Origin: Chitinophagaceae bacterium BSSC1
Lineage (GTDB): Bacteria; Bacteroidota; Bacteroidia; Chitinophagales; Chitinophagaceae
NCBI GenBank assembly: GCA_002256435.1
Contig: NKJC01000001.1
Location: 1,550,001 to 1,614,000, forward strand
Length of the DNA: 64,000 nucleotides
Direction of reading: 5' to 3'
Of the stretch, positions 1 to 64,000 are shown in pieces. The notes beneath the pieces are model-generated. The model was not told where the DNA came from. It did no database searches and saw nothing but the letters and a program-made list of their open reading frames with translations. Every line of letters starts with the position of its first letter. Within the stretch, counting starts at the first letter, position 1. The position numbers were made by a program, and so were the translations under genes.

Positions 1-1
1 C

Positions 2-457
2 ATCAAACGTGACCTCTATGAAGGTGGTATGCGCGAACCGATGATTGCACGCTGGCCCGCCATGATCAAGCCCGCACAAGTGTCAACACAAACCGGCGCC
101 TTCTGGGATTTTCTACCCACGTTTGCCAGTCTTACCAAGCAAGCCATTCCCGCAGGGATTGATGGGCTCTCTATCTTGCCAACACTCACTGCCAAGGGCA
201 AGCAAGAACAACACGAATATTATTACTGGGAGTTTCACGAGAATGGCGGCAGACAAGCCGTTCGCATGGGCGATTGGAAGGGTGTTAGATACAACGCTTC
301 TACCAATCCAAATGGACCCATTGAACTCTATAACCTCAGCACCGATCTTGCCGAGAAAAACAATCTTGCCTCCACCCGCCCCGATCTTGTTGCACGCATG
401 GCCGAGATTATGAAAACTGCGCATGTTGAGAATCAGGATTTTCCGTTTTTTAAATAG
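2..457 (+). CDS. Sulfatase, C-terminal part (cut by window edge)
   Basis: The reading frame is open from the first bases of the window and ends at a TAA. The visible part begins KRDLYEGGMREP, the conserved strand-turn of type I (formylglycine-dependent) arylsulfatases. It continues with the typical sulfatase C-terminal subdomain, including YYWEFHENGGRQAVRMGDWKG and an ELYNLSTDLAEKNNLA stretch near the end. These are the usual landmarks of the last third of S1-family sulfatases, which hydrolyse sulfate esters, in Bacteroidota often on polysaccharides. The catalytic Cys/Ser and any signal peptide lie upstream of the window, so substrate and location cannot be judged. A fucose catabolic cluster lies 2 kb downstream, but a link to sulfated fucans is only a guess. 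Confidence 0.9.
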   Translation: MKRDLYEGGMREPMIARWPAMIKPAQVSTQTGAFWDFLPTFASLTKQAIPAGIDGLSILPTLTAKGKQEQHEYYYWEFHENGGRQAVRMGDWKGVRYNASTNPNGPIELYNLSTDLAEKNNLASTRPDLVARMAEIMKTAHVENQDFPFFK

Positions 458-539
458 CGATCTGGATCATTTGCAAATGATGGATTAAGACTTGAGATTT
501 GGAAGAGCTTCAGAAATTTCTTCTGGTCAGATCAACCTC

Positions 540-672
540 AACTTCATGTCTAAAGGTTGCGACTGATACTTGTTTTTCGGCCGTTTAAAAAAGGCCGTTT
601 TTTATACACGTTCTAGTATAAAAATGGACTTTAATTTATTTTCTCAAAAACTAAGTGTACTCCGCCAAAATC
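540..672 (-). repeat. Dispersed intergenic repeat, single-core copy
   Basis: The 405-bp gap between the sulfatase and the toxin gene holds no gene I can support. Read on the minus strand it shares long blocks with the region at 47270-47632: ACTTAGTTTTTGA, then AGTCCATTTTTATACTAGAAC, then TATAAAAAACG followed by a CCTTTTTTAAA block. The core is TATACTAGAACGTGTATA (603-620 in reverse orientation), with TATAC/GTATA arms. This copy has one core; the other has four. Beyond about 600 toward lower coordinates the similarity becomes patchy. Confidence 0.75.
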
Positions 673-862
673 GTCTCCTACAATCAGGTGTTTTACGCAA
701 TCAAATTGGGTGTTTTAGCCCTTGACAGCACTTTTTATGAAATGTACTTTTACTGGTATGATTTATTGACTAACTACATTGATTTATAATAAGTTGTTCA
801 TCAAAATTGACTACTAGTATGTTGGAATTCAAAAAATATATCAAAAATAAAGTTTCCTTATA

Positions 863-1246
863 ATGAAACTTATATTTAATTTTAACTCAGAGGATGCTGA
901 TTTTGAAAATTCAAAATTCAAGGTTGTTTTTTTGGAAGACGCTTTTGTTTTTTTGAAAGGACTTCCAGTTAAGCATGCACAAAAAATTCTTCAAGGGATT
1001 AGGAAGTCACAGCTTGGTAATGATTCAGTATTCTTTAAAAAAATTGATTCAGATATTTGGGAATTTAGAACCCTTTATCAAGGCTTACAATACAGACTAT
1101 TAGCTTTTTGGGATAAAAGAGATAAGAATAATACATTAGTTATAGTAACTCATGGCTTTATAAAGAAACAAAGTAAAGTGCCTGATTTACAAATTAAACG
1201 TGCAATTACTATTAGGCTTCTTTATTTTAAAAATTTGACGCAATGA
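863..1246 (+). CDS. higB: HigB/RelE-type toxin (phage Gp49-like family)
   Basis: A 127-residue basic protein with the pattern of Gp49-like/HigB toxins of the RelE superfamily: KILQGIRKSQLGNDSVFFKKI, then DIWEFRTLYQGLQYRLLAFW, and a late VIVTHGFIKKQSKVP block. These toxins are ribosome-dependent mRNA interferases; the conserved WEFR and the HGFxKK segment hold basic residues used in RNA binding. Its last bases overlap the downstream antitoxin start as ATGA, so the two are translationally coupled in toxin-first order, typical of higBA. The gene is more AT-rich than its neighbours, in keeping with mobility of TA loci. Family assignment is firm, activity inferred. Confidence 0.88.
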   Translation: MKLIFNFNSEDADFENSKFKVVFLEDAFVFLKGLPVKHAQKILQGIRKSQLGNDSVFFKKIDSDIWEFRTLYQGLQYRLLAFWDKRDKNNTLVIVTHGFIKKQSKVPDLQIKRAITIRLLYFKNLTQ

Positions 1247-1593
1247 AAAAGTATTCACTAGAAGAAGTGCAAGATTCCATAGTTGGTAAAAAGGGGAGTA
1301 GAAGTCGTAACGATTTTGAACTTGAATTATCTTTGGACCAAATTGGTTTTAAAATCAAACAAGTGAGAATTGAAAAAAACTTGACTCAAGAAGCACTTGG
1401 AAAATTGGTTGGGGTTCAAAAGGCCCAAATTTCTAAATTGGAATCTAATTCAAGTAATGCATCTATTTCTACCATTGTTCGAGTATTTAAAGCAATGAAT
1501 GCCACTGTGCATTTTAAAGTAGAAATGAATACTAATAAAAGTAACAATCAATTAAGGAAAAGATTTTCTGCAATTCAGCACTTAGAAGCTTAA
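1243..1593 (+). CDS. higA: HigA-type antitoxin, XRE helix-turn-helix
   Basis: A 116-residue partner of the upstream toxin. Residues about 33-90 form an XRE/Cro-type helix-turn-helix: IGFKIKQVRIEKNLTQEAL, GVQKAQISKLESN, and ASISTIVRVFKAM. Proteins of this type bind the toxin and repress the shared promoter. The start ATG overlaps the toxin stop by 4 bp. The N-terminus (about residues 1-30) carries a short region before the HTH that may contact the toxin. I see no well-formed palindrome just upstream of the operon, so the operator is not assigned. Confidence 0.88.
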   Translation: MKKYSLEEVQDSIVGKKGSRSRNDFELELSLDQIGFKIKQVRIEKNLTQEALGKLVGVQKAQISKLESNSSNASISTIVRVFKAMNATVHFKVEMNTNKSNNQLRKRFSAIQHLEA

Positions 1594-1599
1594 ATAATT

Positions 1600-2223
1600 C
1601 TAAAACTTAATCTTCCGTTTGCAGATATATCCCCACCAAAGAATATATGCCGCAATGGTTCGGTAGGGTTCCCAGGCTTGGGCAATGGTAAGGGCTTCTT
1701 CTTTACTTAAATGAGTTAGACCCTTGATTTCTTTGAGGCGGTTCATGAGTGCAATATCGCCCGTGGGGAAGTGATTGGGGCGGTGTAGGGCCATCATCAA
1801 ATACACGTCTACGGTCCAGTCTCCAATGCCTTTGATTTTTTTGAGTTCTATTCTAATGGTTGCGTCATCCAGTTGATTCAACTTTTTCAAATTGAGGGTT
1901 TTGTCTGTAATGGCCTGCGCCAATGCACGGGCATAGACCATTTTCTGTCTACTAAAATAACAGGCGCGCATTTCTTCATCAGAAAGCGATAATAAAATGG
2001 CTGGAGTGATTTTGGGAAGCTTGGCGCGGAGTTGATCCATAGCGGCGCGGGCCGATGCAAGCGAAACCTGTTGCTCCAATATAATATGGATCAGCGTTTC
2101 AAAATTGGGTTCTCGATGCCAGAAAGGTGGATAGCCATATTGCTCAATCGTATCGCGCAGCTCCGCATCTTTTTTACAAAGCTGTTTGCAATACTTGACT
2201 AGTGTTTCTGCGGTAAATTCCAT
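1600..2223 (-). CDS. DNA-3-methyladenine glycosylase, AlkA/HhH-GPD type
   Basis: A 207-residue HhH-GPD base-excision glycosylase that would remove alkylated purines from DNA. The helix-hairpin-helix is visible as LKKIKGIGDWTVDVYLMMAL, followed by the catalytic aspartate region FPTGDIALMNRLKEI. The N-terminal block with FETLIHIILEQQVSLASA is the usual first helix pair of the family. It is shorter than E. coli AlkA (which has an extra N-terminal domain) and matches the compact form common in Bacteroidota. It is convergent with the antitoxin gene, with 6 bp between the stops. I choose the ATG at 2223 because family homology begins close behind it. Confidence 0.9.
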   Translation of the reverse strand: MEFTAETLVKYCKQLCKKDAELRDTIEQYGYPPFWHREPNFETLIHIILEQQVSLASARAAMDQLRAKLPKITPAILLSLSDEEMRACYFSRQKMVYARALAQAITDKTLNLKKLNQLDDATIRIELKKIKGIGDWTVDVYLMMALHRPNHFPTGDIALMNRLKEIKGLTHLSKEEALTIAQAWEPYRTIAAYILWWGYICKRKIKF

Positions 2224-2254
2224 TAAGCGCCTTCCAATTTATTCGCAAACTAAT

Positions 2255-3517
2255 TTAATTAATGCTTGCTTTGGAAGCTTTTATTTGATGACCCTTAATA
2301 GCAAAGTAAATCACATACGCATAACAAACCAGTGGTGCAAAGAAAGCGTATCGGATACCAACATTGTCTGAAATAGATCCCATGATGGGTGGTACAATGG
2401 CGCCTCCAACAATTCCCATGATCAAAAGAGACGATGCGGTTTTGGTATAAGCGCCTAGGTCTTTGATGCTTAATGTAAATACAATGGGATACATGATAGA
2501 AGTGAATAAGCCTATAAATACCAAGGACCAGATGGATGTATAGCCAGTGGTGATGATGGCTAACAACACCAATAGAAAAGCGCCTAGGGAAGATACTACC
2601 AACATTTTAGGCGGACTAAATTTCTTGAGTATATATGATCCGAATAATCTTCCGGCTAGAACCAAGGCCATAAACACGGTGATGAATAAAGCAGACTTTT
2701 GTTCGGTGAGTCCTTCTAATTCCATGGACTTGGAATAGCGAATTAGAAAACTCACAATCCCTACTTCGGCGCCTACATAACAAAACACCGAGCCAATGCC
2801 ATACATAGCGTGTGAGAATTGGAAAATCTTTTTAAAGGAATAATTGCTTTGTTCTTCATCTGCAATGGTTGAAAGTTTGATAAAGCAGAGTAACAAACCC
2901 ATGGCAATGAATAAACCTGCCAATCCTAGGTAGGGTAGTTTTACCAAGTTGGCTTCAGCAGTTAAAAATGCTTGAAGTTCTGTAGCGCTAAATGAATCAA
3001 TGCTTGTTTGTGGAATGTCTTTCTCGTGTAAGAGCAAGAGCGCTCCAATATAGGGTGCAATAGTTGCTCCCAATGAACCCACGGCTGCGGATAAACTTAA
3101 TCTACTAGAAGCACCTTCTGGATCTCCTAGTTTGGAGATATAGGGTGTTGCGGTTACTTCTAAAAAAGTAAATCCTGCAGCCATGATAAATAGTGCCAAA
3201 AGAAATATGGGATAATACCTGATTTCCGCAGCGGGATAAAATAATGCTGCACCAAGGGCCGCGGTTAATAATCCCGTAATCATTCCAACTCGGTATCCTT
3301 TCTTTTGAATAAAATATCCTGCCGGGATAGCCATTAAAAAGTATGCCCCAAAAAAAGCAGATTGGATGAGTGAAGATTCTAGGTCTGTTAATTGGCAGGC
3401 TCGTTTTAAATGCGGAATTAAAATATCGTTGATATTCCTACTCATGTTCCAGAAAAACATGAGACACATCACTATGAGCAGAGGAAATAAAATACTAGAA
3501 GTTTTGGTTTGTTTCAC
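2255..3517 (-). CDS. fucP: L-fucose permease-like MFS transporter
   Basis: A 420-residue inner-membrane protein with about twelve hydrophobic segments and the FucP signature region: PHLKRACQLTDLESSLIQSA near residue 37 and TATPYISKLGDPEGASSRLS in the middle of the first half. FucP-type permeases bring in L-fucose, or related sugars, with protons. It is the last gene of a minus-strand run with fuconate dehydratase and an SDR enzyme, which supports a deoxysugar substrate. The 22-bp gap to the dehydratase suggests co-transcription. Galactose or glucose transport by a FucP relative (GluP) is the main alternative, made less likely by the neighbours. Confidence 0.85.
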   Translation of the reverse strand: MKQTKTSSILFPLLIVMCLMFFWNMSRNINDILIPHLKRACQLTDLESSLIQSAFFGAYFLMAIPAGYFIQKKGYRVGMITGLLTAALGAALFYPAAEIRYYPIFLLALFIMAAGFTFLEVTATPYISKLGDPEGASSRLSLSAAVGSLGATIAPYIGALLLLHEKDIPQTSIDSFSATELQAFLTAEANLVKLPYLGLAGLFIAMGLLLCFIKLSTIADEEQSNYSFKKIFQFSHAMYGIGSVFCYVGAEVGIVSFLIRYSKSMELEGLTEQKSALFITVFMALVLAGRLFGSYILKKFSPPKMLVVSSLGAFLLVLLAIITTGYTSIWSLVFIGLFTSIMYPIVFTLSIKDLGAYTKTASSLLIMGIVGGAIVPPIMGSISDNVGIRYAFFAPLVCYAYVIYFAIKGHQIKASKASIN

Positions 3518-3539
3518 GTGGGTTGGTTATGGTGTTGAA

Positions 3540-4769
3540 CTAGTTGGTTTCTTTTAAATCGCAACTGCTGCCTGGTGTTTCTGGAGTTTTATAAACGCCA
3601 TTTTCAATTTTCACGGGGTTTACAAAATGCTTTTGTAAGTGTGGAATATGTTCTAAGAACAAAGCTTCATGCCCCAGTTTAATATGGTTGAATAACACCA
3701 AGTGTTGGTGTAACTGTCCCATATCGCCCACGTGCGGCACAACTGGAATCCCAAATTTTTTGCTCAATAAACTCACTGCAATAAATTCACTAACACCTGC
3801 AACCCTTACTGCGTCTACCTGAACAAAGCCTACTGATTTTGTTTGCAAGAAATTCTTGAATAAGATTCTATTGGGTACGTGTTCACCCAAGGCAATTTTT
3901 GTTGGGGCAATGGCATCTGCCAAAACCTTATGTGCCATTACATCATCTGGATGCGTGGGCTCTTCAATCCAATAAGGATTCATGCTCTGCAATTCTCTAC
4001 AAATGATTCTTGCTTGTGGTAGGGTCCATTGTTGATTGGCGTCTAACATAATCTTTGCCTCATCACCCGCTACATCTCTAACTATATGCGCCCTTCTAAT
4101 ATCTCTTTCAAATTCTTTGGAACCCACTTTTAATTTCATAGCAGTAAATCCTTCTGCCACTGCTTTTTTACAATTCTCTCTTACTTTTTCATCGCTATAA
4201 TTAAACCAGCCAATAGAAGTGTCATAACCTGGATAGCCCTTGGTTAAAATGCCGCTTCTTTCTGAGTTAGTACTTTCTTGCTGTTTGATTAACTCAATAG
4301 CCTGAGTTCTGGTTAGTTCATCTTCTAGATAACTAAGATCAAGCGTATTCACTATTTGTTCTGGACTCAAACTGATCAATAATTTCCAAAGGGGTACGCC
4401 TCTTTTCTTTGCCCACAAATCATAACAGGCATTGGTTACAGCGGCTAGTCCTAAATGCACAACACCTTTGTGTGGCCCCAACCACCTAAACTGTTGTTCA
4501 TTAGATAGTGCGTGTAAATGAGAACCAAAATTGGCCATGAGTTCTTCAATATCTTTTCCTTTAAGTGTCTCTGCATAAAAAGCGGCTGCCTTGCAAACCA
4601 GGTCATTACCTTCTCCTACGGTAAAAGCAAAACCCGTTCCTACCAAACCGGAATCGTCTACTAATTTGCATACTGCATAAGAGTAAACAGGGTCTCTGTG
4701 TATGGCATCGCTGCCAGCACCTGCTCCAAGTGGAAATCTTCTGTCTTCTATGATGATCTTCTGAATCAT
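3540..4769 (-). CDS. L-fuconate dehydratase, enolase superfamily
   Basis: A 409-residue member of the mandelate-racemase-like enolase superfamily, most like L-fuconate dehydratases, which convert L-fuconate to 2-keto-3-deoxy-L-fuconate. The catalytic pieces are in order: Lys motif TAMKLKVGSKEF, metal ligands in IMLDANQQWTLPQ, WIEEPTHPDDVMAHK and ALGEHVPNR, and the catalytic His in VPHVGDMGQLHQHLV. The N-terminus DRRFPLGAGAGSDAIHRDP is diagnostic of the fuconate dehydratase group, with the capping residues after the first strand. Cytoplasmic. It sits between the permease and an SDR dehydrogenase in what looks like an oxidative (non-phosphorylating) fucose route. Confidence 0.9.
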   Translation of the reverse strand: MIQKIIIEDRRFPLGAGAGSDAIHRDPVYSYAVCKLVDDSGLVGTGFAFTVGEGNDLVCKAAAFYAETLKGKDIEELMANFGSHLHALSNEQQFRWLGPHKGVVHLGLAAVTNACYDLWAKKRGVPLWKLLISLSPEQIVNTLDLSYLEDELTRTQAIELIKQQESTNSERSGILTKGYPGYDTSIGWFNYSDEKVRENCKKAVAEGFTAMKLKVGSKEFERDIRRAHIVRDVAGDEAKIMLDANQQWTLPQARIICRELQSMNPYWIEEPTHPDDVMAHKVLADAIAPTKIALGEHVPNRILFKNFLQTKSVGFVQVDAVRVAGVSEFIAVSLLSKKFGIPVVPHVGDMGQLHQHLVLFNHIKLGHEALFLEHIPHLQKHFVNPVKIENGVYKTPETPGSSCDLKETN

Positions 4770-4790
4770 AATTTAATTTTATGGGGAACC

Positions 4791-5552
4791 TTATAATCTA
4801 TATCCTAATTCTGCGCCGCCACTAATGGGCAAAATGCATCCAGTAATAAATCGGGCTTTTTCTGATAACAAAAAGACGCAAGCATCTGCCACTACATCGC
4901 CCGAAGGGCAATAGCCCAATGGATGTATCTTGTCTAGATAATTTTCAATCTCAGTGCTATTGGGTTGTTCTTTTGACCAGTCTCTCAACATGGGCGTCCA
5001 TACACCTGCGGGTGCAACGGCATTGACTCTGATCCCAAATTTGGCATAATCCAATGCCATTGACTTGGTCAGGGTGTTCATGGCTCCCTTTGTTGCAGAA
5101 TAGGCTGCGTGTAATTCTTGTCCAATCTCAGCCACCAAACTGCTGGTATTGAGAATGGTTCCCTTACTTGCTTTTAATGCTTCAAAACCATATTTAGTGG
5201 TTAGGTAAACCGATTTTAGATTCACGTTCATCAGCTTGTCCCATTCCTGTGTGGTGGTTTCGTGGATGGCTTTGGAAGGATAGGCAATTCCGGTATTATT
5301 GTGAATGGCGTCTATGCGTCCAAAATGCGCGATGGTTTGTTCTATGGCATCTTTTACAAGTACTTCATCAGAAACATCGCAGGGCAAACAAAGATGTGCA
5401 CCTCCAATTTCCTTGATCACGGCTTCAATGGCTGTTTGATCAAGTGCTGCAATGGCCAGGAGGGCTCCCTCCTTGGCATAGGCTTTGGCGCATTCGGCAC
5501 CAATACCCATTGAACCCCCAGTAAGAAAAATGACTTTGTTCTTAAGTAGCAT
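4791..5552 (-). CDS. SDR-family dehydrogenase of the fucose cluster
   Basis: A 253-residue classical short-chain dehydrogenase. The nucleotide-binding glycine motif is TGGSMGIG near residue 11, the second motif is HNNTGI (a variant of NNAG), and the catalytic pair is in AAYSATKGA (Tyr/Lys). Classical SDRs reduce or oxidise sugar hydroxyls with NAD(P). Beside fuconate dehydratase it is likely L-fucose dehydrogenase or 2-keto-3-deoxy-L-fuconate dehydrogenase; sequence reading alone cannot separate these. It is the first gene of the minus-strand operon, divergent from an AraC regulator, with a shared 153-bp promoter region. Confidence 0.85.
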   Translation of the reverse strand: MLLKNKVIFLTGGSMGIGAECAKAYAKEGALLAIAALDQTAIEAVIKEIGGAHLCLPCDVSDEVLVKDAIEQTIAHFGRIDAIHNNTGIAYPSKAIHETTTQEWDKLMNVNLKSVYLTTKYGFEALKASKGTILNTSSLVAEIGQELHAAYSATKGAMNTLTKSMALDYAKFGIRVNAVAPAGVWTPMLRDWSKEQPNSTEIENYLDKIHPLGYCPSGDVVADACVFLLSEKARFITGCILPISGGAELGYRL

Positions 5553-5705
5553 AGCAAGGTTAGTTGAACAGGTTAAAATAGATTAACTGTTTGTTAGAAT
5601 ACAAATAAAAACCTTGTTTTCCAGCTATTTGCCTGCAATATTATCCGATTATTGCACTATTTTACCATAATCCATTCGGCGGCAGTTAGCCCAATAACCC
5701 AATAA

Positions 5706-6575
5706 TTGCTCATGCGTCCACAGCTTTTAAAAATTACATCGGGGCCCTCCATCTCCTTTAGTGCCAGACAAGACGCCATGCCCTATGTCAATAATAATTG
5801 GCATTATCACCCCGAAATAGAATTGATTCATGTGATGCAGGGTGAGGGAACCCTTTTTGCAGGCGATACTTCTATTAGATTTAGCCCAGGAAATTTGATT
5901 TTAATTGGTGCGCAGTTGCCCCACTATTGGCGATTTGATGATGGTTATACTCAGGGACAACCTCAACCATCATTGATTGAGTTAACGCAGTTTTGCGATG
6001 ATTTTTGGGGCAAGGATTTTTTGAGCTTACCCGAGAATCAAGCCATTAGAAAATTATTGGAAAGGGCCAAACGCGGGATGCTGATCAATGAAGCCATTGC
6101 TGCTAATGCAAAAGAAATTTTAACCCAATTAATTCTCTCAGAAGGAACTGAGCGATTGATTTCTCTCATGCAATTATTGCAGGTGCTTTCTAAAGACCAT
6201 CAACCCAACTATATTTCTTCTGCCAACCATTTTGAATTTGTCTCTTCTGAAAATGAAAGAATCAATGCCATTTACAATTATGCCCTAACGCATTTTAAAC
6301 AGAAAATTTATTTGAAAGACGTAGCAGCCATTGCCAATCTAGCCACCAATTCTTTTTGCCGATATTTTAAATCCAGAACCAGAAAAAGTTTTTCTGTATT
6401 GATCATTGAACTGCGTGTGGGTTATGCCTGCAAACTCTTAGCAGAGAAAAGCATGAGCATCAAAGAAGTTTGTTTTGAAAGTGGCTTTAATAGCTTCACC
6501 AATTTCAACAAACAGTTTAAATTATTAAAGGGCATGCAACCCAATGAATATAGAAAACGGATGGGGTTTGAATGA
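5706..6575 (+). CDS. AraC-family regulator with cupin sensor domain
   Basis: A 289-residue transcription regulator. The N-terminal half looks like a cupin: HYHPEIELIHVMQGEGTLF, then a GNLILIGAQLPHYW segment, typical of sugar-sensing AraC proteins. The C-terminal 100 residues contain both helix-turn-helix units, the first around LKDVAAIANLATNSFCRYFK and the second around SIKEVCFESGFNSFTNFNK, ending with MQPNEYRK. It is transcribed away from the fucose genes, and the shared 153-bp intergenic region makes it the likely activator of that operon. The effector is unknown; fucose or fuconate is inferred from context. Confidence 0.88.
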   Translation: MLMRPQLLKITSGPSISFSARQDAMPYVNNNWHYHPEIELIHVMQGEGTLFAGDTSIRFSPGNLILIGAQLPHYWRFDDGYTQGQPQPSLIELTQFCDDFWGKDFLSLPENQAIRKLLERAKRGMLINEAIAANAKEILTQLILSEGTERLISLMQLLQVLSKDHQPNYISSANHFEFVSSENERINAIYNYALTHFKQKIYLKDVAAIANLATNSFCRYFKSRTRKSFSVLIIELRVGYACKLLAEKSMSIKEVCFESGFNSFTNFNKQFKLLKGMQPNEYRKRMGFE

Positions 6576-6666
6576 TGAAGTATTTCTAAAAAAATTTCAT
6601 AGCATAAATCTTTTTACAATTTATTGGTAATTAACTCATTAGAAGAGAATTAAATTTAAGTAGCAA

Positions 6667-6698
6667 TATTTAATTTCACTTATAAGTGAAATTAAATA
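6667..6698. promoter_or_regulatory. 32-bp perfect palindrome, likely TA operator
   Basis: The 32 bases at 6667-6698 are a perfect palindrome with no spacer, centred on CACTTATAAGTG. It lies just upstream of the toxin relic and antitoxin, where XRE-type antitoxins usually bind to repress their own operon. The rest of the gap after the AraC gene is AT-rich with no other feature I can support. Confidence 0.7.
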
Positions 6699-6726
6699 AA
6701 AATTTATTTACCTTCAATTTGAGTTT

Positions 6727-6822
6727 GTGCATTACGAAATAGTTGAAATGTCAGAGTTCTCGGGTGCTGGAGCAACAGTTTATTCAGTTATTGAGAACCA
6801 TGCAGATGAAACATTATTTTAA
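6727..6822 (+). pseudogene. Truncated Gp49-like toxin relic
   Basis: A short open frame with a GTG at 6727 (the frame is open from about 6700). It encodes HYEIVEMSEFSGAGATVYSV followed by IENHADETLF and a TAA. This closely matches the first 35 or so residues of the RelE/Gp49-like toxins common in Bacteroidota, which run on for roughly another 90-100 residues with an LRLYCIRYG-like core; that part is missing. The stop overlaps the antitoxin ATG by one base (TAATG). It may be the scar of a deletion that removed the toxin body, or a retained leader that couples translation of the antitoxin. Family recognition comes from memory of the pattern, not from a search. Confidence 0.6.
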
Positions 6823-7115
6823 TGAATATGAAGACTGAAGCAAAAGCTAGAAAACATAGCTCTCCTTTATTAAGAGAAGTTTTGTCAGAGGTAAGTAAGG
6901 TTGAAAAAAAGCAAATTATCAATAAATATGCTGTTGCAACAAAGTTGGATCAGTTATTGGAATTGCGTGGATGGAATAAAACAACATTTGCTGAAAATAT
7001 AAATAGACATCCTTCAGAAATTACAAAATGGCTGAGTGGCACACACAATTTTACCATTGATACTTTAACGGAAATAGCAGACACTTTTAAAATCTCTATT
7101 GCTGAATTATTTTAA
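6822..7115 (+). CDS. Orphan XRE antitoxin of a degraded TA pair
   Basis: A 97-residue protein with an XRE helix-turn-helix in its second half: ATKLDQLLELRGWNKTTFAE, then HPSEITKWLSGTHNFTIDTL and a final IADTFKISIAEL. The first 40 residues are a charged helix (EVLSEVSKVEKKQ) that would normally embrace the toxin. The toxin in front of it is reduced to a short relic, so the protein is probably an orphan repressor acting on the 6667-6698 palindrome. Such orphans can protect against incoming related toxins; that role is speculation. Confidence 0.8.
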   Translation: MNMKTEAKARKHSSPLLREVLSEVSKVEKKQIINKYAVATKLDQLLELRGWNKTTFAENINRHPSEITKWLSGTHNFTIDTLTEIADTFKISIAELF

Positions 7116-7127
7116 AGAATCATTTTT

Positions 7128-7883
7128 TTATTTCTTTTTAAACCCTTCCAAGAACACACGAGCTTCTGCTGTGAGAATTAATCTACCACTGATAGCAGCA
7201 CGGCTGAGTAATAATTCATTCCAGTGCTCGGTACCGGACCAGAATGCTGCTTTGATTTCTGCCATTGCTGCGGGGCTAGATGCGGCTAGGGTAGTTGCCA
7301 GGTTTAATATGGCGGCGTCCATAGATGTTATGTCTGAGTGAACAGAGGCATAGAGTCCTTTTTCTTGGGCCCATTGGGCCGATCTAAAACCAGTGGCATC
7401 TATGGCCAATTCATAAGCCGCGGAAAGTCCTATTTTTCTTTCTACCGCGGGGCCTACTACAAAGGGTCCAATGCCCACGGCTAGTTCGGATAATTTAATG
7501 GATGCGTCTAGGGTTCCAAATGTATAATCGCATGATGATGCTAGACCAACACCGCCACCAATGGCTTTTCCTTGTACACGGCCGATGATAAATTTAGGGC
7601 AGGTACGCATGGCATTGATCACGTGGGCAAAGCCGCTAAAGAATTCCAATCCTTCAGCCTCAGTGGTAATTTGTAACAACTCGTCAAAGGATGCGCCGGC
7701 GCAAAATGTTTTGGCTCCGCCAGATTGTAAGATCAACACCTTGCAAGAAGCATCGCCCCCGGCAATGGTAACGGTGTTTGCCAATTCTTTTAAAATGGCC
7801 GATGGCAGTGAATTGTGTTGAGCCGTAAAAAACTCAATCACGCCAATGCCATTGTTTACCTGATAGCGTACATAATTTTCCAT
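7128..7883 (-). CDS. Enoyl-CoA hydratase/isomerase
   Basis: A 251-residue crotonase-fold protein. The oxyanion-hole segments are FCAGASFDELLQ (near residue 60) and GKAIGGGVGLASSCDYTFG (near residue 105), and the catalytic-acid region is LSELAVGIGPFVVGP. In crotonases these catalyse hydration or isomerisation of acyl-CoA. Its ATG directly abuts the paaZ stop, so the two are one transcript and it is probably part of phenylacetate or another aromatic-acid catabolic route (PaaF/PaaG-like). The usual SELxxG glutamate is present. The exact reaction is not decidable by eye. Confidence 0.85.
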   Translation of the reverse strand: MENYVRYQVNNGIGVIEFFTAQHNSLPSAILKELANTVTIAGGDASCKVLILQSGGAKTFCAGASFDELLQITTEAEGLEFFSGFAHVINAMRTCPKFIIGRVQGKAIGGGVGLASSCDYTFGTLDASIKLSELAVGIGPFVVGPAVERKIGLSAAYELAIDATGFRSAQWAQEKGLYASVHSDITSMDAAILNLATTLAASSPAAMAEIKAAFWSGTEHWNELLLSRAAISGRLILTAEARVFLEGFKKK

Positions 7884-9929
7884 CTAGTCTTTTTTGGCCA
7901 CCATGGTTAGAATGGTAGCAATACCAGTAATCTCATTGGTTGCGTCTATAATCTCTACCAACCATTTTACAATCCCTTTGTCAATATCGGTGATTTCTTT
8001 TTTCTCTTGTGCAATTTTTTCTTTGCAAGTGAAACGCACTTGAATGGTATCGCCTGGATAAACGGGTTTGGTAAATCGCAATTCATCTATGCCATAGTTG
8101 AGCAAGACGGGATTTTTTTCATAACTGTCTACAAACAAACCTGCCGCTGCACTCATGATAAAATAACCATGAGCCACTTGGCGCTCAAACATGGTTCCTT
8201 CAAAATTGGTGCTGTCTAAATGCGCGTAAAAATGATCTCCACTGAGGTCTGCAAAACTGTCTATGTCTTCTTTGGTAATCATGCGTGGGGCAGTGAGAAT
8301 CTGCTCACCAATCACCAACTCTTCAAAATATTTGGTAAAGGGATGCGCGCCTCCATCAATGCCTGTGGCACCGGGTTGATATACTTGGCTAATAGCCGTA
8401 ATCATATCGGGAGAACCCTGTATGGCCACTCTTTGCATATAGTGTTTTACACCGCGTAGTCCACCCATTTCTTCTCCCCCACCTGCGCGGCCTGGACCTC
8501 CGTGTACCAATAAGGGTAGGGGTGATCCGTGTCCGGTATTTTCTTTTGCGCAAGCGCGATTTAAAACCAGGATCCTTCCATGGTAGGTTCCCGCTCCAAT
8601 AGTGTAGTCTCTTGCAATGGAAGGATCATTGGTCACCACCGATGAGACTAATGATCCCTTGCCCAATTTTACCAATGCAATGGCTTCTTGTAAACTGTTA
8701 TAAGGCATGAGCGTTGACACGGGGCCAAATGCTTCTACCTCGTGTACCTCATTGCTGCTCATGGGTTGTGGGTTCATCAACAAAAGCGGGCTCATAAATG
8801 CGCCAACTGTTGCATCGGCATCAACAACAGAAACACTGTCCATGCTGCCATAAATAATTTGTGAACTGGCCAAGAGTTTCTGCACTTGCTCACGAACCTC
8901 ATTGCGTTGGCTTTGTCCAGCTAGTGATCCCATACGCACGGTTTCATTTAATGGATTACCAATAACCGTTTGCGCCAAAGCCTTGCCCAGTGCTATTTTT
9001 ACGTCTTCAATTTTATTTTCAGGAACAAAAATCCGGCGGATGGCCGTACATTTTTGTCCGCACTTGGTGGTCATTTCTTTGCGCACTTCTTTAATAAACA
9101 AATCCCATTCCGGCATCTCTGGGGTAACATCGGTTCCCAGAACAATGCTGTTCAATGAATCTGCTTCCATGGTAAAAGGCACATTCTCTTTCAACACTAC
9201 TGGATGCGATTTGAGCATGAGTCCTGTGGTGGCTGATCCCGTAAATGTGATAATATCTTGTGACTGTACATGGTCTAATAAATCGCCCGCGGAACCGCAG
9301 AGCAATTGCAAAGCACCTTCTGGCAAAATGCCCGATGCGGCAATTTCTTTAACCACGGCTTCGGTTAAAAAGGAGGTAACCGTTGCGGGCTTCACCACGG
9401 CGGGTACACCGGCCAATAAGTTCACAGCAATTTTTTCTAGCATACCCCATACCGGAAAATTAAAAGCATTGATATGCACAGCCACCCCTTCTTTGGGAAT
9501 CAACAAGTGGTGTCCCATAAAAGTATTGGCCTTGCCCAGTGAATGGTGCTCTCCGTCTAAACAATAGGGTTGGTCTGGGAATTTTCTGCGTAGCGATGCA
9601 TAGGCAAACAGATTCCCAATCCCGCCTTCTATGTCTACCCAACTATCGGCCTTGGTAGCCCCAGTTTGATAACTAATCTGATAGAATTTGTCTAAGTGCT
9701 CGCGCAGGTGTAGTGCTAATGCCCGGAGCATTCTTCCGCGCTCGTGAAAACTCATGGCCCTGAGCGCTGGATTGCCCTTTTGTCTGGCGTAATGCAGTAT
9801 GGAGGCCATGTCCAGACCTTTTGTACTCGCCGTTGCGATGGCGTTTCCTGTTACCGCATTAAAGAGGGCCTGACCATCGCCATCGCCCCTCACCCATTTG
9901 CCCATCACATAATTTTCCAATGCTGCCAT
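7884..9929 (-). CDS. paaZ: PaaZ: oxepin-CoA hydrolase / aldehyde dehydrogenase
   Basis: A 681-residue fusion matching PaaZ length and order: an aldehyde dehydrogenase domain (about residues 1-520) followed by a MaoC-like hydratase (about 540-681). The ALDH catalytic Cys is in TTKCGQKCTAIRR, with FNFPVWGMLEKIAVN and the FTGSATTG cofactor loop upstream. The hydratase hot-dog active site is visible as FADLSGDHFYAHLD. PaaZ opens the ring of oxepin-CoA and oxidises the resulting aldehyde in aerobic phenylacetate breakdown. The ring-oxygenase genes paaABCDE are not in the window. It is followed without a gap by an enoyl-CoA hydratase. Confidence 0.93.
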   Translation of the reverse strand: MAALENYVMGKWVRGDGDGQALFNAVTGNAIATASTKGLDMASILHYARQKGNPALRAMSFHERGRMLRALALHLREHLDKFYQISYQTGATKADSWVDIEGGIGNLFAYASLRRKFPDQPYCLDGEHHSLGKANTFMGHHLLIPKEGVAVHINAFNFPVWGMLEKIAVNLLAGVPAVVKPATVTSFLTEAVVKEIAASGILPEGALQLLCGSAGDLLDHVQSQDIITFTGSATTGLMLKSHPVVLKENVPFTMEADSLNSIVLGTDVTPEMPEWDLFIKEVRKEMTTKCGQKCTAIRRIFVPENKIEDVKIALGKALAQTVIGNPLNETVRMGSLAGQSQRNEVREQVQKLLASSQIIYGSMDSVSVVDADATVGAFMSPLLLMNPQPMSSNEVHEVEAFGPVSTLMPYNSLQEAIALVKLGKGSLVSSVVTNDPSIARDYTIGAGTYHGRILVLNRACAKENTGHGSPLPLLVHGGPGRAGGGEEMGGLRGVKHYMQRVAIQGSPDMITAISQVYQPGATGIDGGAHPFTKYFEELVIGEQILTAPRMITKEDIDSFADLSGDHFYAHLDSTNFEGTMFERQVAHGYFIMSAAAGLFVDSYEKNPVLLNYGIDELRFTKPVYPGDTIQVRFTCKEKIAQEKKEITDIDKGIVKWLVEIIDATNEITGIATILTMVAKKD

Positions 9930-10036
9930 AGCTATCGTTTGGACAAAGCTAACGATTGATAGGTTTCAGAAATCATGCCTTTGTTACAAAAATGTTGGAA
10001 TTGGGGAATGGCAGCAAAACGGCAATTGCATAACTG

Positions 10037-10191
10037 ACGGCAATGAAATTTTGCCGTGATTCGCGCTTGCTCAAAGTTGTATCTCCTTCGCGTCTACCCT
10101 GGAGCTGGTCAAAAAGCAGCGCTGCTGCTAATTGCCCTGCCTCCGGCACCGCTCCAGAAAGGCCGCTCAGAAGACACAACTCTTGAGCGGC
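10037..10191. other. Two hairpins in the gap upstream of paaZ
   Basis: The 347-bp gap between paaZ and the small membrane protein is unusually GC-rich in its middle. It contains two clean inverted repeats: ACGGCAA/TTGCCGT with a 7-base loop (10037-10057) and GCCGCTCA/TGAGCGGC with a 14-base loop (10162-10191). Neither is followed by a T-run on either strand, so they do not look like simple terminators. They would lie in the 5' leader of paaZ if transcription starts beyond 10191. An open frame of about 68 codons also covers 9973-10179 on the minus strand but has no convincing start. Function unknown. Confidence 0.4.
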
Positions 10192-10276
10192 GATAGTCCG
10201 TTATTTTGGGGGATGTTATGGCGCCTGTAGTTTATTGCCTATGTTTTGCTGTTTTCTTTTAGCCATTAGTTTTGTA

Positions 10277-10585
10277 CTAAACTAAATAACTAATAATCAG
10301 AATTGCAAGACCCAAGTTGATCACGCTTTGAACTAACAGATTATTAAATTCCTTCTTGGTACTATTGAGTTGTTTAGTCTTTATCAAATAAACTAATTCT
10401 AGGAGGATTAAAAAATTAGAAGAGAATAATACAAATGGAATCCAAAACAATTGAACATTGTCAGTAAACCGTTTTAGAGCAGAATAGAGAATATAGAAAA
10501 CCACTGTTAAGACAGGAATGATTTCTAATGCTTTTGGAACTAGTTTTCCATCTAATATTTCGTTGTAATTCTTTTTCATTTGCAT
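10277..10585 (-). CDS. Small membrane protein of unknown function
   Basis: A 102-residue protein with three hydrophobic stretches: around IIPVLTVVFYILYSAL, FWIPFVLFSSNFLILLELVYLI and VINLGLAILIISYLV. A charged loop (KTKQLNSTKKEF) separates the last two, so it is most likely an inner-membrane protein. I do not recognise a family. It stands alone between paaZ and the large surface protein, with 124 bp of AT-rich sequence downstream. Hydrophobic periodicity and an ordinary start (MQMKKN) make it a plausible real gene. Confidence 0.6.
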   Translation of the reverse strand: MQMKKNYNEILDGKLVPKALEIIPVLTVVFYILYSALKRFTDNVQLFWIPFVLFSSNFLILLELVYLIKTKQLNSTKKEFNNLLVQSVINLGLAILIISYLV

Positions 10586-10709
10586 TACTAAAATAGAAAA
10601 TTATTTAAGAGTTTAATAGTACTAAACTCAATGACTAAATGCAAGATGGAATAAAAACGGGTGACTAAAATTATTTTAGTGTCTTATCAATTGAAATGTC
10701 AGATAAGGA

Positions 10710-13700
10710 TTAATAAACTATTGTCACCGACCCGCTCATGATCTCCAATCCGTTTTTGGGATTGATCACATAGTAGTATGTGCCAATGGGAAGGGCTTTG
10801 CCATTGAGTTTGCCGGTCCATTCGGTGGCATAGCCCAAGGATGAAAATACTTTTTGACCGTAGCGGTTAAAGACGTCTACGGTGGCGCCGGGGTAAGTGT
10901 CAAGATATGGAATGCGCCATGTGTCATTGACACCATCCCCATTGGGCGAAAATGCATTGGGCACTTGAGGGGCTTTGAGCACTTCAATAAAAATTTCATC
11001 TGTAACACTGCAGCCGCCTTGGTTAGAGAGTTTCAATTGATAAGTAATATCAACCAATGGTTTGCTATTGGGAACTGCGGCGGTATCAGAATCTAAATAA
11101 GTAGCAGGCGTCCAGAGATAACTAAGTCCTGTACCATACACGAACAGTGGTTTCAAACTGGCTTGACCATTTTGCAAAACTTTTAAGTCAGGACCAAGAT
11201 CCAATTTAGGATAAGGATACACGGTGATGGTTTGCAAAGCCGTATCACTCACACAACCCTGCGCGTTAACAATATGCAAAGCCACTTGTATGTTACCGCT
11301 ATCTCTGAAGATCTGTGATGGGTTTTGAATGCTAGCTGTATTACCTGCAGAAAAATCCCAGACCCAAGTGCCAATAGCGCTGGTCTTGCCATCACTCAGG
11401 TCCGTAAATTGAATGGCGTCATTCACACAAATGCTGTTGGCCGATGCACTAAAATTGGCTTTGGGTTGCGGATAAATACTGGAGATGATTTTGGTGCTAC
11501 TATCAACACAATTATTATTACTACGCACAATTAATTGAATAGGATAAGGACCCACTGCGCTAAAGCGATGGATAGGATTGGGCAATGTGCTGGAGCTAGC
11601 ATCATTGGGGTCATTGAAATTCCATCTGTAACTCAAGAGTGCTGTAGAACCATCACTGATGCTAGTGCTGCTAGTGAATTGACCACGTCCATCGGGTAAG
11701 CAAATTTGTGGAATGCTAAAATCAACAACAGGAAGTGGGTTCACTTTAATGGTCTGTGTGTTGAGCGCACTTACGCAGCCACTATCAGTTGTTACGCGTA
11801 AACTGGCGGTATAACTATTGGCAGATGCATAAGTATAAGTATAGTCATTTGCATTGTTGCGCACAGCGGTATTGCCATCTCCATAGACCCAATTGCGTTG
11901 TACTATATTGCTGTAATTGGCCGCGGAACTATCAGAAAAAGTAAGCGCATTTTTTTCACAAAGTGGAGAAGCCACACCCCATTTAGCAACAGGGCTTGGC
12001 CAAACTTGAATGCTTTGAGTAGCCGAATCCTTACAACCCTTGGCCGATGTTTGCATAAACTGAATAGGATAAACACCCATACCCGCAATAGCAGGATTGA
12101 ATACACCTGCAGCACTCACACCTGTTCCAGTATAGTTGAATGTTCCCGCAACGGCATTGTTATAACTAGTTTGCAAAATGTCTCTGGGAGCGGCTTCCAG
12201 ACAAATGCTGGGCATGGTGGTAAACCCTACTTTGGGGCTTTGATTCAGCGTGATTACTTGGGTACTAATATCGGCGCAGGCACTGGCGCTTCCTGAAAAT
12301 GCTTTGAACTGTACAGAAATGGCCTTGCTTACTGGGCTTTGAAAATCTCCATATCGATAAGCATATACCTTGTTTAAATAAGGATCATCATCAATGGTCT
12401 TCACCGATGGTGCATTGAGAAAATCCCAGGTAATTTCTACACGTGTAACAGATCCAAAATCTACGGTAGAAGTATTTTGTATGCGCACTGAATCATTGCT
12501 ACAAAGTGCTGTTGGTTGCAAAACCACAAACTGACTCTTGGGCACAGAACCATTGACAGTAAAGGTTTTGGTGAGATTGCTCACGCAACCGTCTTTTGAA
12601 CTAACGGTTAATGATACTTGATAATCCGCTGACTTATTATACTTGACAGCAGGGTTTTGTAAAGTACTGGTTACCGTATTAGGTCCCGGTGTAATAGCTG
12701 GTGTGCCTGCATTAAAATTCCAGAGATAAGTCATCTGTGCAGCTGATCCGTCGGCAATGGTTGTTGTGTCTGTAAAGAGGGCAGAAGCATCGCTCAAGCA
12801 AACTTTGGGAAGTATGAAACCCACCATGGGCATGGGATGCACAGTCACATTGGTGATCACAGTATCACTCAAACATCCCTTGTTTGATTCCACCAATAAT
12901 TGAACAGGATAAGTGCCCCATGTGGCAAAGCTTTTGGTAAAAGTTCCACCACCGGTGGTATCCTTGGTATTGCCATCTTTAAAATTCCAATACCATCGCG
13001 CAAGCCCACTGGTATTGGCTTGTGACTGATCCGTGAATGAAAATAATTGGTTCTCACAAGCTGGTGCAGACACGGTAAATGCTGGAACGGGTTTAGCATA
13101 AATAGAAATGGTACTACTCACATCAGGTGCTCCAGTTAGGGATGCAGCTGTGCATGAATTAGCATCTGTAATACTCTTAAGGGTATAAGTAGTTTGTGCC
13201 GTTGGCGATACGGCAAGAGTATAAGGTGATGTAGTTATAGTAAGCGTATCTGTTTTGGTACCATCGGTATAACCTACGCGCCATGGTGCTGTTCCAGTTG
13301 GTGTGAGAATCAAGTTTTTGGTTTGTCCCTGACAGATAGAATCATTGGGTGAGATGGTGATAGTAGGTGTGGGGTGTATGGTTAGATCAATGCTGTCTCT
13401 GAAAACACCACATCCTAAAATATTCATGGCCACCGTATACAATCCGCTATTGCTGGTGCTGGCATTGGGAATACTGGGATTATAAATAGTACTGCTAAAT
13501 CCATTGGGTCCCGCCCATTGATAAGTAGCACCAATAACTTGTGATACTTGGAGGTTGATATTACTGCCCGCGCAGGTTAGTCCTGCAATTTGAGGGGACA
13601 ACGTGGTTTGCGCGTAGTTGGAAAAATATCCCAATACGTTTCCGGTATTATTGGCGCCGTTTAAAAATCCTAAGTGAAATAATCCCAGGGTATTGGATAC

Positions 13701-14966
13701 GGTGGTGTTCACGCCATCGGGAATCAGGGTATTTAAATTGGGCAAATTCAACGTGCTAATCTTGGCATACATCCATTCTCCATTGGTACCTGGCACAGCG
13801 TTGAACATAGACCCTGTGATAATATTAGTTTGTCCATCTAATAGAAAACCATTGATATCAGTGGCTTTGCAGAGCAGGTTCAAATAAAAAGCCGTATTCA
13901 CGGATCGCACAAATGATACCAAAGATGATCCCGTGCAACGGATACTGGGCAAATTGGTAGCAGCCATTTCACAACCAATCCCTGTTACCTGATTTAAATA
14001 AACGGGATTACTGGTTTTTACATAGGCACTGGGTTGATTCAGGATCCCTTCATAAACCTGCCCTCGATTGAGGGTGGTTACTTGTGTGCCATTGATAAAT
14101 ACCTGGGTGCCATCCGTAGTAGCTAATACATAAAAATAGTCTCCAAAATCTGGACTAAAAGAAAGCTCTCCTTTGATAATCACAAACTCATTACCATTGG
14201 CTTCTTCTGGAATAATTTGGTCTCCTACCAGATCGCGGCAGCCCGTGGGTGGTCCTATAGAATCATCATAAACGGTAATGGTGATGAGCTTATTAGAAGT
14301 AACTGTGCTACCTACCAAGTGATTGGGTCCATCTTGGTTTTGTGCTGTTACAGCATAACATTGTCCCTTGTTGAGGGTAATCCCAAATTTTACACCAGCA
14401 TTATGTCCTACTGCATCTTTACTTGGAATAATTTCTACCAAGGTATTGTCTTCCGTAGCAGTGATTACAAATCCATTTCTGGGTAAGGGGGTGTAAGCTG
14501 AACCATTGGCAAAACGCGTTTGTCCAGGAATCATAAATGCTTTTCCCTTGCTGATATTGCCTTTGAGGGCAAAGATCTCTGGGTTAAAATAGGAAGCCGC
14601 TGGCTTACCCTGCATTTCATAATAAGCCGAAATATTACTGGTAGAACTGACTTTGAGTCCATTATTCAAAACCGTATTACTGGGTTTGGTTTCTATCTTG
14701 TTTAAAAAACTGGTTAGGTTGGCAGAGAAAGCAGAATAGGGATCTAAGTGTACGGGTATGGGAACAAATGTTGGATCTGCCGGCATAGTGATCAAGATAT
14801 CAGCAGGGTTGGCATAACTAGAGAGCCGCATTAAAATAGGCGCATTGCCATGACCCGATGTAATAGCCGGTGCTCCAAACCAAAATGCCGTATCGGTTTG
14901 AGCGCTTGATGTGATTGTCATCAAAGCAGCTATGAACAATAAGCCAAGAGATTTGCAAGCGTTCAT
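10710..14966 (-). CDS. Large surface protein: IgGFc-binding-like head, PKD repeats, T9SS tail
   Basis: A 1418-residue exported protein. Residues 1-22 are a signal peptide (SLGLLFIAALMTITSSAQ). About 25-360 resemble the IgGFc-binding N-terminal domain (AFWFGAPAITSGHG, GFVITATEDNTLVEI). Then come Ig/PKD-like modules with W-x-F or W-x-Y strands and recurring ending motifs such as GCLSDT, GCVSN, GCVSA and GCVSD. The last 85 residues are the gliding-motility C-terminal type (VPNAFSPNGDGVNDTWRIP, VFNRYGQKVFSS, GTYYYVINPKNG), a type IX secretion signal of the CHU_C/type B class. Likely a secreted or surface adhesin. It is the only gene of its transcript that I can see. Confidence 0.88.
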   Translation of the reverse strand: MNACKSLGLLFIAALMTITSSAQTDTAFWFGAPAITSGHGNAPILMRLSSYANPADILITMPADPTFVPIPVHLDPYSAFSANLTSFLNKIETKPSNTVLNNGLKVSSTSNISAYYEMQGKPAASYFNPEIFALKGNISKGKAFMIPGQTRFANGSAYTPLPRNGFVITATEDNTLVEIIPSKDAVGHNAGVKFGITLNKGQCYAVTAQNQDGPNHLVGSTVTSNKLITITVYDDSIGPPTGCRDLVGDQIIPEEANGNEFVIIKGELSFSPDFGDYFYVLATTDGTQVFINGTQVTTLNRGQVYEGILNQPSAYVKTSNPVYLNQVTGIGCEMAATNLPSIRCTGSSLVSFVRSVNTAFYLNLLCKATDINGFLLDGQTNIITGSMFNAVPGTNGEWMYAKISTLNLPNLNTLIPDGVNTTVSNTLGLFHLGFLNGANNTGNVLGYFSNYAQTTLSPQIAGLTCAGSNINLQVSQVIGATYQWAGPNGFSSTIYNPSIPNASTSNSGLYTVAMNILGCGVFRDSIDLTIHPTPTITISPNDSICQGQTKNLILTPTGTAPWRVGYTDGTKTDTLTITTSPYTLAVSPTAQTTYTLKSITDANSCTAASLTGAPDVSSTISIYAKPVPAFTVSAPACENQLFSFTDQSQANTSGLARWYWNFKDGNTKDTTGGGTFTKSFATWGTYPVQLLVESNKGCLSDTVITNVTVHPMPMVGFILPKVCLSDASALFTDTTTIADGSAAQMTYLWNFNAGTPAITPGPNTVTSTLQNPAVKYNKSADYQVSLTVSSKDGCVSNLTKTFTVNGSVPKSQFVVLQPTALCSNDSVRIQNTSTVDFGSVTRVEITWDFLNAPSVKTIDDDPYLNKVYAYRYGDFQSPVSKAISVQFKAFSGSASACADISTQVITLNQSPKVGFTTMPSICLEAAPRDILQTSYNNAVAGTFNYTGTGVSAAGVFNPAIAGMGVYPIQFMQTSAKGCKDSATQSIQVWPSPVAKWGVASPLCEKNALTFSDSSAANYSNIVQRNWVYGDGNTAVRNNANDYTYTYASANSYTASLRVTTDSGCVSALNTQTIKVNPLPVVDFSIPQICLPDGRGQFTSSTSISDGSTALLSYRWNFNDPNDASSSTLPNPIHRFSAVGPYPIQLIVRSNNNCVDSSTKIISSIYPQPKANFSASANSICVNDAIQFTDLSDGKTSAIGTWVWDFSAGNTASIQNPSQIFRDSGNIQVALHIVNAQGCVSDTALQTITVYPYPKLDLGPDLKVLQNGQASLKPLFVYGTGLSYLWTPATYLDSDTAAVPNSKPLVDITYQLKLSNQGGCSVTDEIFIEVLKAPQVPNAFSPNGDGVNDTWRIPYLDTYPGATVDVFNRYGQKVFSSLGYATEWTGKLNGKALPIGTYYYVINPKNGLEIMSGSVTIVY

Positions 14967-15024
14967 GGATAAAGGATGGCCCGTTTATCCCACGAATTTA
15001 ATTTTTAAAACCCATAACCCTCTG

Positions 15025-16647
15025 TTATTGTTTGTCCCTGGTCCATTGTTCCCATTGTTTAAAATAATGGGCTCCCCAAAAATCGTATCGGGGCTGCATG
15101 TTTTGTTTTAAACGATTTCTAAAATCATCTAGGTTTTTCTGCTCAACAGGCGTCCACAAAGACTCACTCAAAGCGGTCATGCGTGGGAAAATCATGTATT
15201 CTACCTTGGTGCTATAACCCATGTATTCCGTCCAAACATTGGCTTGCCCTCCAATAATGTATTGATCCAATTTAGCATCGCGCAAAGCGGCCGGAACGGG
15301 ATCATATTGGTACACAGAATCCATGGTATTATAGCCGTGTATGGCCAATGAATCTTTGGGATCATGTGATTGATAATGGTCAAAATAATAGGGCTTGCCC
15401 GGGGTCATAATCACGCGGTGTTTGAGTTTACCGGCTTCAATGCCTTCCTTAGCACCGCCCCAGTTCATCACAATGGCCGATGTGTCTAGTTCTCCTTCTA
15501 AGATCTCATGCCAGCCAATGACTTGTTTGTTTTTTTCTTTCAAATATTTGGCGGCCTGACTAATAAAATAGGTTTGCAAAGCATGTTCGTCTTTGAGTCC
15601 TTTTTCTTTCATGAATGCTTGCGAAAAAGGGTCAGCTTTCCACCAGAGCTTGCTACACTCGTCTCCACCTACATGAATATATTTAGAAGGGAAGAGGTCA
15701 GAGATTTCATGAAAGATGGTTCTCAAGAATGTGAAAGTCTCTGGTCTAGGCGCTAGCACATTGTTCTGTCTATTGTACATGCCCCAGGTGGTAGCTACAT
15801 TCCAAGTTGTATCGGGTTTGGTACTGAACTCTGGGTAAGCCGTGATGGTTGCGCGGCTATGGCCAGGAATGTCTATTTCTGGAATCACTTCAATGCCGCG
15901 CAATGCTGCATAAGCAAGCACTTCTTTGACTTCTTTTCTGGTATAGAATCCACCATAGCGAGTGCTATCATAACGTGCAGGTTTGTCATTGAAATGCCCT
16001 ATTAGCGTGGCATTGCGCCAAGAACCAATGCTATTGAGTTTGGGATAAGAAAGGATTTCTATGCGCCATCCCTGATCATCGGTTAAATGCCAGTGAAAAG
16101 TATTGAACTTATGAAAGGTTAAATAGTCAATATATTTTTTGATGAATTCCAGTGGAAACATATGTCTTACCACGTCTAAATGCATACCCCTGTATTCAAA
16201 TCTTGGATAGTCTTTGATGGCTACCGCTGGCACTTCAAAGCTACTGCTTTTTTGCAAGGGGCATATTTGTAAAAGGGTTTGAATAGCATTGACCAATCCC
16301 CTTAAATCTTTAACTGTAATCTTGATCTCATTACCCTTGGATGTTAACAGGTACATTTCTGCCTTGTCTATTTGGTTTGGGTCTTCTTGGATCAAAAGGT
16401 AACTGCCTGATTTTGGAACCTGTTTGCTAATGCCCAATTGCAATCCTGTTTGTTGTTTCAAACTTGCTTGCAAATACTGCAACTGCGCCTGATACTTTGC
16501 TGGCCCTACAATTTTGGAATTAGCATCTAGCTTTACACTTGCAGAAGAGAGGCTTTGATAACTAACGGGTTTGGGTATAATGGGATTGGTTTGGGCCATC
16601 ACTTGTATACCTATACCAACAAACAGTAGAAAATAGAGCAATCGCAT
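15025..16647 (-). CDS. Beta-N-acetylhexosaminidase, GH20
   Basis: A 540-residue glycoside hydrolase family 20 enzyme, predicted periplasmic or surface-exposed. A signal peptide is present (LLYFLLFVGIGIQVMAQ, cut before about residue 20). Next comes a GH20b-like N-terminal domain with IIPKPVSYQSLSS, then the TIM barrel with YRGMHLDVVRHMFP, HWHLTDDQGWRIE and EIDIPGHSRA. The catalytic Asp-Glu pair is in IHVGGDECSKLWW, and the substrate tryptophan in WTEYMGYST. GH20 enzymes release terminal GlcNAc/GalNAc from chitin oligomers or glycans. Monocistronic and divergent from the quinoprotein gene. Confidence 0.93.
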   Translation of the reverse strand: MRLLYFLLFVGIGIQVMAQTNPIIPKPVSYQSLSSASVKLDANSKIVGPAKYQAQLQYLQASLKQQTGLQLGISKQVPKSGSYLLIQEDPNQIDKAEMYLLTSKGNEIKITVKDLRGLVNAIQTLLQICPLQKSSSFEVPAVAIKDYPRFEYRGMHLDVVRHMFPLEFIKKYIDYLTFHKFNTFHWHLTDDQGWRIEILSYPKLNSIGSWRNATLIGHFNDKPARYDSTRYGGFYTRKEVKEVLAYAALRGIEVIPEIDIPGHSRATITAYPEFSTKPDTTWNVATTWGMYNRQNNVLAPRPETFTFLRTIFHEISDLFPSKYIHVGGDECSKLWWKADPFSQAFMKEKGLKDEHALQTYFISQAAKYLKEKNKQVIGWHEILEGELDTSAIVMNWGGAKEGIEAGKLKHRVIMTPGKPYYFDHYQSHDPKDSLAIHGYNTMDSVYQYDPVPAALRDAKLDQYIIGGQANVWTEYMGYSTKVEYMIFPRMTALSESLWTPVEQKNLDDFRNRLKQNMQPRYDFWGAHYFKQWEQWTRDKQ

Positions 16648-16731
16648 GAGCTATAATTTGGTTGAAATTCATGGAATGAATCTTTCAAATTTATAACATC
16701 AACTGTTATCTTCAAGCTACAATTCTTTGCC

Positions 16732-18903
16732 ATGCGTTTATTGTCAATATTGAAATCTTGTTTGCTATTAGCTTTTTCACTTGTATGGCTGTTTGCTTGC
16801 GGACCCAAGAAGCCCTATGAATGGACCCGCTATGGCGGCAATGCATTTAACAACCATTACTCTCCATTAGCGTTGATTGATACCAATAATGTGGCATCGC
16901 TCAGCGTGGCTTGGGAATATCACTCAGGGGATGCAGATGAGAAAACGCAGATTCAAACCAATCCACTCATTATTGATGGTGTTCTATATGGTGTATCGCC
17001 CAAGCTAAAACTATTTGCACTGGATGCTGCAACCGGAAAAGAGTTGTGGAATTTTAATCCAGTAGATACCAATACCCTTGAAGTAAAGGGGCGTGGTTAT
17101 TTCTCTATGAATGTTTGCAGAGGGCTTAGTTATTTTAAGGGCGATGATCAAGACCAACGTCTTTTCTATTCAGCGGGAGGATACTTGCATTGTATAGATG
17201 CTCACACAGGCAAACCCATAAAAAGCTTTGGTACCAATGGTTGGATTGATTTGCACAATGACCTTGGCCGTGACTTGAGTCAATATTATGTTGCGGCTAC
17301 TACGCCGGGTATGGTTTATAAAGACATGATCATTATTGGTAGCCGCGTAGCCGAAGACGCTGCTGCTGCACCCGGTCATATTCGTGCTTATGATGTGCAC
17401 AGTGGTAAACTACGTTGGATTTTTCATACCATTCCGCATCCAGGTGAAGCAGGTTTTGAATCTTGGGCCAACAAAGAAGCTTACCAACATATTGGTGGCG
17501 CCAATGCTTGGTCTGGTTTTAGTTTGGATGAAGAGAAGGGGATTTTGTTTGCACCCATTGGTTCTGCCAGTTATGATTTTTATGGTGGCAAAAGAACAGG
17601 TGATAATTTGTTTGCTAATTCTGTTTTAGCATTAGATGCAGCAACTGGCAAACGCATCTGGCATTTTCAAACTGTGCACCATGATATCTGGGATAGAGAC
17701 TTACCCACGGCACCAGTGGTTGTGAATCTTCAAAAAGATGGCAAACAAATTGAAGCAGTGGCACAAGTTACCAAGAGTGGTTTTGTGTTCTTGTTAGAGA
17801 GAAATACTGGTAAGCCAGTGTATCCCATTGTAGAAACGGCGGTGCCCACTCAAACGGAATTGTTGGGAGAAAAGACATCGCCCACGCAACCCATTCCTAC
17901 TGTGATTGCTCCTTTTGTACGTCAGACCTTATTAGAAAAGGATTTAAACAGGCTGGTGCCCGATACTTCTTTTAAAGACATTCAACAAAGACTGGCTTCT
18001 TACAAAACGGGTCATCTATATAATCCTCCATCTAAACAGGGAACAGTAATCTTTCCTGGTTTTGATGGTGGTGCAGAATGGGGTGGTCCCGCTGTGGATC
18101 CTAGTACCGGAATCATGTATGTGAATGCTAGTGAAATGCCTTGGATCTTAACCATGGTAGACAGAAAAGCAAAGTCTGATGCAAAAGAAACCAATTTGGA
18201 TGCAGGCAAACGTTTGTACCAAACCACTTGTATGCCCTGTCATGGTCCTGAAAGAAAGGGCGGCGGAAATTACCCCAGTTTACTTGACGCTAAAAAGAAA
18301 TACAATGAGGAACAATTTGTGGCATTGGTCACTGCAGGAAAACAAATGATGCCTGCCATGAGTCAACTTGCTCCCTCAGAGAAAATAGCAATAGCCAGTT
18401 TTATCCTTGACCTAAAAGACAAGCAGGGCAAGGCTTTTGAAGCACCTGCTCGCCCTGTTGATCCTTGGTTAGAACTGCCCTATACCTCTACGGGTTACAA
18501 TAAATTCTTGACAAAAGAGGGTTATCCTGCCGTAATGCCACCATGGGGAACCCTTACTGCCATTGATTTAAATACGGGTAAACAGGTTTGGAAAGATACG
18601 CTGGGCGATTACCCGGAGTTGAAAGCCAAGGGTATTCATACGGGTACTGAAAATTATGGTGGCGCGGTAGTTACGGCTGGTGGTCTTTTGTTTATTGCTG
18701 CTACCAAGGACAGTAAGTTCCGTGCTTATAACAAAAGAACCGGGAAACTTTTATTGGAATTGGATTTACCTGCACCAGGTTTTGCTACACCCGCGGTTTA
18801 TGAAAAAAATGGCAAACAATATATTGTGATTGCTTGTGGTGGTGGTAAACTAAAATCAAAAACCAGCGATACCTATCTAGCTTTTAGCATTAACAAACCT
18901 TGA
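16732..18903 (+). CDS. Quinoprotein (PQQ) dehydrogenase with c-type haem
   Basis: A 723-residue lipoprotein-type quinoprotein. The N-terminus has a lipobox (FSLVWLFACGPKK). The eight-blade propeller of PQQ alcohol/glucose dehydrogenases begins at EWTRYGGNAFNNHYSPL, with tryptophan-docking repeats such as LDAATGKELW, LDAATGKRIW and a final DLNTGKQVW. A single cytochrome c domain is inserted before the last blades: haem-attachment CMPCH near residue 500 and a likely distal Met ligand in MMPAMSQLAP. It would oxidise sugars or alcohols outside the cytoplasmic membrane and pass electrons to the chain. No PQQ biosynthesis genes are in the window, so the cofactor may be scavenged. Substrate not determinable by eye. 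Confidence 0.88.
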   Translation: MRLLSILKSCLLLAFSLVWLFACGPKKPYEWTRYGGNAFNNHYSPLALIDTNNVASLSVAWEYHSGDADEKTQIQTNPLIIDGVLYGVSPKLKLFALDAATGKELWNFNPVDTNTLEVKGRGYFSMNVCRGLSYFKGDDQDQRLFYSAGGYLHCIDAHTGKPIKSFGTNGWIDLHNDLGRDLSQYYVAATTPGMVYKDMIIIGSRVAEDAAAAPGHIRAYDVHSGKLRWIFHTIPHPGEAGFESWANKEAYQHIGGANAWSGFSLDEEKGILFAPIGSASYDFYGGKRTGDNLFANSVLALDAATGKRIWHFQTVHHDIWDRDLPTAPVVVNLQKDGKQIEAVAQVTKSGFVFLLERNTGKPVYPIVETAVPTQTELLGEKTSPTQPIPTVIAPFVRQTLLEKDLNRLVPDTSFKDIQQRLASYKTGHLYNPPSKQGTVIFPGFDGGAEWGGPAVDPSTGIMYVNASEMPWILTMVDRKAKSDAKETNLDAGKRLYQTTCMPCHGPERKGGGNYPSLLDAKKKYNEEQFVALVTAGKQMMPAMSQLAPSEKIAIASFILDLKDKQGKAFEAPARPVDPWLELPYTSTGYNKFLTKEGYPAVMPPWGTLTAIDLNTGKQVWKDTLGDYPELKAKGIHTGTENYGGAVVTAGGLLFIAATKDSKFRAYNKRTGKLLLELDLPAPGFATPAVYEKNGKQYIVIACGGGKLKSKTSDTYLAFSINKP

Positions 18904-19887
18904 TTATCCAAGAAACTGAATGGTCTTGGTGTCTAGTGCAATAAAAACAATCTCATTTTTTTGAACATGTTTGTTCAAAGTATGGATATAGATAATGGTG
19001 TCTTCTACCACTAATTCTAATTCAAAAAATCCTACCATGAATTGGATGTTGCGCACTTGTGCGGCCACACCATGATCCACACTAGCTAGTCTAAAATTCC
19101 CTGGCCGCACAAAGATTCTCTTACCCAGTGGCGCTGTACCACTATATGGCAAAAGTAAATCGGCAATATGCGGGGGCAGAATTTGGTACTTGCCCAAGAG
19201 TGCTGCTGTATATGCGTTTGTGGGGTGTTGGTATACTTGCTCTGGTGCGCCTGACTGCACAATTTTTCCGTGTTGCATCAGCATCACTTCATCGGCCCAT
19301 GGCAAAATATCGGTTGGATCATGCGAGACCAAAAGACAGGTAATTTGTAAGGTTTCTCCGATCTCTCTGATTACATCCTTCAGGATATTTTTATGAATCA
19401 AATCCAAATTGGAATAGGGCTCGTCTAGCAAAAGCAATTTGGGTGAACCAATTAACAATCGCGCAATGGCAATGCGTTGGCGCTCTCCTCCAGACAGTTG
19501 ATCCGTTTTTCGCTTGACCAAGTGGTTGATCATGCAAACCTCAAAAATGGCATTGGCCATTTCATCGCTGAGCTTATTGGCATAAGACAATAATTCTTCT
19601 ACTCTATAAGAATTGCGGAGTTCAAAATGTTGGGAGAGATAAGCAATATCTGGATGACCGGGTACCAATCTAAATTCTGGACCTAGCACGTGCTTGTCTT
19701 GGAAAAAAATCATGCCGTCACTGGGTTGTTCTAGCCCAGCAATCATTTTGAGCAGACTGCTTTTCCCTGATCCAGTTTCTCCCGCAATGGCCAGTTTTTG
19801 AAAAGGGGCTTGGGTAAAGCTCACAGCATCTACAACAGGTTTACCGTTCTGTAGTTTGCTGATATTATTTACCTCTAAAAAGCCCAT
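18904..19887 (-). CDS. ABC transporter ATP-binding protein, TOBE-type, orphan
   Basis: A 327-residue ATPase with Walker A GETGSGKSSL, signature LSGGERQRIAIARLL, Walker B KLLLLDEPYSNLD and the H-loop LVSHDPTDILPW. About residues 235-327 look like a C-terminal regulatory (TOBE-like) region, with GKRIFVRPGNFRLA. This is the layout of the Pot/Fbp/CysA group, importers of iron, sulfate, molybdate or polyamines. No permease or binding-protein gene is adjacent: the quinoprotein gene ends at the next base on the other strand, and mscS lies upstream. The transported substrate cannot be assigned, and it may work with permeases elsewhere. Confidence 0.85.
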   Translation of the reverse strand: MGFLEVNNISKLQNGKPVVDAVSFTQAPFQKLAIAGETGSGKSSLLKMIAGLEQPSDGMIFFQDKHVLGPEFRLVPGHPDIAYLSQHFELRNSYRVEELLSYANKLSDEMANAIFEVCMINHLVKRKTDQLSGGERQRIAIARLLIGSPKLLLLDEPYSNLDLIHKNILKDVIREIGETLQITCLLVSHDPTDILPWADEVMLMQHGKIVQSGAPEQVYQHPTNAYTAALLGKYQILPPHIADLLLPYSGTAPLGKRIFVRPGNFRLASVDHGVAAQVRNIQFMVGFFELELVVEDTIIYIHTLNKHVQKNEIVFIALDTKTIQFLG

Positions 19888-19920
19888 GCCTCAAAGATAG
19901 GCAAGCGCTGCCATCTTTCT

Positions 19921-20727
19921 TTATTTGCTAATCACGATGCTGGTTGGGGTTGGACCACCAATACCTGCTGCATCATTAGCGCGTTTCAAAGCTTCTTGCA
20001 CTTGGGTAAACACGTCTCCAAAATTGGCTTCCAGGGTAAATGGTCTTAGACCCAAGGTTACACCACCTGCAATGCTGATGACGCTTACAGTTGGGGCTGG
20101 ATCTTTTAATACCAATGGATGTGCATTCATTACTTCTAGTGCAATGGCTTTGGCTTGGTCAATATTGGTATCGCCAGCTAAGAGCACATTTATGTCTACG
20201 CGCAAGCTGCCGTGTTTGGTATAGTTGATAATGGTACCATTGCTCAAAGCCCCATTGGCTAAAATGATGGTTTTGTTTTCTCCCGTTAAGAGAATGGTAT
20301 TAAAGATTTGAATTTCTAAGACGGTTCCTTTTTGTCCACCCGCTTCAATCAGGTCTCCAGTTTTAAATGGTTTGAACACCAAGATCAAAACTCCACCGGC
20401 AAAATTGGCCAGTGATCCTTGCAAGGCTAGACCAACGGCCAAACCCATGGCACCAATAATAGCCACAAAAGAAGTGGTTTCAATACCGAGCATTCCGGCA
20501 ACAGTAATGAGCAGCAATACTTTCAAACCCACAGACACCATACTAGACAAAAAAGACTGCAAAGAAGCGTCCACTTTGCGTTGATTCATGGTCTTCTTGG
20601 CCAATTTAGCCGTCCAGTTGATGATTGTTAAACCTATGATAAACACCAATAAGGCGGAAATCAATTTGGGTCCGAATCCGAATACCCAGTTTTGTAATTG
20701 CGTGGTAAAGCCAGTTAGTTTGTCCAT
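19921..20727 (-). CDS. mscS: Small-conductance mechanosensitive channel
   Basis: A 268-residue MscS-family channel. The pore helix TM3 and the following beta domain are unmistakable: AIIGAMGLAVGLALQGSLAN, then FAGGVLILVFKPFKTGDLIE and the AGGQKGTVLEIQIFNT strand. TM1 and TM2 lie at about residues 20-45 and 60-85. Such channels open under membrane tension and release solutes on osmotic downshock. Length and order match E. coli MscS (about 286 residues). It is followed by the orphan ABC ATPase after 33 bp, so co-transcription is possible but not shown. Confidence 0.93.
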   Translation of the reverse strand: MDKLTGFTTQLQNWVFGFGPKLISALLVFIIGLTIINWTAKLAKKTMNQRKVDASLQSFLSSMVSVGLKVLLLITVAGMLGIETTSFVAIIGAMGLAVGLALQGSLANFAGGVLILVFKPFKTGDLIEAGGQKGTVLEIQIFNTILLTGENKTIILANGALSNGTIINYTKHGSLRVDINVLLAGDTNIDQAKAIALEVMNAHPLVLKDPAPTVSVISIAGGVTLGLRPFTLEANFGDVFTQVQEALKRANDAAGIGGPTPTSIVISK

Positions 20728-20796
20728 GATTAATTTTTTGCGTTTACAAATTAATTAAAAATTGGATAGAACTTTCAAGGATACCACTTCAAAGAT

Positions 20797-20820
20797 TGTA
20801 TCAATTTAGCATTTGATACA
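20797..20820. other. Inverted repeat between mscS and crp-like gene
   Basis: Exact 8-bp arms TGTATCAA/TTGATACA with an 8-base loop lie 70 bp upstream of mscS. No T-run follows on either strand, which argues against an intrinsic terminator. It could be a regulator-binding site or a weak hairpin. The remaining bases of this 207-bp gap show nothing I can name. Confidence 0.4.
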
Positions 20821-20934
20821 TTATTTCCAACTATAGACAATGGCAGTTCTGGTTTCTCCCCAGTAGTTGACCCTTTGAAAGGTGCTTCTTTTTGTGAAGG
20901 GTGCAAGGTGTTTTGGAAACTGTGGAATGGCATT

Positions 20935-21501
20935 TTATTTTTCAGTCAATTTAAGTAGTTCACGATTTAAACTTCTGATACTGATACCAAGATATTCTGC
21001 CAAGTCTTTTTTACTAATGGTTAGATTTTGTTCTTTTTGCAATTTTAATATTTTGGAAAGAGCACTTTCAACTGTATTTAATTGCTGGAAAGAAGACCTA
21101 AGTGCTGTATTTCTTAAGCGAGTTGCCAATTCTACCAATAATAGCGCATTAAAATTTTTGCTATTCAACAAGAGATTTTTAAAAACACCAAGCTCAATTT
21201 TATAAACCAATAAATCAGTCATTGCAAAAACAGTAGTAATTGTTTTGCAATCTAAAATGGCTTCAATTTCACCAATGATCTCACCATTTCCAAGAAATTC
21301 AACAAGGTAATTTTTATTATTATCTTCATTAATCACGCATTTGCAAACACCCTCTTTGATAATAAAGACATGTTTGATAAATCTATTGGCTTCAAGGATT
21401 GGCTGATTTTTTTTGAAACTAACTAACTTGAATCCACTACCTGTTTCTTCAGAATCAAATGTTGCAATAAAATTTAATAGTTCCTTATTCTTCAATATCA
21501 T
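20935..21501 (-). CDS. Crp/Fnr-family transcription regulator
   Basis: A 188-residue regulator with an N-terminal cyclic-nucleotide-binding fold (FIIKEGVCKCVINE, FLGNGEIIGEIEAILD). The C-terminal winged helix has the recognition region LTISKKDLAEYLGISIRSLNRE, close to the typical Crp-family segment. It is slightly shorter than E. coli Crp. No cysteine cluster for an Fnr-type iron-sulfur centre is visible. It is divergent from the adenosine deaminase with only 59 bp between start codons, so it may regulate that gene, itself, or both. Effector unknown. Confidence 0.85.
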   Translation of the reverse strand: MILKNKELLNFIATFDSEETGSGFKLVSFKKNQPILEANRFIKHVFIIKEGVCKCVINEDNNKNYLVEFLGNGEIIGEIEAILDCKTITTVFAMTDLLVYKIELGVFKNLLLNSKNFNALLLVELATRLRNTALRSSFQQLNTVESALSKILKLQKEQNLTISKKDLAEYLGISIRSLNRELLKLTEK

Positions 21502-21560
21502 GGGACAAATGTCCCAATTTCAAACAAACCAATCAGCTATTTTGCATATTATTTATTCTT

Positions 21561-22613
21561 ATGAAAAGATGGATTACCTTAATTTTTATAGCTATGATAT
21601 TATCAACAACCTCCAATGCGCAGGGTCAACAAGATAAAGACCTACCCAAGGTTGAACTGCATTTGCATTTGGACTGTTCCTTAAGTTATGAGGTGGTCAA
21701 TGCTATCAATCCAAATATCAGTTATGATGTTTATAAGGAGTCATTTATTGCTCCTCCCAAGTGTACGGATTTGGCAGATTATATCACTAGGGCCATCAAA
21801 GGTTTTGAATTGATGCAAACCAAAGAACAGTTAAGATTGGTAACCCTAGATCTTTTTAAGCAACTAAAGGAGGATCATGTAGTGTATGCAGAGATTAGAT
21901 TTGCCCCTTTGCAGCATGTATATAAAGGATTAACAGCAAATGAAGTGGTTGAAGCAGTTAACCAAGCCACCGAAGAAGGCATCAAGAAATATGAGGTTGA
22001 AGCAGGAATCATTCTTTGTACCCTCAGACATTATACAGAAGCTCAAAGTTTGGAAACAGCTGAATTGGTAAAAAATTTCAAAGACACTCATATTGTTGGT
22101 TTTGATATTGCTGCAGATGAGGCTGGATTTCCAATAGACAATCATATAAAAGCGTTTAGTCAAGTACGCCAAAATGGTATTCCCTGTACTGCTCATGCTG
22201 GAGAGGCTAAAGGAGCTGGAAGCGTTTGGGAAACCTTGCAAAAATTACACCCTCAAAGAATTGGGCATGGAGTAAGAAGTGCGGAAGACAAGAACTTATT
22301 GTTGTTTTTAAAAGAAAATGATATTCATCTAGAGATTTGTCCAACAAGTAATATTCAAACCAATGTATTTGACAAAATAGAAAACCATCCTCTTAATACC
22401 ATATATAATTCAGGAGTATCCATGGGATTAAATACTGATGCAAGAACTATTTCAAATGTTAGTTTGAGTTCTGAATATGGGTTGGTTAGAAAAGTATTTA
22501 ATTGGGATAATAGCCAGTTGAAGAAATGCAATTTGGAGGCGATAAATCATTCTTTTGCTAAGGAGGATATTAAGAGGAAGATTAGGAGTATTATAGAGGT
22601 TTCTTATAAATAG
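21561..22613 (+). CDS. add: Adenosine deaminase with signal peptide
   Basis: A 350-residue adenosine deaminase (adenosine to inosine). The zinc and catalytic motifs are in order: VELHLHLDCSL (two His ligands), TAHAGEAKGAGSVW (His, Glu), HPQRIGHGVR and GLNTDARTIS (Asp). Residues 1-20 (KRWITLIFIAMILSTTSNAQ) are a clear signal peptide, which is unusual because bacterial Add is normally cytoplasmic. The protein would act in the periplasm, or outside the cell if further sorted, in purine salvage. No nucleoside transporter is adjacent. The start is well fixed because the signal peptide begins at the first Met. Confidence 0.9.
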   Translation: MKRWITLIFIAMILSTTSNAQGQQDKDLPKVELHLHLDCSLSYEVVNAINPNISYDVYKESFIAPPKCTDLADYITRAIKGFELMQTKEQLRLVTLDLFKQLKEDHVVYAEIRFAPLQHVYKGLTANEVVEAVNQATEEGIKKYEVEAGIILCTLRHYTEAQSLETAELVKNFKDTHIVGFDIAADEAGFPIDNHIKAFSQVRQNGIPCTAHAGEAKGAGSVWETLQKLHPQRIGHGVRSAEDKNLLLFLKENDIHLEICPTSNIQTNVFDKIENHPLNTIYNSGVSMGLNTDARTISNVSLSSEYGLVRKVFNWDNSQLKKCNLEAINHSFAKEDIKRKIRSIIEVSYK

Positions 22614-22640
22614 GATGTACTGAAAAATGGAAATTTTCTT

Positions 22641-22738
22641 GCTGGGATTGTTGGCTGCGCCAACTTCCCTCCAATTGGAGCATACTCAAAAATGCAAATC
22701 ATTCCTGCTGGGATTGTTGGCTGCGCCAACTTCCCTCC
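22641..22738. repeat. Two exact 32-bp direct repeats with internal hairpin
   Basis: A 32-bp unit occurs exactly twice, at 22641-22672 and 22707-22738, 66 bp apart. Each contains the small hairpin TTGGC-TGC-GCCAA and ends in CTTCCCTCC. The stretch from 22614 to 22960 holds no gene I can support; it contains these repeats, a long inverted repeat and a terminator. Confidence 0.75.
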
Positions 22739-22801
22739 GCATTGAGCTAGCGCAAAGCTCCAATGTAAATAATGAGGGTTTTTATTAGTGAGATTCGCAT
22801 T

Positions 22802-22913
22802 AGGCATTCTCCAAAAGCCCTCGCTTCGCTCGTGTAAGGCCTTTGCTCCGACGCAATCAAGCAAGCTTGTTGCGCCTGCGCTGCGGCCTTACGGTGGCTT
22901 TTGGAGAAGGCCT
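22802..22913. repeat. 112-bp cruciform-like nested inverted repeat
   Basis: Outer arms of 18 bp at 22802-22819 and 22896-22913 match with one mismatch (core TTCTCCAAAAGCC against GGCTTTTGGAGAA). Inside lie a second pair GTAAGGCC/GGCCTTAC (22834-22841 and 22885-22892) and a third centred on AAGCAAGCTT with GCAA/TTGC flanks. The whole would fold into one long hairpin in RNA or single-stranded DNA. It resembles extragenic palindromic elements and lies just outside the island's left end. Confidence 0.7.
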
Positions 22914-22931
22914 GAGGTAAGTTCTGTGCAT

Positions 22932-22962
22932 AAAAAAAGCTCCTCAATTTATTGAGAAGCTT
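22932..22962 (-). terminator. Displaced original tRNA-Lys terminator
   Basis: On the minus strand, AAGCTTCTCAAT and ATTGAGGAGCTT pair with one mismatch and are followed by a run of T. It directly follows the leftover tRNA-Lys 3' end (22961-22978). It is best explained as the terminator that served the tRNA before the island inserted. Confidence 0.75.
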
Positions 22963-22978
22963 TGTGATCCCGCTGGGA
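22961..22978 (+). repeat. Left attachment repeat (attL), tRNA-Lys 3' end copy
   Basis: The 18 bases TTTGTGATCCCGCTGGGA recur exactly at 36340-36357, inside the tRNA-Lys gene. They correspond to the 3' acceptor strand, discriminator and part of the T stem. After this copy the sequence departs from the tRNA, so it is a leftover fragment that marks the island's left boundary. Confidence 0.88.
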
Positions 22979-23009
22979 GGATTTTAGGTCAAAAGTTATT
23001 TAAACAAGG

Positions 23010-23027
23010 TTGTACAAGTTTGTACAA
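23010..23027. promoter_or_regulatory. Tandem TTGTACAA palindromes near attL
   Basis: Two copies of the 8-bp palindrome TTGTACAA begin at 23010 and 23020, exactly 10 bp (one helical turn) apart, about 35 bp inside the left attachment repeat. They could be excisionase or integrase sites, or an operator of the integrase gene. Function inferred from position only. Confidence 0.45.
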
Positions 23028-23127
23028 AGATGAACATGTAACTCAATAATAGTAAGGGTTTCATGGAATTCAATTGCACATTTGTCTTCCAAACATGTAC
23101 AACGATGTTGATACCTGTTTAACTCTT

Positions 23128-23147
23128 TTGACACTAAAATTGACACC
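23128..23147 (+). promoter_or_regulatory. Paired TTGACACY sites, left (putative integrase arm sites)
   Basis: TTGACACT (23128) and TTGACACC (23140) are direct repeats 12 bp apart, just ahead of the chosen integrase start. A matching pair with 13-bp spacing sits inside the right end at 36267-36287 in the same orientation. Repeated short sites near both ends are typical of tyrosine-recombinase arm binding sites. Confidence 0.5.
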
Positions 23148-23151
23148 AAAT

Positions 23152-24453
23152 ATGGCAACGCTTAAATTTTATCTGCAACCGCAAAACAAGAAAAACCGCT
23201 ATCCTGTAATGATGGTCTATCAGGAAAAAGGGAAGAAATTCCGCTTTTACACCAGAGCCACAGTAAAAAAGGAGAATTGGGTAAAAAATAGTTTTAAACC
23301 AATTAGCCTAGAAGATTTTGAGATTAAAGAACGGTTTACTGTTTGTCAAAAAGTGATTTCAGAGATTGAAAAAGAGGCTGTTTTACAAAAAAGGACATTA
23401 TCAGTAGAGGAAATGGCCTTAGAATTTAGAGAAAGGATCAAGAAAACAGAAGCTTTTAGAGATTTAGAGTCCAAAGAGCCTTTCGAACCAATCAAAGAGA
23501 CTCAATCAGAGTTCTTTACCCATTTTGATGGATTTGTAGACCAAGCTAGATCAACTAAGGCTAGTGGAACAATTAAACATTATCTGGGCTTTAAACGGCT
23601 TCTATTGAAATACGAAGCATATACAGGAAGACTCATTCAGTTTGAGAACATTAATAGCCTGTTCTATCAAAACTTTCATCATTATTTGATCAATATTGAA
23701 AAAATGATGAATAATACAATAGGAGCACAGATTAAGGAATTAAAAGTTTTTTTAAATTATGCCATGAGGAATGAAATCACTGAGATCAAGTACAATTTCA
23801 AGGATTTTAAGACAATTAAAGAAGATGTAGATATTATTTCAATGACTGAAAATGAGTTATTTAGGCTTTATGAATGTAAAACGTTGAATCAGCAACAAGC
23901 ATTCGCAAGAGACTATGTTTGTTTTGAAAGCTTTACTGGATTAAGATTCTCAGATATTAGCCGTCTGAAAAATGAGAATATCAAGGAGGACTTTATTGAG
24001 TTAAGGACAAAAAAAACAAAAGATATCCTTTTTGTCCCCCTCAATGTATTTGCAAAGGAGATACTTGCCAAGTATGAAGGCAAGTATGAAGACCGTCCTT
24101 TGCCTCCGCCTTATGCCAATCAAAAGGTTAATGAGTATATCAAAGAAGCTGCAAAAGAGGCTAAAATTGATGATTTAACCATGGTTGAGAAGTTTAGTGG
24201 GGCAAACAGGATTGTATTTAGTAAGCCTAAATATGCCTTTATAAGTACCCATACAGGAAGAAGAACCTTTATTACCCTTTCACACGAAAAGGGAATGAAT
24301 ATTGAAATGATCATGAAAATTACAGGAATCAAAAAGTGGGACACATTAAAAAAATACCTCAAGGTTTCAGAAAAGAGTAAATTGATGAAGATGAACGAAT
24401 TCTGGAATCGAGATTCCATGAGAAATCATCCAATAATAAATATGAATTTATAG
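23152..24453 (+). CDS. int: Tyrosine recombinase (island integrase)
   Basis: A 433-residue phage-type integrase of the Bacteroidota kind. I take the ATG at 23152 (MATLKFYLQPQNKKNRYPV) because the N-terminal arm-binding domain begins there, although the frame is open further upstream. The SAM-like core-binding domain is around residues 125-220. In the catalytic domain, SFTGLRFSDISRLKNENI gives the first Arg, HTGRRTFITLSHEKGMN gives the His-x-x-Arg, and KKYLKVSEKSKL holds the Tyr. It would integrate and excise the element at the tRNA-Lys 3' end. It is adjacent to attL, the usual place. Confidence 0.93.
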   Translation: MATLKFYLQPQNKKNRYPVMMVYQEKGKKFRFYTRATVKKENWVKNSFKPISLEDFEIKERFTVCQKVISEIEKEAVLQKRTLSVEEMALEFRERIKKTEAFRDLESKEPFEPIKETQSEFFTHFDGFVDQARSTKASGTIKHYLGFKRLLLKYEAYTGRLIQFENINSLFYQNFHHYLINIEKMMNNTIGAQIKELKVFLNYAMRNEITEIKYNFKDFKTIKEDVDIISMTENELFRLYECKTLNQQQAFARDYVCFESFTGLRFSDISRLKNENIKEDFIELRTKKTKDILFVPLNVFAKEILAKYEGKYEDRPLPPPYANQKVNEYIKEAAKEAKIDDLTMVEKFSGANRIVFSKPKYAFISTHTGRRTFITLSHEKGMNIEMIMKITGIKKWDTLKKYLKVSEKSKLMKMNEFWNRDSMRNHPIINMNL

Positions 24454-24456
24454 GTC

Positions 24457-24759
24457 ATGTCATACATTAATAATTTAACCAAGTCTCAATTAGCAGCAGA
24501 ATTAAGTTTCCTATTGAAGCCATTACAAGATCAAGTTGCAAAGTTAGAAGGAGTAATAGATTCAATGAAAATGGATCGTTCTGGTCAAAAAGTTGAGTTT
24601 TTAAGCACCAAGGAAGTCCAAGAGCTTTTGGGTGTAAGTAGGGGAACAGTCTATAATTATATCAAAGCAGGTAAGCTTAACCAACACAATCTAAGCTCTG
24701 GGAAAGTAGTATTTGATAGGGAAGAGGTGATCAGATTTATCAAATTGACAAAAAAGTAA
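24457..24759 (+). CDS. Excisionase-like helix-turn-helix protein
   Basis: A 100-residue protein with a coiled N-terminus and a MerR/AlpA-type winged helix-turn-helix in the second half: FLSTKEVQELLGVSRGTVYN, YIKAGKLNQHNLSSGKVVF and DREEVIRFI. Proteins of this type in integrase neighbourhoods act as recombination directionality factors (Xis) or regulators. It begins 3 bp after the integrase stop, so the two are co-transcribed. Excisionase activity is inferred from position. Confidence 0.8.
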   Translation: MSYINNLTKSQLAAELSFLLKPLQDQVAKLEGVIDSMKMDRSGQKVEFLSTKEVQELLGVSRGTVYNYIKAGKLNQHNLSSGKVVFDREEVIRFIKLTKK

Positions 24760-24763
24760 ACAA

Positions 24764-25141
24764 ATGAAAAAGATTAATACAATTGAGAGTTCAAATATTG
24801 TAAAAGGATTTCTCACAAAATTCAAACTTGGATTAGAAGAAAAACCGTCAAAAGTGGAATATTTATGTTTGACAATAAAAGACCCCATTTATGAAAAATT
24901 GAACTGTGCGTACTTACAAACAAATGACCTTAAAGAAGGGATTTTGTATGAAGCAGTCACTAATAGATTTTTTATTATCAAACCAGACAGTTTAGGGGTG
25001 ATTAAAATGGATGAACTATCAAAATCAGTAAATACAATCTTTCCTAAGTTATTGAAGGACAAGATGTTTTGGGTTTGCGGTAATAAAAAAGATAAGGAAG
25101 TATTGTTGACAGATCTTGCTCAGACAAGTAAATCCATATAA
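24764..25141 (+). CDS. Island protein of unknown function
   Basis: A 125-residue protein, not recognised. It has no membrane segment or signal peptide. The middle part (EYLCLTIKDPIYEKLNCAYL and YEAVTNRFFIIKPDSLGV) looks like alternating strands of a small folded domain, and the end holds two cysteine-free helices. It is tightly packed: it starts 4 bp after the excisionase-like gene and is followed 3 bp later by another HTH gene, so it belongs to the integrase transcript. Confidence 0.65.
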   Translation: MKKINTIESSNIVKGFLTKFKLGLEEKPSKVEYLCLTIKDPIYEKLNCAYLQTNDLKEGILYEAVTNRFFIIKPDSLGVIKMDELSKSVNTIFPKLLKDKMFWVCGNKKDKEVLLTDLAQTSKSI

Positions 25142-25144
25142 TTT

Positions 25145-25510
25145 ATGTTATACAATCAACTTGCCCAAGAACAGATAATTCAATTGATGCCCTATATAGA
25201 AGAATTGGTAAAAATGGAAGTTAATAAAGCAATGTCCAATTACTCTAAATTATATGAACAAGATTTAAAACGTACCGCTAAAGTCCAATATTCAAGTATC
25301 CAAGAATTGTGCATAGCAATAGGTAAGACTAGACAACAAGTATATAATTGGGAAATGGGTAAAGTTCAAGGGTTAGACATTTCCTCTTTTATTAAAAAGT
25401 CAGGGCGTTTTAAAAGATATGATATTGAAGGAATCAGATTATATCTAGAGAAATTAATTGACCATGCAGAGCGTTTTGGTTCTTCCAGGTTTTCTAAACG
25501 TAAAGTTTAG
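25145..25510 (+). CDS. Second helix-turn-helix protein of the integrase operon
   Basis: A 121-residue protein with a helical N-terminus (QIIQLMPYIEELVKMEVNKA) and a DNA-binding-like region, SSIQELCIAIGKTRQQVYNW, followed by DISSFIKKSGRFKRYDIEGI. This resembles the same MerR/AlpA layout as the gene two positions upstream, though more divergent, and ends in a basic tail. It is probably a regulator or DNA-binding accessory protein of the element. It is the last gene of the int transcript; a 145-bp gap follows. Confidence 0.65.
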   Translation: MLYNQLAQEQIIQLMPYIEELVKMEVNKAMSNYSKLYEQDLKRTAKVQYSSIQELCIAIGKTRQQVYNWEMGKVQGLDISSFIKKSGRFKRYDIEGIRLYLEKLIDHAERFGSSRFSKRKV

Positions 25511-25588
25511 CTGGTTCTTTTAGGGGTAAAAGAATGTAAAGTTTTGTAAAGCTTTGAGTAAACTAGATTGCACACAGTGGGCAGTGAT

Positions 25589-25613
25589 TGGTAGATGTTA
25601 TATACATCTACCA
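25589..25613. other. Perfect inverted repeat ahead of the HNH gene
   Basis: Arms TGGTAGATGT/ACATCTACCA are exact over 10 bp around a 5-base loop (TATAT). It lies 42 bp before the HNH start and is not followed by a T-run, so it is more likely an operator or leader structure than a terminator. Confidence 0.55.
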
Positions 25614-25655
25614 TTTACGGAATGAAGGAATTAAAATATTTTATAAAATAGAATT

Positions 25656-26396
25656 ATGGACGAATATGAGGAGTTGCTTAATAGTGATGAATGGAAAAGA
25701 AAAAGAAATTTGATCTTAATAAGAGATCAAAATAAATGTACCAATTGTAAAAATGAAATACTCCTTTCAGATTGTGAGAAGGGGGAATTGTCATTTGTGA
25801 AAAGCAACAAAGAATCTAAAATATTTAACTTAAACACAAGTCATGAATGCTATACAATATATACGCCCCGTATTGGTGGTTTAAAAGCTCATCAGGGCAT
25901 TGGGTATTTTAAAATGAATCAAGCTGAGCCAATGCTAATAGCAGCTAGAGAAAGGCATTTAAATGACAATTATGAAAAATATTATAAAATAATAGGTAAG
26001 TACAAAAATGATCCTAGTTATAAAGCATTATTAATGTACTTCTCAGGTGTTTATAATATCCCTGCCGAAGAATTGGATGCTTTAAGTCCTGATCAGCCTT
26101 TTTCAAGCTTTAAATGGTTTTGGATCAGAGGTATGCATGTTCATCATCTATATTATAAAGTTGGATTGAAGCCATGGGAATATGACAATGATGCATTAAT
26201 TACTTTATGTTGGAAATGTCATGAAGAAATTCATAAGACCCAAAAAATACCGTTTTTAGATGAATCAGGAAAGCCATTATTTAAATTAACTCCATGTAAA
26301 AGATGTTCTGGAACTGGGTGGATTCCTAAATACGATTATATAGAAGATGGTATCTGTTTTGAATGTAGAGGAAAGAAATTCCAAGAATTTATGTGA
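25656..26396 (+). CDS. HNH-type nuclease-like protein with zinc ribbons
   Basis: A 246-residue protein. The N-terminus NSDEWKRKRNLILIRDQNKC followed by TNCKN is the opening of many HNH endonucleases. The HNH core is GMHVHHLYYKVG and ALITLCWKCHEEIHK, giving His-His and the closing His, with zinc-binding CxxC pairs. A long insert of about 110 residues separates the first CxxC from the core. The C-terminus holds a DnaJ-like zinc finger with CKRCSGTGW and CFECRGKKF. Predicted metal-dependent DNA or RNA nuclease. It is convergent with the helicase operon, so a functional link is possible but not shown. Confidence 0.78.
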   Translation: MDEYEELLNSDEWKRKRNLILIRDQNKCTNCKNEILLSDCEKGELSFVKSNKESKIFNLNTSHECYTIYTPRIGGLKAHQGIGYFKMNQAEPMLIAARERHLNDNYEKYYKIIGKYKNDPSYKALLMYFSGVYNIPAEELDALSPDQPFSSFKWFWIRGMHVHHLYYKVGLKPWEYDNDALITLCWKCHEEIHKTQKIPFLDESGKPLFKLTPCKRCSGTGWIPKYDYIEDGICFECRGKKFQEFM

Positions 26397-26488
26397 TTTA
26401 TTTCTCTTGCCAGAGAGGCTCGCTTCGCGAAGAGGTATTTCAAGGATATTGGTAATATTTTAAAATTTATAATTTTCAATGAATAAAT

Positions 26489-26527
26489 AATATAAAATAG
26501 CAAAAATATAATTTGCTATTTTATATT
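26489..26527. terminator. Bidirectional terminator between HNH and helicase genes
   Basis: Exact 16-bp arms AATATAAAATAGCAAA/TTTGCTATTTTATATT around a 7-base loop lie between two convergent genes, with AT-rich flanks on both sides. This is a typical shared terminator. The rest of the 154-bp gap shows nothing else. Confidence 0.75.
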
Positions 26528-26550
26528 TTAATGTTAATCTGATATATGAA

Positions 26551-29500
26551 TTAGATTTTTGTTTTGGCAATTGCATCCATTATGTTTAATAAATGAATAT
26601 TTTCTTTAAAATAGTTAGAAATTTTAGAGATATATCGATCACTCCAAAATGGGTGAATTAGTATATATACATCATTAAATCTTTTGATTGTATAAATGTT
26701 ATTTACAATATTTCTTTTTCCATCAATTTTATTTTCTAGAGTTCTAAGTAATCTATTTTCTATAAAGTCTTTCCAGTATTCTTGTGAAAAATCTAAAATT
26801 GAGTTAGGATCAGCTGCAAGTGAAGCAAGATCAAGAGCAATTCGCCAATTTAAAAGACTATGATGTTGCTGATTATAATAATCTCTAAGACAATCATAAC
26901 ATGAGGATGAGCAATTTTTTTCATGCTCGTTTCTCATTAGAATTTCTTGATAAACTCGACCTTTTGGTAAAAGGGATTTTAAAAATATTTTTTCTGATAT
27001 TTCTCGATCTTGAATACCATTCAAATGATTACAGTATCCAGCACCATTATCTGCTTTTTCAACAATATAAATCTCCGGTTTGTTTGTAACAGGAGCAATT
27101 CTATATCCAATATCAAATTCATTAGTTTCGATATCTAAATCATCGCAAATTGCTTTTCGAATTAAAAATGCCCATGATAGAAATGCAGCTTTCTGATAGT
27201 TATTTGTTAAATCACCAAATTCATAAATATCAATTAATTCATTTATTGATAACGTGATAACTCCTGTATGCCTTGAAGCTATAAATGCGAATAGGTCTTC
27301 ATCTAAAAGATTTGTATTAGGATTATTTAATAAATTTTTTACAACCCAACGATTATTTTGATATCCTGAAATCTTTCCAAGTTTAAATAATGCCCCATTA
27401 TTATCATTAATTTGATGAACAATACCTTCAGATGGTACTTGGTTGGAATTTATACAAATATTATTAATTAAAACTTTATTTATAAGTTTTGAATTTGGGT
27501 CTAAAGTTACTTCACCTGCTTTTGAAGACCACTCAAAACTGCCATCGAAATCTTTAATAATTTGTAATTCATAATCAACACAAAATCCTAAAGGAGAACA
27601 TGCTTTTATATTTTCAACATTACTATTACAAATTGGGCATGAGTTGTTTTCAATCAAATCTAAATAGACAGTATTACATTTTACACATCTGTTAATTCCA
27701 TTTGGCAAAAGCCCCCTACCATCAACCTCTACAATTCCCCCATCTCTAGGAATATAATGTACAAGTCCAATTGGACTTAATACTTTTTTATCTTTAATTA
27801 TTTCACTACCCGGTGCAAATTCAGATATTGCTAAATCTAAATTTCGATCTACAACATTTTCAGGTGGGAGTCTTTTGGGTCTGTTTTCATATAATATTCT
27901 AACTTTTGTAGGAAAACCAAACATTGGTAAATAACCTGCATTTGCCAACCTTTCACTTAAAGCAATTTGAGTATATTCTTTATTGTTTTCAGCAATTTCA
28001 GTAATTGTTTTAACTAAATTAAACTTAGTAAAATCATAAATTTCTTGACTTGTAACAGTAATAAATGTACCTAATTTTAAAAAAGAAGCTATATCTTTTA
28101 TTTCTACTTCATTTTCAAGAATCCAATTTTGAATTTGATCTTTATAAGAATTCCAATCATAATAATTCCCAAACTCTCCATGAATATTATCCGACTTAAA
28201 TTCATCAGTAAGTATTATATTTTCGAATGCTCTTTTTAATATTTCTTTATTAAATACTCTGTAAAAAATTTCATCTCGTTGAAGTTCTAGATACGGATCA
28301 GGAGGTGTATTAGAGACCATTCGATGTGACTGTGCGTAATGGGTTTGATCATGGCTATTGCCTTTTGCAATCGTCAATGCAATTGACAATGGTTTTCCTC
28401 TTCTTCCTGCTCTACCGACTCTTTGTTGATAATTAAATCTTTGTGGTGGAACATTGCCTAACATGACTGCCGATAATGATCCAATATCTACACCAGCTTC
28501 CATAGTAGTTGTTACACTTAAAAGATCAATTTCCTCTACAATATTTATTTCTCCTTCAAGAGTTCGACCTTGAAATAGTCTTTGTCTCTTCTTAGCATCT
28601 TCTTTATTTGTCTGACCAGTTAATTCTTCACAATGAAGTCTTGATGGTTTATTTTCTCTAACAAGTTTAGATAAATAGACGTAATAATTTTCATAATTAT
28701 TTATTTCTCTAGAACTTAAAATATGAGGTGGTGGTAACGTAGATGCACAGCCAGTACAGATTCCCGCACTATCATGTAAATGAATCGTATTACAAATATT
28801 GCATTTCCAATATTTCTCATTTATTTGTGATGGAGCAAAAACTAATCCGTTCCCAGTTAGAACTCTAAAATTTTCACTGGGAATAATATTATTATCAATT
28901 AAAAAATCAAGTATATTATTTAATATGTCTTTTGGAAAATTATAGCCATTGAAATTAAAAACCTTTCTAGAGTATTTCCACAATTTTTTAGGAAAGCCTG
29001 ATTCATTTCCTCTCGAGGCTCCTTCAATTCTCCAAGATTCACCTAGAATTCTAATTGCTGAATTTAAGTAACTATTTATATATGAATCTGGATGATTTTT
29101 AATCATAATAATTTTACCTTGAACTAAAGATTCAAGTGATCTTTTATTATGTGCAAAAATTGTAATTAATATTTCTTTATTACATGAGTCTAAAATTTTA
29201 TTATGTAAGTCATGTGCTCTAGATCCAAAGTTCTTTAATTTAAAAAATTTAGAATTGAAATCATAGTTTTCAATCCAACCGTCATTTAATGAAGGTCCGG
29301 ATCCTCCTGGATTTATTCCGATAGAAAAAAGAGAATTAATTACATTCTTTTGAATTTTATCAACTCGTACAGTATTTTTTGAATTGAAATATTTATCTAG
29401 TTTTTCATCTCCTTCAGTAGAAGGGAAATTTATATCTTCTAAAATCTCATTATATTCTAGTGAGTTTGAAATTAGTTTTAATTTGACATAATCTTTATCT

Positions 29501-31656
29501 GTTAGATCGCTTTTATTTTTCCAATATTTTTTAAGTAATTCTTTTTCATCTGATTTTTCTTCTAGTGAATTTAAAAGAATTGCTCTAAGTGTATCTCTAT
29601 AATGATCTAATTCAATACCAGCTGCTAGTTTAGCAGCGGCTTGTCTACTATCAGAGAATAAAACAAGTTTTGCTGGATTTTTCGAATTTGAATATTTATT
29701 TAAGGCTAACATTAAAGAATCAGCCATTAGTTGATTTACTTTTTGAACCCCTGTGTAATGTTTAAAAATTGGGGTTAGAGTACTTGCATTTTTTATTTTT
29801 TCAGAATAATCACAATTGTAACAGTGATTTGGATATTGAGTTTCGTATGTATTGTTGAAAAATAGATTTATACCTATTCGTGTTCTATCAAATTTCCCAG
29901 TTATTGAATTATAATTACACTTTTTCCATTCTTTATTTTCTATTTCATTTGTCGGATATATAGTATAATATTTATTATTGTTATTGTATGAATCTTTTTC
30001 AATTGACAAATATGACTCATCATGTAATTTGTTTTCCCATCCACCTAAATAGATTTCACCACATTGTCTGCATAGTAATACTTCTAAAATAACCCCTCCA
30101 CATCTGCAAGAGGTTTGAGGTTTACGATATAATTTCCCAATATTTCTATTTTCGTATTTAAACTTTTCAGGAACTTCACTGCAATTAATATTTGAGCAAG
30201 CCCATAAACCATCAATATTTCTAAAAAAGTAATGAGCTCTTAATGGTTGTTGTGCATCCCCTTTATCATTTACAATTTTTGTTAATCCAATCAAAAGTCC
30301 TTCTAATGCTAAGATTGTATCAGAATTATATTTTCCAAATAACTTTTCAGTAATTATATCAGCTTCTATTGCTTTAGGGATGTATTTTTTTAATATATCT
30401 AATGTTTGGTCAGATTTAAAAATAGTTTCTATTTCTGATTGAGTGTTATCATTTGTTATATTTTTATATTTCTCTATTTCAAGATGGTTATAAATTTTTT
30501 CATTTATTAAAATCTCATCTCTTATTACTTCAAATTTATTTTGAAAGTTATTAATGTCTAAGCCAAAAAATCCTGCTATGAAGTTTTTAGTTCTTTCTGT
30601 TTCCTGCATTGACGCACTTGAACATAAAAATTGCACTTGTGGTGAATCTGGACTTAATCCTAGTTTAAGTAACAATAGTCTTATCAAATAAGCTACTTCG
30701 GTACCTGATGTTCCTCTGTATGAATGAAGTTCATCAATTATTAAGTGGAAAACATTTTTCTTATCTGATTGTAACCATTCCTTTGTTTTAATAAAAATTG
30801 TTTCCTCAGTATCCCTCATTAACATTATATTCAACATACTGTAATTAGTAATAAGAATATCTGGAGGAGTTTTTTGCATGGTTAATCTATCCCAATATTC
30901 AATTTCTTTTGTATTGTCCATATTAGGAATATCAAATAGATAATCGTCGTCATTAGTTTCAACCGCTTTTCTTTTTGCAGATTCATATTCTTTTTTAAGT
31001 TTCTCTTTCTCAGTTGCCAACATTTTTCTTTTTTTGTCAGAATCTTTCCCACTAAATGGTGTTACTCCTGTATATCTTCCAAAAGATATCGTTTGTCCAT
31101 TTAAATTCTCGTCAAAGTACTTTACTACACTATCCTTACTTAAACTTTTTCTTAACCTCCTCATTTGATCTTCTGCTAAGGCATTTAAAGGATATAAAAT
31201 CAGCCCCTTAACTGCATGTTGATTAGTATTTGGATTATTTAATTTTGAAGAGAAAATATCATATAATAGTGGAAGCAAAAAGCATTCAGTTTTTCCAGAA
31301 CCTGTCCCGGTTGTAACAACAATATGTTTTCTCTCTTTAGTTGCTTTTTTTAAAGACAAATATTGATGGTGGTATAATTTACTTTCAATATTGTTATGAT
31401 CAACAAATAGCCCTTTTCTTGCAAAATCTGAAAAACGTGAATCTAAATTCAAAATATTACAAGCTTCAGCTAATGTGCAATGCTCTCTATATCTTGGAAT
31501 AAGTTCAATAATTGGATTTTTAGCGATAGCCTCAGGTTCTTCTAATAATTCTTTTCGTTCTTCTTCAAGAGCTTTATATTTAATTGGTAAACCAGTATCT
31601 ATATATTTAAGATAAACATCTCTTAATTCACGCCAGACTTCGAATGAGTTATTCAT
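26551..31656 (-). CDS. Large DEAD/DEAH helicase with DUF1998-like C-terminus (DruE-like)
   Basis: A 1701-residue superfamily 2 helicase. Walker A is VVTTGTGSGKTECF (near 115-123), the DEAH-type box is LIIDELHSYRGTSG, motif III is CSSASMQE, and motif VI is QQRVGRAGRRGKPLS (near 1080), preceded by TTTMEAGVDIGSLSAVM. Several CxxC zinc clusters are scattered (CRQCGEIYLGG, CYNC, CNIC, CVKC, CPIC). The C-terminal part (DNGAGYCNHLNG and CSSSCYDCLRDYYNQ, near 1580) is the DUF1998 zinc module seen in MrfA-, DISARM- and Druantia-type helicases. It is the last gene of four coupled genes, with a 4-bp overlap upstream. It would unwind or translocate on DNA. Very AT-rich, so probably horizontally acquired. 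Confidence 0.9.
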   Translation of the reverse strand: MNNSFEVWRELRDVYLKYIDTGLPIKYKALEEERKELLEEPEAIAKNPIIELIPRYREHCTLAEACNILNLDSRFSDFARKGLFVDHNNIESKLYHHQYLSLKKATKERKHIVVTTGTGSGKTECFLLPLLYDIFSSKLNNPNTNQHAVKGLILYPLNALAEDQMRRLRKSLSKDSVVKYFDENLNGQTISFGRYTGVTPFSGKDSDKKRKMLATEKEKLKKEYESAKRKAVETNDDDYLFDIPNMDNTKEIEYWDRLTMQKTPPDILITNYSMLNIMLMRDTEETIFIKTKEWLQSDKKNVFHLIIDELHSYRGTSGTEVAYLIRLLLLKLGLSPDSPQVQFLCSSASMQETERTKNFIAGFFGLDINNFQNKFEVIRDEILINEKIYNHLEIEKYKNITNDNTQSEIETIFKSDQTLDILKKYIPKAIEADIITEKLFGKYNSDTILALEGLLIGLTKIVNDKGDAQQPLRAHYFFRNIDGLWACSNINCSEVPEKFKYENRNIGKLYRKPQTSCRCGGVILEVLLCRQCGEIYLGGWENKLHDESYLSIEKDSYNNNNKYYTIYPTNEIENKEWKKCNYNSITGKFDRTRIGINLFFNNTYETQYPNHCYNCDYSEKIKNASTLTPIFKHYTGVQKVNQLMADSLMLALNKYSNSKNPAKLVLFSDSRQAAAKLAAGIELDHYRDTLRAILLNSLEEKSDEKELLKKYWKNKSDLTDKDYVKLKLISNSLEYNEILEDINFPSTEGDEKLDKYFNSKNTVRVDKIQKNVINSLFSIGINPGGSGPSLNDGWIENYDFNSKFFKLKNFGSRAHDLHNKILDSCNKEILITIFAHNKRSLESLVQGKIIMIKNHPDSYINSYLNSAIRILGESWRIEGASRGNESGFPKKLWKYSRKVFNFNGYNFPKDILNNILDFLIDNNIIPSENFRVLTGNGLVFAPSQINEKYWKCNICNTIHLHDSAGICTGCASTLPPPHILSSREINNYENYYVYLSKLVRENKPSRLHCEELTGQTNKEDAKKRQRLFQGRTLEGEINIVEEIDLLSVTTTMEAGVDIGSLSAVMLGNVPPQRFNYQQRVGRAGRRGKPLSIALTIAKGNSHDQTHYAQSHRMVSNTPPDPYLELQRDEIFYRVFNKEILKRAFENIILTDEFKSDNIHGEFGNYYDWNSYKDQIQNWILENEVEIKDIASFLKLGTFITVTSQEIYDFTKFNLVKTITEIAENNKEYTQIALSERLANAGYLPMFGFPTKVRILYENRPKRLPPENVVDRNLDLAISEFAPGSEIIKDKKVLSPIGLVHYIPRDGGIVEVDGRGLLPNGINRCVKCNTVYLDLIENNSCPICNSNVENIKACSPLGFCVDYELQIIKDFDGSFEWSSKAGEVTLDPNSKLINKVLINNICINSNQVPSEGIVHQINDNNGALFKLGKISGYQNNRWVVKNLLNNPNTNLLDEDLFAFIASRHTGVITLSINELIDIYEFGDLTNNYQKAAFLSWAFLIRKAICDDLDIETNEFDIGYRIAPVTNKPEIYIVEKADNGAGYCNHLNGIQDREISEKIFLKSLLPKGRVYQEILMRNEHEKNCSSSCYDCLRDYYNQQHHSLLNWRIALDLASLAADPNSILDFSQEYWKDFIENRLLRTLENKIDGKRNIVNNIYTIKRFNDVYILIHPFWSDRYISKISNYFKENIHLLNIMDAIAKTKI

Positions 31657-32537
31657 ATATTAATGATTTTAGCACTAAAGAAATTATTTAATATTTTATA
31701 TGTAGATAATTCTGCGAAATAAATTCTATTTGAAATCCCACTAAAATTTCCAGTATTTAATAAAGTATTGATAATTAATAAACGTTCTATTATAATAGGA
31801 AAATAAGGATTTAATATTTTGAGTGAATTATTTGAACTATTATATTCAATTTTTAAATCTTCTTCATTTTTTATATCTGAATACATTTTTGCAATATTGA
31901 ATCCATCTATATTGATTTTGTTTGATGGTATTCTTTTCCAAATATTATTATTGAATTTCAATACCTTATTTGAATAACTTTTGTCGTTTTTCTTATAAAT
32001 CCCAATAGGGTAATTTATGTTTGATATCCACTTATTATTTGAATTAAACAATAAATAGTCTTTTGTTTCTATTGTTAAATCTGTTTCCCATCTTATAATA
32101 ATATTTCCTATATTATTTAAATATTTTAAAAAAAAATCTAAATTGAATAATTGAGGTATAACATTAATTTGCTTTAAACGAAACTTAATTTCTTTATTAT
32201 TTGATAATAAATGCAGAGAGTTAAATCTCGATTCAATTATATATTCTTTTATTGTTTCAATTTGATTATCTGAAAAATTTACTATTAAGATATATTTATT
32301 TGTTTCAAGTGCAAATGTCGGGGACAACGCAAATTTCATATTTGGATATGATTCCAAGATGCCCTCTTTTACCAAAGGATTGATAATTGTATATTTTATT
32401 CTTTTTTCAACTTTTTCATCAATTTCATTAGCGATTATATTTTCACAGATTCTAATTAAAGAATTTATTGAATGTTTCTCATTTGGTTTTCGCCATAGAA
32501 ATTCTATTAATCCATATTTGACTTCATCGGTACTCAT
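31653..32537 (-). CDS. Operon protein with possible winged-helix N-terminus
   Basis: A 294-residue protein, family not recognised. Residues about 1-75 look like a winged-helix domain: SINSLIRICENIIANEIDEK, then YTIINPLVKEGILESYP and a strand FALSPTFAL. The rest alternates short strands and helices (IKEYIIESRFNSLHLL, VIPQLFNLDFFLKYL) with no motif I can name. It overlaps the helicase start and the preceding gene's end by 4 bp each, so it is translated with them. Size and position just ahead of the helicase recall druD of Druantia type I, which is an analogy of layout only. Confidence 0.75.
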   Translation of the reverse strand: MSTDEVKYGLIEFLWRKPNEKHSINSLIRICENIIANEIDEKVEKRIKYTIINPLVKEGILESYPNMKFALSPTFALETNKYILIVNFSDNQIETIKEYIIESRFNSLHLLSNNKEIKFRLKQINVIPQLFNLDFFLKYLNNIGNIIIRWETDLTIETKDYLLFNSNNKWISNINYPIGIYKKNDKSYSNKVLKFNNNIWKRIPSNKINIDGFNIAKMYSDIKNEEDLKIEYNSSNNSLKILNPYFPIIIERLLIINTLLNTGNFSGISNRIYFAELSTYKILNNFFSAKIINI

Positions 32538-34264
32538 ATTTCAAAATAATGGGAAATGTAGTTCGAAGTAAAAGTTGAATGATTATTTATTTCTGAAATA
32601 TTAAGTAAAAGAGACGTGTTGTCAATTTCAATAGAAATGTTTTCTAGCTCTTCAGGAAAAGCTCCCCAATTTTTATAAGTTGATTCTAATAATGGTAGTC
32701 CGAAATCAGATTTTTCAGTTCTTTCAATTGGTATACCAAATAGCCATAAATTGTTAGGCCAATTTATATTATTATTTGGCAATTTATTTCTAACTCCATT
32801 TATAATATCAAGAATTGGTTTTCCATAACATTCAATACTTGACATATTTATGTCTTCTAGTATTAGAAAATGAATTACTTCTGGATTCTCAATGGAATAT
32901 TTACAAATCTGGTTTAATCCGTTATGAAAAAAGTTTTCAAATTTTATCCAATCTGGTTCAACTTGTTGTATAAGTATTCTTGAATTATTTGTTGCTTTTG
33001 CAATTTGTTTTATTAAACTTATATTATTTGAGATAAATGCTTTATGGTACTTTAATTGATATACAACAGCTTTTATATATTTTTCATAGTTTGTATTTTC
33101 ATCTGTATTATTAATGTTTTGAACTAAATAATGTAAATAATGATTTAAATCATCATAATTTTTGCATTCATTTATATATTCTTGTATTTCAAATGAACTA
33201 AATGCTAGATTATTATTTGTATTAAAATTTTCGAATACTGGTGAAAGAATTTTAAGATCATTATAAAATCTTTCTTTATTTTGATTTATATACTCTTGTT
33301 CTTTAATTAAATTTAGATTTTCATCTTTTGATTTTTCAACTTGTTCTTTAATACTATTTAAAATATTTTTATTAATAGTTATTTCTTTTAAAATTTCTTG
33401 TTTTTCATTATTGACTTTCAGTAATATTTCCTCTTTTATTTCTAAATTATATTTTGTAATTATTTTATCTAATTCGATTTTAAGTATTTCAGATGAATTA
33501 ATAAGAAGGTTTAAATTCTCTTGACTTAATTGTAATTGATCTATTTGAGTAAATGCCCTTTTTATTCTAGCTTCATCTAATTCATTTAATTCTTGAGATT
33601 CAAATGATCTTTTCAATAAAGAATAGTCAATGTTTATATTAATATTTTTTATTTGTTGTTTAAACCAATCTGTCAATTGAGGTATTGTCATACAATCAAT
33701 TTTACAAATTGGATTTGTTGGTTCATTTAAAATAAATATATTTTCACCTGTTTCAAATAATTGTAAATTATCACTTTCATATTTAAACACCTCTTTACCA
33801 ATTTTTGGTATTATTTCATTATTTGAATATTTAAATGGACCATATAAGTATCCTTTTGAATGAATATAAAAATGGTTTTTTTCATTTGATATATAGTTTT
33901 TAAGAAACTTTTGATCAATAGAATTAGAATTAAGTAAAATATTTGCTTTGACTGAATAAATTTTATGTCCTACATTTCTACATTCTTTAGATACATCCAT
34001 TAATGTGGTATCTAATTTTTGCCCCATTTTGGGAATTGATGGAAATGGATTAATCGAAAATTCTATTAATGTATTTAATTCTATATCATATTTTTCAAAA
34101 AATTTAGGTGCAAAAACAAAACCTTCAGGTGGAAATTGATTTTTTATTTCATCATGATCTGTTATGTAGTTATCATTTAATTTAAATCTATGAATTTTTA
34201 TTCTTCCACTTAAATCACTTTTTTGCTCTTCAATGGATCCAATTATTTTAGTAATAGAGTTCAT
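32534..34264 (-). CDS. Coiled-coil protein with degenerate McrB-like AAA+ domain
   Basis: A 576-residue protein. About residues 210-340 form a long charged coiled coil (EILLKVNNEKQEILKEI and neighbours). About 395-530 look like an McrB-type AAA+ module: ILIQQVEPDWIKFENFF fits the conserved Q-x-x-PDW segment, VIHFLILEDINMSSIECYG fits Walker B with the McrB-type DEMN, here EDIN, and NLWLFGIPIERT fits sensor 1. The place of the P-loop reads YHKAFISNNISLIKQIAKA and lacks Gly-Lys-Ser/Thr, so nucleotide binding looks lost. It may be a structural or sensing subunit. It overlaps both neighbours and belongs to the helicase operon. The McrB relation is my reading of the pattern. Confidence 0.7.
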   Translation of the reverse strand: MNSITKIIGSIEEQKSDLSGRIKIHRFKLNDNYITDHDEIKNQFPPEGFVFAPKFFEKYDIELNTLIEFSINPFPSIPKMGQKLDTTLMDVSKECRNVGHKIYSVKANILLNSNSIDQKFLKNYISNEKNHFYIHSKGYLYGPFKYSNNEIIPKIGKEVFKYESDNLQLFETGENIFILNEPTNPICKIDCMTIPQLTDWFKQQIKNININIDYSLLKRSFESQELNELDEARIKRAFTQIDQLQLSQENLNLLINSSEILKIELDKIITKYNLEIKEEILLKVNNEKQEILKEITINKNILNSIKEQVEKSKDENLNLIKEQEYINQNKERFYNDLKILSPVFENFNTNNNLAFSSFEIQEYINECKNYDDLNHYLHYLVQNINNTDENTNYEKYIKAVVYQLKYHKAFISNNISLIKQIAKATNNSRILIQQVEPDWIKFENFFHNGLNQICKYSIENPEVIHFLILEDINMSSIECYGKPILDIINGVRNKLPNNNINWPNNLWLFGIPIERTEKSDFGLPLLESTYKNWGAFPEELENISIEIDNTSLLLNISEINNHSTFTSNYISHYFEI

Positions 34265-35808
34265 TATTTATGTTTTAGAATAGAGAATAATAAATTATCA
34301 TTTGTCGACTTAAATTTTTTCGATGATGTATTTAATTTAATCCATTCCCTAATTAAATTATTATTTTCATTTTTTAATATAATTGAATTGCCTTCAATAT
34401 GATAGTTTTCCGATAATTCATAGTTTGTTAAATTCCATCCTAGTGTTTTACTATTAATAGTTATCTCTAATTTCGTTTTTTCAATAATTGAAAACTTTAT
34501 ATCTGGGTAATTAGAAACCCTTATTTTATAATCTCCTACTTCAGCTATTTTAGGATTATATTCTATTTTGTTATTCTTGTATATGACATTCCATTTCGAT
34601 TCACCAGTGATTGTTGGTCCATAATTTTTTATGTATTCATTTCTTCTACCAAGTTTTAATCCATATTTTAATTTAATTGGTAGCGGAGGTGAAATGTATT
34701 TTTTCAATGGTGAATTTTCATACATTATCTCATTAAACTTAAATAGAAAAACCCTTTCATTTATTGATTCAATTAATTCAGAAAATTTCAATAAATAATT
34801 TGTAATTGAACTATTTGTTATTTTATCAATTAATATAAATACTGTTTGTGAGGAATATATAAATCTGGATTCTTCATACTCTTGTTCATAACTTTCTATT
34901 TGGTTAAAAAAGATGACCCCAGTGTGGATGTATTTATAATTGGGAATTGAAAAAATATTTTGCTTGTTTATTTCCTTTACCTCATTCATTTTATCATTAA
35001 CAATATAATATTGAGCACTTTCACTTATTATCAATATTAATTTTAAATCATTTTCAGCTGTTTTTAAGTCCCGTTTATTTGATAACTGTTTTAAAGGTGT
35101 TTTATGTTTGTATATAGTTCCATCCCAAGAAATATAAAAATTAAAAATTTGTTTAAAACAGTCTTCTGAATATTCCGCGTCTAACAATTTATTTAATCCA
35201 ATATTTGATATATCTATGTTTGTTAAATTAGTTTCTATAATATTTTTAAAATAATTATAAGGTAATAATTCATGAACTTTAAATTCTTCTGAAAAAAATA
35301 TTGTGATTCGTTTTAAATCTTCAAATTTTAATAAGCATTGTGATTTTGGATATTGTACAAACCGACCAGCATAAAATGTTTTCGGTGGTAATTTTAATAT
35401 TAGACTATGTTTTTTATTAAAATATGATTTTGCATCTTCCCATATTATTTCCTGAATCGGGGATGTATGATTTTTACCTCGAAATAATATTTGTAAATCA
35501 ATGTTATCTCTAATTCCTAGTAATTGACATAATCTTATTTGATAATTTGATGCTGTACTTAAATTATCATTTTGCATTAAAGATGCTGCTAGGCACTGAA
35601 TACTTAGAAGACCTATATACATAGGTATTTCATTATTATATGCGAATAATTTATCCCAGTTGTTTTGTAATAATTTAAAATTATGTATTTCTGATATTGA
35701 TATTATGCTTTCAAATTCTATTACATCAATAGATAAATTAAAAAATTCTCCGTTACTTCTTTTTAAATAGAAATCAAGAACTTTTGAATTAAAATCGATA
35801 TAATTCAT
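34264..35808 (-). CDS. First gene of helicase operon, unknown family
   Basis: A 514-residue cytoplasmic-looking protein, not recognised. The N-terminal half is helical, with the stretch MYIGLLSIQCLAASLMQ and a following YQIRLCQLLGIRDNIDLQ. A central FYAGRFVQYPKSQCLLKFED looks like a conserved core. The C-terminal 130 residues (KLGRRNEYIKNYGPTITGE, GDYKIRVSNYPDIKF, LEITINSKTLGW) look like one or two small beta-sandwich (Ig-like) domains. Its stop shares one base with the next start (TAATG). Position and size recall druB of Druantia type I; no DruA-like gene precedes it. Function inferred only from the helicase partner. Confidence 0.75.
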   Translation of the reverse strand: MNYIDFNSKVLDFYLKRSNGEFFNLSIDVIEFESIISISEIHNFKLLQNNWDKLFAYNNEIPMYIGLLSIQCLAASLMQNDNLSTASNYQIRLCQLLGIRDNIDLQILFRGKNHTSPIQEIIWEDAKSYFNKKHSLILKLPPKTFYAGRFVQYPKSQCLLKFEDLKRITIFFSEEFKVHELLPYNYFKNIIETNLTNIDISNIGLNKLLDAEYSEDCFKQIFNFYISWDGTIYKHKTPLKQLSNKRDLKTAENDLKLILIISESAQYYIVNDKMNEVKEINKQNIFSIPNYKYIHTGVIFFNQIESYEQEYEESRFIYSSQTVFILIDKITNSSITNYLLKFSELIESINERVFLFKFNEIMYENSPLKKYISPPLPIKLKYGLKLGRRNEYIKNYGPTITGESKWNVIYKNNKIEYNPKIAEVGDYKIRVSNYPDIKFSIIEKTKLEITINSKTLGWNLTNYELSENYHIEGNSIILKNENNNLIREWIKLNTSSKKFKSTNDNLLFSILKHK

Positions 35809-35926
35809 AAATACCTAAACAAATAATTACTAAATGTGATAATGTTGTATTATAATTATTGCACAGTGTTTACCTTAAAATGTTATTGATCGAGTGTAGA
35901 CATATTTATTTTAAGTAATTTTTTTA

Positions 35927-36130
35927 TTATGCTTTTTTCGCTTCTTTAAATAATTCATCACTTTGAATTATTAAACCTTGTTTTTCAGCTAATTCAATCA
36001 AAACTTTCGTTTGCATGAATGTATAAATCTTTATTTTTTCAGTTGCCTTCATCGTTTTATAAACAGAATTAACAATTACTATCAAGGTTATCAAGCTTAT
36101 AATAGAACTTATTATATAAACGCTTTCCAT
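35927..36130 (-). CDS. Small single-pass membrane protein of the island
   Basis: A 67-residue protein with one N-terminal transmembrane helix (YIISSIISLITLIVIVNSVY) followed by a charged amphipathic helix (TMKATEKIKIYTFMQTKVL and IELAEKQGLI). It lies 118 bp upstream of the helicase operon on the same strand. Small membrane proteins sometimes accompany defence operons as effectors or anchors, but it could equally be unrelated. No family recognised. Confidence 0.55.
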   Translation of the reverse strand: MESVYIISSIISLITLIVIVNSVYKTMKATEKIKIYTFMQTKVLIELAEKQGLIIQSDELFKEAKKA

Positions 36131-36266
36131 ATTAGATATATTAATATTGTATAGAGTATAAGTTAAACAAATTTCTTATTAAATTAAATAATTATTTGAT
36201 TCAATAAGAAATCTTAATAGATTAAATCTTCCTCAAATTCTATAAGATTAGGATGAAATGTCTAAA

Positions 36267-36287
36267 TTGACACCAACTTTTGACACC
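36267..36287 (+). promoter_or_regulatory. Paired TTGACACC sites, right (putative integrase arm sites)
   Basis: TTGACACC at 36267 and at 36280, 13 bp apart, mirror the pair at 23128-23147 near the other end and have the same orientation. They sit about 55-75 bp inside the right attachment repeat. Likely arm sites for the integrase. Confidence 0.5.
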
Positions 36288-36292
36288 AGATC

Positions 36293-36328
36293 AAAAAAAA
36301 ACCGCTCAAACTTACTGTTTGAACGGCT
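36293..36328 (-). terminator. Terminator supplied by the island to tRNA-Lys
   Basis: On the minus strand a hairpin pairs the 36302-36311 arm (CCGCTCAAAC) with the 36317-36326 arm (GTTTGAACGG), one mismatch, followed by a long T-run. It lies directly downstream of tRNA-Lys and replaces the original terminator now at 22932-22962. Confidence 0.8.
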
Positions 36329-36339
36329 TCTTTTTCTTG

Positions 36340-36357
36340 TTTGTGATCCCGCTGGGA
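36340..36357 (+). repeat. Right attachment repeat (attR) within tRNA-Lys
   Basis: Exact second copy of the 18-bp TTTGTGATCCCGCTGGGA. It covers the 3' acceptor strand, discriminator and part of the T stem of tRNA-Lys on the minus strand, so integration leaves the tRNA intact. Confidence 0.88.
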
Positions 36358-36416
36358 CTCGAACCCAGGGCCCATACATTAAAAGTGTATTGCTCTACCA
36401 ACTGAGCTACGGAATC
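36344..36416 (-). tRNA. tRNA-Lys (anticodon UUU)
   Basis: A complete 73-nt cloverleaf: acceptor GATTCCG paired with CGGGATC (one T-G wobble), D arm GCTC-AGTTGGTA-GAGC, anticodon arm ATACA-CTTTTAA-TGTAT, T arm CTGGG-TTCGAGT-CCCAG, discriminator A. CCA is not encoded; the DNA continues CAAAC. Anticodon TTT reads lysine codons. Its 3' end is the integration site of the adjoining island. Confidence 0.97.
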
Positions 36417-36490
36417 GATTGGGTGGCAAATATACGAGTGCAACCCTGTTGATAAAAACTAAATGAATCAACATTTATCACCATGATCCA

Positions 36491-37579
36491 TTAAGGTACA
36501 ATAGTGGTAAACAAATACACTGCAAATATGACTAAGAGCACCACCCCTTGCAGCATGGTGGTTTTTCCTGTTTTTAAAGAAAGCATGATCACAAACAAAG
36601 AGAGTATAAAAAGCACGGTTGATTTGGTATCTATACCTAGTGTTAGTGGCAAGCCCATATAGATAGAAACAAATGCAACGGTTGGAATGGTCAGACCAAT
36701 ACTGGCCAGGGCCGATCCCAAAGCCAAATTCAAACTGGCTTGCAATTTATTTTTTCTTGCTGCTTGTAAAGATGCAATACCCTCTGGTAATAAAACCACC
36801 ATGGCAATGATAATGCCCACAATAGATTTTGGCGCACCAGCTGCGGCAACACCTTCTTCAATTTCCGGTGCCAATGCTTCAGCTAATAATACTACGGCAG
36901 ACAATGCAACCAACAATAGCACCGCACTAATACCAGCAATTTGATTGCTTGGTTTGCCCGCATGGCCATGATGCACCACTTCATCCTTGGCCACAAAATG
37001 GTCTTTGTGGCGGATGTTTTGCATGGCTAAAAAAGTACCATACAAAACCAAAGAAACAACAGCCACAAATGCCAATTGCTTGCCACTATAAAATGGTCCG
37101 GGAATACTGGTGGTGAAATTGGGAAGTATTAAAGCAAGAACTGAAATGGCTACCAACACAGTTAGTGATGCACCAACCCCGTCTAGACTAAAGGACTGTT
37201 CCCTATGTTTCCATCCACCAATTAACAAACAAAGCCCAATGATGCCATTGATGATAATCATCTCAGCGGCAAAGACCGTATCTCTTGCTAAAATAGAAGC
37301 ATCTGCTCCACCTGTATGCATGAGTTCAATGATCAATGCCACTTCAATAGTAGTAACGGATACTGCTAATAATAATGATCCAATTGGCTCTCCAACGCGA
37401 TGCGCTAATACATCTGCGTGGTGCACTGCTGCTAATACTGCAGTAATTAGTGCAACGCCTTGGCACAAAAGAAATATAAAGCCTAAGTCATATTTTTCAC
37501 CCGCAAAAAAGATCCAACCAGCAATGGGTGCTACCAAGGTCCAGATGGGCAAATGCGCCAGTAATTCTTTTTTCTTCAT
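36491..37579 (-). CDS. chaA: Calcium/proton antiporter, ChaA-like
   Basis: A 362-residue inner-membrane exchanger of the CaCA superfamily with about eleven hydrophobic segments. The two alpha repeats are visible: VGEPIGSLLLAVSVTTIEVA in the first half and LLPEGIASLQAARKNKLQAS followed by LNLALGSALASIGLTIP in the second. A His-rich loop (HKDHFVAKDEVVHHGHAG) lies between the halves. ChaA exports Ca2+, Na+ or K+ in exchange for protons. Its start lies one base after the stop of the preceding protease gene, so they are likely co-transcribed. Confidence 0.88.
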   Translation of the reverse strand: MKKKELLAHLPIWTLVAPIAGWIFFAGEKYDLGFIFLLCQGVALITAVLAAVHHADVLAHRVGEPIGSLLLAVSVTTIEVALIIELMHTGGADASILARDTVFAAEMIIINGIIGLCLLIGGWKHREQSFSLDGVGASLTVLVAISVLALILPNFTTSIPGPFYSGKQLAFVAVVSLVLYGTFLAMQNIRHKDHFVAKDEVVHHGHAGKPSNQIAGISAVLLLVALSAVVLLAEALAPEIEEGVAAAGAPKSIVGIIIAMVVLLPEGIASLQAARKNKLQASLNLALGSALASIGLTIPTVAFVSIYMGLPLTLGIDTKSTVLFILSLFVIMLSLKTGKTTMLQGVVLLVIFAVYLFTTIVP

Positions 37580-37580
37580 C

Positions 37581-40500
37581 TTATTTCAAATCTTTCAACA
37601 TGGCATTAATAGCAGCTTCCAATTGTTGGTCCTTGCCCTTGATCACTTGTTCAAATTCATTCATCAATTTGATATCGGGTTCGGTTTGTGAATTTTCCAA
37701 ATAACGTCCGTTCATCATCTTCACACCCACTGGAGGAACACCCCAACGCATGCTATTGTCTTGCAAAGATTCCCATCCTGCAAAAGTACAGGTACCCGGA
37801 ACAGGCATGCCCACCAATTTACCAATCTGTAAATTTTGATAACCAAAGGCAAAACAATGACCATCGCTATAATTGGCTTCATTAGCTAGTGCAATAGAAG
37901 GTTTGGTCCAACGGAAAGTGGGTTCATAACTCACAATATGTTTGTCATTGCTATTGTACATATAGGCTTTACCAGTTAAGAATGCAGCAAGGTCACTCAC
38001 CAGATCTCCACCACCATTAAAACGGGTATCAATCACCATGGCTTTGCGTGTGGCGTATTTACCCATCACTTCTTCATAGGTTACGCGGAATGCACCATCG
38101 TTCATACCAGGAATATGCACATAACCCAATTGACCATTGCTCAAACGGTCAACTTCTTCTTGGTTCTTGCGCACCCAACGTTTGTAGAGCAAACTATTTT
38201 CTTCGCCAAGGGCGATGGGTTTTACAATCAATTCCTTCTTAATGCCACCATCCACAACGCTAATCAACACATTCTTTCCTGCTTTTCTATTTAAGTATTG
38301 CGCCAAGTCTTTTTCTGGTGTGATGAGTTCTCCATCAATACTTTCTATAATCATACCAGCTTTGATGCCAAAGCCTGCTTTGTCTAGTGGTCCTTCTTTA
38401 ATTACTTCATCAATCTTTACACCATTACCACTATGCGCATAACTATAGAATGCACCCAAAGAAGCAGTTGCGTCTGCATTGGGATTAAAGGCTCCATAAC
38501 TAGCACCACTATGACTCACGTTTAGTTCACCCAGCATTTCACTGAGTAATTCTGTGAATTCATAGTTATTGCCAATATGCGCCAAATGACGCTCGTAGTC
38601 TGGTTTGTAGCTATCCCAATCAATGCCATGATAAGATGCTGTATAGAAAGTAGTCTTGGTTCTGCGCCAGATATGTTCAAACATAAACTTGCGCTCCGCA
38701 GCCACGTCTAATTGCATTTCTCCATTAATGGAAATACCGTCTCTTTTGCCACTTGTTGGATCAATCTTACTCACGCTACCATCTGACAATAAGAAAATAG
38801 TTTTCTGATCCTTGTCCCAAGTCAATGATCCTGAATTGGCATTGAGTGGTAAGAGAATTTTTGTTTCCTTGGTTCTAATATTGGTGCTCCATAAATTCAA
38901 ACCCTTTTCAAATCTTGCCAGGTAGTATAAGGTTTCACCGTCTTTGCTCACCAAGGCATCGGCCAAGCTAGAAGAATGAATGGTCAATTTTTGTTTTCTA
39001 TAAGTAAGTCCGTCAAATTCAATATTAACTAGACTATCTTTTTTGATTTTGTTTTTGCTGGTATCGGCTTTTGCTGCTTTTTCATCCTGGTCCTTTAACA
39101 AAGCCGCTTCTTCCTTGCTCAGTCTAAATTTATCCCAAGCGTCTTGGTTCAGCACCACTGCATAAATATCGCTCTGACTACCGCCGCTATTGGCTTTGGC
39201 TCTTAGACCGTCTCTATCGGTTTCATACAAGAGCATTTTTCCACCCATGGCCCATTTGGGTGATCCATCATTAAACCCATTTTCGGTTACGTTAAAAATC
39301 TTGCCCTTTCCATCGGTACTGATAATGCCAATTTCAGAATTGGATACGCCTTCAATGGCATAACTAAAAGCAAACCATTTACCATCGGGACTCCATTCAA
39401 AGTTTTGGTCATTATCGCCCCAGCTAAATAATTCCTTATCGGTTAAAATGGTCCTGCTTTGTTTGCTGGCCAGGTTCAACACTTTAAGCGTTGCCCTGTT
39501 TTCAATAAAGGCCAACTCTTTTCCATCAGGAGAATAAGCAGGCAAGTAGTTTTCTTTTTCATTGCTTACAAGTGCAGTTTCTTTAAGCAAAGTAGAAGCG
39601 TAGAAATAAGGTTCTTCTTTTCTTACTATTTCTGTTTGATAAATCTTCCAACTATTGCCGCGCTCGCTTGAGTACACCAATGATTTTCCATCGGGTGAAA
39701 ATCCTACGCTGCGTTCTTGTTCTGCTGTATTGGTGATCCTTTTGGTACCACCGCCATCAACAGCTGATACAAATACTTCACCTCTAAACACAAAGGCAAT
39801 TTCTTTGCCATTGGGCGATACGGCTAGATCACGAGCTCCACCATTCACAGGAACCGGACGTTCGTTATTGGCTTTGGCGTCACTGATAATTTGAATATTG
39901 ATTTTATTGGCCTTAGCCCCTGGTTCTTGGGTATAGAGTTCTCCATCATAACTATAGCAAAGGGTACCGCTATTGGAACTAGATAGAAAACGCACTGGAT
40001 GTTTTTTGAAGCTAGAGACCTGCGTGCTCTTGCCACCATCCAAACTCTTCTTGTGTACATTAAAACTGCCACTCTCTTCACTCAAATAATAAAATGCTTT
40101 GTCATTATCTGTGAACACGGGACTGCGGTCTTCACCTGCAAAACTGGTGATCTTCTTGTGCGTGCCAGCCTTGCTATCATAGATCCAGATATCGCGCGCA
40201 ATGGCAGATACATGGTGTTTACGCCACTGATTCTCTCCGCCTTTTTTATCGTGATAAATCATCAACTGTCCGTTCTTGCTCCATTTCACGTCTTCTGCAG
40301 GCGTAGTCAACACCTGATTCACGCGGCCACCGTTTACCGATACCGCATACAACTCAGGTTGAGATGCAGTGGGATATGTTCTATTGCTGGCTGCGTCTTG
40401 ACGGGCAGATCCAAACAAGACTTGCTTATCATCATTGCTAAAAGCATAAGGATATTCGGGAGTGGAATAATAAGTGAGTCTTTTTACTTCACCACCTTCT

Positions 40501-40781
40501 GCAGGAATGGTATAGATATCAAAATTGCCATACCTATCAGAAGCAAAAGCAATCTGTTTGCCATCATGACTCCATACGGGCATAAAATCATGCGCTTCAT
40601 GACTGGTGAGTGCCACGGCTGTTCCACCACTACTGGCTACTCTATAGAGATCACCTTTATAAGTGAACACTACTGTTTTGCCATCGGGCGAGATGGCGCT
40701 ATAACGCATCCAATTGGGTTGGGCACTAACTTGGGTCACTACTAATAGTACCAATGCACATAAGAGGGAGATCTGTTTCAT
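37581..40781 (-). CDS. Tricorn-like S41 peptidase, exported
   Basis: A 1066-residue protein starting at the ATG at 40781, because a signal peptide begins there (ISLLCALVLLVVTQVSA). The first part is a beta-propeller of PD40/TolB-like repeats (SPDGKTVVFTYKGDLYR, WSHDGKQIAFASDRYGN). Next come tricorn C1/PDZ regions (GFGIKAGMIIESIDGEL) and the S41 protease core, AMVIDTRFNGGGDLVSDLA, with the nucleophile Ser in ANEANYSDGHCFAFG. It is thought to trim peptides, probably in the periplasm. About 1000-1100 residues is normal for Bacteroidota tricorn homologues. The frame is open for 32 codons upstream, but these look non-native. Confidence 0.92.
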   Translation of the reverse strand: MKQISLLCALVLLVVTQVSAQPNWMRYSAISPDGKTVVFTYKGDLYRVASSGGTAVALTSHEAHDFMPVWSHDGKQIAFASDRYGNFDIYTIPAEGGEVKRLTYYSTPEYPYAFSNDDKQVLFGSARQDAASNRTYPTASQPELYAVSVNGGRVNQVLTTPAEDVKWSKNGQLMIYHDKKGGENQWRKHHVSAIARDIWIYDSKAGTHKKITSFAGEDRSPVFTDNDKAFYYLSEESGSFNVHKKSLDGGKSTQVSSFKKHPVRFLSSSNSGTLCYSYDGELYTQEPGAKANKINIQIISDAKANNERPVPVNGGARDLAVSPNGKEIAFVFRGEVFVSAVDGGGTKRITNTAEQERSVGFSPDGKSLVYSSERGNSWKIYQTEIVRKEEPYFYASTLLKETALVSNEKENYLPAYSPDGKELAFIENRATLKVLNLASKQSRTILTDKELFSWGDNDQNFEWSPDGKWFAFSYAIEGVSNSEIGIISTDGKGKIFNVTENGFNDGSPKWAMGGKMLLYETDRDGLRAKANSGGSQSDIYAVVLNQDAWDKFRLSKEEAALLKDQDEKAAKADTSKNKIKKDSLVNIEFDGLTYRKQKLTIHSSSLADALVSKDGETLYYLARFEKGLNLWSTNIRTKETKILLPLNANSGSLTWDKDQKTIFLLSDGSVSKIDPTSGKRDGISINGEMQLDVAAERKFMFEHIWRRTKTTFYTASYHGIDWDSYKPDYERHLAHIGNNYEFTELLSEMLGELNVSHSGASYGAFNPNADATASLGAFYSYAHSGNGVKIDEVIKEGPLDKAGFGIKAGMIIESIDGELITPEKDLAQYLNRKAGKNVLISVVDGGIKKELIVKPIALGEENSLLYKRWVRKNQEEVDRLSNGQLGYVHIPGMNDGAFRVTYEEVMGKYATRKAMVIDTRFNGGGDLVSDLAAFLTGKAYMYNSNDKHIVSYEPTFRWTKPSIALANEANYSDGHCFAFGYQNLQIGKLVGMPVPGTCTFAGWESLQDNSMRWGVPPVGVKMMNGRYLENSQTEPDIKLMNEFEQVIKGKDQQLEAAINAMLKDLK

Positions 40782-40829
40782 TGCAGGAGTTTTGCTTCTG
40801 CATGAAAGATAACAAGTTTTCCAAATTAA

Positions 40830-40864
40830 AACCCCGTTCAGAAGGGATACTCCATGAACGGGGT
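40830..40864 (-). terminator. Terminator of the ECF sigma operon
   Basis: Exact arms AACCCCGTTCA/TGAACGGGGTT around a 13-base loop, followed on the minus strand by TTTTAATTT. It ends transcripts coming from the gene at 40951-42123. The 80 bases between it and that gene's stop contain several TTTTGACTT repeats. Confidence 0.8.
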
Positions 40865-40950
40865 TAGCACTAAACAAAACCTATTTTGACTTTTATTATA
40901 TTTTTTGACTTTTGACTTTCTTTTCTAATCTAATTTTTTTGACTTTTGAC

Positions 40951-42123
40951 TTATTCATAGTGAATGGTCAACTTGATAGAGGGACTCACCCCTTTTACAA
41001 ATCCATGGAAAAAGAATTCGGGTTCTAGTTGCAACCAGCCACTGCGTACACCGGGTAGGCCCACTTTATAGGTGTTGGGTTCAAACCAATTACCCTTGCG
41101 GCTAATTAAATAACCAATGGAAACATTGCCCACAAAATCAAAGGGAGCTTGTTTGTTTTCTAGATGAATATACCGGAGTGTTAAAAAATCATTCCTATCT
41201 GTGATCACATTGTTCAACAAATCTTTGCTAAAAAAGAAATGGGGTTCCCACATGGCATAGAACCTACTAGTACTATGGGTCCTATTGGCAGATGTATATC
41301 GGATACCCGCTGAGAAAGAGGGTACAAAAACTCCTTTGGCAAACTGCATACCCGCATAAATATTGGGTACTAGTTCAGGCACCTGACCTGGATTTTTAAT
41401 CCATTTTACTTTGCCTGGGCTAAACATTTTTCCATTGAACATGGCAAATGACGCACTATAATTGGCTTTGGGATTGGCATTGGCAACATAGTCTGGACCT
41501 AATTCTTGGTAGAGTCTGCTGATACAGTTTTGCAAACTATTCTCGGGTAAACTATACAAGTCACTGGCGTTATTCAAAACCAGGGTCAAGTAAAAAGGTT
41601 GCATTTCTGGTTTGTTACTAGCATTGTATCTGGTATCATTATAAAGCGAAACGTCTTCCTTTGATACTTGAACATAGGCTTTGATGCGAATGGTATCTTG
41701 CGTAGTTTTTAATTCATTCATGACCCCGTCTTTGATCACGAATTGTTGTGGCGCTTTGTCATGATTCACAACCCTGATTTGTGGGAACAGCCCCCCTGTT
41801 AGGTAGTCAATTCTTCTATTAAAAGCATCATTTTTAAAAGAGTCCAACATGGGTTGCAAATTGGGTTTGATAGCTTTGACCAAGGAGTCTAGATTGGGTA
41901 GATATTTTAGGTGCTTAATATTATTCAAGTCTAGAATCATATTTCCGCTTCCAGCTTTTAGGATTCCCCAAAAACTAAAATGCGCTTTCCCCATACCAAT
42001 TTTTGGATAATTAAATGTGGCGTCTGCCCTATTAAGCGGAATATCATAATAGGTTCTGTTTTGTGCAAGCAAGCCGCTGGCCAAGCCTGAAATGATCAGG
42101 CAGCATAAGAATAGTTTTTTCAT
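40951..42123 (-). CDS. Exported protein of unknown function, ECF operon
   Basis: A 390-residue protein with a signal peptide (LFLCCLIISGLASGLLAQ). The C-terminal third has alternating strands (GMQFAKGVFVPSFSAGIRYT, FVGNVSIGYLISRKGN) suggesting an outer-membrane or surface beta domain, ending SPSIKLTIHYE. No family recognised. It is the last of three co-oriented genes after an ECF sigma factor and a membrane protein, so it is probably the output gene of that regulatory unit. Confidence 0.7.
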   Translation of the reverse strand: MKKLFLCCLIISGLASGLLAQNRTYYDIPLNRADATFNYPKIGMGKAHFSFWGILKAGSGNMILDLNNIKHLKYLPNLDSLVKAIKPNLQPMLDSFKNDAFNRRIDYLTGGLFPQIRVVNHDKAPQQFVIKDGVMNELKTTQDTIRIKAYVQVSKEDVSLYNDTRYNASNKPEMQPFYLTLVLNNASDLYSLPENSLQNCISRLYQELGPDYVANANPKANYSASFAMFNGKMFSPGKVKWIKNPGQVPELVPNIYAGMQFAKGVFVPSFSAGIRYTSANRTHSTSRFYAMWEPHFFFSKDLLNNVITDRNDFLTLRYIHLENKQAPFDFVGNVSIGYLISRKGNWFEPNTYKVGLPGVRSGWLQLEPEFFFHGFVKGVSPSIKLTIHYE

Positions 42124-42125
42124 AA

Positions 42126-42830
42126 TTATTGGTTGTCTGTTAAAGAAGTGGTGATGATCACTGGTTTGGGTTTGGGAAGCCAGAAACTTCTGTTGGTTTC
42201 TGCAGGAGCAACAGGGCTTTCATCTGTTTCTGTTGGTGTTCTTTTCGGTGCTGTTTTTGAATAGAGGGGTTCGGGTTCTCTGTATAATTCATACAAATGC
42301 ACTACAGGATATTTTTTACGAACAGTGTTTGATTTTACAGCAGGTTTTGTTGTTACTATAGGACTGCTAATTGCTACCGCGATGGTTTCGTTTGTTTGAA
42401 TAGAATCCTTGATAGGGCTTGGTTCTAAAGGAATAATTGTTTGAACTAGTTGCGTTGATTCAGGAACTTCATTAGTTGAAACCTGCATGGTGTTTTTTAC
42501 AGGCATTTCTTTTTTTGCCAATAGTTCAGGGGCTTCTATTTTGCTTTCTGAATCAGGGGCTTCTAATTTTTTTGTAATTGTTTTTTTAGTAAAAGCATTT
42601 GTTTGTGTAGGTGTTTGTTTTTGCAATAACCAAATAGTTGCGGCACTTGCTAGCAAGACTATCGCGGCAGCATAGCGCATCCATAGTAATCTTGGTTTTG
42701 CTGGTTGAGTTTGTAATTGCTGTTCTAATTGATCCCATACCCTAGTGGCAGAAAAGCCAAATCCTTCTGGAAGGCTATTCATGCCATCTAGTTTATCTGA
42801 GAGGGGATTATTTGGTTTTTCGTTGTGCAT
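42126..42830 (-). CDS. Putative anti-sigma-like membrane protein
   Basis: A 234-residue protein with one central transmembrane helix (LLWMRYAAAIVLLASAATIWLL, about residues 48-69), a short cytoplasmic N-terminus and a long Pro/Thr/Lys-rich extracytoplasmic tail. Its start overlaps the sigma-factor gene by 23 bp. That topology and position suggest an anti-sigma factor, though no zinc-type anti-sigma motif (HxxxCxxC) is visible. It is followed after 2 bp by the exported protein. Confidence 0.65.
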   Translation of the reverse strand: MHNEKPNNPLSDKLDGMNSLPEGFGFSATRVWDQLEQQLQTQPAKPRLLWMRYAAAIVLLASAATIWLLQKQTPTQTNAFTKKTITKKLEAPDSESKIEAPELLAKKEMPVKNTMQVSTNEVPESTQLVQTIIPLEPSPIKDSIQTNETIAVAISSPIVTTKPAVKSNTVRKKYPVVHLYELYREPEPLYSKTAPKRTPTETDESPVAPAETNRSFWLPKPKPVIITTSLTDNQ

Positions 42831-43368
42831 TTGTTTCCATGTTTTTTGCTGCCAATAATTGTTGCAAGAGTATTCTAGCTTTGTTCAATTGACTTTTACT
42901 TGTTCCTTCAGTAATTCCCAATTCCTGCGCAATTTCTCCGTGCTTCAAACCTTCTATCACGTGCAGGTTGAAAACCGTTCTATAACCAATAGGCAACTGT
43001 GTAATCAATTGAAACAATTCTTCTGCCGCCAATTGATCCAGCGCATTGTCTGCCACGGGAATCTCTTGAGCAAATTCTTCTGCTACCAAGAGCATGGGTT
43101 CTTTTTTTCTTAAACTGCGGAGACACTCGTTGACCATGATCCGCTTCATCCAGTTAATAGCCGCCCCATCGTTTTTGTATTCAAAATTTGGGAGGGCTTT
43201 GAAGATGCATAAGAACCCGTTCATCATGCATTCCTCAGCGGTTTCATTGTTGCGCAAGTACCTTCTGCAAAGCAGGAAAAAGCTAGTAGAAAATCGGTCA
43301 AACAGCCATTTCTGGGCCGTTAGCCTTTCTTCCTTGCATTCTTGTAGCAGTTTTGCTAGTTCCATCAA
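42808..43368 (-). CDS. ECF RNA polymerase sigma factor
   Basis: A 186-residue ECF sigma-70 factor. Region 2 is FSTSFFLLCRRYLRNNETAE followed by ECMMNGFLCIFKALPNFEY and INWMKRIMVNECLRSLRKK. Region 4 is LPIGYRTVFNLHVIEGLKHG followed by EIAQELGITEGTSKSQLNKA. It would direct RNA polymerase to a small regulon including its own operon (membrane protein plus exported protein). It is divergent from the 5-oxoprolinase genes across a 45-bp gap. Confidence 0.92.
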   Translation of the reverse strand: MMELAKLLQECKEERLTAQKWLFDRFSTSFFLLCRRYLRNNETAEECMMNGFLCIFKALPNFEYKNDGAAINWMKRIMVNECLRSLRKKEPMLLVAEEFAQEIPVADNALDQLAAEELFQLITQLPIGYRTVFNLHVIEGLKHGEIAQELGITEGTSKSQLNKARILLQQLLAAKNMETNAQRKTK

Positions 43369-43413
43369 TCAGCCGCTTTATAGATTAAATGCTTTTTTGG
43401 AGTAAAGGGTTGT

Positions 43414-44208
43414 ATGGGATTGAAAAAAAATGTTGAATCAAAGATAGCCGCTTTCAGTTCTGACAACTTAGGGTTAACTTGTAGCGTGGAAAAACCCTTC
43501 CCATATAGGATCTACCCCATTGGAGACCAAGCCATCACATTGGACTTTGGAAATTTGATCAAGGATGAGATCAACGCCCAAGTAATGGCCCTGTTTTATT
43601 GGCTCAAAGAAGAAAATCTGCACGGCATCAAAGACATTATTCCGGCTTATTCCACCATTAGTTTGGTTTATGACGCGCCAATGATTCGCAAATGGGCGGG
43701 CAATGGTTCCGTTTATCAATATATGGAACAGTACCTGACCAATGCCTTGCAGCAATTGGATTTGCTGGCTTTACCCAGCAGTAGAGAACTGCGCATTCCG
43801 GTTTGCTATCACCAAAGTTTGGCGCCTGATTTAATGGAGCTTTGCCAAGAAAAGCAAATGGACTTGGATGAATTTGTGTCCATTCATACAGCCATTCCTT
43901 ATAGGGTATATATGATTGGCTTCTTGCCGGGCTTTGCCTATATGGGCAGTTTGGATGAGCGCATTATGGCGCCTAGAAAACAAACCCCGCGCACCCATGT
44001 GGCTGCCGGATCAGTTGGGATTGCTGGCGTACAAACGGGCATCTATCCATTTGCTTCCCCAGGGGGATGGCAGTTGATTGGCCAAACACCTATGACTTTG
44101 TTTAGAGCCAATGATGATCAACCCAGTTTGTTTCAGCCAGGTGACCTAGTACAATTTGAATCCATTAGCATTGACCAATTTTATCAACTCAAAAACAAAG
44201 CATCCTGA
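43414..44208 (+). CDS. pxpB: 5-oxoprolinase subunit PxpB (KipI family)
   Basis: A 264-residue KipI/allophanate-hydrolase-C1-like protein: IYPIGDQAITLDFGN, then IKDIIPAYSTISLVYD and the signature FLPGFAYMGSLDERI followed by PRKQTPRTHVAAGSVGIAG. Together with PxpA and PxpC it forms the ATP-dependent 5-oxoprolinase that opens pyroglutamate to glutamate. About 28 residues precede the usual start of homology, so the true start may be further in, but no in-frame ATG lies at the expected place. Its stop shares a base with the pxpC start. Confidence 0.9.
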   Translation: MGLKKNVESKIAAFSSDNLGLTCSVEKPFPYRIYPIGDQAITLDFGNLIKDEINAQVMALFYWLKEENLHGIKDIIPAYSTISLVYDAPMIRKWAGNGSVYQYMEQYLTNALQQLDLLALPSSRELRIPVCYHQSLAPDLMELCQEKQMDLDEFVSIHTAIPYRVYMIGFLPGFAYMGSLDERIMAPRKQTPRTHVAAGSVGIAGVQTGIYPFASPGGWQLIGQTPMTLFRANDDQPSLFQPGDLVQFESISIDQFYQLKNKAS

Positions 44209-45185
44209 TGGGCGTGCGCGTGCTTAAATCAGGGATGGCAGATAGTCTGCGCGACGCCGGAAGATTTGGCTTCCAGCACTTGGGTATACCACCCGGCGGC
44301 GCAATGGACAGCGTTGCCATGCAAGTGGTGAATATATTGGTAGGTAATCCAATAGGAGCTGTGGTAATGGAAATGCACTATCCCGCGCCACAATTGGAAT
44401 TTAACTCGCCTGCACTGATGGCACTCAGTGGCGCGGATTTTCAAGCAACCTTAGACGGAGTAGAAATTGCCTTGAACCAACCCATGCTGGTACCAACCGG
44501 TTCAGTTTTAAAATTCAATAAACCTGTCTCCGGGGCCCGATGCTATTTAAGTGTAAAGGGCGGCTTTGAAGCCGATGAGTGGTTGGGTTCTAGGACCACC
44601 AATAATTTTGCGGTTCGTGGCGGATACCAAGGACGCAATTTGCAAAAAGCTGACTGGGTAGCATTTGCCAAACCCTTTTCTTATGAAGTGGAAGAACCCG
44701 CGGTCATGCCTTGGACGGCCAATGTTCGAGAGCTATATCCACAAGGCCCCTGTTATTTGATCCCCGGAGCGGAATATGAATTATTGGATGCTGCATCCAA
44801 ACAATGCCTGACTCATGAACCTTTTCAGATTGCCACCAATAGCAATAGAATGGGGTATCGCTTGCAATCAGCTCCCATGCATTTGGGTGAATACAAAGAA
44901 TGTCTTTCATCCGGTGTGGGTTTTGGTACCCTTCAATTATTGCCCGATGCACAAACTATCTTGCTCATGGCTGATCACCAAACCACGGCGGGTTATCCCA
45001 GACTAGGGCATGTGGCTTCCGTGTCTCTTCCAAGTTTGGCGCAACTCAATGCCGGAGACAATATTCGTTTTCAATTGATAAACATGAACACTGCCGAATC
45101 TTTGTATGCGGCTCAAGAAAAGCATTTGCGCCAACTCAAAAATGCCTGTAACTTCCGCTTGCAGGAATATCTTTCTAATGACTAA
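44208..45185 (+). CDS. pxpC: 5-oxoprolinase subunit PxpC (KipA family)
   Basis: A 325-residue biotin-dependent-carboxyltransferase-like (KipA) subunit: SLRDAGRFGFQHLGIPPGGA near the start, SGARCYLSVKGGFEADEWLG in the middle, then RMGYRLQSAPM and LLMADHQTTAGYPRLGHV. It pairs with PxpB in the 5-oxoprolinase complex. It is preceded by pxpB with a one-base overlap and overlaps pxpA by 8 bp, so the three subunits are translated together. Confidence 0.92.
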   Translation: MGVRVLKSGMADSLRDAGRFGFQHLGIPPGGAMDSVAMQVVNILVGNPIGAVVMEMHYPAPQLEFNSPALMALSGADFQATLDGVEIALNQPMLVPTGSVLKFNKPVSGARCYLSVKGGFEADEWLGSRTTNNFAVRGGYQGRNLQKADWVAFAKPFSYEVEEPAVMPWTANVRELYPQGPCYLIPGAEYELLDAASKQCLTHEPFQIATNSNRMGYRLQSAPMHLGEYKECLSSGVGFGTLQLLPDAQTILLMADHQTTAGYPRLGHVASVSLPSLAQLNAGDNIRFQLINMNTAESLYAAQEKHLRQLKNACNFRLQEYLSND

Positions 45186-45921
45186 ACAAATTGACCTCAA
45201 TTGCGATATGGGTGAGGGCATGGACAATGACGCCAAGCTCATGCCCTTGATCAGCAGTGCCAATATTGCATGTGGTTATCATGCGGGGAGTGATTCCATC
45301 ATGCGCGCCACCGTAGCACTAGCCAAACTAAGCGGCGTTTCCATTGGCGCGCATCCCGGCTTTGCAGACAAGGAAAATTTTGGACGCACGGAAATGCAGC
45401 TAAGTTCTAATGAACTCTATCAATTGATTTGGGATCAGCTTACACTCATGCAAACCATTACGCAAGAAGCATCCGTGGCCATGCACCATGTAAAACCCCA
45501 TGGGGCTTTATACAATATGGCAGCGCGAGATGCAGTTATGGCTCGCATCATTTGCCAAGCCGTGAAAGACTTTGATGCGAATCTGATTTTGTATGGATTA
45601 AGTGGTAGCTATTTAATTAGTGAAGCAAAAGCTCTTGGATTAACAACGGCATCAGAAGTATTTGCAGACAGAACCTATCAAGACAATGGAAGTCTTACAC
45701 CAAGAAGTCAACCCAATGCCATGATTCAAGATCAAGCCAGTTCTTTAGCGCAGGTCTTGCAAATGATCCAAGAACAAACTGTTGTATCAGTTACAGGAAA
45801 AACTATTCCCTTATCAGCAGAAACCATTTGCATTCATGGCGATGGCCCTCATGCACTTTCCTTTGCCCAACAAATCAATACTGCTTTACAAACTGCATCT
45901 ATCAAGATTCAATCAAGATAA
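45178..45921 (+). CDS. pxpA: 5-oxoprolinase subunit PxpA (LamB/YcsF family)
   Basis: A 247-residue LamB/YcsF protein. I start it at ATG 45178 because the family N-terminus (MTKQIDLNCDMGEGMDNDAK) begins there. Further signatures are SANIACGYHAGSDSIM, GAHPGFADKENFGRTEM and VKPHGALYNMAA, all metal/substrate loops. PxpA is the catalytic part of 5-oxoprolinase. The frame is open upstream inside pxpC, but those 24 codons are not family sequence. The NRAMP-like transporter follows after 2 bp. Confidence 0.93.
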   Translation: MTKQIDLNCDMGEGMDNDAKLMPLISSANIACGYHAGSDSIMRATVALAKLSGVSIGAHPGFADKENFGRTEMQLSSNELYQLIWDQLTLMQTITQEASVAMHHVKPHGALYNMAARDAVMARIICQAVKDFDANLILYGLSGSYLISEAKALGLTTASEVFADRTYQDNGSLTPRSQPNAMIQDQASSLAQVLQMIQEQTVVSVTGKTIPLSAETICIHGDGPHALSFAQQINTALQTASIKIQSR

Positions 45922-45923
45922 TA

Positions 45924-47105
45924 GTGAAAAAAGTTTCCAACGCATCAGCCATTACCGGAGCCGCATTCTTAATGGCAACATCGGCCATTGGCCCAGGATT
46001 TCTAACACAAACCACGGTCTTCACCAAACAATTGCTATCCAGTTTTGGCTTTGTGATTGTGATTTCTATTCTGTTAGACATTGGCGCGCAAATGAATATC
46101 TGGCGGGTGTTGGCGGTAACGGGAAAGCGAGCACAAGACTTAGCCAATGAGCTCTTACCCGGTCTTGGTTATCTCTTGGCCGGATTGATTTTATTAGGTG
46201 GTTTGGCTTTTAATATTGGCAATATTGGAGGATGCGGTTTGGGTCTCAATGTACTCACCGGCATGGACACAGCTTATGGCGCTTTGTTTAGCTGCGTAAT
46301 TGCGCTCATGATTTTTTGGATGAAGGAAGCAGGTAAAATGATGGATCTTTTTGCAAAACTCTTGGGCATCCTCATGATCCTACTCACCATTTATGTAGCA
46401 TTTAGTTCTCATCCGCCGCTGGGCGATGCGCTACAACATAGTTTTGTTCCCGAGACCATCAGTAGCACGGCTATTGTAACATTGGTAGGCGGCACGGTTG
46501 GAGGCTATATCTGTTTTGCAGGAGGGCATAGATTATTAGACGCTGGCATTTCAGGAGAAGCACAATTACCCTCCGTGAATAAGAGTGCGGTAACAGGAAT
46601 TTTGGTCACGGCCATCATGCGATTTGTCTTGTTTTTAGCAGCCCTTGGTGTGATCATGCAAGGTGTGCAACTAGACATGAGTAATCCACCTGCATCTGTT
46701 TTCCGCGCAGCCGCCGGAGAAATGGGATACAAATTTTTTGGTGTGGTTATGTGGTGTGCTGCTATTACATCGGTAGTAGGTGCGGCCTATACATCGGTTT
46801 CTTTTTTAAAAACTTTTCATCCTTGGATTGCCAAAAATGAACGCTGGCTTATCAGTGGGTTTATTGTCTTTTCTACTATTGCGTATGTGGTGATTGGTAA
46901 CCCTGTAAAAATCTTGGTCACAGTAGGCGCGCTGAATGGTTTAATACTACCCATCGCCTTAGCCATTATGCTATTGGTTTCCCGTAAATCCTCTCTGGTA
47001 GGTACTTATAAGCATTCTGGTATTTTAACTGCGGTGGGTTGGCTAGTGGTGATAGTCATGAGCTATATGGGCGGACTCACCATCAGAAACTGGATGATCA
47101 ACTAA
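45924..47105 (+). CDS. NRAMP-like transporter linked to 5-oxoprolinase
   Basis: A 393-residue membrane protein starting at GTG 45924, two bases after pxpA, with about eleven hydrophobic segments. The N-terminal helix FLMATSAIGPGFLTQTTVFT resembles the TM1 helix of the NRAMP/LeuT fold, but the metal-binding Asp-Pro-Gly-Asn is replaced by Ile-Gly-Pro-Gly, so divalent metal transport is doubtful. The B. subtilis counterpart, ycsG, also lies beside ycsF-kipI-kipA. The genomic link suggests uptake of 5-oxoproline or a related compound; this is inference. Confidence 0.82.
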   Translation: MKKVSNASAITGAAFLMATSAIGPGFLTQTTVFTKQLLSSFGFVIVISILLDIGAQMNIWRVLAVTGKRAQDLANELLPGLGYLLAGLILLGGLAFNIGNIGGCGLGLNVLTGMDTAYGALFSCVIALMIFWMKEAGKMMDLFAKLLGILMILLTIYVAFSSHPPLGDALQHSFVPETISSTAIVTLVGGTVGGYICFAGGHRLLDAGISGEAQLPSVNKSAVTGILVTAIMRFVLFLAALGVIMQGVQLDMSNPPASVFRAAAGEMGYKFFGVVMWCAAITSVVGAAYTSVSFLKTFHPWIAKNERWLISGFIVFSTIAYVVIGNPVKILVTVGALNGLILPIALAIMLLVSRKSSLVGTYKHSGILTAVGWLVVIVMSYMGGLTIRNWMIN

Positions 47106-47269
47106 GATTTAAATCCAGTTTAAACACTTGAATCGGAATTTTTTTAAAGACAAATTCCCTTTTAATTTTTTTTCAAACTCATTCATTTTAAAACCCAACT
47201 GATTCTCTTTCAATAAAATTTTATTCAAACCCAATCCTGAAAATCAGAACCGCTAACCCTTCTTTTCTT

Positions 47270-47632
47270 CCGCAGTCAGTACTTAGTTTTTGAAAAAAAA
47301 CTTTTAGTCCATTTTTATACTAGAACAAGTATAAATCAGGGGGTTCTATTTTATACTAGAACGTGTATATTTTTTGATTTTATTTTATACTAGAACGGGT
47401 ATAAAATAGAGAGGTCGTTTTTATACTAGAACAAGTATAAAAAACGCCCTTTTTTAAAAGTTCAAAAAGTAACTACAGTCTTACTGATTTACTAGAGCTC
47501 CATTTGGGGTATTTAAATTTCATGAGGGCTCTCCGTAAGACCAGATAGGTCTTTTTCAGATTCGGTGAGGTTACTAAGATTTCATGAGGGTTCTCCATAG
47601 GACCAGACAGATTTTTCTCAGATTCAGTGAAT
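47270..47632 (+). repeat. Dispersed intergenic repeat, four-core copy plus 62-bp tandem repeat
   Basis: The 554-bp gap between the transporter and mnmH has no gene. It carries four cores TATACTAGAACnnGTATA at 47316-47333, 47352-47369, 47386-47403 and 47422-47439, spaced 36, 34 and 36 bp. The outer flanks match the single-core copy at 540-672 on the opposite strand. Further on, a 62-bp unit starting TTTCATGAGGG occurs at 47518 and 47580 with about eight differences. It sits between convergent genes. Confidence 0.8.
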
Positions 47633-47659
47633 GCTGGTGTGGATCATCTTAAGATTCTT

Positions 47660-48826
47660 TTATTGTTGACCTAACAACAATCCAGCATTTGCTTGATCAT
47701 CTACCACCGGCGCTTCTACTCGAGTAACAATCGATGTTAGGTTTTCGCGGTTGCGCTCAAGACCCTTGCCGTATAATTTATCGTAGTACTGCAATAGTAC
47801 GCGGAAAGATTCGCGAACATCGTCTTCTACCAAACTATTGATAGCCGTTTTGGTTTCTAAGCCGCCTAGTTTTTTCTTGATCCTAATAATGGCATTGATC
47901 AATTGTTCTTTTGGAAACTTGCCATAATGTATGCAGATATAATCCAGTCTTGACTCAAAAGGGATATCCAAAAAGAAGACTTTTTTCTGTCGCATTTTTT
48001 GATACAAAACCGTTGGAATATTCACCGTTCCAATGCGCTGACTCTCGTCTTCCATCCATATGCAAGTTGGGGAGGTATTTTCAATATTCTCATTTGGAGC
48101 AATATTTGATAAAGCCTGTGCCAATTTATTTTCAAACATCTCCTGCGATGGTTGCGCCGGTAATCCCATATTCCCAAATGCTGACCCCTTGTGTCCGGCA
48201 AGTCCTTCTAAGTCTATCACACATTCAGACTTGTTGGCCAGTGCTTTTAATACTTCGGTTTTGCCAGAACCTGTGTAGCCACCTAAAATCTGTATGGGGT
48301 AATCTTTTTCAAATTGCTCCAACACCCAACCCCTATATGTTTTGTAACCACCTTGCAAAGTGTATACCTGGTATCCGTACAAATCCAACAACCAAGCCAC
48401 ACCGGCGCTTCGCATTCCTCCGCGCCAACAATGGACTAGGACAATTTTTGCTGTAAATGGGGGTTCAGTATTTGGTGTGGTTGGATGATTTGTTTTGGAA
48501 TCTGAATTAATTTCTTTGGAAGATGATTTATTGGAACCAGATTTTGATGGATTCAATTCTTTGAACATGGCTTCCACCGTCTCTACCATCTCCACCATTT
48601 TCACCCCAAAATATTTCAGTCCAATCTTGATAGCTACTTGTTTGCTCTGTTGCTTGTAAGCCGTTCCCACTACTTTTCTTTCTTCATCGCTAAACAGGGG
48701 TAGACTTTGCGCGCCGGGAATATGTGCGTGTAGGTATTCACCAGTGCTGCGCACATCTAATACGGGATGTGTTTTAGCCAGTGTTAAAAATTCTGCAAGA
48801 CCTACTCTTTTTACTGCCATCAACAC
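47660..48826 (-). CDS. mnmH: tRNA 2-selenouridine synthase (MnmH/SelU)
   Basis: A 388-residue MnmH. The rhodanese-like domain begins PVLDVRSTGEYLHAHIPGAQ and has its catalytic Cys in VHCWRGGMRSAGVAWLL (residue 133). The P-loop domain follows (GGYTGSGKTEVLKAL). MnmH replaces sulfur by selenium at the wobble uridine of tRNA-Lys/Glu/Gln, and can geranylate. Residues about 91-126 are an unusual Ser/Asn/Thr-rich insert inside the rhodanese fold. No selD is in the window. A Met at codon 3 is a possible alternative start. Confidence 0.92.
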   Translation of the reverse strand: MLMAVKRVGLAEFLTLAKTHPVLDVRSTGEYLHAHIPGAQSLPLFSDEERKVVGTAYKQQSKQVAIKIGLKYFGVKMVEMVETVEAMFKELNPSKSGSNKSSSKEINSDSKTNHPTTPNTEPPFTAKIVLVHCWRGGMRSAGVAWLLDLYGYQVYTLQGGYKTYRGWVLEQFEKDYPIQILGGYTGSGKTEVLKALANKSECVIDLEGLAGHKGSAFGNMGLPAQPSQEMFENKLAQALSNIAPNENIENTSPTCIWMEDESQRIGTVNIPTVLYQKMRQKKVFFLDIPFESRLDYICIHYGKFPKEQLINAIIRIKKKLGGLETKTAINSLVEDDVRESFRVLLQYYDKLYGKGLERNRENLTSIVTRVEAPVVDDQANAGLLLGQQ

Positions 48827-48859
48827 AAATGTAAGTGTAGTTTATTGTAACTTTTCAGC

Positions 48860-49351
48860 ATGAAGCAATTATTGATTATCCGTCACGCCAAGAGTAGTTG
48901 GAACAATAGTTTGATGGGCGATTTTGACCGCCCTTTGAACGAGCGTGGGGAGCGCGATGCCCCTGAAATGGCGCATAGAATCTTGGAGAGGGGAATCAAA
49001 CTTGACGCCATTGTTTCTAGCACAGCCAGAAGGGCTTTTAGCACGGCGGAGCAATTTGCAAAATCGCAGGAGATTAAGAAAACAGCCATTATCAGTTTTG
49101 ATAAATTGTATCATGCACCGGCTCATGTGTTCTATGAGATTATTCAAGATCTGGATGACAAACTCAATACGGTGGCCATTTTTTCTCATAACCCCGGCAT
49201 CACTGATTTTGTGAATGGACTTACCGATACCCGGATTGATGATATGCCCACTTGCGGCATCTATGCCATCAATATTCCCATCAAACACTGGACGGAGTTT
49301 GAAGACGTTGACAAACTGTTCTGGTTCTTTGACTGCCCGAAAAACGGTTAG
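48860..49351 (+). CDS. sixA: SixA-type phosphohistidine phosphatase
   Basis: A 163-residue histidine-phosphatase-superfamily protein: catalytic RHG-type motif as LLIIRHAKSSWNN (RHA form typical of SixA), the second Arg in DAIVSSTARRAFSTAEQF, and the second His in VAIFSHNPGITDFVNGL. SixA dephosphorylates phosphohistidine on signalling proteins. It is divergent from mnmH with a 33-bp gap and convergent with the EamA gene. Confidence 0.9.
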   Translation: MKQLLIIRHAKSSWNNSLMGDFDRPLNERGERDAPEMAHRILERGIKLDAIVSSTARRAFSTAEQFAKSQEIKKTAIISFDKLYHAPAHVFYEIIQDLDDKLNTVAIFSHNPGITDFVNGLTDTRIDDMPTCGIYAINIPIKHWTEFEDVDKLFWFFDCPKNG

Positions 49352-49394
49352 TGGTTTGGGGGAATGGGTTGTGTGAACGGTCAGGGGGAATTCT

Positions 49395-50306
49395 TTAATC
49401 TTCCACCACTGTCTCAGGAACGGTTCTTTTATAATTGGCCAGAAATACGCCAGTAAAAATGCAGAGGGCTGCAAGTAATTTGATCCAACTAAAATGCTCG
49501 CCCGCAAATAGAATAGCAATAATGGCTGCAAAAATAGGTTGGGTATAGATATAGGTGCCGGTGGCCGATGGTCCAATTACAGAAATCCCGTACACATTAA
49601 ACAGATAAGCCAAACAGGTGGCGCCAATGGCAATAAACGCTAGTGCTACCCAGTGTCCAAATGCAAAAGCAGACCAATCCGTGGCAACAAAATCGCCCAG
49701 CGTAAAAGGTAAAATCAGGACGGTTCCAAATGTGAATACCCAACGCAAAACATGTATGGCAGAATACTTGGCCATCAAGGGGCGCACCATGACTAAATAA
49801 AAGGCATAAGAAATGGCGTTGATCATCACCATCAAATCGCCGAGAATAATATTACTACCAACAGCTGCGTGTTGTTCCTTGGTCAGAATCAATAAGAGTG
49901 ATCCTCCCACACCAAATACCAATCCCACAATTTTCAACCAGCTCAACATTTCTTTAATTAACCATGCCGCAATAAACGTGATAAAGATGGGCGTACAAAG
50001 TGAGAGCAGGGAACTATGAATGGGTGTGGTGAGTGAGACCCCTTTAATAAACATCAATTGGTTGATTAGTGCACCAGTAGCAGCGCAGGCAAAGAACCGA
50101 GGAATATCTTTTCTATCAATCCCTGCTTTGCCGGGTTTGAGTGCAAAAAGACCCCAGAAAAAAACCAAACTCACCAAAATCCGCACGGCATTGAGTGCAT
50201 AAGGATGCATCACGCCGGGAGTGAGATACTTGACAACAGAATAGCTGATGGCAAAAATGATGTTGGCACTCATCACTGCCAAGTGAGCCTTGGTATTTCT
50301 TTCCAT
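49395..50306 (-). CDS. EamA/DMT-family exporter
   Basis: A 303-residue inner-membrane protein with ten hydrophobic segments and two EamA repeats. The first begins VMSANIIFAISYSVVKYLTP and ends TLFITFIAAWLI-like segments (ITFIAAWLIKEML). The second repeat starts GDLMVMINAISYAFYLVMV and ends ATGTYIYTQPIFAAIIAIL. Such carriers export metabolites or amino acids; the substrate cannot be told. It lies 12 bp downstream of a glycosyltransferase gene on the same strand. Confidence 0.87.
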   Translation of the reverse strand: MERNTKAHLAVMSANIIFAISYSVVKYLTPGVMHPYALNAVRILVSLVFFWGLFALKPGKAGIDRKDIPRFFACAATGALINQLMFIKGVSLTTPIHSSLLSLCTPIFITFIAAWLIKEMLSWLKIVGLVFGVGGSLLLILTKEQHAAVGSNIILGDLMVMINAISYAFYLVMVRPLMAKYSAIHVLRWVFTFGTVLILPFTLGDFVATDWSAFAFGHWVALAFIAIGATCLAYLFNVYGISVIGPSATGTYIYTQPIFAAIIAILFAGEHFSWIKLLAALCIFTGVFLANYKRTVPETVVED

Positions 50307-50318
50307 TCGGGCACAAAA

Positions 50319-51431
50319 CTACAAGCTTTCTAGGGCCAAGAGTAATCCTTGCAACATATTTGTGTTGAAAAAAGGCAATTCTTTTGAAGCCCTTGAATCC
50401 GCGCTTAATTTTTTTGCTTGCGCGATGGATTCGCTTAATGAAAATTTTGATTGAACAACTGTAGTTGCCAAACCTTGTGCAGCTAATTGCTTAGCCAAGT
50501 ATTCCTGTTCTGTTTGACCAGGTGTTGGAATTAAAATGGCGTTTTTTTGTAATGCTGCTAAGTCCATTAATGTGGAATAGCCACTGCGGCAAAAGACCCA
50601 TTCGCTAGACATAATTACTTGAGCTAATTCAGTAGCAGGTAAGTGATGGAGGATTTTTAGAGAACTATTTTTTATTTCTATTGAATCGGAAGTTGATGGT
50701 AATCCACGAACTAAGACCATCGGTTCAAGTACGTCTTTGATATTATTTAAAATGATTGTTTCTAATATTGTTCTTTGTGGCTCAGGTCCTGATAGCAAAA
50801 AACAATATTTGTATTTAAAAGAATCCGTGGATTGATTTGACTTTTCAAATCGCGATAGCAAACCAATCCATTTCACAGGAATAGCGGGCATTTTCATTGG
50901 ATGTGATAAATCTCCTCCTAAGTTTAGTGGCCCCTTGGCATCCGGCACCCAACATGTATGAAACCGATTGATCAACGAGTAATGAATCTTTTGTACATGC
51001 CGCTCCAACCATGCAAAGGGCATTTTTATGGTTAGCTGGTGCGTGATCAACACGCAGGGAATTTTTTTAGAATAAAGCCCATAGCGATTATCAGAAATGA
51101 CCAAATCAATTTGCTGTTCTTCTATCATGGCATCTAGCCATGCGTGCTCATCCTTGATGGTCTGAAAAATAGTTGGAGCTTGCGCCAGCATTTGCCAAGG
51201 CAACCCCCATCCGGTTTTGGCGTAACTGATATGGTAACCCCTGAGTGGTAAAAGGGTCAGAGATGGAAATTCGGTTTGCAATAATTGGGCAGAAGGCCCA
51301 TCGCCAGCCAACAAGACGGTCTTTCCCAATTCCTGCAGGGCTTTGATAATAGGAATACAGCGTGTAGCATGACCAAGCCCCCAATCCAGTGGGGCAACCA
51401 GTACGCGTTCTATGTTAATATTATCAAACAA
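50319..51431 (-). CDS. Glycosyltransferase, MurG-like GT-B fold
   Basis: A 370-residue GT-B protein. The N-terminal glycine-rich loop is VLVAPLDWGLGHATRCIPII. The C-terminal half has YCFLLSGPEPQRTILE, FCRSGYSTLMDLAALQKNAI and LIPTPGQTEQEYLAKQLAAQ, the nucleotide-sugar-binding face of the GT28/MurG-like group. Donor and acceptor are unknown. It is cytoplasmic, possibly membrane-associated, and followed by an EamA exporter after 12 bp, so it may handle a lipid or a secreted glycoside. Confidence 0.82.
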   Translation of the reverse strand: MFDNINIERVLVAPLDWGLGHATRCIPIIKALQELGKTVLLAGDGPSAQLLQTEFPSLTLLPLRGYHISYAKTGWGLPWQMLAQAPTIFQTIKDEHAWLDAMIEEQQIDLVISDNRYGLYSKKIPCVLITHQLTIKMPFAWLERHVQKIHYSLINRFHTCWVPDAKGPLNLGGDLSHPMKMPAIPVKWIGLLSRFEKSNQSTDSFKYKYCFLLSGPEPQRTILETIILNNIKDVLEPMVLVRGLPSTSDSIEIKNSSLKILHHLPATELAQVIMSSEWVFCRSGYSTLMDLAALQKNAILIPTPGQTEQEYLAKQLAAQGLATTVVQSKFSLSESIAQAKKLSADSRASKELPFFNTNMLQGLLLALESL

Positions 51432-51482
51432 TTGAAACTTTTGATTGGTTTTCTAAGACCGATTGCTGAATTTAGTGCAGTT

Positions 51483-51617
51483 ATGCGTCCCAAAATAAAC
51501 CAATTAATTGTTTTACTGTTATTGATTTCAATGGTCACCATTTCTTGCGCATCTGCTAAGAGTAGAAGAGCCAATGGATGTGGTTGTCCGCCCCATAAAT
51601 GGAATGAAAGGCAATAA
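51483..51617 (+). CDS. Small lipoprotein
   Basis: A 44-residue peptide starting at ATG 51483. A signal segment ends in a lipobox (LLLLISMVTISCASAK), followed by a short basic tail with GCGCPPHKW near the end. The frame is open further upstream, but only the part from this Met has signal-peptide character. A short gap (3 bp) precedes the next gene. Function unknown; two closely spaced Cys may bind metal or form a disulfide. Confidence 0.6.
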   Translation: MRPKINQLIVLLLLISMVTISCASAKSRRANGCGCPPHKWNERQ

Positions 51618-51620
51618 GCT

Positions 51621-51869
51621 ATGAGTGCAAAAAACAGGGATTTGTTGGTTCTGAGTCATCAGGGTCCACTAACACAAGAAGAGTTGGATAGGCAATTGTT
51701 GCGCTTAAACAAAGTGCTGAGCAATATTGAATGCTGGGACCAGTTTTGCAAAGCCAATGAACTGATAGACCTGAATAGATACAAGATTATCCGCAACCCT
51801 ATGAAAATCCAGCAGATGCTGCGCGATTATCCCAACCGAGCTTTCTTATTTGTTTGTAATAAAAACTAA
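51621..51869 (+). CDS. Small protein of unknown function
   Basis: An 82-residue soluble, mostly helical protein (LTQEELDRQLLRLNKVLSNI) with no known motif. It follows the small lipoprotein after 3 bp, probably as one transcript, and overlaps the murA 3' end by 4 bp on the opposite strand. No family recognised; coding-like composition and the tight packing support it. Confidence 0.6.
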   Translation: MSAKNRDLLVLSHQGPLTQEELDRQLLRLNKVLSNIECWDQFCKANELIDLNRYKIIRNPMKIQQMLRDYPNRAFLFVCNKN

Positions 51870-53173
51870 GGAACCCTTTTAATATTGGCTCCCAAAGCGC
51901 GCAAACGCTCGTCAATGCGCTGATACCCTCGGTCTATCTGTTCAATATTTTGAATGGTACTTTTTCCCTCTGCACTGAGTGCCGCAATTAACAATGCCTG
52001 ACCCGCACGAATATCTGGACTACTCATGGTAATGCCGCGCAATGCCTGTTTACGGCCAAGTCCTATTACAGTGGCCCTATGCGGATCACAGAGAATAATC
52101 TGGGCACCCATGTCTATGAGTTTGTCTACAAAGAACAACCTACTTTCAAACATTTTCTGGTGCACCAACACAGAGCCAATAGCTTGGGTAGCTACCACAA
52201 TCACAATGCTCAATAAGTCTGGTGTAAAGCCTGGCCAAGGATGGTCATAAATGGTGAGGATGCCACCATCCATAAAGGTTTGCACCTGATAAGAATCCTG
52301 CGCAGGTATATAAATATCATCTCCTTGAATCTCCAATTGAATACCCAGTTGCTGAAACTTTTCTGGGATCACGCCCAAGTGTTCTACACCCGCGTTCTTG
52401 ATGGTGATCTCACTCTGGGTCATGGCAGCAAGTCCAATAAAACTGCCTATCTCAATCATATCGGGCAACATGCGGTGTTCGGTGCCACTTAGTTTTTCAA
52501 CGCCTTCAATCACCAATAAATTACTGCTGATCCCGCTAATACGCGCACCCATACGGGTCAGCATGTTGCAGAGTTGTTGAATATAGGGTTCGCATGCCGC
52601 GTTATAAATAGTAGTAGTGCCCTGCGCTAAAACAGCTGCCATTAAAATATTAGCAGTGCCCGTAACAGAGGGTTCGTCTAAACACATAAAGCATCCCTTT
52701 AATTGGGGAGAGCTCAAACGGAAACAACTATGCTCCTCATCGTATTCAAATTTGGCACCTAGTTTTTCAAATCCAATGATATGGGTATCTAATCGCCTAC
52801 GGCCAATTTTATCTCCACCTGGTTTGGGAATATAAGCACGTTTAAATCGCGCCAGCATTGGCCCAGCAAGCATGACAGAGCCTCGCAGCCTTCCGCCTTT
52901 TTTTCTAAATTCCTCTGATGCAAGAAAGTCTACATTAATGTCATCGGCCTGAAACGTACAGGTATCTCGGCTAACGCGATTTGTCTTGACGCCAATATCT
53001 TCCAATAATTCTATAAGCAGGTTTACATCAAGAATGTCAGGAATATTGGTAATGGTCACTAACTGGTCAGTGAGCAGTACGGCAGAGATAATCTGCAAAG
53101 CTTCGTTCTTGGCACCCTGGGGTTCAATGGAACCTTTGAGTTGATTGCCTCCAATCACTTCAAAACTGCTCAT
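51866..53173 (-). CDS. murA: UDP-GlcNAc enolpyruvyl transferase MurA, Asp variant
   Basis: A 435-residue MurA, the first committed step of peptidoglycan synthesis (transfers enolpyruvate from PEP to UDP-GlcNAc). The N-terminus KGSIEPQGAKNEALQIISAV holds the conserved Lys-Asn pair. In the active-site loop PKPGGDKIGRRRLDTHIIGF the usual Cys (E. coli Cys115) is replaced by Asp (residue 121). That substitution gives fosfomycin insensitivity in other bacteria. The rest is full length (DPHRATVIG, SSPDIRAGQALLIAALSAEG). It is preceded by the DUF4290 gene after 21 bp on the same strand. Confidence 0.95.
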   Translation of the reverse strand: MSSFEVIGGNQLKGSIEPQGAKNEALQIISAVLLTDQLVTITNIPDILDVNLLIELLEDIGVKTNRVSRDTCTFQADDINVDFLASEEFRKKGGRLRGSVMLAGPMLARFKRAYIPKPGGDKIGRRRLDTHIIGFEKLGAKFEYDEEHSCFRLSSPQLKGCFMCLDEPSVTGTANILMAAVLAQGTTTIYNAACEPYIQQLCNMLTRMGARISGISSNLLVIEGVEKLSGTEHRMLPDMIEIGSFIGLAAMTQSEITIKNAGVEHLGVIPEKFQQLGIQLEIQGDDIYIPAQDSYQVQTFMDGGILTIYDHPWPGFTPDLLSIVIVVATQAIGSVLVHQKMFESRLFFVDKLIDMGAQIILCDPHRATVIGLGRKQALRGITMSSPDIRAGQALLIAALSAEGKSTIQNIEQIDRGYQRIDERLRALGANIKRVP

Positions 53174-53194
53174 GTGGGAATATTTGCTGTTTTG

Positions 53195-54010
53195 TTAGTA
53201 GCGTTTCTTATAATTACCGCCCCTAGAATCGGGTCTACCGCCTCCGGGATTGCTGATATTTTGTGCGTTGGCGTTATTACCCCTGTTGTCACCCCTGTTC
53301 TGTGGGCCTGCATTGCGGTTGTTGTTATTAGGGCGATTATTGCCTCTATTTTGACCACCTGCGTTGCGGTTATTGTTGTTGCGTCCGCCAAAATTCTGCT
53401 GCCATCTGCCACCACCATTGTTGCGTGGAAACTCATCGCGCTCAAAATTCTGGTTGCGGTGTTTTATGTAAGGAGTATTGCTGAATTCCAATTCACCACC
53501 AGTGATGCTATTCAACTCTGCCCTAATGGTATCATCGTGTACCAATTCTTTGTGCCAGTTGCTATAAGCCAGCTTCATATAATAAGCAATGGCGTGTGCA
53601 AATCCTGCTTTCTTTTCAGGATCTTCTTCTTTCAAAGCCTTATCTATCACCACTTCTAGGTTCTTACCCAAGTGCGCATATTTTGGATGACGCTTGGGAT
53701 AAGGAAGCGGATCTGGTTTTTGTTTGTAGGTTTCTTTTTGTGGAATTGGATAAGGAGAATCAACGTCTAATTTAAAATCGCTGATAAAAAAGAGGTGATC
53801 CCAAAGCTTATGTCTAAAGTCTTCTACATTCTTTAAGTGCGGATTTAAAAAGCCCATCAGCTCAATCACAGATTGTGCTTGTTGCTGACGTTTCTCACGG
53901 TCTTCAATGGTCAAAAGGAACTCCACCATCTTCTGTACGTGGCGGCCGTATTCCTTCATTCCCAATAAGTTTCTGTCCGTATTATATTCCATTTGGTCAC
54001 TAAAATTCAT
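53195..54010 (-). CDS. DUF4290 protein with Asn/Gly/Arg-rich tail
   Basis: A 271-residue protein. The first 180 residues match the Bacteroidota-specific DUF4290 family (MEYNTDRNLLGMKEYGRHVQ, FLNPHLKNVEDFRHKLWDHL). From about residue 190 the tail is Asn/Gly/Arg-rich, with several RGNNR- and NNNNRN-like runs, and ends KKRY. The tail looks disordered and may bind RNA; this is an inference. The gene lies upstream of murA and is divergent from pheS. Confidence 0.85.
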   Translation of the reverse strand: MNFSDQMEYNTDRNLLGMKEYGRHVQKMVEFLLTIEDREKRQQQAQSVIELMGFLNPHLKNVEDFRHKLWDHLFFISDFKLDVDSPYPIPQKETYKQKPDPLPYPKRHPKYAHLGKNLEVVIDKALKEEDPEKKAGFAHAIAYYMKLAYSNWHKELVHDDTIRAELNSITGGELEFSNTPYIKHRNQNFERDEFPRNNGGGRWQQNFGGRNNNNRNAGGQNRGNNRPNNNNRNAGPQNRGDNRGNNANAQNISNPGGGRPDSRGGNYKKRY

Positions 54011-54091
54011 CTACAAATGTATGGAATGCCCACCGATGGCGGAAATTTTGTGTTTTAATGGAAAGTTATTGTCAATCGTTATCTTCGCAGC

Positions 54092-55123
54092 ATGGAAGCT
54101 TTATTGCAAAAAATAGCTGGATTTAAGGAAGAAGTGGCTGCTGAAGTAGCGGGAACCGCCGATTTAGTAGAAGCATTCAGAATCAAATGGCTGGGTACAA
54201 AAGGTTTGGTGAAAGCCATCATGGGAGAAATGAAGAATGTTCCAGTGGAACAAAAGAAGGAATTTGGTCAGATCCTGAACGAGTTCAAGATTTTTGTTGA
54301 GACCAAATTTGAGACCCTCAAAGAAAACGCTACAGGTGGTGCCGGTGCCGGTGCTGCTGCCATTGATTTATCCCTACCGGGCGATCCTATAGCTGTAGGT
54401 ACCCGTCATCCTTTGAACCTGGTTCGCAATCAAATAGTTTCTATTTTCAAACGCCTTGGTTTTGCCGTGGCAGAAGGTCCTGAGATTGAAGATGACTGGC
54501 ACAATTTTGGCGCCATGAACCTGCCTGAAGACCATCCCGCCCGCGATATGCAGGATACTTTTTACATAAACCAAGACCCTGCCTGGTTGCTGCGTACCCA
54601 TACCAGCTCTGTACAAGCCAGGGTAATGGAAACCCAAAAACCACCCATCCGTGTAATCTGTCCAGGAAGGGTGTACCGGAATGAAACCATATCGGCCCGC
54701 GCCCACTGCTTTTTTCACCAAGTGGAAGGCCTTTATATAGACGAGAACGTGAGCTTTGCCGATTTAAAACAGACCCTTTACTTTTTTGTACAGGAGATGT
54801 TTGGTAAAGACGTAAAAGTGCGTTTCCGCCCAAGTTATTTTCCTTTTACCGAGCCTAGTGCAGAAATGGACATCAGTTGTTTGATCTGCGGTGGCGATGG
54901 TTGCAATATTTGCAAGCATACCGGTTGGGTAGAGATCCTGGGTAGTGGAATGGTGCACCCCAAAGTGCTGGAAAATTTTGGGATTGATTCCAATAAATAC
55001 ACCGGTTTTGCCTTTGGCATGGGCGTAGAAAGAATTACCCAGCTCAAGTACCAAGTGAACGATCTGCGTCTCTATTCTCAGAATGATGTGCGCTTTTTGA
55101 AACAATTCACTGGAACTGTGTAA
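54092..55123 (+). CDS. pheS: Phenylalanine-tRNA ligase alpha subunit
   Basis: A 343-residue class II synthetase subunit. The N-terminal coiled coil is followed by the catalytic core: RHPLNLVRNQIVSIFKRLGF, motif 1/2 region RTHTSSVQARVMETQKPP with VICPGRVYRNETISARAH, then FRPSYFPFTEPSAEMDISC and motif 3 GFAFGMGVERITQLKY. A zinc-like cysteine cluster (CLICGGDGCNICKH) is present, common in this family. It charges tRNA-Phe together with PheT, whose gene is not in the window. Confidence 0.96.
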   Translation: MEALLQKIAGFKEEVAAEVAGTADLVEAFRIKWLGTKGLVKAIMGEMKNVPVEQKKEFGQILNEFKIFVETKFETLKENATGGAGAGAAAIDLSLPGDPIAVGTRHPLNLVRNQIVSIFKRLGFAVAEGPEIEDDWHNFGAMNLPEDHPARDMQDTFYINQDPAWLLRTHTSSVQARVMETQKPPIRVICPGRVYRNETISARAHCFFHQVEGLYIDENVSFADLKQTLYFFVQEMFGKDVKVRFRPSYFPFTEPSAEMDISCLICGGDGCNICKHTGWVEILGSGMVHPKVLENFGIDSNKYTGFAFGMGVERITQLKYQVNDLRLYSQNDVRFLKQFTGTV

Positions 55124-55223
55124 GGAAATCATTGATTTTCAGCAATTAATCGTGGGTTTTGAACTATCCGGGGCTTTTAGGGCTATCTTACCGGTTTAGT
55201 GTTCTAACGAATTCCCCTCGATC

Positions 55224-55961
55224 ATGCTTGCTATCTTGATTTTCTTTTTTTCGCATTGGTTTCTGTCTTTGTTTTTTCATAGTTTTTTCCTGCATCGCTT
55301 TGCGTCTCATAAAATGTATACCACCAGCAAAAACTGGGAAAAGGTGTTTTACGTGACCACATGGTTAGTGCAAGGTTCTTCCTTTTTGGTTCCCAGGGCT
55401 TATGGGGTCATGCACCGCATGCACCATGTTTATTCCGATACCGAAAAGGATCCGCATTCCCCCCATTTTTTCAAAGACGTGTACCATATGATGCAGCATA
55501 CCATCATCATTTTCCGCGGCTTTCTCACAGGTAAGAACCTTCCCGATGCGCAGTTTACCAAAGAATACCTACCCGTTTGGGACAAATTGGACCGCTTTGG
55601 ACACCATATTATTACCCGTTTAGCTTTTGGCGCTGCTTACACCGCTTTCTATATCTATTTTGCCCCCAATGCCTGGTGGTTCCTATTATTACCCATTCAT
55701 TTTATGATGGGTCCTATTCAAGGTGCCGTGGTTAACTGGTGTGGTCACAAATATGGCTATAGCAATTTTGACAATGGAGACCATTCTAAGAATAGCTCAC
55801 CCTGGGGTATTTTGCTCATGGGAGAACTGTTTCAGAACAACCACCACTACGCCAAAGACGACGCCAATTTTGCCAAGAAATGGTTTGAATTTGACCTCAC
55901 TTATTTTGTGATGCGCGGCTTGAATGCGGTGAAGATTATCAAAATTATTCCCAACTCTTAA
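55224..55961 (+). CDS. Membrane fatty-acid desaturase
   Basis: A 245-residue acyl desaturase of the membrane-bound type. The histidine boxes are present in order: FFLHRFASHKMYT (HxxxxH), MHRMHHVYSDTEKDPHS (HxxHH), and a third FQNNHHYAKDD. Hydrophobic segments flank them. Such enzymes introduce a double bond into acyl chains using di-iron. It is shorter than eukaryotic desaturases but normal for bacteria. Its stop is directly followed by the tandem-repeat tract before recO. Confidence 0.88.
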   Translation: MLAILIFFFSHWFLSLFFHSFFLHRFASHKMYTTSKNWEKVFYVTTWLVQGSSFLVPRAYGVMHRMHHVYSDTEKDPHSPHFFKDVYHMMQHTIIIFRGFLTGKNLPDAQFTKEYLPVWDKLDRFGHHIITRLAFGAAYTAFYIYFAPNAWWFLLLPIHFMMGPIQGAVVNWCGHKYGYSNFDNGDHSKNSSPWGILLMGELFQNNHHYAKDDANFAKKWFEFDLTYFVMRGLNAVKIIKIIPNS

Positions 55962-55963
55962 TT

Positions 55964-56047
55964 CTTCACTCTTCACTCTTCACTCTTCACTCTTCACTCT
56001 TCACTCTTCACTCTTCACTTTTCACTCTTCACTCTTCACTCTTCACT
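55964..56047. repeat. Tandem 7-bp repeat (CTTCACT), 12 units
   Basis: Twelve units of CTTCACT, one carrying TTTCACT, begin 3 bp after the desaturase stop and end 29 bp before the recO start. The number of copies may vary between strains. Confidence 0.95.
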
Positions 56048-56075
56048 CTTCGCAATTTCACTCTACCTTTAAAAA

Positions 56076-56813
56076 ATGGTTCACACTACAAAAGGTATAG
56101 TTTTGCGTACCGTGAAATATGGCGACACCAGCATCATCACATCGGTGTACACTGCCCTCTTTGGCGTACAGAGTTATATTGTAAAAGGTGTGCGCAAAAG
56201 CAGTAAAACATCGGCCGGTAAGGCCAGCTATTTTCAACCCGGCGCCATGTTGGAGATGGAAGTGTATCAGAACAATTTTAAACAACTCCAATTTATTCGC
56301 GAGTACCAATGGAGTTATCTCTACCAACAAGTTTTGTTTAATGTGGTGCGCAATACCGTGGCCACTTATTTGGTAGAACTTTTGCAACATGCACTCAAAG
56401 AACCAGAAGCCAATCCCGAATTATTTTATCTAGCAGAAGAAACCCTCAAACAATTAGACCAGTGCACAGACCAGGTAGCCGCCAACATACCGCTCTATTT
56501 TATGTTGCGTTTGGCCAGTGAATTGGGTTTCCAACTCTTAGGAGAATACTCAGAAGCCACGCCAGTCTTTGATTTGCAAGAAGGCATGTTCATTAAAGAG
56601 CAACCCCTGCATCCTTATTTAATAGAAGGACCACTTGCCAAAACCACTTCTGATTTTCTTAAAATCCAAGACCCTTCAGAACTAGAAAAAATTGTCCTCA
56701 ACCGCCACCTTCGCCAAGAACTCCTAGCCGCTTACCAACTCTTTTTATCACTCCATATTCCAGACTTTGGAGAAATCAAAAGTCTTCCCATTTTGCAGGA
56801 AGTGTTGGGTTAA
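56076..56813 (+). CDS. recO: DNA repair protein RecO
   Basis: A 245-residue RecO. The N-terminal OB fold is clear (TTKGIVLRTVKYGDTSIITS, YTALFGVQSYIVKGVRKSS), followed by the helical domain (YLVELLQHALKEPEANPELF). No zinc-cysteine cluster is visible in the second half. RecO loads RecA onto single-stranded DNA with RecR in recombinational repair. The gene is preceded by the 7-bp tandem repeat, so its expression could be sensitive to repeat number. Confidence 0.9.
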   Translation: MVHTTKGIVLRTVKYGDTSIITSVYTALFGVQSYIVKGVRKSSKTSAGKASYFQPGAMLEMEVYQNNFKQLQFIREYQWSYLYQQVLFNVVRNTVATYLVELLQHALKEPEANPELFYLAEETLKQLDQCTDQVAANIPLYFMLRLASELGFQLLGEYSEATPVFDLQEGMFIKEQPLHPYLIEGPLAKTTSDFLKIQDPSELEKIVLNRHLRQELLAAYQLFLSLHIPDFGEIKSLPILQEVLG

Positions 56814-56944
56814 TCATCTTGTATGGCTTAAAATACCTTTTATGTCTGAAAAATCAGTCATAAATCATTAAAAAATCAATTAACGACTGAATAATCATAC
56901 AAAAATCATAATTTTGACAAAAGGACCAATCAAATGGGTTATCT

Positions 56945-57307
56945 ATGTCAATGACTAATGAACATACAGCCATACAATGGCATGCATTGAGTGATCAAGC
57001 CCTCTTGGAATTACTTGGCAATTTTATCAAAGAAACTAGGCTGTCTCAAAATTTGACCCAAGAACAGTTGGCCAATCAAGCTGGAATTGCAAGGTCTACG
57101 CTTAGTTTACTGGAGAAAGGGACTGGAGGAACTATTTTGTCCTTGATTCAAGTATTGCGGATCTTAGATCAGTTGTCTATTTTTAAACAATTGCAAAGGC
57201 CGGTTCAAGTAAGTCCCTTGTTATTGGCAAAACAGGCAAAAGCCCAAAGAAAAAGAGCCAGTAAGAAGCAATCAAATAATCCCTTGTCAACAAATGCTGA
57301 TTGGTAA
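56945..57307 (+). CDS. hipB: HipB-type antitoxin, XRE helix-turn-helix
   Basis: A 120-residue XRE protein: NFIKETRLSQNLTQEQLANQ, then AGIARSTLSLLEKGTGGTIL and LIQVLRILDQLSIFK. Its stop shares one base with the downstream hipA start (TAATG), so the two form a HipBA toxin-antitoxin pair with the antitoxin first. A Bacteroidota-like -7 box TAATTTTG (56909-56916) lies ahead of the start, and AATCAT-type repeats upstream may be its operator. Confidence 0.85.
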   Translation: MSMTNEHTAIQWHALSDQALLELLGNFIKETRLSQNLTQEQLANQAGIARSTLSLLEKGTGGTILSLIQVLRILDQLSIFKQLQRPVQVSPLLLAKQAKAQRKRASKKQSNNPLSTNADW

Positions 57308-58617
57308 TGATTGATGCTGCCTATATACATCTTTGGGGCAAAAGGGTTGGTGCCATATCATGGGATGCTGCTACCCATCTTGGAAGCTTTGAATTTGAGC
57401 CCTCTTTTCTTTCTCAGAATTTAGATTTAGCGCCACTAAAAATGCCCATTTCCCAAGCAAGAGGCAGGGTCTTTAGTTTTCCGGAATTAAGCCAAAGCAA
57501 TACATTCAAAGGATTACCAGGACTCTTGTCCGATGTGCTTCCAGATAAATATGGAAACACCCTTATCAATGCATGGTTGGCACAACAAGGTAGGCCCACC
57601 AATAGTCTTAACCCTGTTGAGACCCTTTGTTTTATTGGTAAACGAGGCATGGGCGCATTGGAATTTGAACCTGCTGAACCACAAGTAGGAGCGGCGTCCA
57701 CTAAAATTGAAATGAATCACTTGGTGCATATTGCCCAAGAGATTATGCTAGGAAGAAAGGAATTTCAAACCAACTTATCTGCAGATGAGCAAAAAGCCCT
57801 AGCACAAATTTTAAAAATAGGAACTTCAGCAGGAGGAGCCAGGGCCAAGGCTTTGATTGCCTTTAACGTTCAAACAGGTGAAGTAAGATCAGGGCAGGCA
57901 GAAGCGCCAAAAGGATTCACCCACTGGTTAATCAAATTTGATGGTGTTGTAGATACGCAACTGAGCTTGGGCGATGGTCCACTAGGAACCAGTAACGGTT
58001 ATGGACGTGTAGAAATGGCTTATTATAAAATGGCCTTGGCTTCTGGCATTGATATGATGGAATCCAGATTATTGGAAGAGCATGGAAGGGCACATTTTAT
58101 GACCAAAAGATTTGATCGAATACCAGATCAGGGCAAATTACATGTGCAGAGTTTTTGTGGTATGCAGCATGTTGATTTTACAGAAATCAATGCTTATTCT
58201 TATGAACAGTTGTTTCAAACCATGCGAATGTTGCGCTTAAGCTATCCCGAAGCGGAACAATTATTCCGGAGAATGGTCTTTAATGTACTAGCCAGAAACT
58301 GTGATGACCATACCAAAAATTTTGCCTTTACCATGAATCAATCAGGGGAATGGCATTTATCACCAGCTTATGATATTTGCCATGCGTATAGACCCGGCAG
58401 CCCATGGGTTAGCAGACAGTCTTTAAGTGTGAATGGAGAAAGGGACCAGATTTCACATCAAGATTTATTAGCAGTTGCAAAGTCTATGAATATTAAAAAA
58501 CCAGTGCAAATAGTTGATGAGGTCAAAACTCAAGTAAGCCGTTGGGAATACTATGCAGAAGAACAACAAGTTCCAACACCACTGCTCAAAGCCATTCAAT
58601 CAACCTTGCTTGTTTAA
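57307..58617 (+). CDS. hipA: HipA-like serine/threonine kinase toxin
   Basis: A 436-residue HipA-fold kinase, started at ATG 57307 (overlapping the antitoxin stop). The N-terminal barrel is YIHLWGKRVGAISWD. The kinase core has TSAGGARAKALIAF (the phosphate-binding loop), then HFMTKRFDRIPDQGKLH, the catalytic segment VLARNCDDHTKNFAF, and the metal Asp in LSPAYDICHAY. HipA kinases phosphorylate glutamyl-tRNA synthetase and cause dormancy. The target of this one is not known. All catalytic residues appear intact. Confidence 0.9.
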   Translation: MIDAAYIHLWGKRVGAISWDAATHLGSFEFEPSFLSQNLDLAPLKMPISQARGRVFSFPELSQSNTFKGLPGLLSDVLPDKYGNTLINAWLAQQGRPTNSLNPVETLCFIGKRGMGALEFEPAEPQVGAASTKIEMNHLVHIAQEIMLGRKEFQTNLSADEQKALAQILKIGTSAGGARAKALIAFNVQTGEVRSGQAEAPKGFTHWLIKFDGVVDTQLSLGDGPLGTSNGYGRVEMAYYKMALASGIDMMESRLLEEHGRAHFMTKRFDRIPDQGKLHVQSFCGMQHVDFTEINAYSYEQLFQTMRMLRLSYPEAEQLFRRMVFNVLARNCDDHTKNFAFTMNQSGEWHLSPAYDICHAYRPGSPWVSRQSLSVNGERDQISHQDLLAVAKSMNIKKPVQIVDEVKTQVSRWEYYAEEQQVPTPLLKAIQSTLLV

Positions 58618-59798
58618 GTTAATGGGTGGTCAGGCATTGATGCTTCTTTAATCCATACCATTCCCGGCTGTTTGCCTTTTTCAAAACTGCCTAAGCGATT
58701 ATCAAAACCAAGGGCCTTGGCGCCGTTAAGGGTGGCCCATTGCAGGATCTCTGTGAGTGGAATCTGCGGATAGTTTGCTTGTATAGTTTTGATTTCTGCA
58801 AGAATACTGAGTTGGTGATTGCTGGCCAAGCTATCGGTACCCAAGACTAGGCTGCAGTTTTTTTGACGCAATAGATCAATGGGTGGGAGGGCTTTATTAA
58901 TATATAAGTTGGCATTTACGCACAAACAAAAATGGTATTGGGTTTGCTGCTGTTCAGATAAAGTGGCTATAAAATCTAGATCCGCTTCTTTGGTAAAGGT
59001 ATCATGTACCAGCAATACCTGTTTGGCTCCTGCAAAATGATGCGCCACGGATTGCAGACTGCTTTTTCCAGTGGGATGGTAAAAACTAGTATCTACTTTT
59101 AATAGTTCATAGAGTCTGGTAAAGTCTCCTTTTTTGTGCCCAAGAAAATCGTCTTCAAAATGGGTTTCTTGGTTGTGTAGCGATGTGGTTTTACCTTGAT
59201 AATAAGGTGCCATCAATTCCCATAAAGCATTGGACACAGAATAGGGTGCGTGTGCGGCTGTGCTCAAACGAAAAGCATCGCCCTGCAAGGGCTCAAACTG
59301 CTTGTATGCTGCTAGACCTTGTTCAAAGCGCATTTGTGCAATCTGTGGTGAGAATCCGCTGATCTCTAAAAAAGTATGCCAACTCAGGTTGTTCTTGGAT
59401 TTTTGAAAAAAACTGGTGGCATTATTGCTGATATCGCCAACGGCTACAATGCCATTTTGAATCATGGCGGTTTCCGCGTCACTGATGGCCTGTAAAATCT
59501 CCTCTTCTGGAAAATGCCTGAGTTGTAAAATGGATAGGATAAAATCTACCAGTCCCGTTCCCACTGGAATCAGCCCCTTCATATGACTTAATTCCAAATG
59601 ACAGTGGGCATTCACAAAACCTGGACTTAGCCAGCCCGCTTGGTACTGAATATCTTCTCCGGCTTCGCTGGCTGGCACAATGGCTTCTACCACCCCGTGA
59701 TGGTCCATGATCAAGACCTGATCTGCCCCCAATAACTCCGTTCCGGTAAAAATGGCATCGGCCTGATACTTGCGAAAACCCATGGATTCTTTTTCCAA
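58614..59798 (-). CDS. Amidohydrolase / purine-type deaminase
   Basis: A 394-residue amidohydrolase-superfamily enzyme, possibly started at the Met five codons in. Metal ligands: FVNAHCHLELSHMKG (His-x-His), TSLHNQETHFEDDF (His), LLVHDTF (His) and LGTDSLASNHQLS (Asp). The layout matches the MtaD/TrzN/aminofutalosine-deaminase group, which deaminate adenine-like substrates. The substrate cannot be fixed by reading. Convergent with hipA (4-bp overlap of stops) and divergent from the ribosomal operon. Confidence 0.82.
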   Translation of the reverse strand: MEKESMGFRKYQADAIFTGTELLGADQVLIMDHHGVVEAIVPASEAGEDIQYQAGWLSPGFVNAHCHLELSHMKGLIPVGTGLVDFILSILQLRHFPEEEILQAISDAETAMIQNGIVAVGDISNNATSFFQKSKNNLSWHTFLEISGFSPQIAQMRFEQGLAAYKQFEPLQGDAFRLSTAAHAPYSVSNALWELMAPYYQGKTTSLHNQETHFEDDFLGHKKGDFTRLYELLKVDTSFYHPTGKSSLQSVAHHFAGAKQVLLVHDTFTKEADLDFIATLSEQQQTQYHFCLCVNANLYINKALPPIDLLRQKNCSLVLGTDSLASNHQLSILAEIKTIQANYPQIPLTEILQWATLNGAKALGFDNRLGSFEKGKQPGMVWIKEASMPDHPLT

Positions 59799-59940
59799 AG
59801 GTGCTTAAAACCCAACAAAATCAAGCATTTGACTACCTAATTTAAAAAATCATTCAAAATTATTATTGAAAATCAATCAGTTACAAAGGTGTCTGTGAAA
59901 ATACTTTTCAAAAAGCTTGGAAAATCGGCCTATTGGCCCC

Positions 59941-59948
59941 TACCTTTG
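59941..59948 (+). promoter_or_regulatory. Bacteroidota -7 box of the rplM operon
   Basis: TACCTTTG matches the TAnnTTTG -7 consensus of the Bacteroidota primary sigma factor. A TTGG stretch about 21 bp upstream could serve as the -33 element. It lies 67 bp before the rplM start. Confidence 0.65.
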
Positions 59949-59951
59949 CCC

Positions 59952-59997
59952 CCCCGAATAAATTGGGGACATCAGACCGGTGGGATAGCGCCGGGTC
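59952..59997 (+). promoter_or_regulatory. Structured leader of the rplM-rpsI operon
   Basis: Just downstream of the promoter, two hairpins follow each other: CCCC/GGGG with an AAT/ATT extension (59952-59968), and GACCGG pairing with CCGGGTC around TGGGATAGCG with one bulge (59975-59997). Ribosomal-protein operons often carry such leaders as binding sites for autoregulation by their product (here L13 or S9). Candidate only. Confidence 0.5.
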
Positions 59998-60014
59998 ATT
60001 TAAAAAGAAATATT

Positions 60015-60458
60015 ATGAGCAAACTCCATTTCACCACAAAGTCTGCGAACGCGGCTACCGTTCAACATAATTGGTATGTTGTAGACGGCACTAATCAAAC
60101 CGTAGGTCGTTTGGCTTCAAAGATTGCTGCTGTTCTTCGCGGTAAGAACAAAGCTTATTACACTCCTCACGTAGATTGCGGAGACAATGTGATCATCATC
60201 AACGCCGAGAGGGTTTTGTTGACTGGTAACAAATTCCACGACAAAGTTTACATGAACTACACTGGATACCCAGGTGGTCAAAAAAAGGAAGCTGCTGAAG
60301 ACTTGATCAAGCGTCGTCCTGAAGTTTTAATGGAAAGAGCTGTTAAAGGCATGCTTCCTAAAAACAAACTTGGCCGTAAGATGGTTAAGAAATTATTCGT
60401 TTATGCAGGTGCTGTACATCCACATGCTGCTCAGCAACCTAAAGAACTGAAATTCTAA
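60015..60458 (+). CDS. rplM: 50S ribosomal protein L13
   Basis: A 147-residue L13, started at ATG 60015 because the family N-terminus begins there; the open frame upstream is leader. Signatures: [40 protein letters not shown], and [20 protein letters not shown]13 is an early-assembly protein of the large subunit. It is followed by rpsI after 26 bp, the usual pair. Confidence 0.97.
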
Positions 60459-60484
60459 TTTAAACACATTCCAAACAAACTATA

Positions 60485-60874
60485 ATGGAAAAACAAAAAA
60501 ACGCAGTTGGTCGTCGTAAAGAAGCTGTTACCCGCGTGTTCATCAGCAAGGGCGATGGTAAGATCACTGTAAACGACAAGGATTACAAAGCCTATTTTCC
60601 GCTGGTTTACCTGCAAAATCAGGTAGAAGCGCCTTTAAAGACTGCCGATGCTGTTGGTAAGTTTGACATAGTAATCAACGCCGCTGGTGGTGGTTTGAAA
60701 GGTCAAGCGGAAGCTGCTAAATTAGGTATTGCTCGTGCGCTGTTGGAAGTGAATAGCGAATTGCGTCCTGCACTGAAAGCTGCCGGTCAACTGAAGCGTG
60801 ATCCACGTGGTGTTGAACGTAAGAAATTCGGTCATAAGAAAGCACGTAGAAGCTATCAGTTCTCTAAACGTTAA
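60485..60874 (+). CDS. rpsI: 30S ribosomal protein S9
   Basis: A 129-residue S9 with the conserved start AVGRRKEAVTRVFISKGDGK, the middle VINAAGGGLKGQAEAAKLGI and the basic C-terminus KKFGHKKARRSYQFSKR, which reaches the P-site tRNA. It lies between rplM and rpsB, probably all one transcript, with an 82-bp gap before rpsB. Confidence 0.97.
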   Translation: MEKQKNAVGRRKEAVTRVFISKGDGKITVNDKDYKAYFPLVYLQNQVEAPLKTADAVGKFDIVINAAGGGLKGQAEAAKLGIARALLEVNSELRPALKAAGQLKRDPRGVERKKFGHKKARRSYQFSKR

Positions 60875-60956
60875 TATTTGGGATTTGATATTGCTGTTAC
60901 AACGGTATGTCAACACCTCAATTCAAATTTCAAATTAAAAATTTCAAACTCATACA

Positions 60957-61865
60957 ATGGAAAATAACACTTCATTACAACAGCAACTCCTGGAGGCCGG
61001 CGTACACTTTGGTCACCTGAAAAAGAAGTGGAACCCTAAGATGTTGCCTTACATCTTTGCTGAGAAGAAAGGTATTCACATCATTGACCTGAACAAAACA
61101 GTAGACCATTTGCAGGAAGCTGCAGCGGCCATGAAACAAATTGCTAAAAGCGGCAAGAAAATCATGTTCGTAGCTACTAAAAAACAGGCTAAAGAAATAG
61201 TTAGCGAATGCGCTAAGCGTGTAAACATGCCATATGCAACTGAACGTTGGTTGGGTGGTATGTTAACCAACTTCAACACCGTTCGTAAGAGCGTTAAGAA
61301 GATGCAGAGCATTGAAAAAATGTTGGCAGATGGTAGCGCTGAAAGCTTGACTAAGAAAGAGCGTTTGACTTTAAGCCGCGACAAAGAAAAAATGGAAAAG
61401 GTATTGGGCGGTATTGCTCAATTGGGTCGCCTACCAGCCGCTTTGTTCTTGGTTGATATTGGTCACGAGCATATTGCTTTGGCTGAAGCTAAGCGTTTGG
61501 GCATTACCACATTTGGTATGGTTGATACTAACAGTGATCCTAACAAGGTTGACTTTGCAGTACCTGCTAATGACGATGCTACTAAATCTATTGCTATCAT
61601 CACTAACTACATAGTAGCTGCTATTGCAGAAGGTTTGGCTGAACGTCAAGCTTCTAAAGATGACGATAGTGAAGATGACAACAACAACGAAAATGAAACT
61701 CGCGCTCGTCGCCTAGAAGCTGAAGCTCAAGCTGAAGCTGGTCGTGGTGGCAGAAGAGGTGGAGCAAACCAAGGTGCACCTGCTGGTGGTCCTGGTGGCG
61801 CACCTAAGCGTCGCGTTCCAAGCAGCGGAAACCGTAGGCCAGCTGGTGGCGGTGGAAGCCGATAG
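60957..61865 (+). CDS. rpsB: 30S ribosomal protein S2 with extended tail
   Basis: A 302-residue S2. The core is standard: LLEAGVHFGHLKKKWNPKML, then ERWLGGMLTNFNTVRKSVKK and LFLVDIGHEHIALAEAKRLG. About residues 235-250 are acidic (DDDSEDDNNNENE) and the last 45 are Gly/Arg/Pro-rich (GGRRGGANQGAPAGGPGG). Typical S2 is about 240 residues, so the tail is an extension. It is paired with tsf downstream, as in most bacteria. Confidence 0.96.
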   Translation: MENNTSLQQQLLEAGVHFGHLKKKWNPKMLPYIFAEKKGIHIIDLNKTVDHLQEAAAAMKQIAKSGKKIMFVATKKQAKEIVSECAKRVNMPYATERWLGGMLTNFNTVRKSVKKMQSIEKMLADGSAESLTKKERLTLSRDKEKMEKVLGGIAQLGRLPAALFLVDIGHEHIALAEAKRLGITTFGMVDTNSDPNKVDFAVPANDDATKSIAIITNYIVAAIAEGLAERQASKDDDSEDDNNNENETRARRLEAEAQAEAGRGGRRGGANQGAPAGGPGGAPKRRVPSSGNRRPAGGGGSR

Positions 61866-61881
61866 TAAGGAAACAATTGAT

Positions 61882-61936
61882 TGGGTCATTACGTCGTGCT
61901 CCCCTCTGGGAGAAGGCATAATGACCCATCTTTTAT
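61882..61936 (+). terminator. Hairpin after rpsB, probable terminator or attenuator
   Basis: Exact 10-bp arms TGGGTCATTA/TAATGACCCA enclose a smaller CTCCC/GGGAG stem and are followed by TCTTTTAT. It lies between rpsB and tsf, so it may only partly end transcription. The rest of the 168-bp gap shows nothing else clear. Confidence 0.6.
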
Positions 61937-62033
61937 AGATTGAGTCCTACTTCATTTTTTCTTAACAGGGAAGCATTGCAAGACAGTGTAAATTGTCCCG
62001 GTTAAAATATTTATAACCTTAATAACATACTAT

Positions 62034-62873
62034 ATGTCTACTGTAACAATCACCGCAGCAGAAATCAACAAATTACGTCAAGCTACCGGAGCTGGTATGC
62101 TAGACTGCAGAAAAGCATTGACTGAAACCAATGGCGATTTTGAAGGCGCTATTGACTGGTTGCGCAAGCAAGGCCAGAAAGTTGCCGCTAAACGCAGCGA
62201 CCGTGAAGCTAAAGAAGGTGTGATCATTGCAAAAACTTCTGCTGATAACAAAACTGGTTTTGTTGTTTGCATTAGCTGCGAAACTGACTTTGTATCTAAA
62301 AATGCTGACTTTGTTGCTTTTGCTCAAAGTATTGCTGACGCTGCCGTTGCTAACAACGTGAAAAGCGCAGAAGAACTAAACGAAGTATCGGTAAACGGTG
62401 CTAAGGTTTCTGACCTGATCAACGATAAATTGGCTTCTATTGGTGAGAAAATTGGTGTTGCCAAATTTGAGCGCATTGAAGCAAACTATGTAGCTTCTTA
62501 TATTCACGGTGCAAACCGCATGGGTGTATTGGTTGGTTTAAGTTCTGAAGCTGCTGAAGCTGGTAAAGACGTAGCAATGCAAATTGCTGCTATGAATCCT
62601 TTGGCTGTTGATCCAGATGCTATTCCTGCTGCTACCATTGAAAGAGAGCGTGCTATTGTGGTTGAAACCATGAAAGCTGATCCTAAAATGGCTGGTAAAC
62701 CAGACGAAATGATTGCTAAAATTGCCGAAGGTAAATTGAATGCGTTCTTTAAAGAGAACACATTGTTGGCCCAAGCTTTTGTAAAAGACGGTGGCAAAAC
62801 TGTTGGTGAATACTTGAAATCAGTAAATGCTGATTTGAAAGTTACCCAGTTTGTACGCGTTGCATTAGGATAA
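62034..62873 (+). CDS. tsf: Elongation factor Ts
   Basis: A 279-residue EF-Ts. The N-terminal UBA-like domain is INKLRQATGAGMLDCRKALT, then the EF-Tu contact region with VVCISCETDFVSKNADFVAF (the conserved TDFV), and SYIHGANRMGVLVGLSS in the second core repeat. EF-Ts exchanges GDP for GTP on EF-Tu. Preceded by rpsB and followed by a terminator. Confidence 0.97.
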   Translation: MSTVTITAAEINKLRQATGAGMLDCRKALTETNGDFEGAIDWLRKQGQKVAAKRSDREAKEGVIIAKTSADNKTGFVVCISCETDFVSKNADFVAFAQSIADAAVANNVKSAEELNEVSVNGAKVSDLINDKLASIGEKIGVAKFERIEANYVASYIHGANRMGVLVGLSSEAAEAGKDVAMQIAAMNPLAVDPDAIPAATIERERAIVVETMKADPKMAGKPDEMIAKIAEGKLNAFFKENTLLAQAFVKDGGKTVGEYLKSVNADLKVTQFVRVALG

Positions 62874-62893
62874 TTCTATACAACTATACTTAT

Positions 62894-62926
62894 GAAAGGC
62901 TGTCACTTTTGTGGCGGCCTTTTTTT
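62894..62926 (+). terminator. Intrinsic terminator after tsf
   Basis: AGGCTGTCAC pairs with GTGGCGGCCT (two G-U pairs) around a TTTT loop, followed by six more T. It ends the ribosomal-protein/tsf transcript. Confidence 0.85.
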
Positions 62927-62974
62927 ATGGCCTCGATCCATTATTTTTATGATTAATAAGACCCCTAGATAGTT

Positions 62975-63985
62975 ATGCAAAAAATCCTTTTGATCCTCCT
63001 CTTGTTCCCTTTTGTTTCCACCGCTCAAATCAATACTACTTCAAATAAAACCATCCCCCTTCTTGAAAGTATCACCAGCGATACCATCAACGGAACATGC
63101 AAAGCCATTGTTTTTGAATACGACCAATTGAAAAGAGTGAGCCGTATTTCAGTAAAAGAAATTAGCATTAAAAAAAGATCTGCCTCTTTGGAAACTTTAA
63201 TTAAAGTGCAAGATTTTAAATACCAGCAAAATGAACAGATCCCTTTTGCATCCCATATTTTTAATTATGATTATGAAGATATAAGACTTAGTAGAGAAAG
63301 AAATGGGCAGTCTCAACAACTACAATATTTTCTAATTAAAGATGGCAAACGAATTGGTGACAGCGTTATTTATCAAGATTATGAACATCTTGTAGCAGAT
63401 GCAAAATTTGATGATACAATTTCCCAGAAACGGATAGCAAGTTTTGTACAAACCCCAACTAAACTAATTAGTGTATTGGGACTATCTGAAAAAGAACCAG
63501 GTATAAAGTATCCGCGAAAATATTTCATTGATTCTTTTGTCATTAATAAGGAACATAATATTGGGTTTGAATCTTCAGAACAGCATGATGGAGATAGATT
63601 CTTTCCTCGTGCATATTTTACTTTTACCAAATTTGACCAAGCCATTAATCCACTTCAGCAATTAAATATTGCTCCCTTAGTTACAAATGAAAAGATTACC
63701 CTAAGTTTTGGTTCAGATCAAATGAAACAAATTGGAAAATGCATTGATCACTTTGGCACGGAATTTAACTGGCATTACTTGAATCAAAATAATCCAATGA
63801 ACTTATATTTTGAAAGGGGAGAAGTAGAGTCTCCGTTTGAAGACATTATTCAGTTATCCTATTCTTACAACCAAGATCAGCAACCCACTTATTGCAAAAC
63901 ATTGGTTAAGAAAATTTTTAAAAATGATAATGGTCGTTTAGCAGGTACGTATAAAAAATCGTTTACGTTTAGATATAAAAAATAG
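62975..63985 (+). CDS. Exported protein of unknown function
   Basis: A 336-residue protein with a signal peptide (KILLILLLFPFVSTAQ). The body is rich in beta strands and charged turns (FEYDQLKRVSRISVKEISIK, FKYQQNEQIPFASHIF), and the end (CKTLVKKIFKNDNGRLAG) again alternates strands. This resembles RHS/YD-like or DUF-type secreted proteins that parse text-like repeats, but no clear family is seen. It stands alone after the tsf terminator; only 15 bases of the window follow it. Confidence 0.7.
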   Translation: MQKILLILLLFPFVSTAQINTTSNKTIPLLESITSDTINGTCKAIVFEYDQLKRVSRISVKEISIKKRSASLETLIKVQDFKYQQNEQIPFASHIFNYDYEDIRLSRERNGQSQQLQYFLIKDGKRIGDSVIYQDYEHLVADAKFDDTISQKRIASFVQTPTKLISVLGLSEKEPGIKYPRKYFIDSFVINKEHNIGFESSEQHDGDRFFPRAYFTFTKFDQAINPLQQLNIAPLVTNEKITLSFGSDQMKQIGKCIDHFGTEFNWHYLNQNNPMNLYFERGEVESPFEDIIQLSYSYNQDQQPTYCKTLVKKIFKNDNGRLAGTYKKSFTFRYKK

Positions 63986-64000
63986 AAGATTTTAATTTTG

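What the first reader, a model, noticed from the sequence alone, without database searches (positions are those of the whole stretch)
26551..35808. Coupled four-gene helicase operon: candidate divergent defence system
Seen: four minus-strand genes (514, 576, 294 and 1701 residues) overlap by 1-4 bp each, and the last encodes a DEAD/DEAH helicase with a DUF1998-like zinc C-terminus. The operon is AT-rich cargo of a tRNA-integrated island. Known: DUF1998 helicases are core parts of Druantia (DruE) and DISARM (DrmA/DrmB); in Druantia type I the helicase is last of five genes after druA. Inference: the gene order recalls Druantia I minus a DruA (DUF4338) gene, and there is no methyltransferase or phospholipase D as in DISARM. 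It may be a new Druantia subtype or a separate system.
Basis: partly seen in the sequence, partly recalled or inferred. Interest (0 to 1): 0.8.

Follow-up and report, generated by a model that had tools for sequence, protein, structure and literature searches.

The report
New Druantia variant on mobile island
Four overlapping bacterial genes form a so far unlabelled version of the Druantia anti-virus system, combining parts that were used to tell two of its types apart, and they ride on a small mobile element whose close relative carries other cargo.

Summary
In detail: four minus-strand genes (514, 576, 294, 1701 aa) overlap by 1-4 bp inside a 13.4-kb AT-rich element integrated in tRNA-Lys. 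An 18-bp repeat bounds the element, and a congener shows the empty site. Profile work identifies all four proteins. The 1701-aa helicase is DruE, the 514-aa protein DruF, the 576-aa protein a diverged DruG (the type II marker) and the 294-aa protein a diverged DruL (the type IV marker). No DruA, DruH or DruM was found. PADLOC's models detect only DruE and DruF here. The same F-G-L-E order, complete, accompanies 26 of the 80 closest DruE loci of species genomes; their helicases form one well-supported clade with a short RecA1 region (27-31 residues, against 51-79 in other type II/IV-like helicases). DruG ends in an McrB-like AAA+ fold with no P-loop, so it looks like a pseudo-GTPase. Neighbours of relatives hit many more defence models than control genes. 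A congener's sister element has the same integration genes and another cargo. So this is a new Druantia variant bridging types II and IV; a link to Druantia I is not supported, and it is not a separate system. Anti-phage activity and mechanism are untested.

The parts
26551..31656 (-). druE: 1701-aa YprA/MrfA-like SF2 helicase; motifs TGTGSGKT (116), DELH (308), QRVGRAGR (1078) intact; MZB/DUF1998-like zinc region
   Evidence: PADLOC DruE4 1296 bits, DruE2 1273 bits; Pfam DEAD, Helicase_C, sub-cut-off MZB; motifs; clade
31653..32537 (-). druL-like: 294 aa, unfused DruL homologue
   Evidence: family profile vs type IV DruL profile: 99.0%, E 3.4e-18, nearly full length; 2 of 30 family members, not this one, hit PADLOC DruL4, best 3.9e-19
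32534..34264 (-). druG-like: 576 aa; N-terminal beta-rich domain, helical part and long coiled coil, C-terminal McrB-like AAA+ domain without P-loop
   Evidence: family profile vs type II DruG profile: 99.0%, E 5.8e-18, N and C parts each on their own; AlphaFold model pLDDT 86.9; McrB 6ut6_D Z 12.8; 6 of 30 members hit PADLOC DruG2 weakly, best 0.0058
34264..35808 (-). druF: 514 aa
   Evidence: PADLOC DruF4 1.2e-8 for this protein; DruF2 model PDLC00023 hits 23 of 28 family members, best over all DruF models 5.5e-29; profile vs type IV DruF 99.9%, E 1.5e-33
22961..22978 (.). distal att repeat, exact 18-bp copy of the sequence at the tRNA-Lys 3' end
   Evidence: empty site in a congener
36340..36357 (.). 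proximal att repeat at the tRNA-Lys 3' end
36343..36416 (-). tRNA-Lys(ttt), integration target
   Evidence: ARAGORN; Rfam RF00005
23074..24453 (+). tyrosine integrase of the element
   Evidence: Pfam Phage_int_SAM_5 8.5e-11, Phage_integrase 5.9e-9; 83% identical protein in the congener's sister element
24457..24759 (+). excisionase-like HTH protein
   Evidence: HTH_17 5.1e-13, TIGR01764 excise 8.1e-8; 92% identical in sister element
24764..25141 (+). small element gene of unknown function
   Evidence: 71% identical in sister element
25145..25510 (+). small element gene of unknown function
   Evidence: 54% identical in sister element
25656..26396 (+). HNH-like zinc protein, other cargo beside the operon (weak assignment)
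   Evidence: Pfam HNH 0.015, below cut-off; no similar ORF of 150 aa or more in loci L055-L135 at E 1e-5

Best explanation
The operon is a Druantia anti-phage system of a variant not yet labelled: druF-druG-druL-druE, carried by a tRNA-Lys-integrated mobile element. It has the DruE helicase and DruF common to types II and IV, a DruG like type II and a DruL like type IV, and no DruM that I could find. Shown here: gene content, conservation of the order, an intact helicase core, an McrB-like domain without P-loop in DruG, the element's ends. Inferred mechanism: DruE is the ATP-driven motor and loads on exposed 3' single strands of invading DNA, as measured for the type III DruE (PMC13192584). 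DruG, which lacks a P-loop, is a structural scaffold whose coiled coil and pseudo-AAA+ domain hold DruF and DruL on DruE. DruF and DruL sense or present the foreign DNA. The complex strips or blocks phage replication intermediates. No nuclease was recognised in any of the four, so breakdown is left to host nucleases or to a degenerate domain not recognised here.
For: Identity: PADLOC DruE4/DruE2 and DruF; profile-profile F 99.9%, G 99.0%, L 99.0% against type IV/II/IV parts, with wrong pairings of these three families at or below 3.9%; G homology in both end domains, with the coiled coil alone at 4.6%. Conserved unit: 26 of 80 loci complete; one helicase clade, support 1.0 (104 rows) and SH-aLRT 100 (15 clade rows of 48). 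Helicase motifs: motif I in 30 of 30, QRVGRAGR in 30 of 30, DELH in 26 of 30 clade helicases. DruG pseudo-GTPase: McrB fold Z 12.8, profile vs McrB 91.2% (3 of its 8 McrB sequences had been found with the same DruG profile), P-loop in 0 of 30. Defence setting: neighbours hit 228 PADLOC models against 27 for control ORFs; sister element with other cargo. Literature: DruE type III unwinds 3'-tailed DNA (sections 9 and 11 of PMC13192584).
Against: No phage challenge of this variant is known to me, and none of the passages I read reports one for type IV. The mechanism is carried over from type III, whose DruE has an active PLD nuclease domain that none of these four proteins shows by Pfam. DruF gave no recognisable fold and DruL no Pfam domain. 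'Scaffold' for DruG is inferred only from loss of the P-loop. PADLOC's own DruG model is only a weak hit (6 of 30 members, best 0.0058) and coiled-coil models such as LmuB rank above it (8 of 30, best 8.5e-6). Sequence similarity of druL to the window's gene is not detectable by BLAST in 9 of the 26 loci. The variant is rare near home: 1 of 395 phylum genomes by single-protein search (low sensitivity) and, at full length, 1 of 294 family genomes by profile, both times the window's own genome.
Confidence: 0.75

Rival explanations
1. It is simply a divergent type IV Druantia (DruF, DruL, DruE) that happens to carry an extra DruG gene, and deserves no separate label.
For: DruL and DruF are closest to the type IV parts. 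In the helicase tree the clade lies among type IV lineages with weak deep support, and type IV itself is not one clade (4 changes). The Poribacterial and Gastranaerophilales F-G-L-E loci have helicases outside the clade.
Against: PADLOC defined type IV as lacking DruM and DruG (PMC8565338, section 14). A G gene is present in all 26 complete loci, and the clade's RecA1 spacing does not overlap that of other such helicases (27-31 in 30 of 30, against 51-75 in the 48 measurable of 54 others and 53-79 in 5 of 5 type II).
Confidence: 0.3
2. It works as an abortive system: DruG/DruF sense infection and DruE destroys DNA without discrimination, killing the cell.
For: A type III Druantia of Mycolicibacterium is reported as abortive (PMC13316683; I saw the outline with abstract and section headings only).
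Against: No nuclease domain was recognised in any of the four proteins. The related ARMADA is described as non-abortive (abstract of PMC12458937).
Confidence: 0.2
3. DruF, or the C-terminal region of DruE, hides a degenerate but active nuclease, so the complex cuts phage DNA itself.
For: Type I/II DruE are said to end in Vsr-like domains (predicted inactive; passage of PMC12458937). DruF has an alpha/beta part at about 255-360 in the model and some well-conserved acidic residues elsewhere (D28 in 23, D164 in 24, E180 in 20 of 28). A Vsr endonuclease gene follows druE in the type II locus L142.
Against: No PDB match to DruF's model above Z 6.1 and none with Foldseek E under 0.001; no McrC similarity of DruF; I recognise no nuclease motif in its conserved columns, which is a judgement by eye.
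Confidence: 0.25
4. The operon is a housekeeping DNA-repair or mobile-element maintenance unit, not defence.
For: YprA/MrfA relatives repair DNA (section 5 and passages of PMC12458937). It sits inside a mobile element.
Against: The helicase's best named matches are DruE models. Relatives sit next to genes hitting Mokosh, pAgo, RM, BREX and DRT models, and a sister element carries other cargo in its place.
Confidence: 0.05

Closest known systems
Druantia type IV (DruF-DruL-DruE; PADLOC, PMC8565338)
   Same: DruE, DruF and DruL homologues in the same relative order; no DruM found
   Different: has an additional DruG between F and L; helicase lacks the RecA1 insertion (27-31 vs 51-75 residues); PADLOC's DruL model does not detect this DruL
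Druantia type II (DruM-DruF-DruG-DruE)
   Same: DruF, DruG and DruE homologues; my profiles suggest the long type II DruF carries a DruL part at its C-terminus (type IV DruL against it: 92.9%, E 3.7e-7; our own DruL family against it only 2.8%), so the F, L, G, E content may match
   Different: no DruM-like ORF found in the window; F and L are separate genes and G precedes L; a common clade of all DruG-bearing helicases is rejected (p-AU 1e-59)
Type IV CoCoNuT (name given to Druantia I/II by Bell et al., PMC12458937)
   Same: inactivated McrB-like (CnuB-like) protein with a coiled coil beside a YprA helicase
   Different: no McrC similarity in F or L; the words DruF, DruG and DruL do not occur in its main text, and the parts I read (sections 5, 7, 26 and passages) describe no such four-gene order
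Druantia type I (DruA-E)
   Same: helicase last in the operon; short RecA1 spacing (27-30 in the 4 measurable of 10 type I, III and other YprA helicases); 3 of 30 DruG-family members hit DruC1 weakly (0.0048)
   Different: no DruA found; no detectable profile similarity of type I B/C or D proteins to F, G or L (at most 3.9%)
DISARM (DrmA/DrmB) and ARMADA
   Same: YprA-family helicase
   Different: DrmA match is far weaker (2.9e-17 vs DruE 0); DUF1998-like region is fused, not a separate DrmB; no methyltransferase, PLD or BrxHII-like partner recognised among the 10 proteins scanned

Membership tests
Druantia (any type) | DruE, YprA-family helicase with DUF1998-like zinc module | tested here: met
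   PADLOC DruE4 1296 bits; MZB 21.0 bits, just under the 24.2 cut-off; helicase motifs intact
Druantia type I | DruA (DUF4338) | tested here: not met
   No DruA match among the 10 proteins scanned: the operon, the five other element genes and one flanking gene. The same library found DruA in L042 (1.7e-196).
Druantia type I | DruB, DruC, DruD homologues | tested here: inconclusive
   No profile match of F, G or L to type I B/C or D (at most 3.9%), but only 2-3 type I sequences went into those profiles, and 3 of 30 DruG-family members hit DruC1 weakly (0.0048)
Druantia type II | DruM cytosine methyltransferase | tested here: not met
   DruM of L142 finds no ORF in the window or in 33 related loci at E 1e-5, while it finds relatives in L139 and L141 but none in L140; divergent methyltransferases could be missed
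Druantia type II | DruF and DruG | tested here: met
   DruG profile 99.0%, E 5.8e-18; DruF N-half 90.4%, E 1.4e-6. PADLOC's own DruG model gives only 6 of 30 family members, best 0.0058.
Druantia type III | DruH | tested here: not met
   No DruH match among the 10 proteins; the same library found DruH in L044 (7e-117)
Druantia type IV | DruE, DruF and DruL | tested here: met
   DruL 99.0%, E 3.4e-18; DruF 99.9%, E 1.5e-33; DruE4. PADLOC's DruL model itself hits 2 of 30 family members, not the window's.
Druantia type IV | absence of DruG and DruM (PMC8565338, section 14) | tested here: not met
   DruG homologue present
CoCoNuT / McrBC | active McrB-like GTPase (P-loop) | tested here: not met
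   P-loop pattern in 0 of 30 DruG-like proteins, although the C-terminal fold is McrB-like
CoCoNuT / McrBC | McrC-like nuclease partner | tested here: inconclusive
   McrC profile (9 sequences) does not match F, L or G (at most 0.2%)
DISARM | separate DrmB, methyltransferase, PLD protein DrmC | tested here: not met
   none recognised among the 10 proteins scanned (one methyltransferase model is hit only by the excisionase's HTH); [quoted passage not shown]
Druantia (any type) | anti-phage activity | not testable with these tools
   needs a plaque assay

The most novel reading that the evidence does not exclude
F-G-L-E is the complete, ancestral form of the DruF-bearing Druantia systems. Type IV arose by losing DruG, type II by fusing DruF with DruL and adding the methyltransferase DruM. 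Its pseudo-McrB subunit DruG is a dead ring or scaffold, so that here a restriction system kept the McrB platform but changed the engine from GTPase to the DruE helicase. A tree with this clade branching first cannot be rejected (p-AU 0.50), the F-G-L-E set also occurs in Poribacteria, and its helicase lacks the insertion that the measurable type II/IV-like helicases share.
Probability: 0.3. Interest if true: 0.65.

Novelty: new variant of a known kind. Interest (0 to 1): 0.52.

Why it matters
It joins two Druantia types that were told apart by which of two parts they have, and explains both 'unknown' middle genes as diverged DruG and DruL. PADLOC's models miss both here, so systems like this are likely to go unlabelled, mostly in Bacteroidota. 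It offers a compact four-gene set with DruF, DruL and DruG unfused, in which the role of an McrB-like protein without a P-loop can be tested by single-gene deletion. The element itself, with a congeneric sister that carries other cargo, shows how such systems move.

Tried and rejected
Druantia I minus DruA: rejected as the closest relation, with the weak DruC1 hits left open. DISARM and ARMADA: rejected by score and partners. DruF as McrC: no support. DruF fold: no match (absence of a match shows nothing about the fold). DruL domain: Pfam gave only scattered weak hits, 1 of 30 members each; my impression of an N-terminal winged helix is by eye and unsupported. Single-sequence searches for the 576-aa protein found nothing in plasmids, viral contigs or the 394 other phylum genomes; sensitivity was low, as the helicase-profile scan later brought in relatives. 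A PDB profile search with the DruG family gave mainly coiled-coil matches among the 60 shown, and the DruG profile's hits in 14 of the 17 other family genomes were short ones in or near the coiled coil; only three went through the McrB-like part. PADLOC counts for neighbours (228 vs 27) count models, not proteins, many of them overlapping, and generic helicases can hit several; only 25 of each list were shown. The neighbour set (100 ORFs of 27 loci, L118 included; up to two ORFs of 110 aa or more on a side, one upstream ORF of L080 left out) is larger than the control set (86 ORFs of 18 of the 20 control regions fetched). One clade for all DruG-bearing helicases was rejected. Deep branching order of types II, IV and this clade stays unresolved; the tree is a quick one under one model, with warnings of long branches in the outgroup and of odd letter make-up, the window's row included.

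The claim that this four-gene set is not in print rests only, in an open-access library, and on the parts of papers named in the report. Searches were spoilt because DruG also matched 'drug'; the two other papers that one search listed with Druantia and DruL turned out to mean Drulisvirus and an author's name. Two more papers were looked at only for passages on Druantia. Supplementary tables of PMC12458937 could not be read and may contain such loci.
Full report
Observation. The helicase carries DEAD and Helicase_C domains and a zinc region just below the MZB cut-off. The genes lie in an element of 13.4 kb, 22961-36357, with 27.3% GC against 41-42% outside. An exact 18-bp repeat marks both ends, one copy covering the tRNA-Lys 3' end.

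The element. It encodes a tyrosine integrase and an excisionase-like protein next to the distal repeat. In a congener (G753; locus L217) the tRNA and the sequence homologous to the window's left flank are contiguous and share the 18-bp core, which is the empty site (tRNA 97% over 77 bp, flank 67% over 266 bp). A second tRNA-Lys in the window's own genome has the same arrangement (L218; tRNA 100% over 77 bp, flank 80% over 203 bp). In another congener (G759; L216) the tRNA holds a sister element of about 12.5 kb, 23-31% GC by kilobase; there the 18-bp core is complete at one end and 13 bp of it at the other. Its integrase is 83% identical, its excisionase 92%, and two small genes 71% and 54%, but the cargo differs and none of it matches the F, G or L models. 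Two cargo genes there, of 437 and 708 aa, match at 83% and 61% a pair lying upstream of the four-gene operon in Dyadobacter (L060), with one 503-aa gene between. By recalled knowledge the pair resembles BrxD and a BrxH helicase; one neighbour ORF hit PADLOC's BrxHI/BrxHII model (3e-125) in a set that included the 708-aa protein of L060, but the output does not say which ORF.

Identity of the proteins. PADLOC names the helicase DruE (DruE4 1296 bits, DruE2 1273, DruE1 668) and the 514-aa protein DruF (1.2e-8), and finds nothing for the other two. Of these 80, 26 hold all four genes in the same order and strand, mostly overlapping or nearly so: L055-L064, L066-L072, L074, L075, L077, L078, L080, L092, L100, L109, L114. 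In L074 druL and in L109 druE is split over two ORFs. By BLAST with the window's own proteins (E under 0.1), the 576-aa gene is matched in 26 of 26, DruF in 25 of 26, the 294-aa gene in 17 of 26; the remaining cases rest on position and size. L065 and L073 are cut by contig ends, L076 has no recognised DruF, L082 is a fragment. L118, L108 and L124, also among the 80, have the same order but helicases outside the clade (below). One more complete copy is in IMG/VR (L135, near-identical to L092; 4 loci found in all).

Profile-profile comparison identified the middle genes. The 294-aa family matches type IV DruL at 99.0% probability, E 3.4e-18, over almost its whole length. The 576-aa family matches DruG of type II loci at 99.0%, E 5.8e-18. 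The DruF family matches type IV DruF at 99.9% and the N-half of type II DruF at 90.4%. Wrong pairings were mostly under 1%; the highest were our DruF against the type I 950-aa protein (3.9%) and type IV DruF against it (5.8%). These E-values are for single pairs. To exclude a coiled-coil artefact I cut DruG: the N-terminal part alone gave 95.6%, the C-terminal part 94.0%, the coiled coil 4.6%. Bridging evidence: PADLOC's DruG2 model hits the 704-aa protein of L139 at 3.4e-21, which the 576-aa family's model also hits (7e-13 in a small ORF set). Directly, PADLOC's DruG2 hits only 6 of 30 family members (best 0.0058), DruC1 of type I 3 of 30 (0.0048), and coiled-coil models such as LmuB rank higher (8 of 30, 8.5e-6). 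Among DruL family members, 2 of 30 hit PADLOC DruL4 (3.9e-19). The type II reference loci are four plasmid loci and one viral contig with a long first gene, DruG and DruE in that order; only L142 has an annotated cytosine methyltransferase directly upstream, and the DruM search finds relatives of it after druE in L139 and far upstream in L141, so 'type II' for L137 and L139-L141 is my label.

A side result. Type IV DruL matches the C-terminal half (543-863) of the type II DruF profile at 92.9%, E 3.7e-7, and in L036 PADLOC itself reads DruF (1-569) and DruL (616-950) in one protein; so type II DruF is probably a DruF-DruL fusion, though our own DruL family gives only 2.8% against it. No DruM-like ORF was found in the window or in 33 related loci; the same search found none in L140, so it may miss divergent ones.

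The pseudo-GTPase. AlphaFold gives the 576-aa protein a good model (mean pLDDT 86.9, pTM 0.46). Its residues 365-542 match E. coli McrB best (6ut6_D: Foldseek E 4.1e-4; Z 12.8, rmsd 3.2, 158 residues); many other AAA+ chains follow at Z 10-12. Through this part the family profile finds McrB-like GTPases in three related genomes (L167, L169, L170), each with the P-loop GLSGSGKT, and in L167 aligns a P-loop-less stretch of DruG to it; its hits in the 14 other genomes are short and mostly in the coiled coil. Profile against McrB: 91.2%, the eight other families at or below 4.7%, the 4.7% being type II DruG itself; 3 of the 8 McrB sequences used had been found with this same profile, so that figure is partly circular, while the fold match is not. 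The P-loop pattern is in 0 of 30 DruG-like proteins (a GK[ST] tripeptide occurs somewhere in 10); the Walker B position reads for example LEDIN, LQDIN or LQNIN. That Druantia I/II encode inactivated McrB-like CnuB relatives is already stated in PMC12458937 (passages).

The helicase. Thirty helicases of this clade keep motif I and QRVGRAGR in 30 of 30, DELH in 26 of 30. The stretch between motif I and YPLNAL is 27-31 residues in all 30, but 51-75 in the 48 measurable of 54 other type IV-like helicases, 53-79 in 5 of 5 type II and 53-57 in the 4 measurable of 5 of the Poribacterial group; in 4 measurable of 10 type I, III and other YprA helicases it is 27-30. The clade is supported in two trees (FastTree, 104 rows, 1.0; IQ-TREE quick, 48 rows of which 15 are of the clade, SH-aLRT 100); L109, whose druE is split, is in neither. 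Its members come mostly from Bacteroidota, with Treponema, Epulonipiscium, proteobacterial and planctomycete MAGs by record title. Type II is a separate clade. Joining all DruG-bearing helicases is rejected (p-AU 1e-59), while placing our clade as first branch (0.50) or with the Poribacterial group (0.48) is not. Poribacterial loci L108 and L124 have a related DruG between F and L (97.3% against our DruG family), L116 one that covers its C-terminal half, and L118 has all four genes.

DruF and DruL remain without a known fold or domain. The DruF model (pLDDT 82.4) has a helical N-part, an alpha/beta part and a part that aligns with Ig-like chains; nothing in the PDB matches above Z 6.1. DruL has no Pfam domain and was not modelled.

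Context. Up to two nearest ORFs on each side of 27 loci (100 ORFs, one of the loci being L118) hit 228 PADLOC models at E 1e-15, with Mokosh, pAgo, type I and III RM, BREX, Dpd and DRT models among the first 25 shown. These are counts of models, not of proteins. Near home the variant is rare: only the window's own genome among 395 of the phylum by single-protein search, and only it at full length among 294 of the family by profile.

How it probably works. Known for type III: DruE unwinds 3'-tailed and forked DNA and cuts long DNA, with a predicted active PLD domain (sections 9 and 11 of PMC13192584). Our DruE keeps the motor, but Pfam sees no nuclease in any of the four. I therefore favour a complex in which DruG is a dead McrB-like scaffold, DruF and DruL recognise or present DNA, and DruE strips or blocks replication intermediates. 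My own order of confidence is: Druantia variant (about 0.95), anti-phage role (about 0.9), helicase as motor (about 0.85), DruG as scaffold (about 0.6), no own nuclease (about 0.6).

Known or new. The parts are known (PMC8565338 section 14; PMC12458937, sections 5, 7, 26 and passages). The combination DruF-DruG-DruL-DruE without DruM is not described in what I read of the papers found. By the published type definitions it fits neither II (DruM missing) nor IV (DruG present), and only DruE and DruF of this operon reach PADLOC's models.

Noticed in passing
L216 (G759:C1:1028500-1043500), about 0.77-13.2 kb: Sister element at the same tRNA-Lys in a congener: same integrase (83%), excisionase (92%) and two small genes, but other cargo (by eye an ATPase and an ion-channel-like protein, and a 663-437-708-aa set with a helicase). 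Probably a cargo-swapping defence element family.
   Followed up: partly
window 22636-22763; G000:C1:208648-208850: Two 62-nt copies (81% alike, 66 bp apart) with an internal palindrome by eye just outside the distal att site; sequence similar to this flank lies beside the second tRNA-Lys of the same genome. Origin unknown.
   Followed up: no
window 25656-26396: HNH-like zinc protein of 246 aa convergent with druE inside the element, a second possible cargo gene; no relative among ORFs of 150 aa or more of loci L055-L135 at E 1e-5.
   Followed up: partly
L036, L037, L039: DruF proteins of 947-1032 aa directly before DruE with no separate DruL; in L036, the only one scanned, PADLOC reads DruF and DruL in one protein.
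   Followed up: partly
L110:15968-19744: An Acidobacteria locus has a DruG-like (776 aa) and a DruL-like (460 aa) ORF on the opposite strand next to druF-druE, a rearranged or second system.
   Followed up: no
L060:526-3965: A 437-708-aa pair (83% and 61% identical to cargo of the congener's sister element) lies upstream of the four-gene operon in Dyadobacter psychrotolerans, with one 503-aa gene between.
   Followed up: partly
G000:C2:1323805-1324734: The window's genome also encodes an McrC-family protein (PF10117, 1.3e-59), so an McrBC-type system may coexist with the pseudo-McrB of this operon.
   Followed up: no
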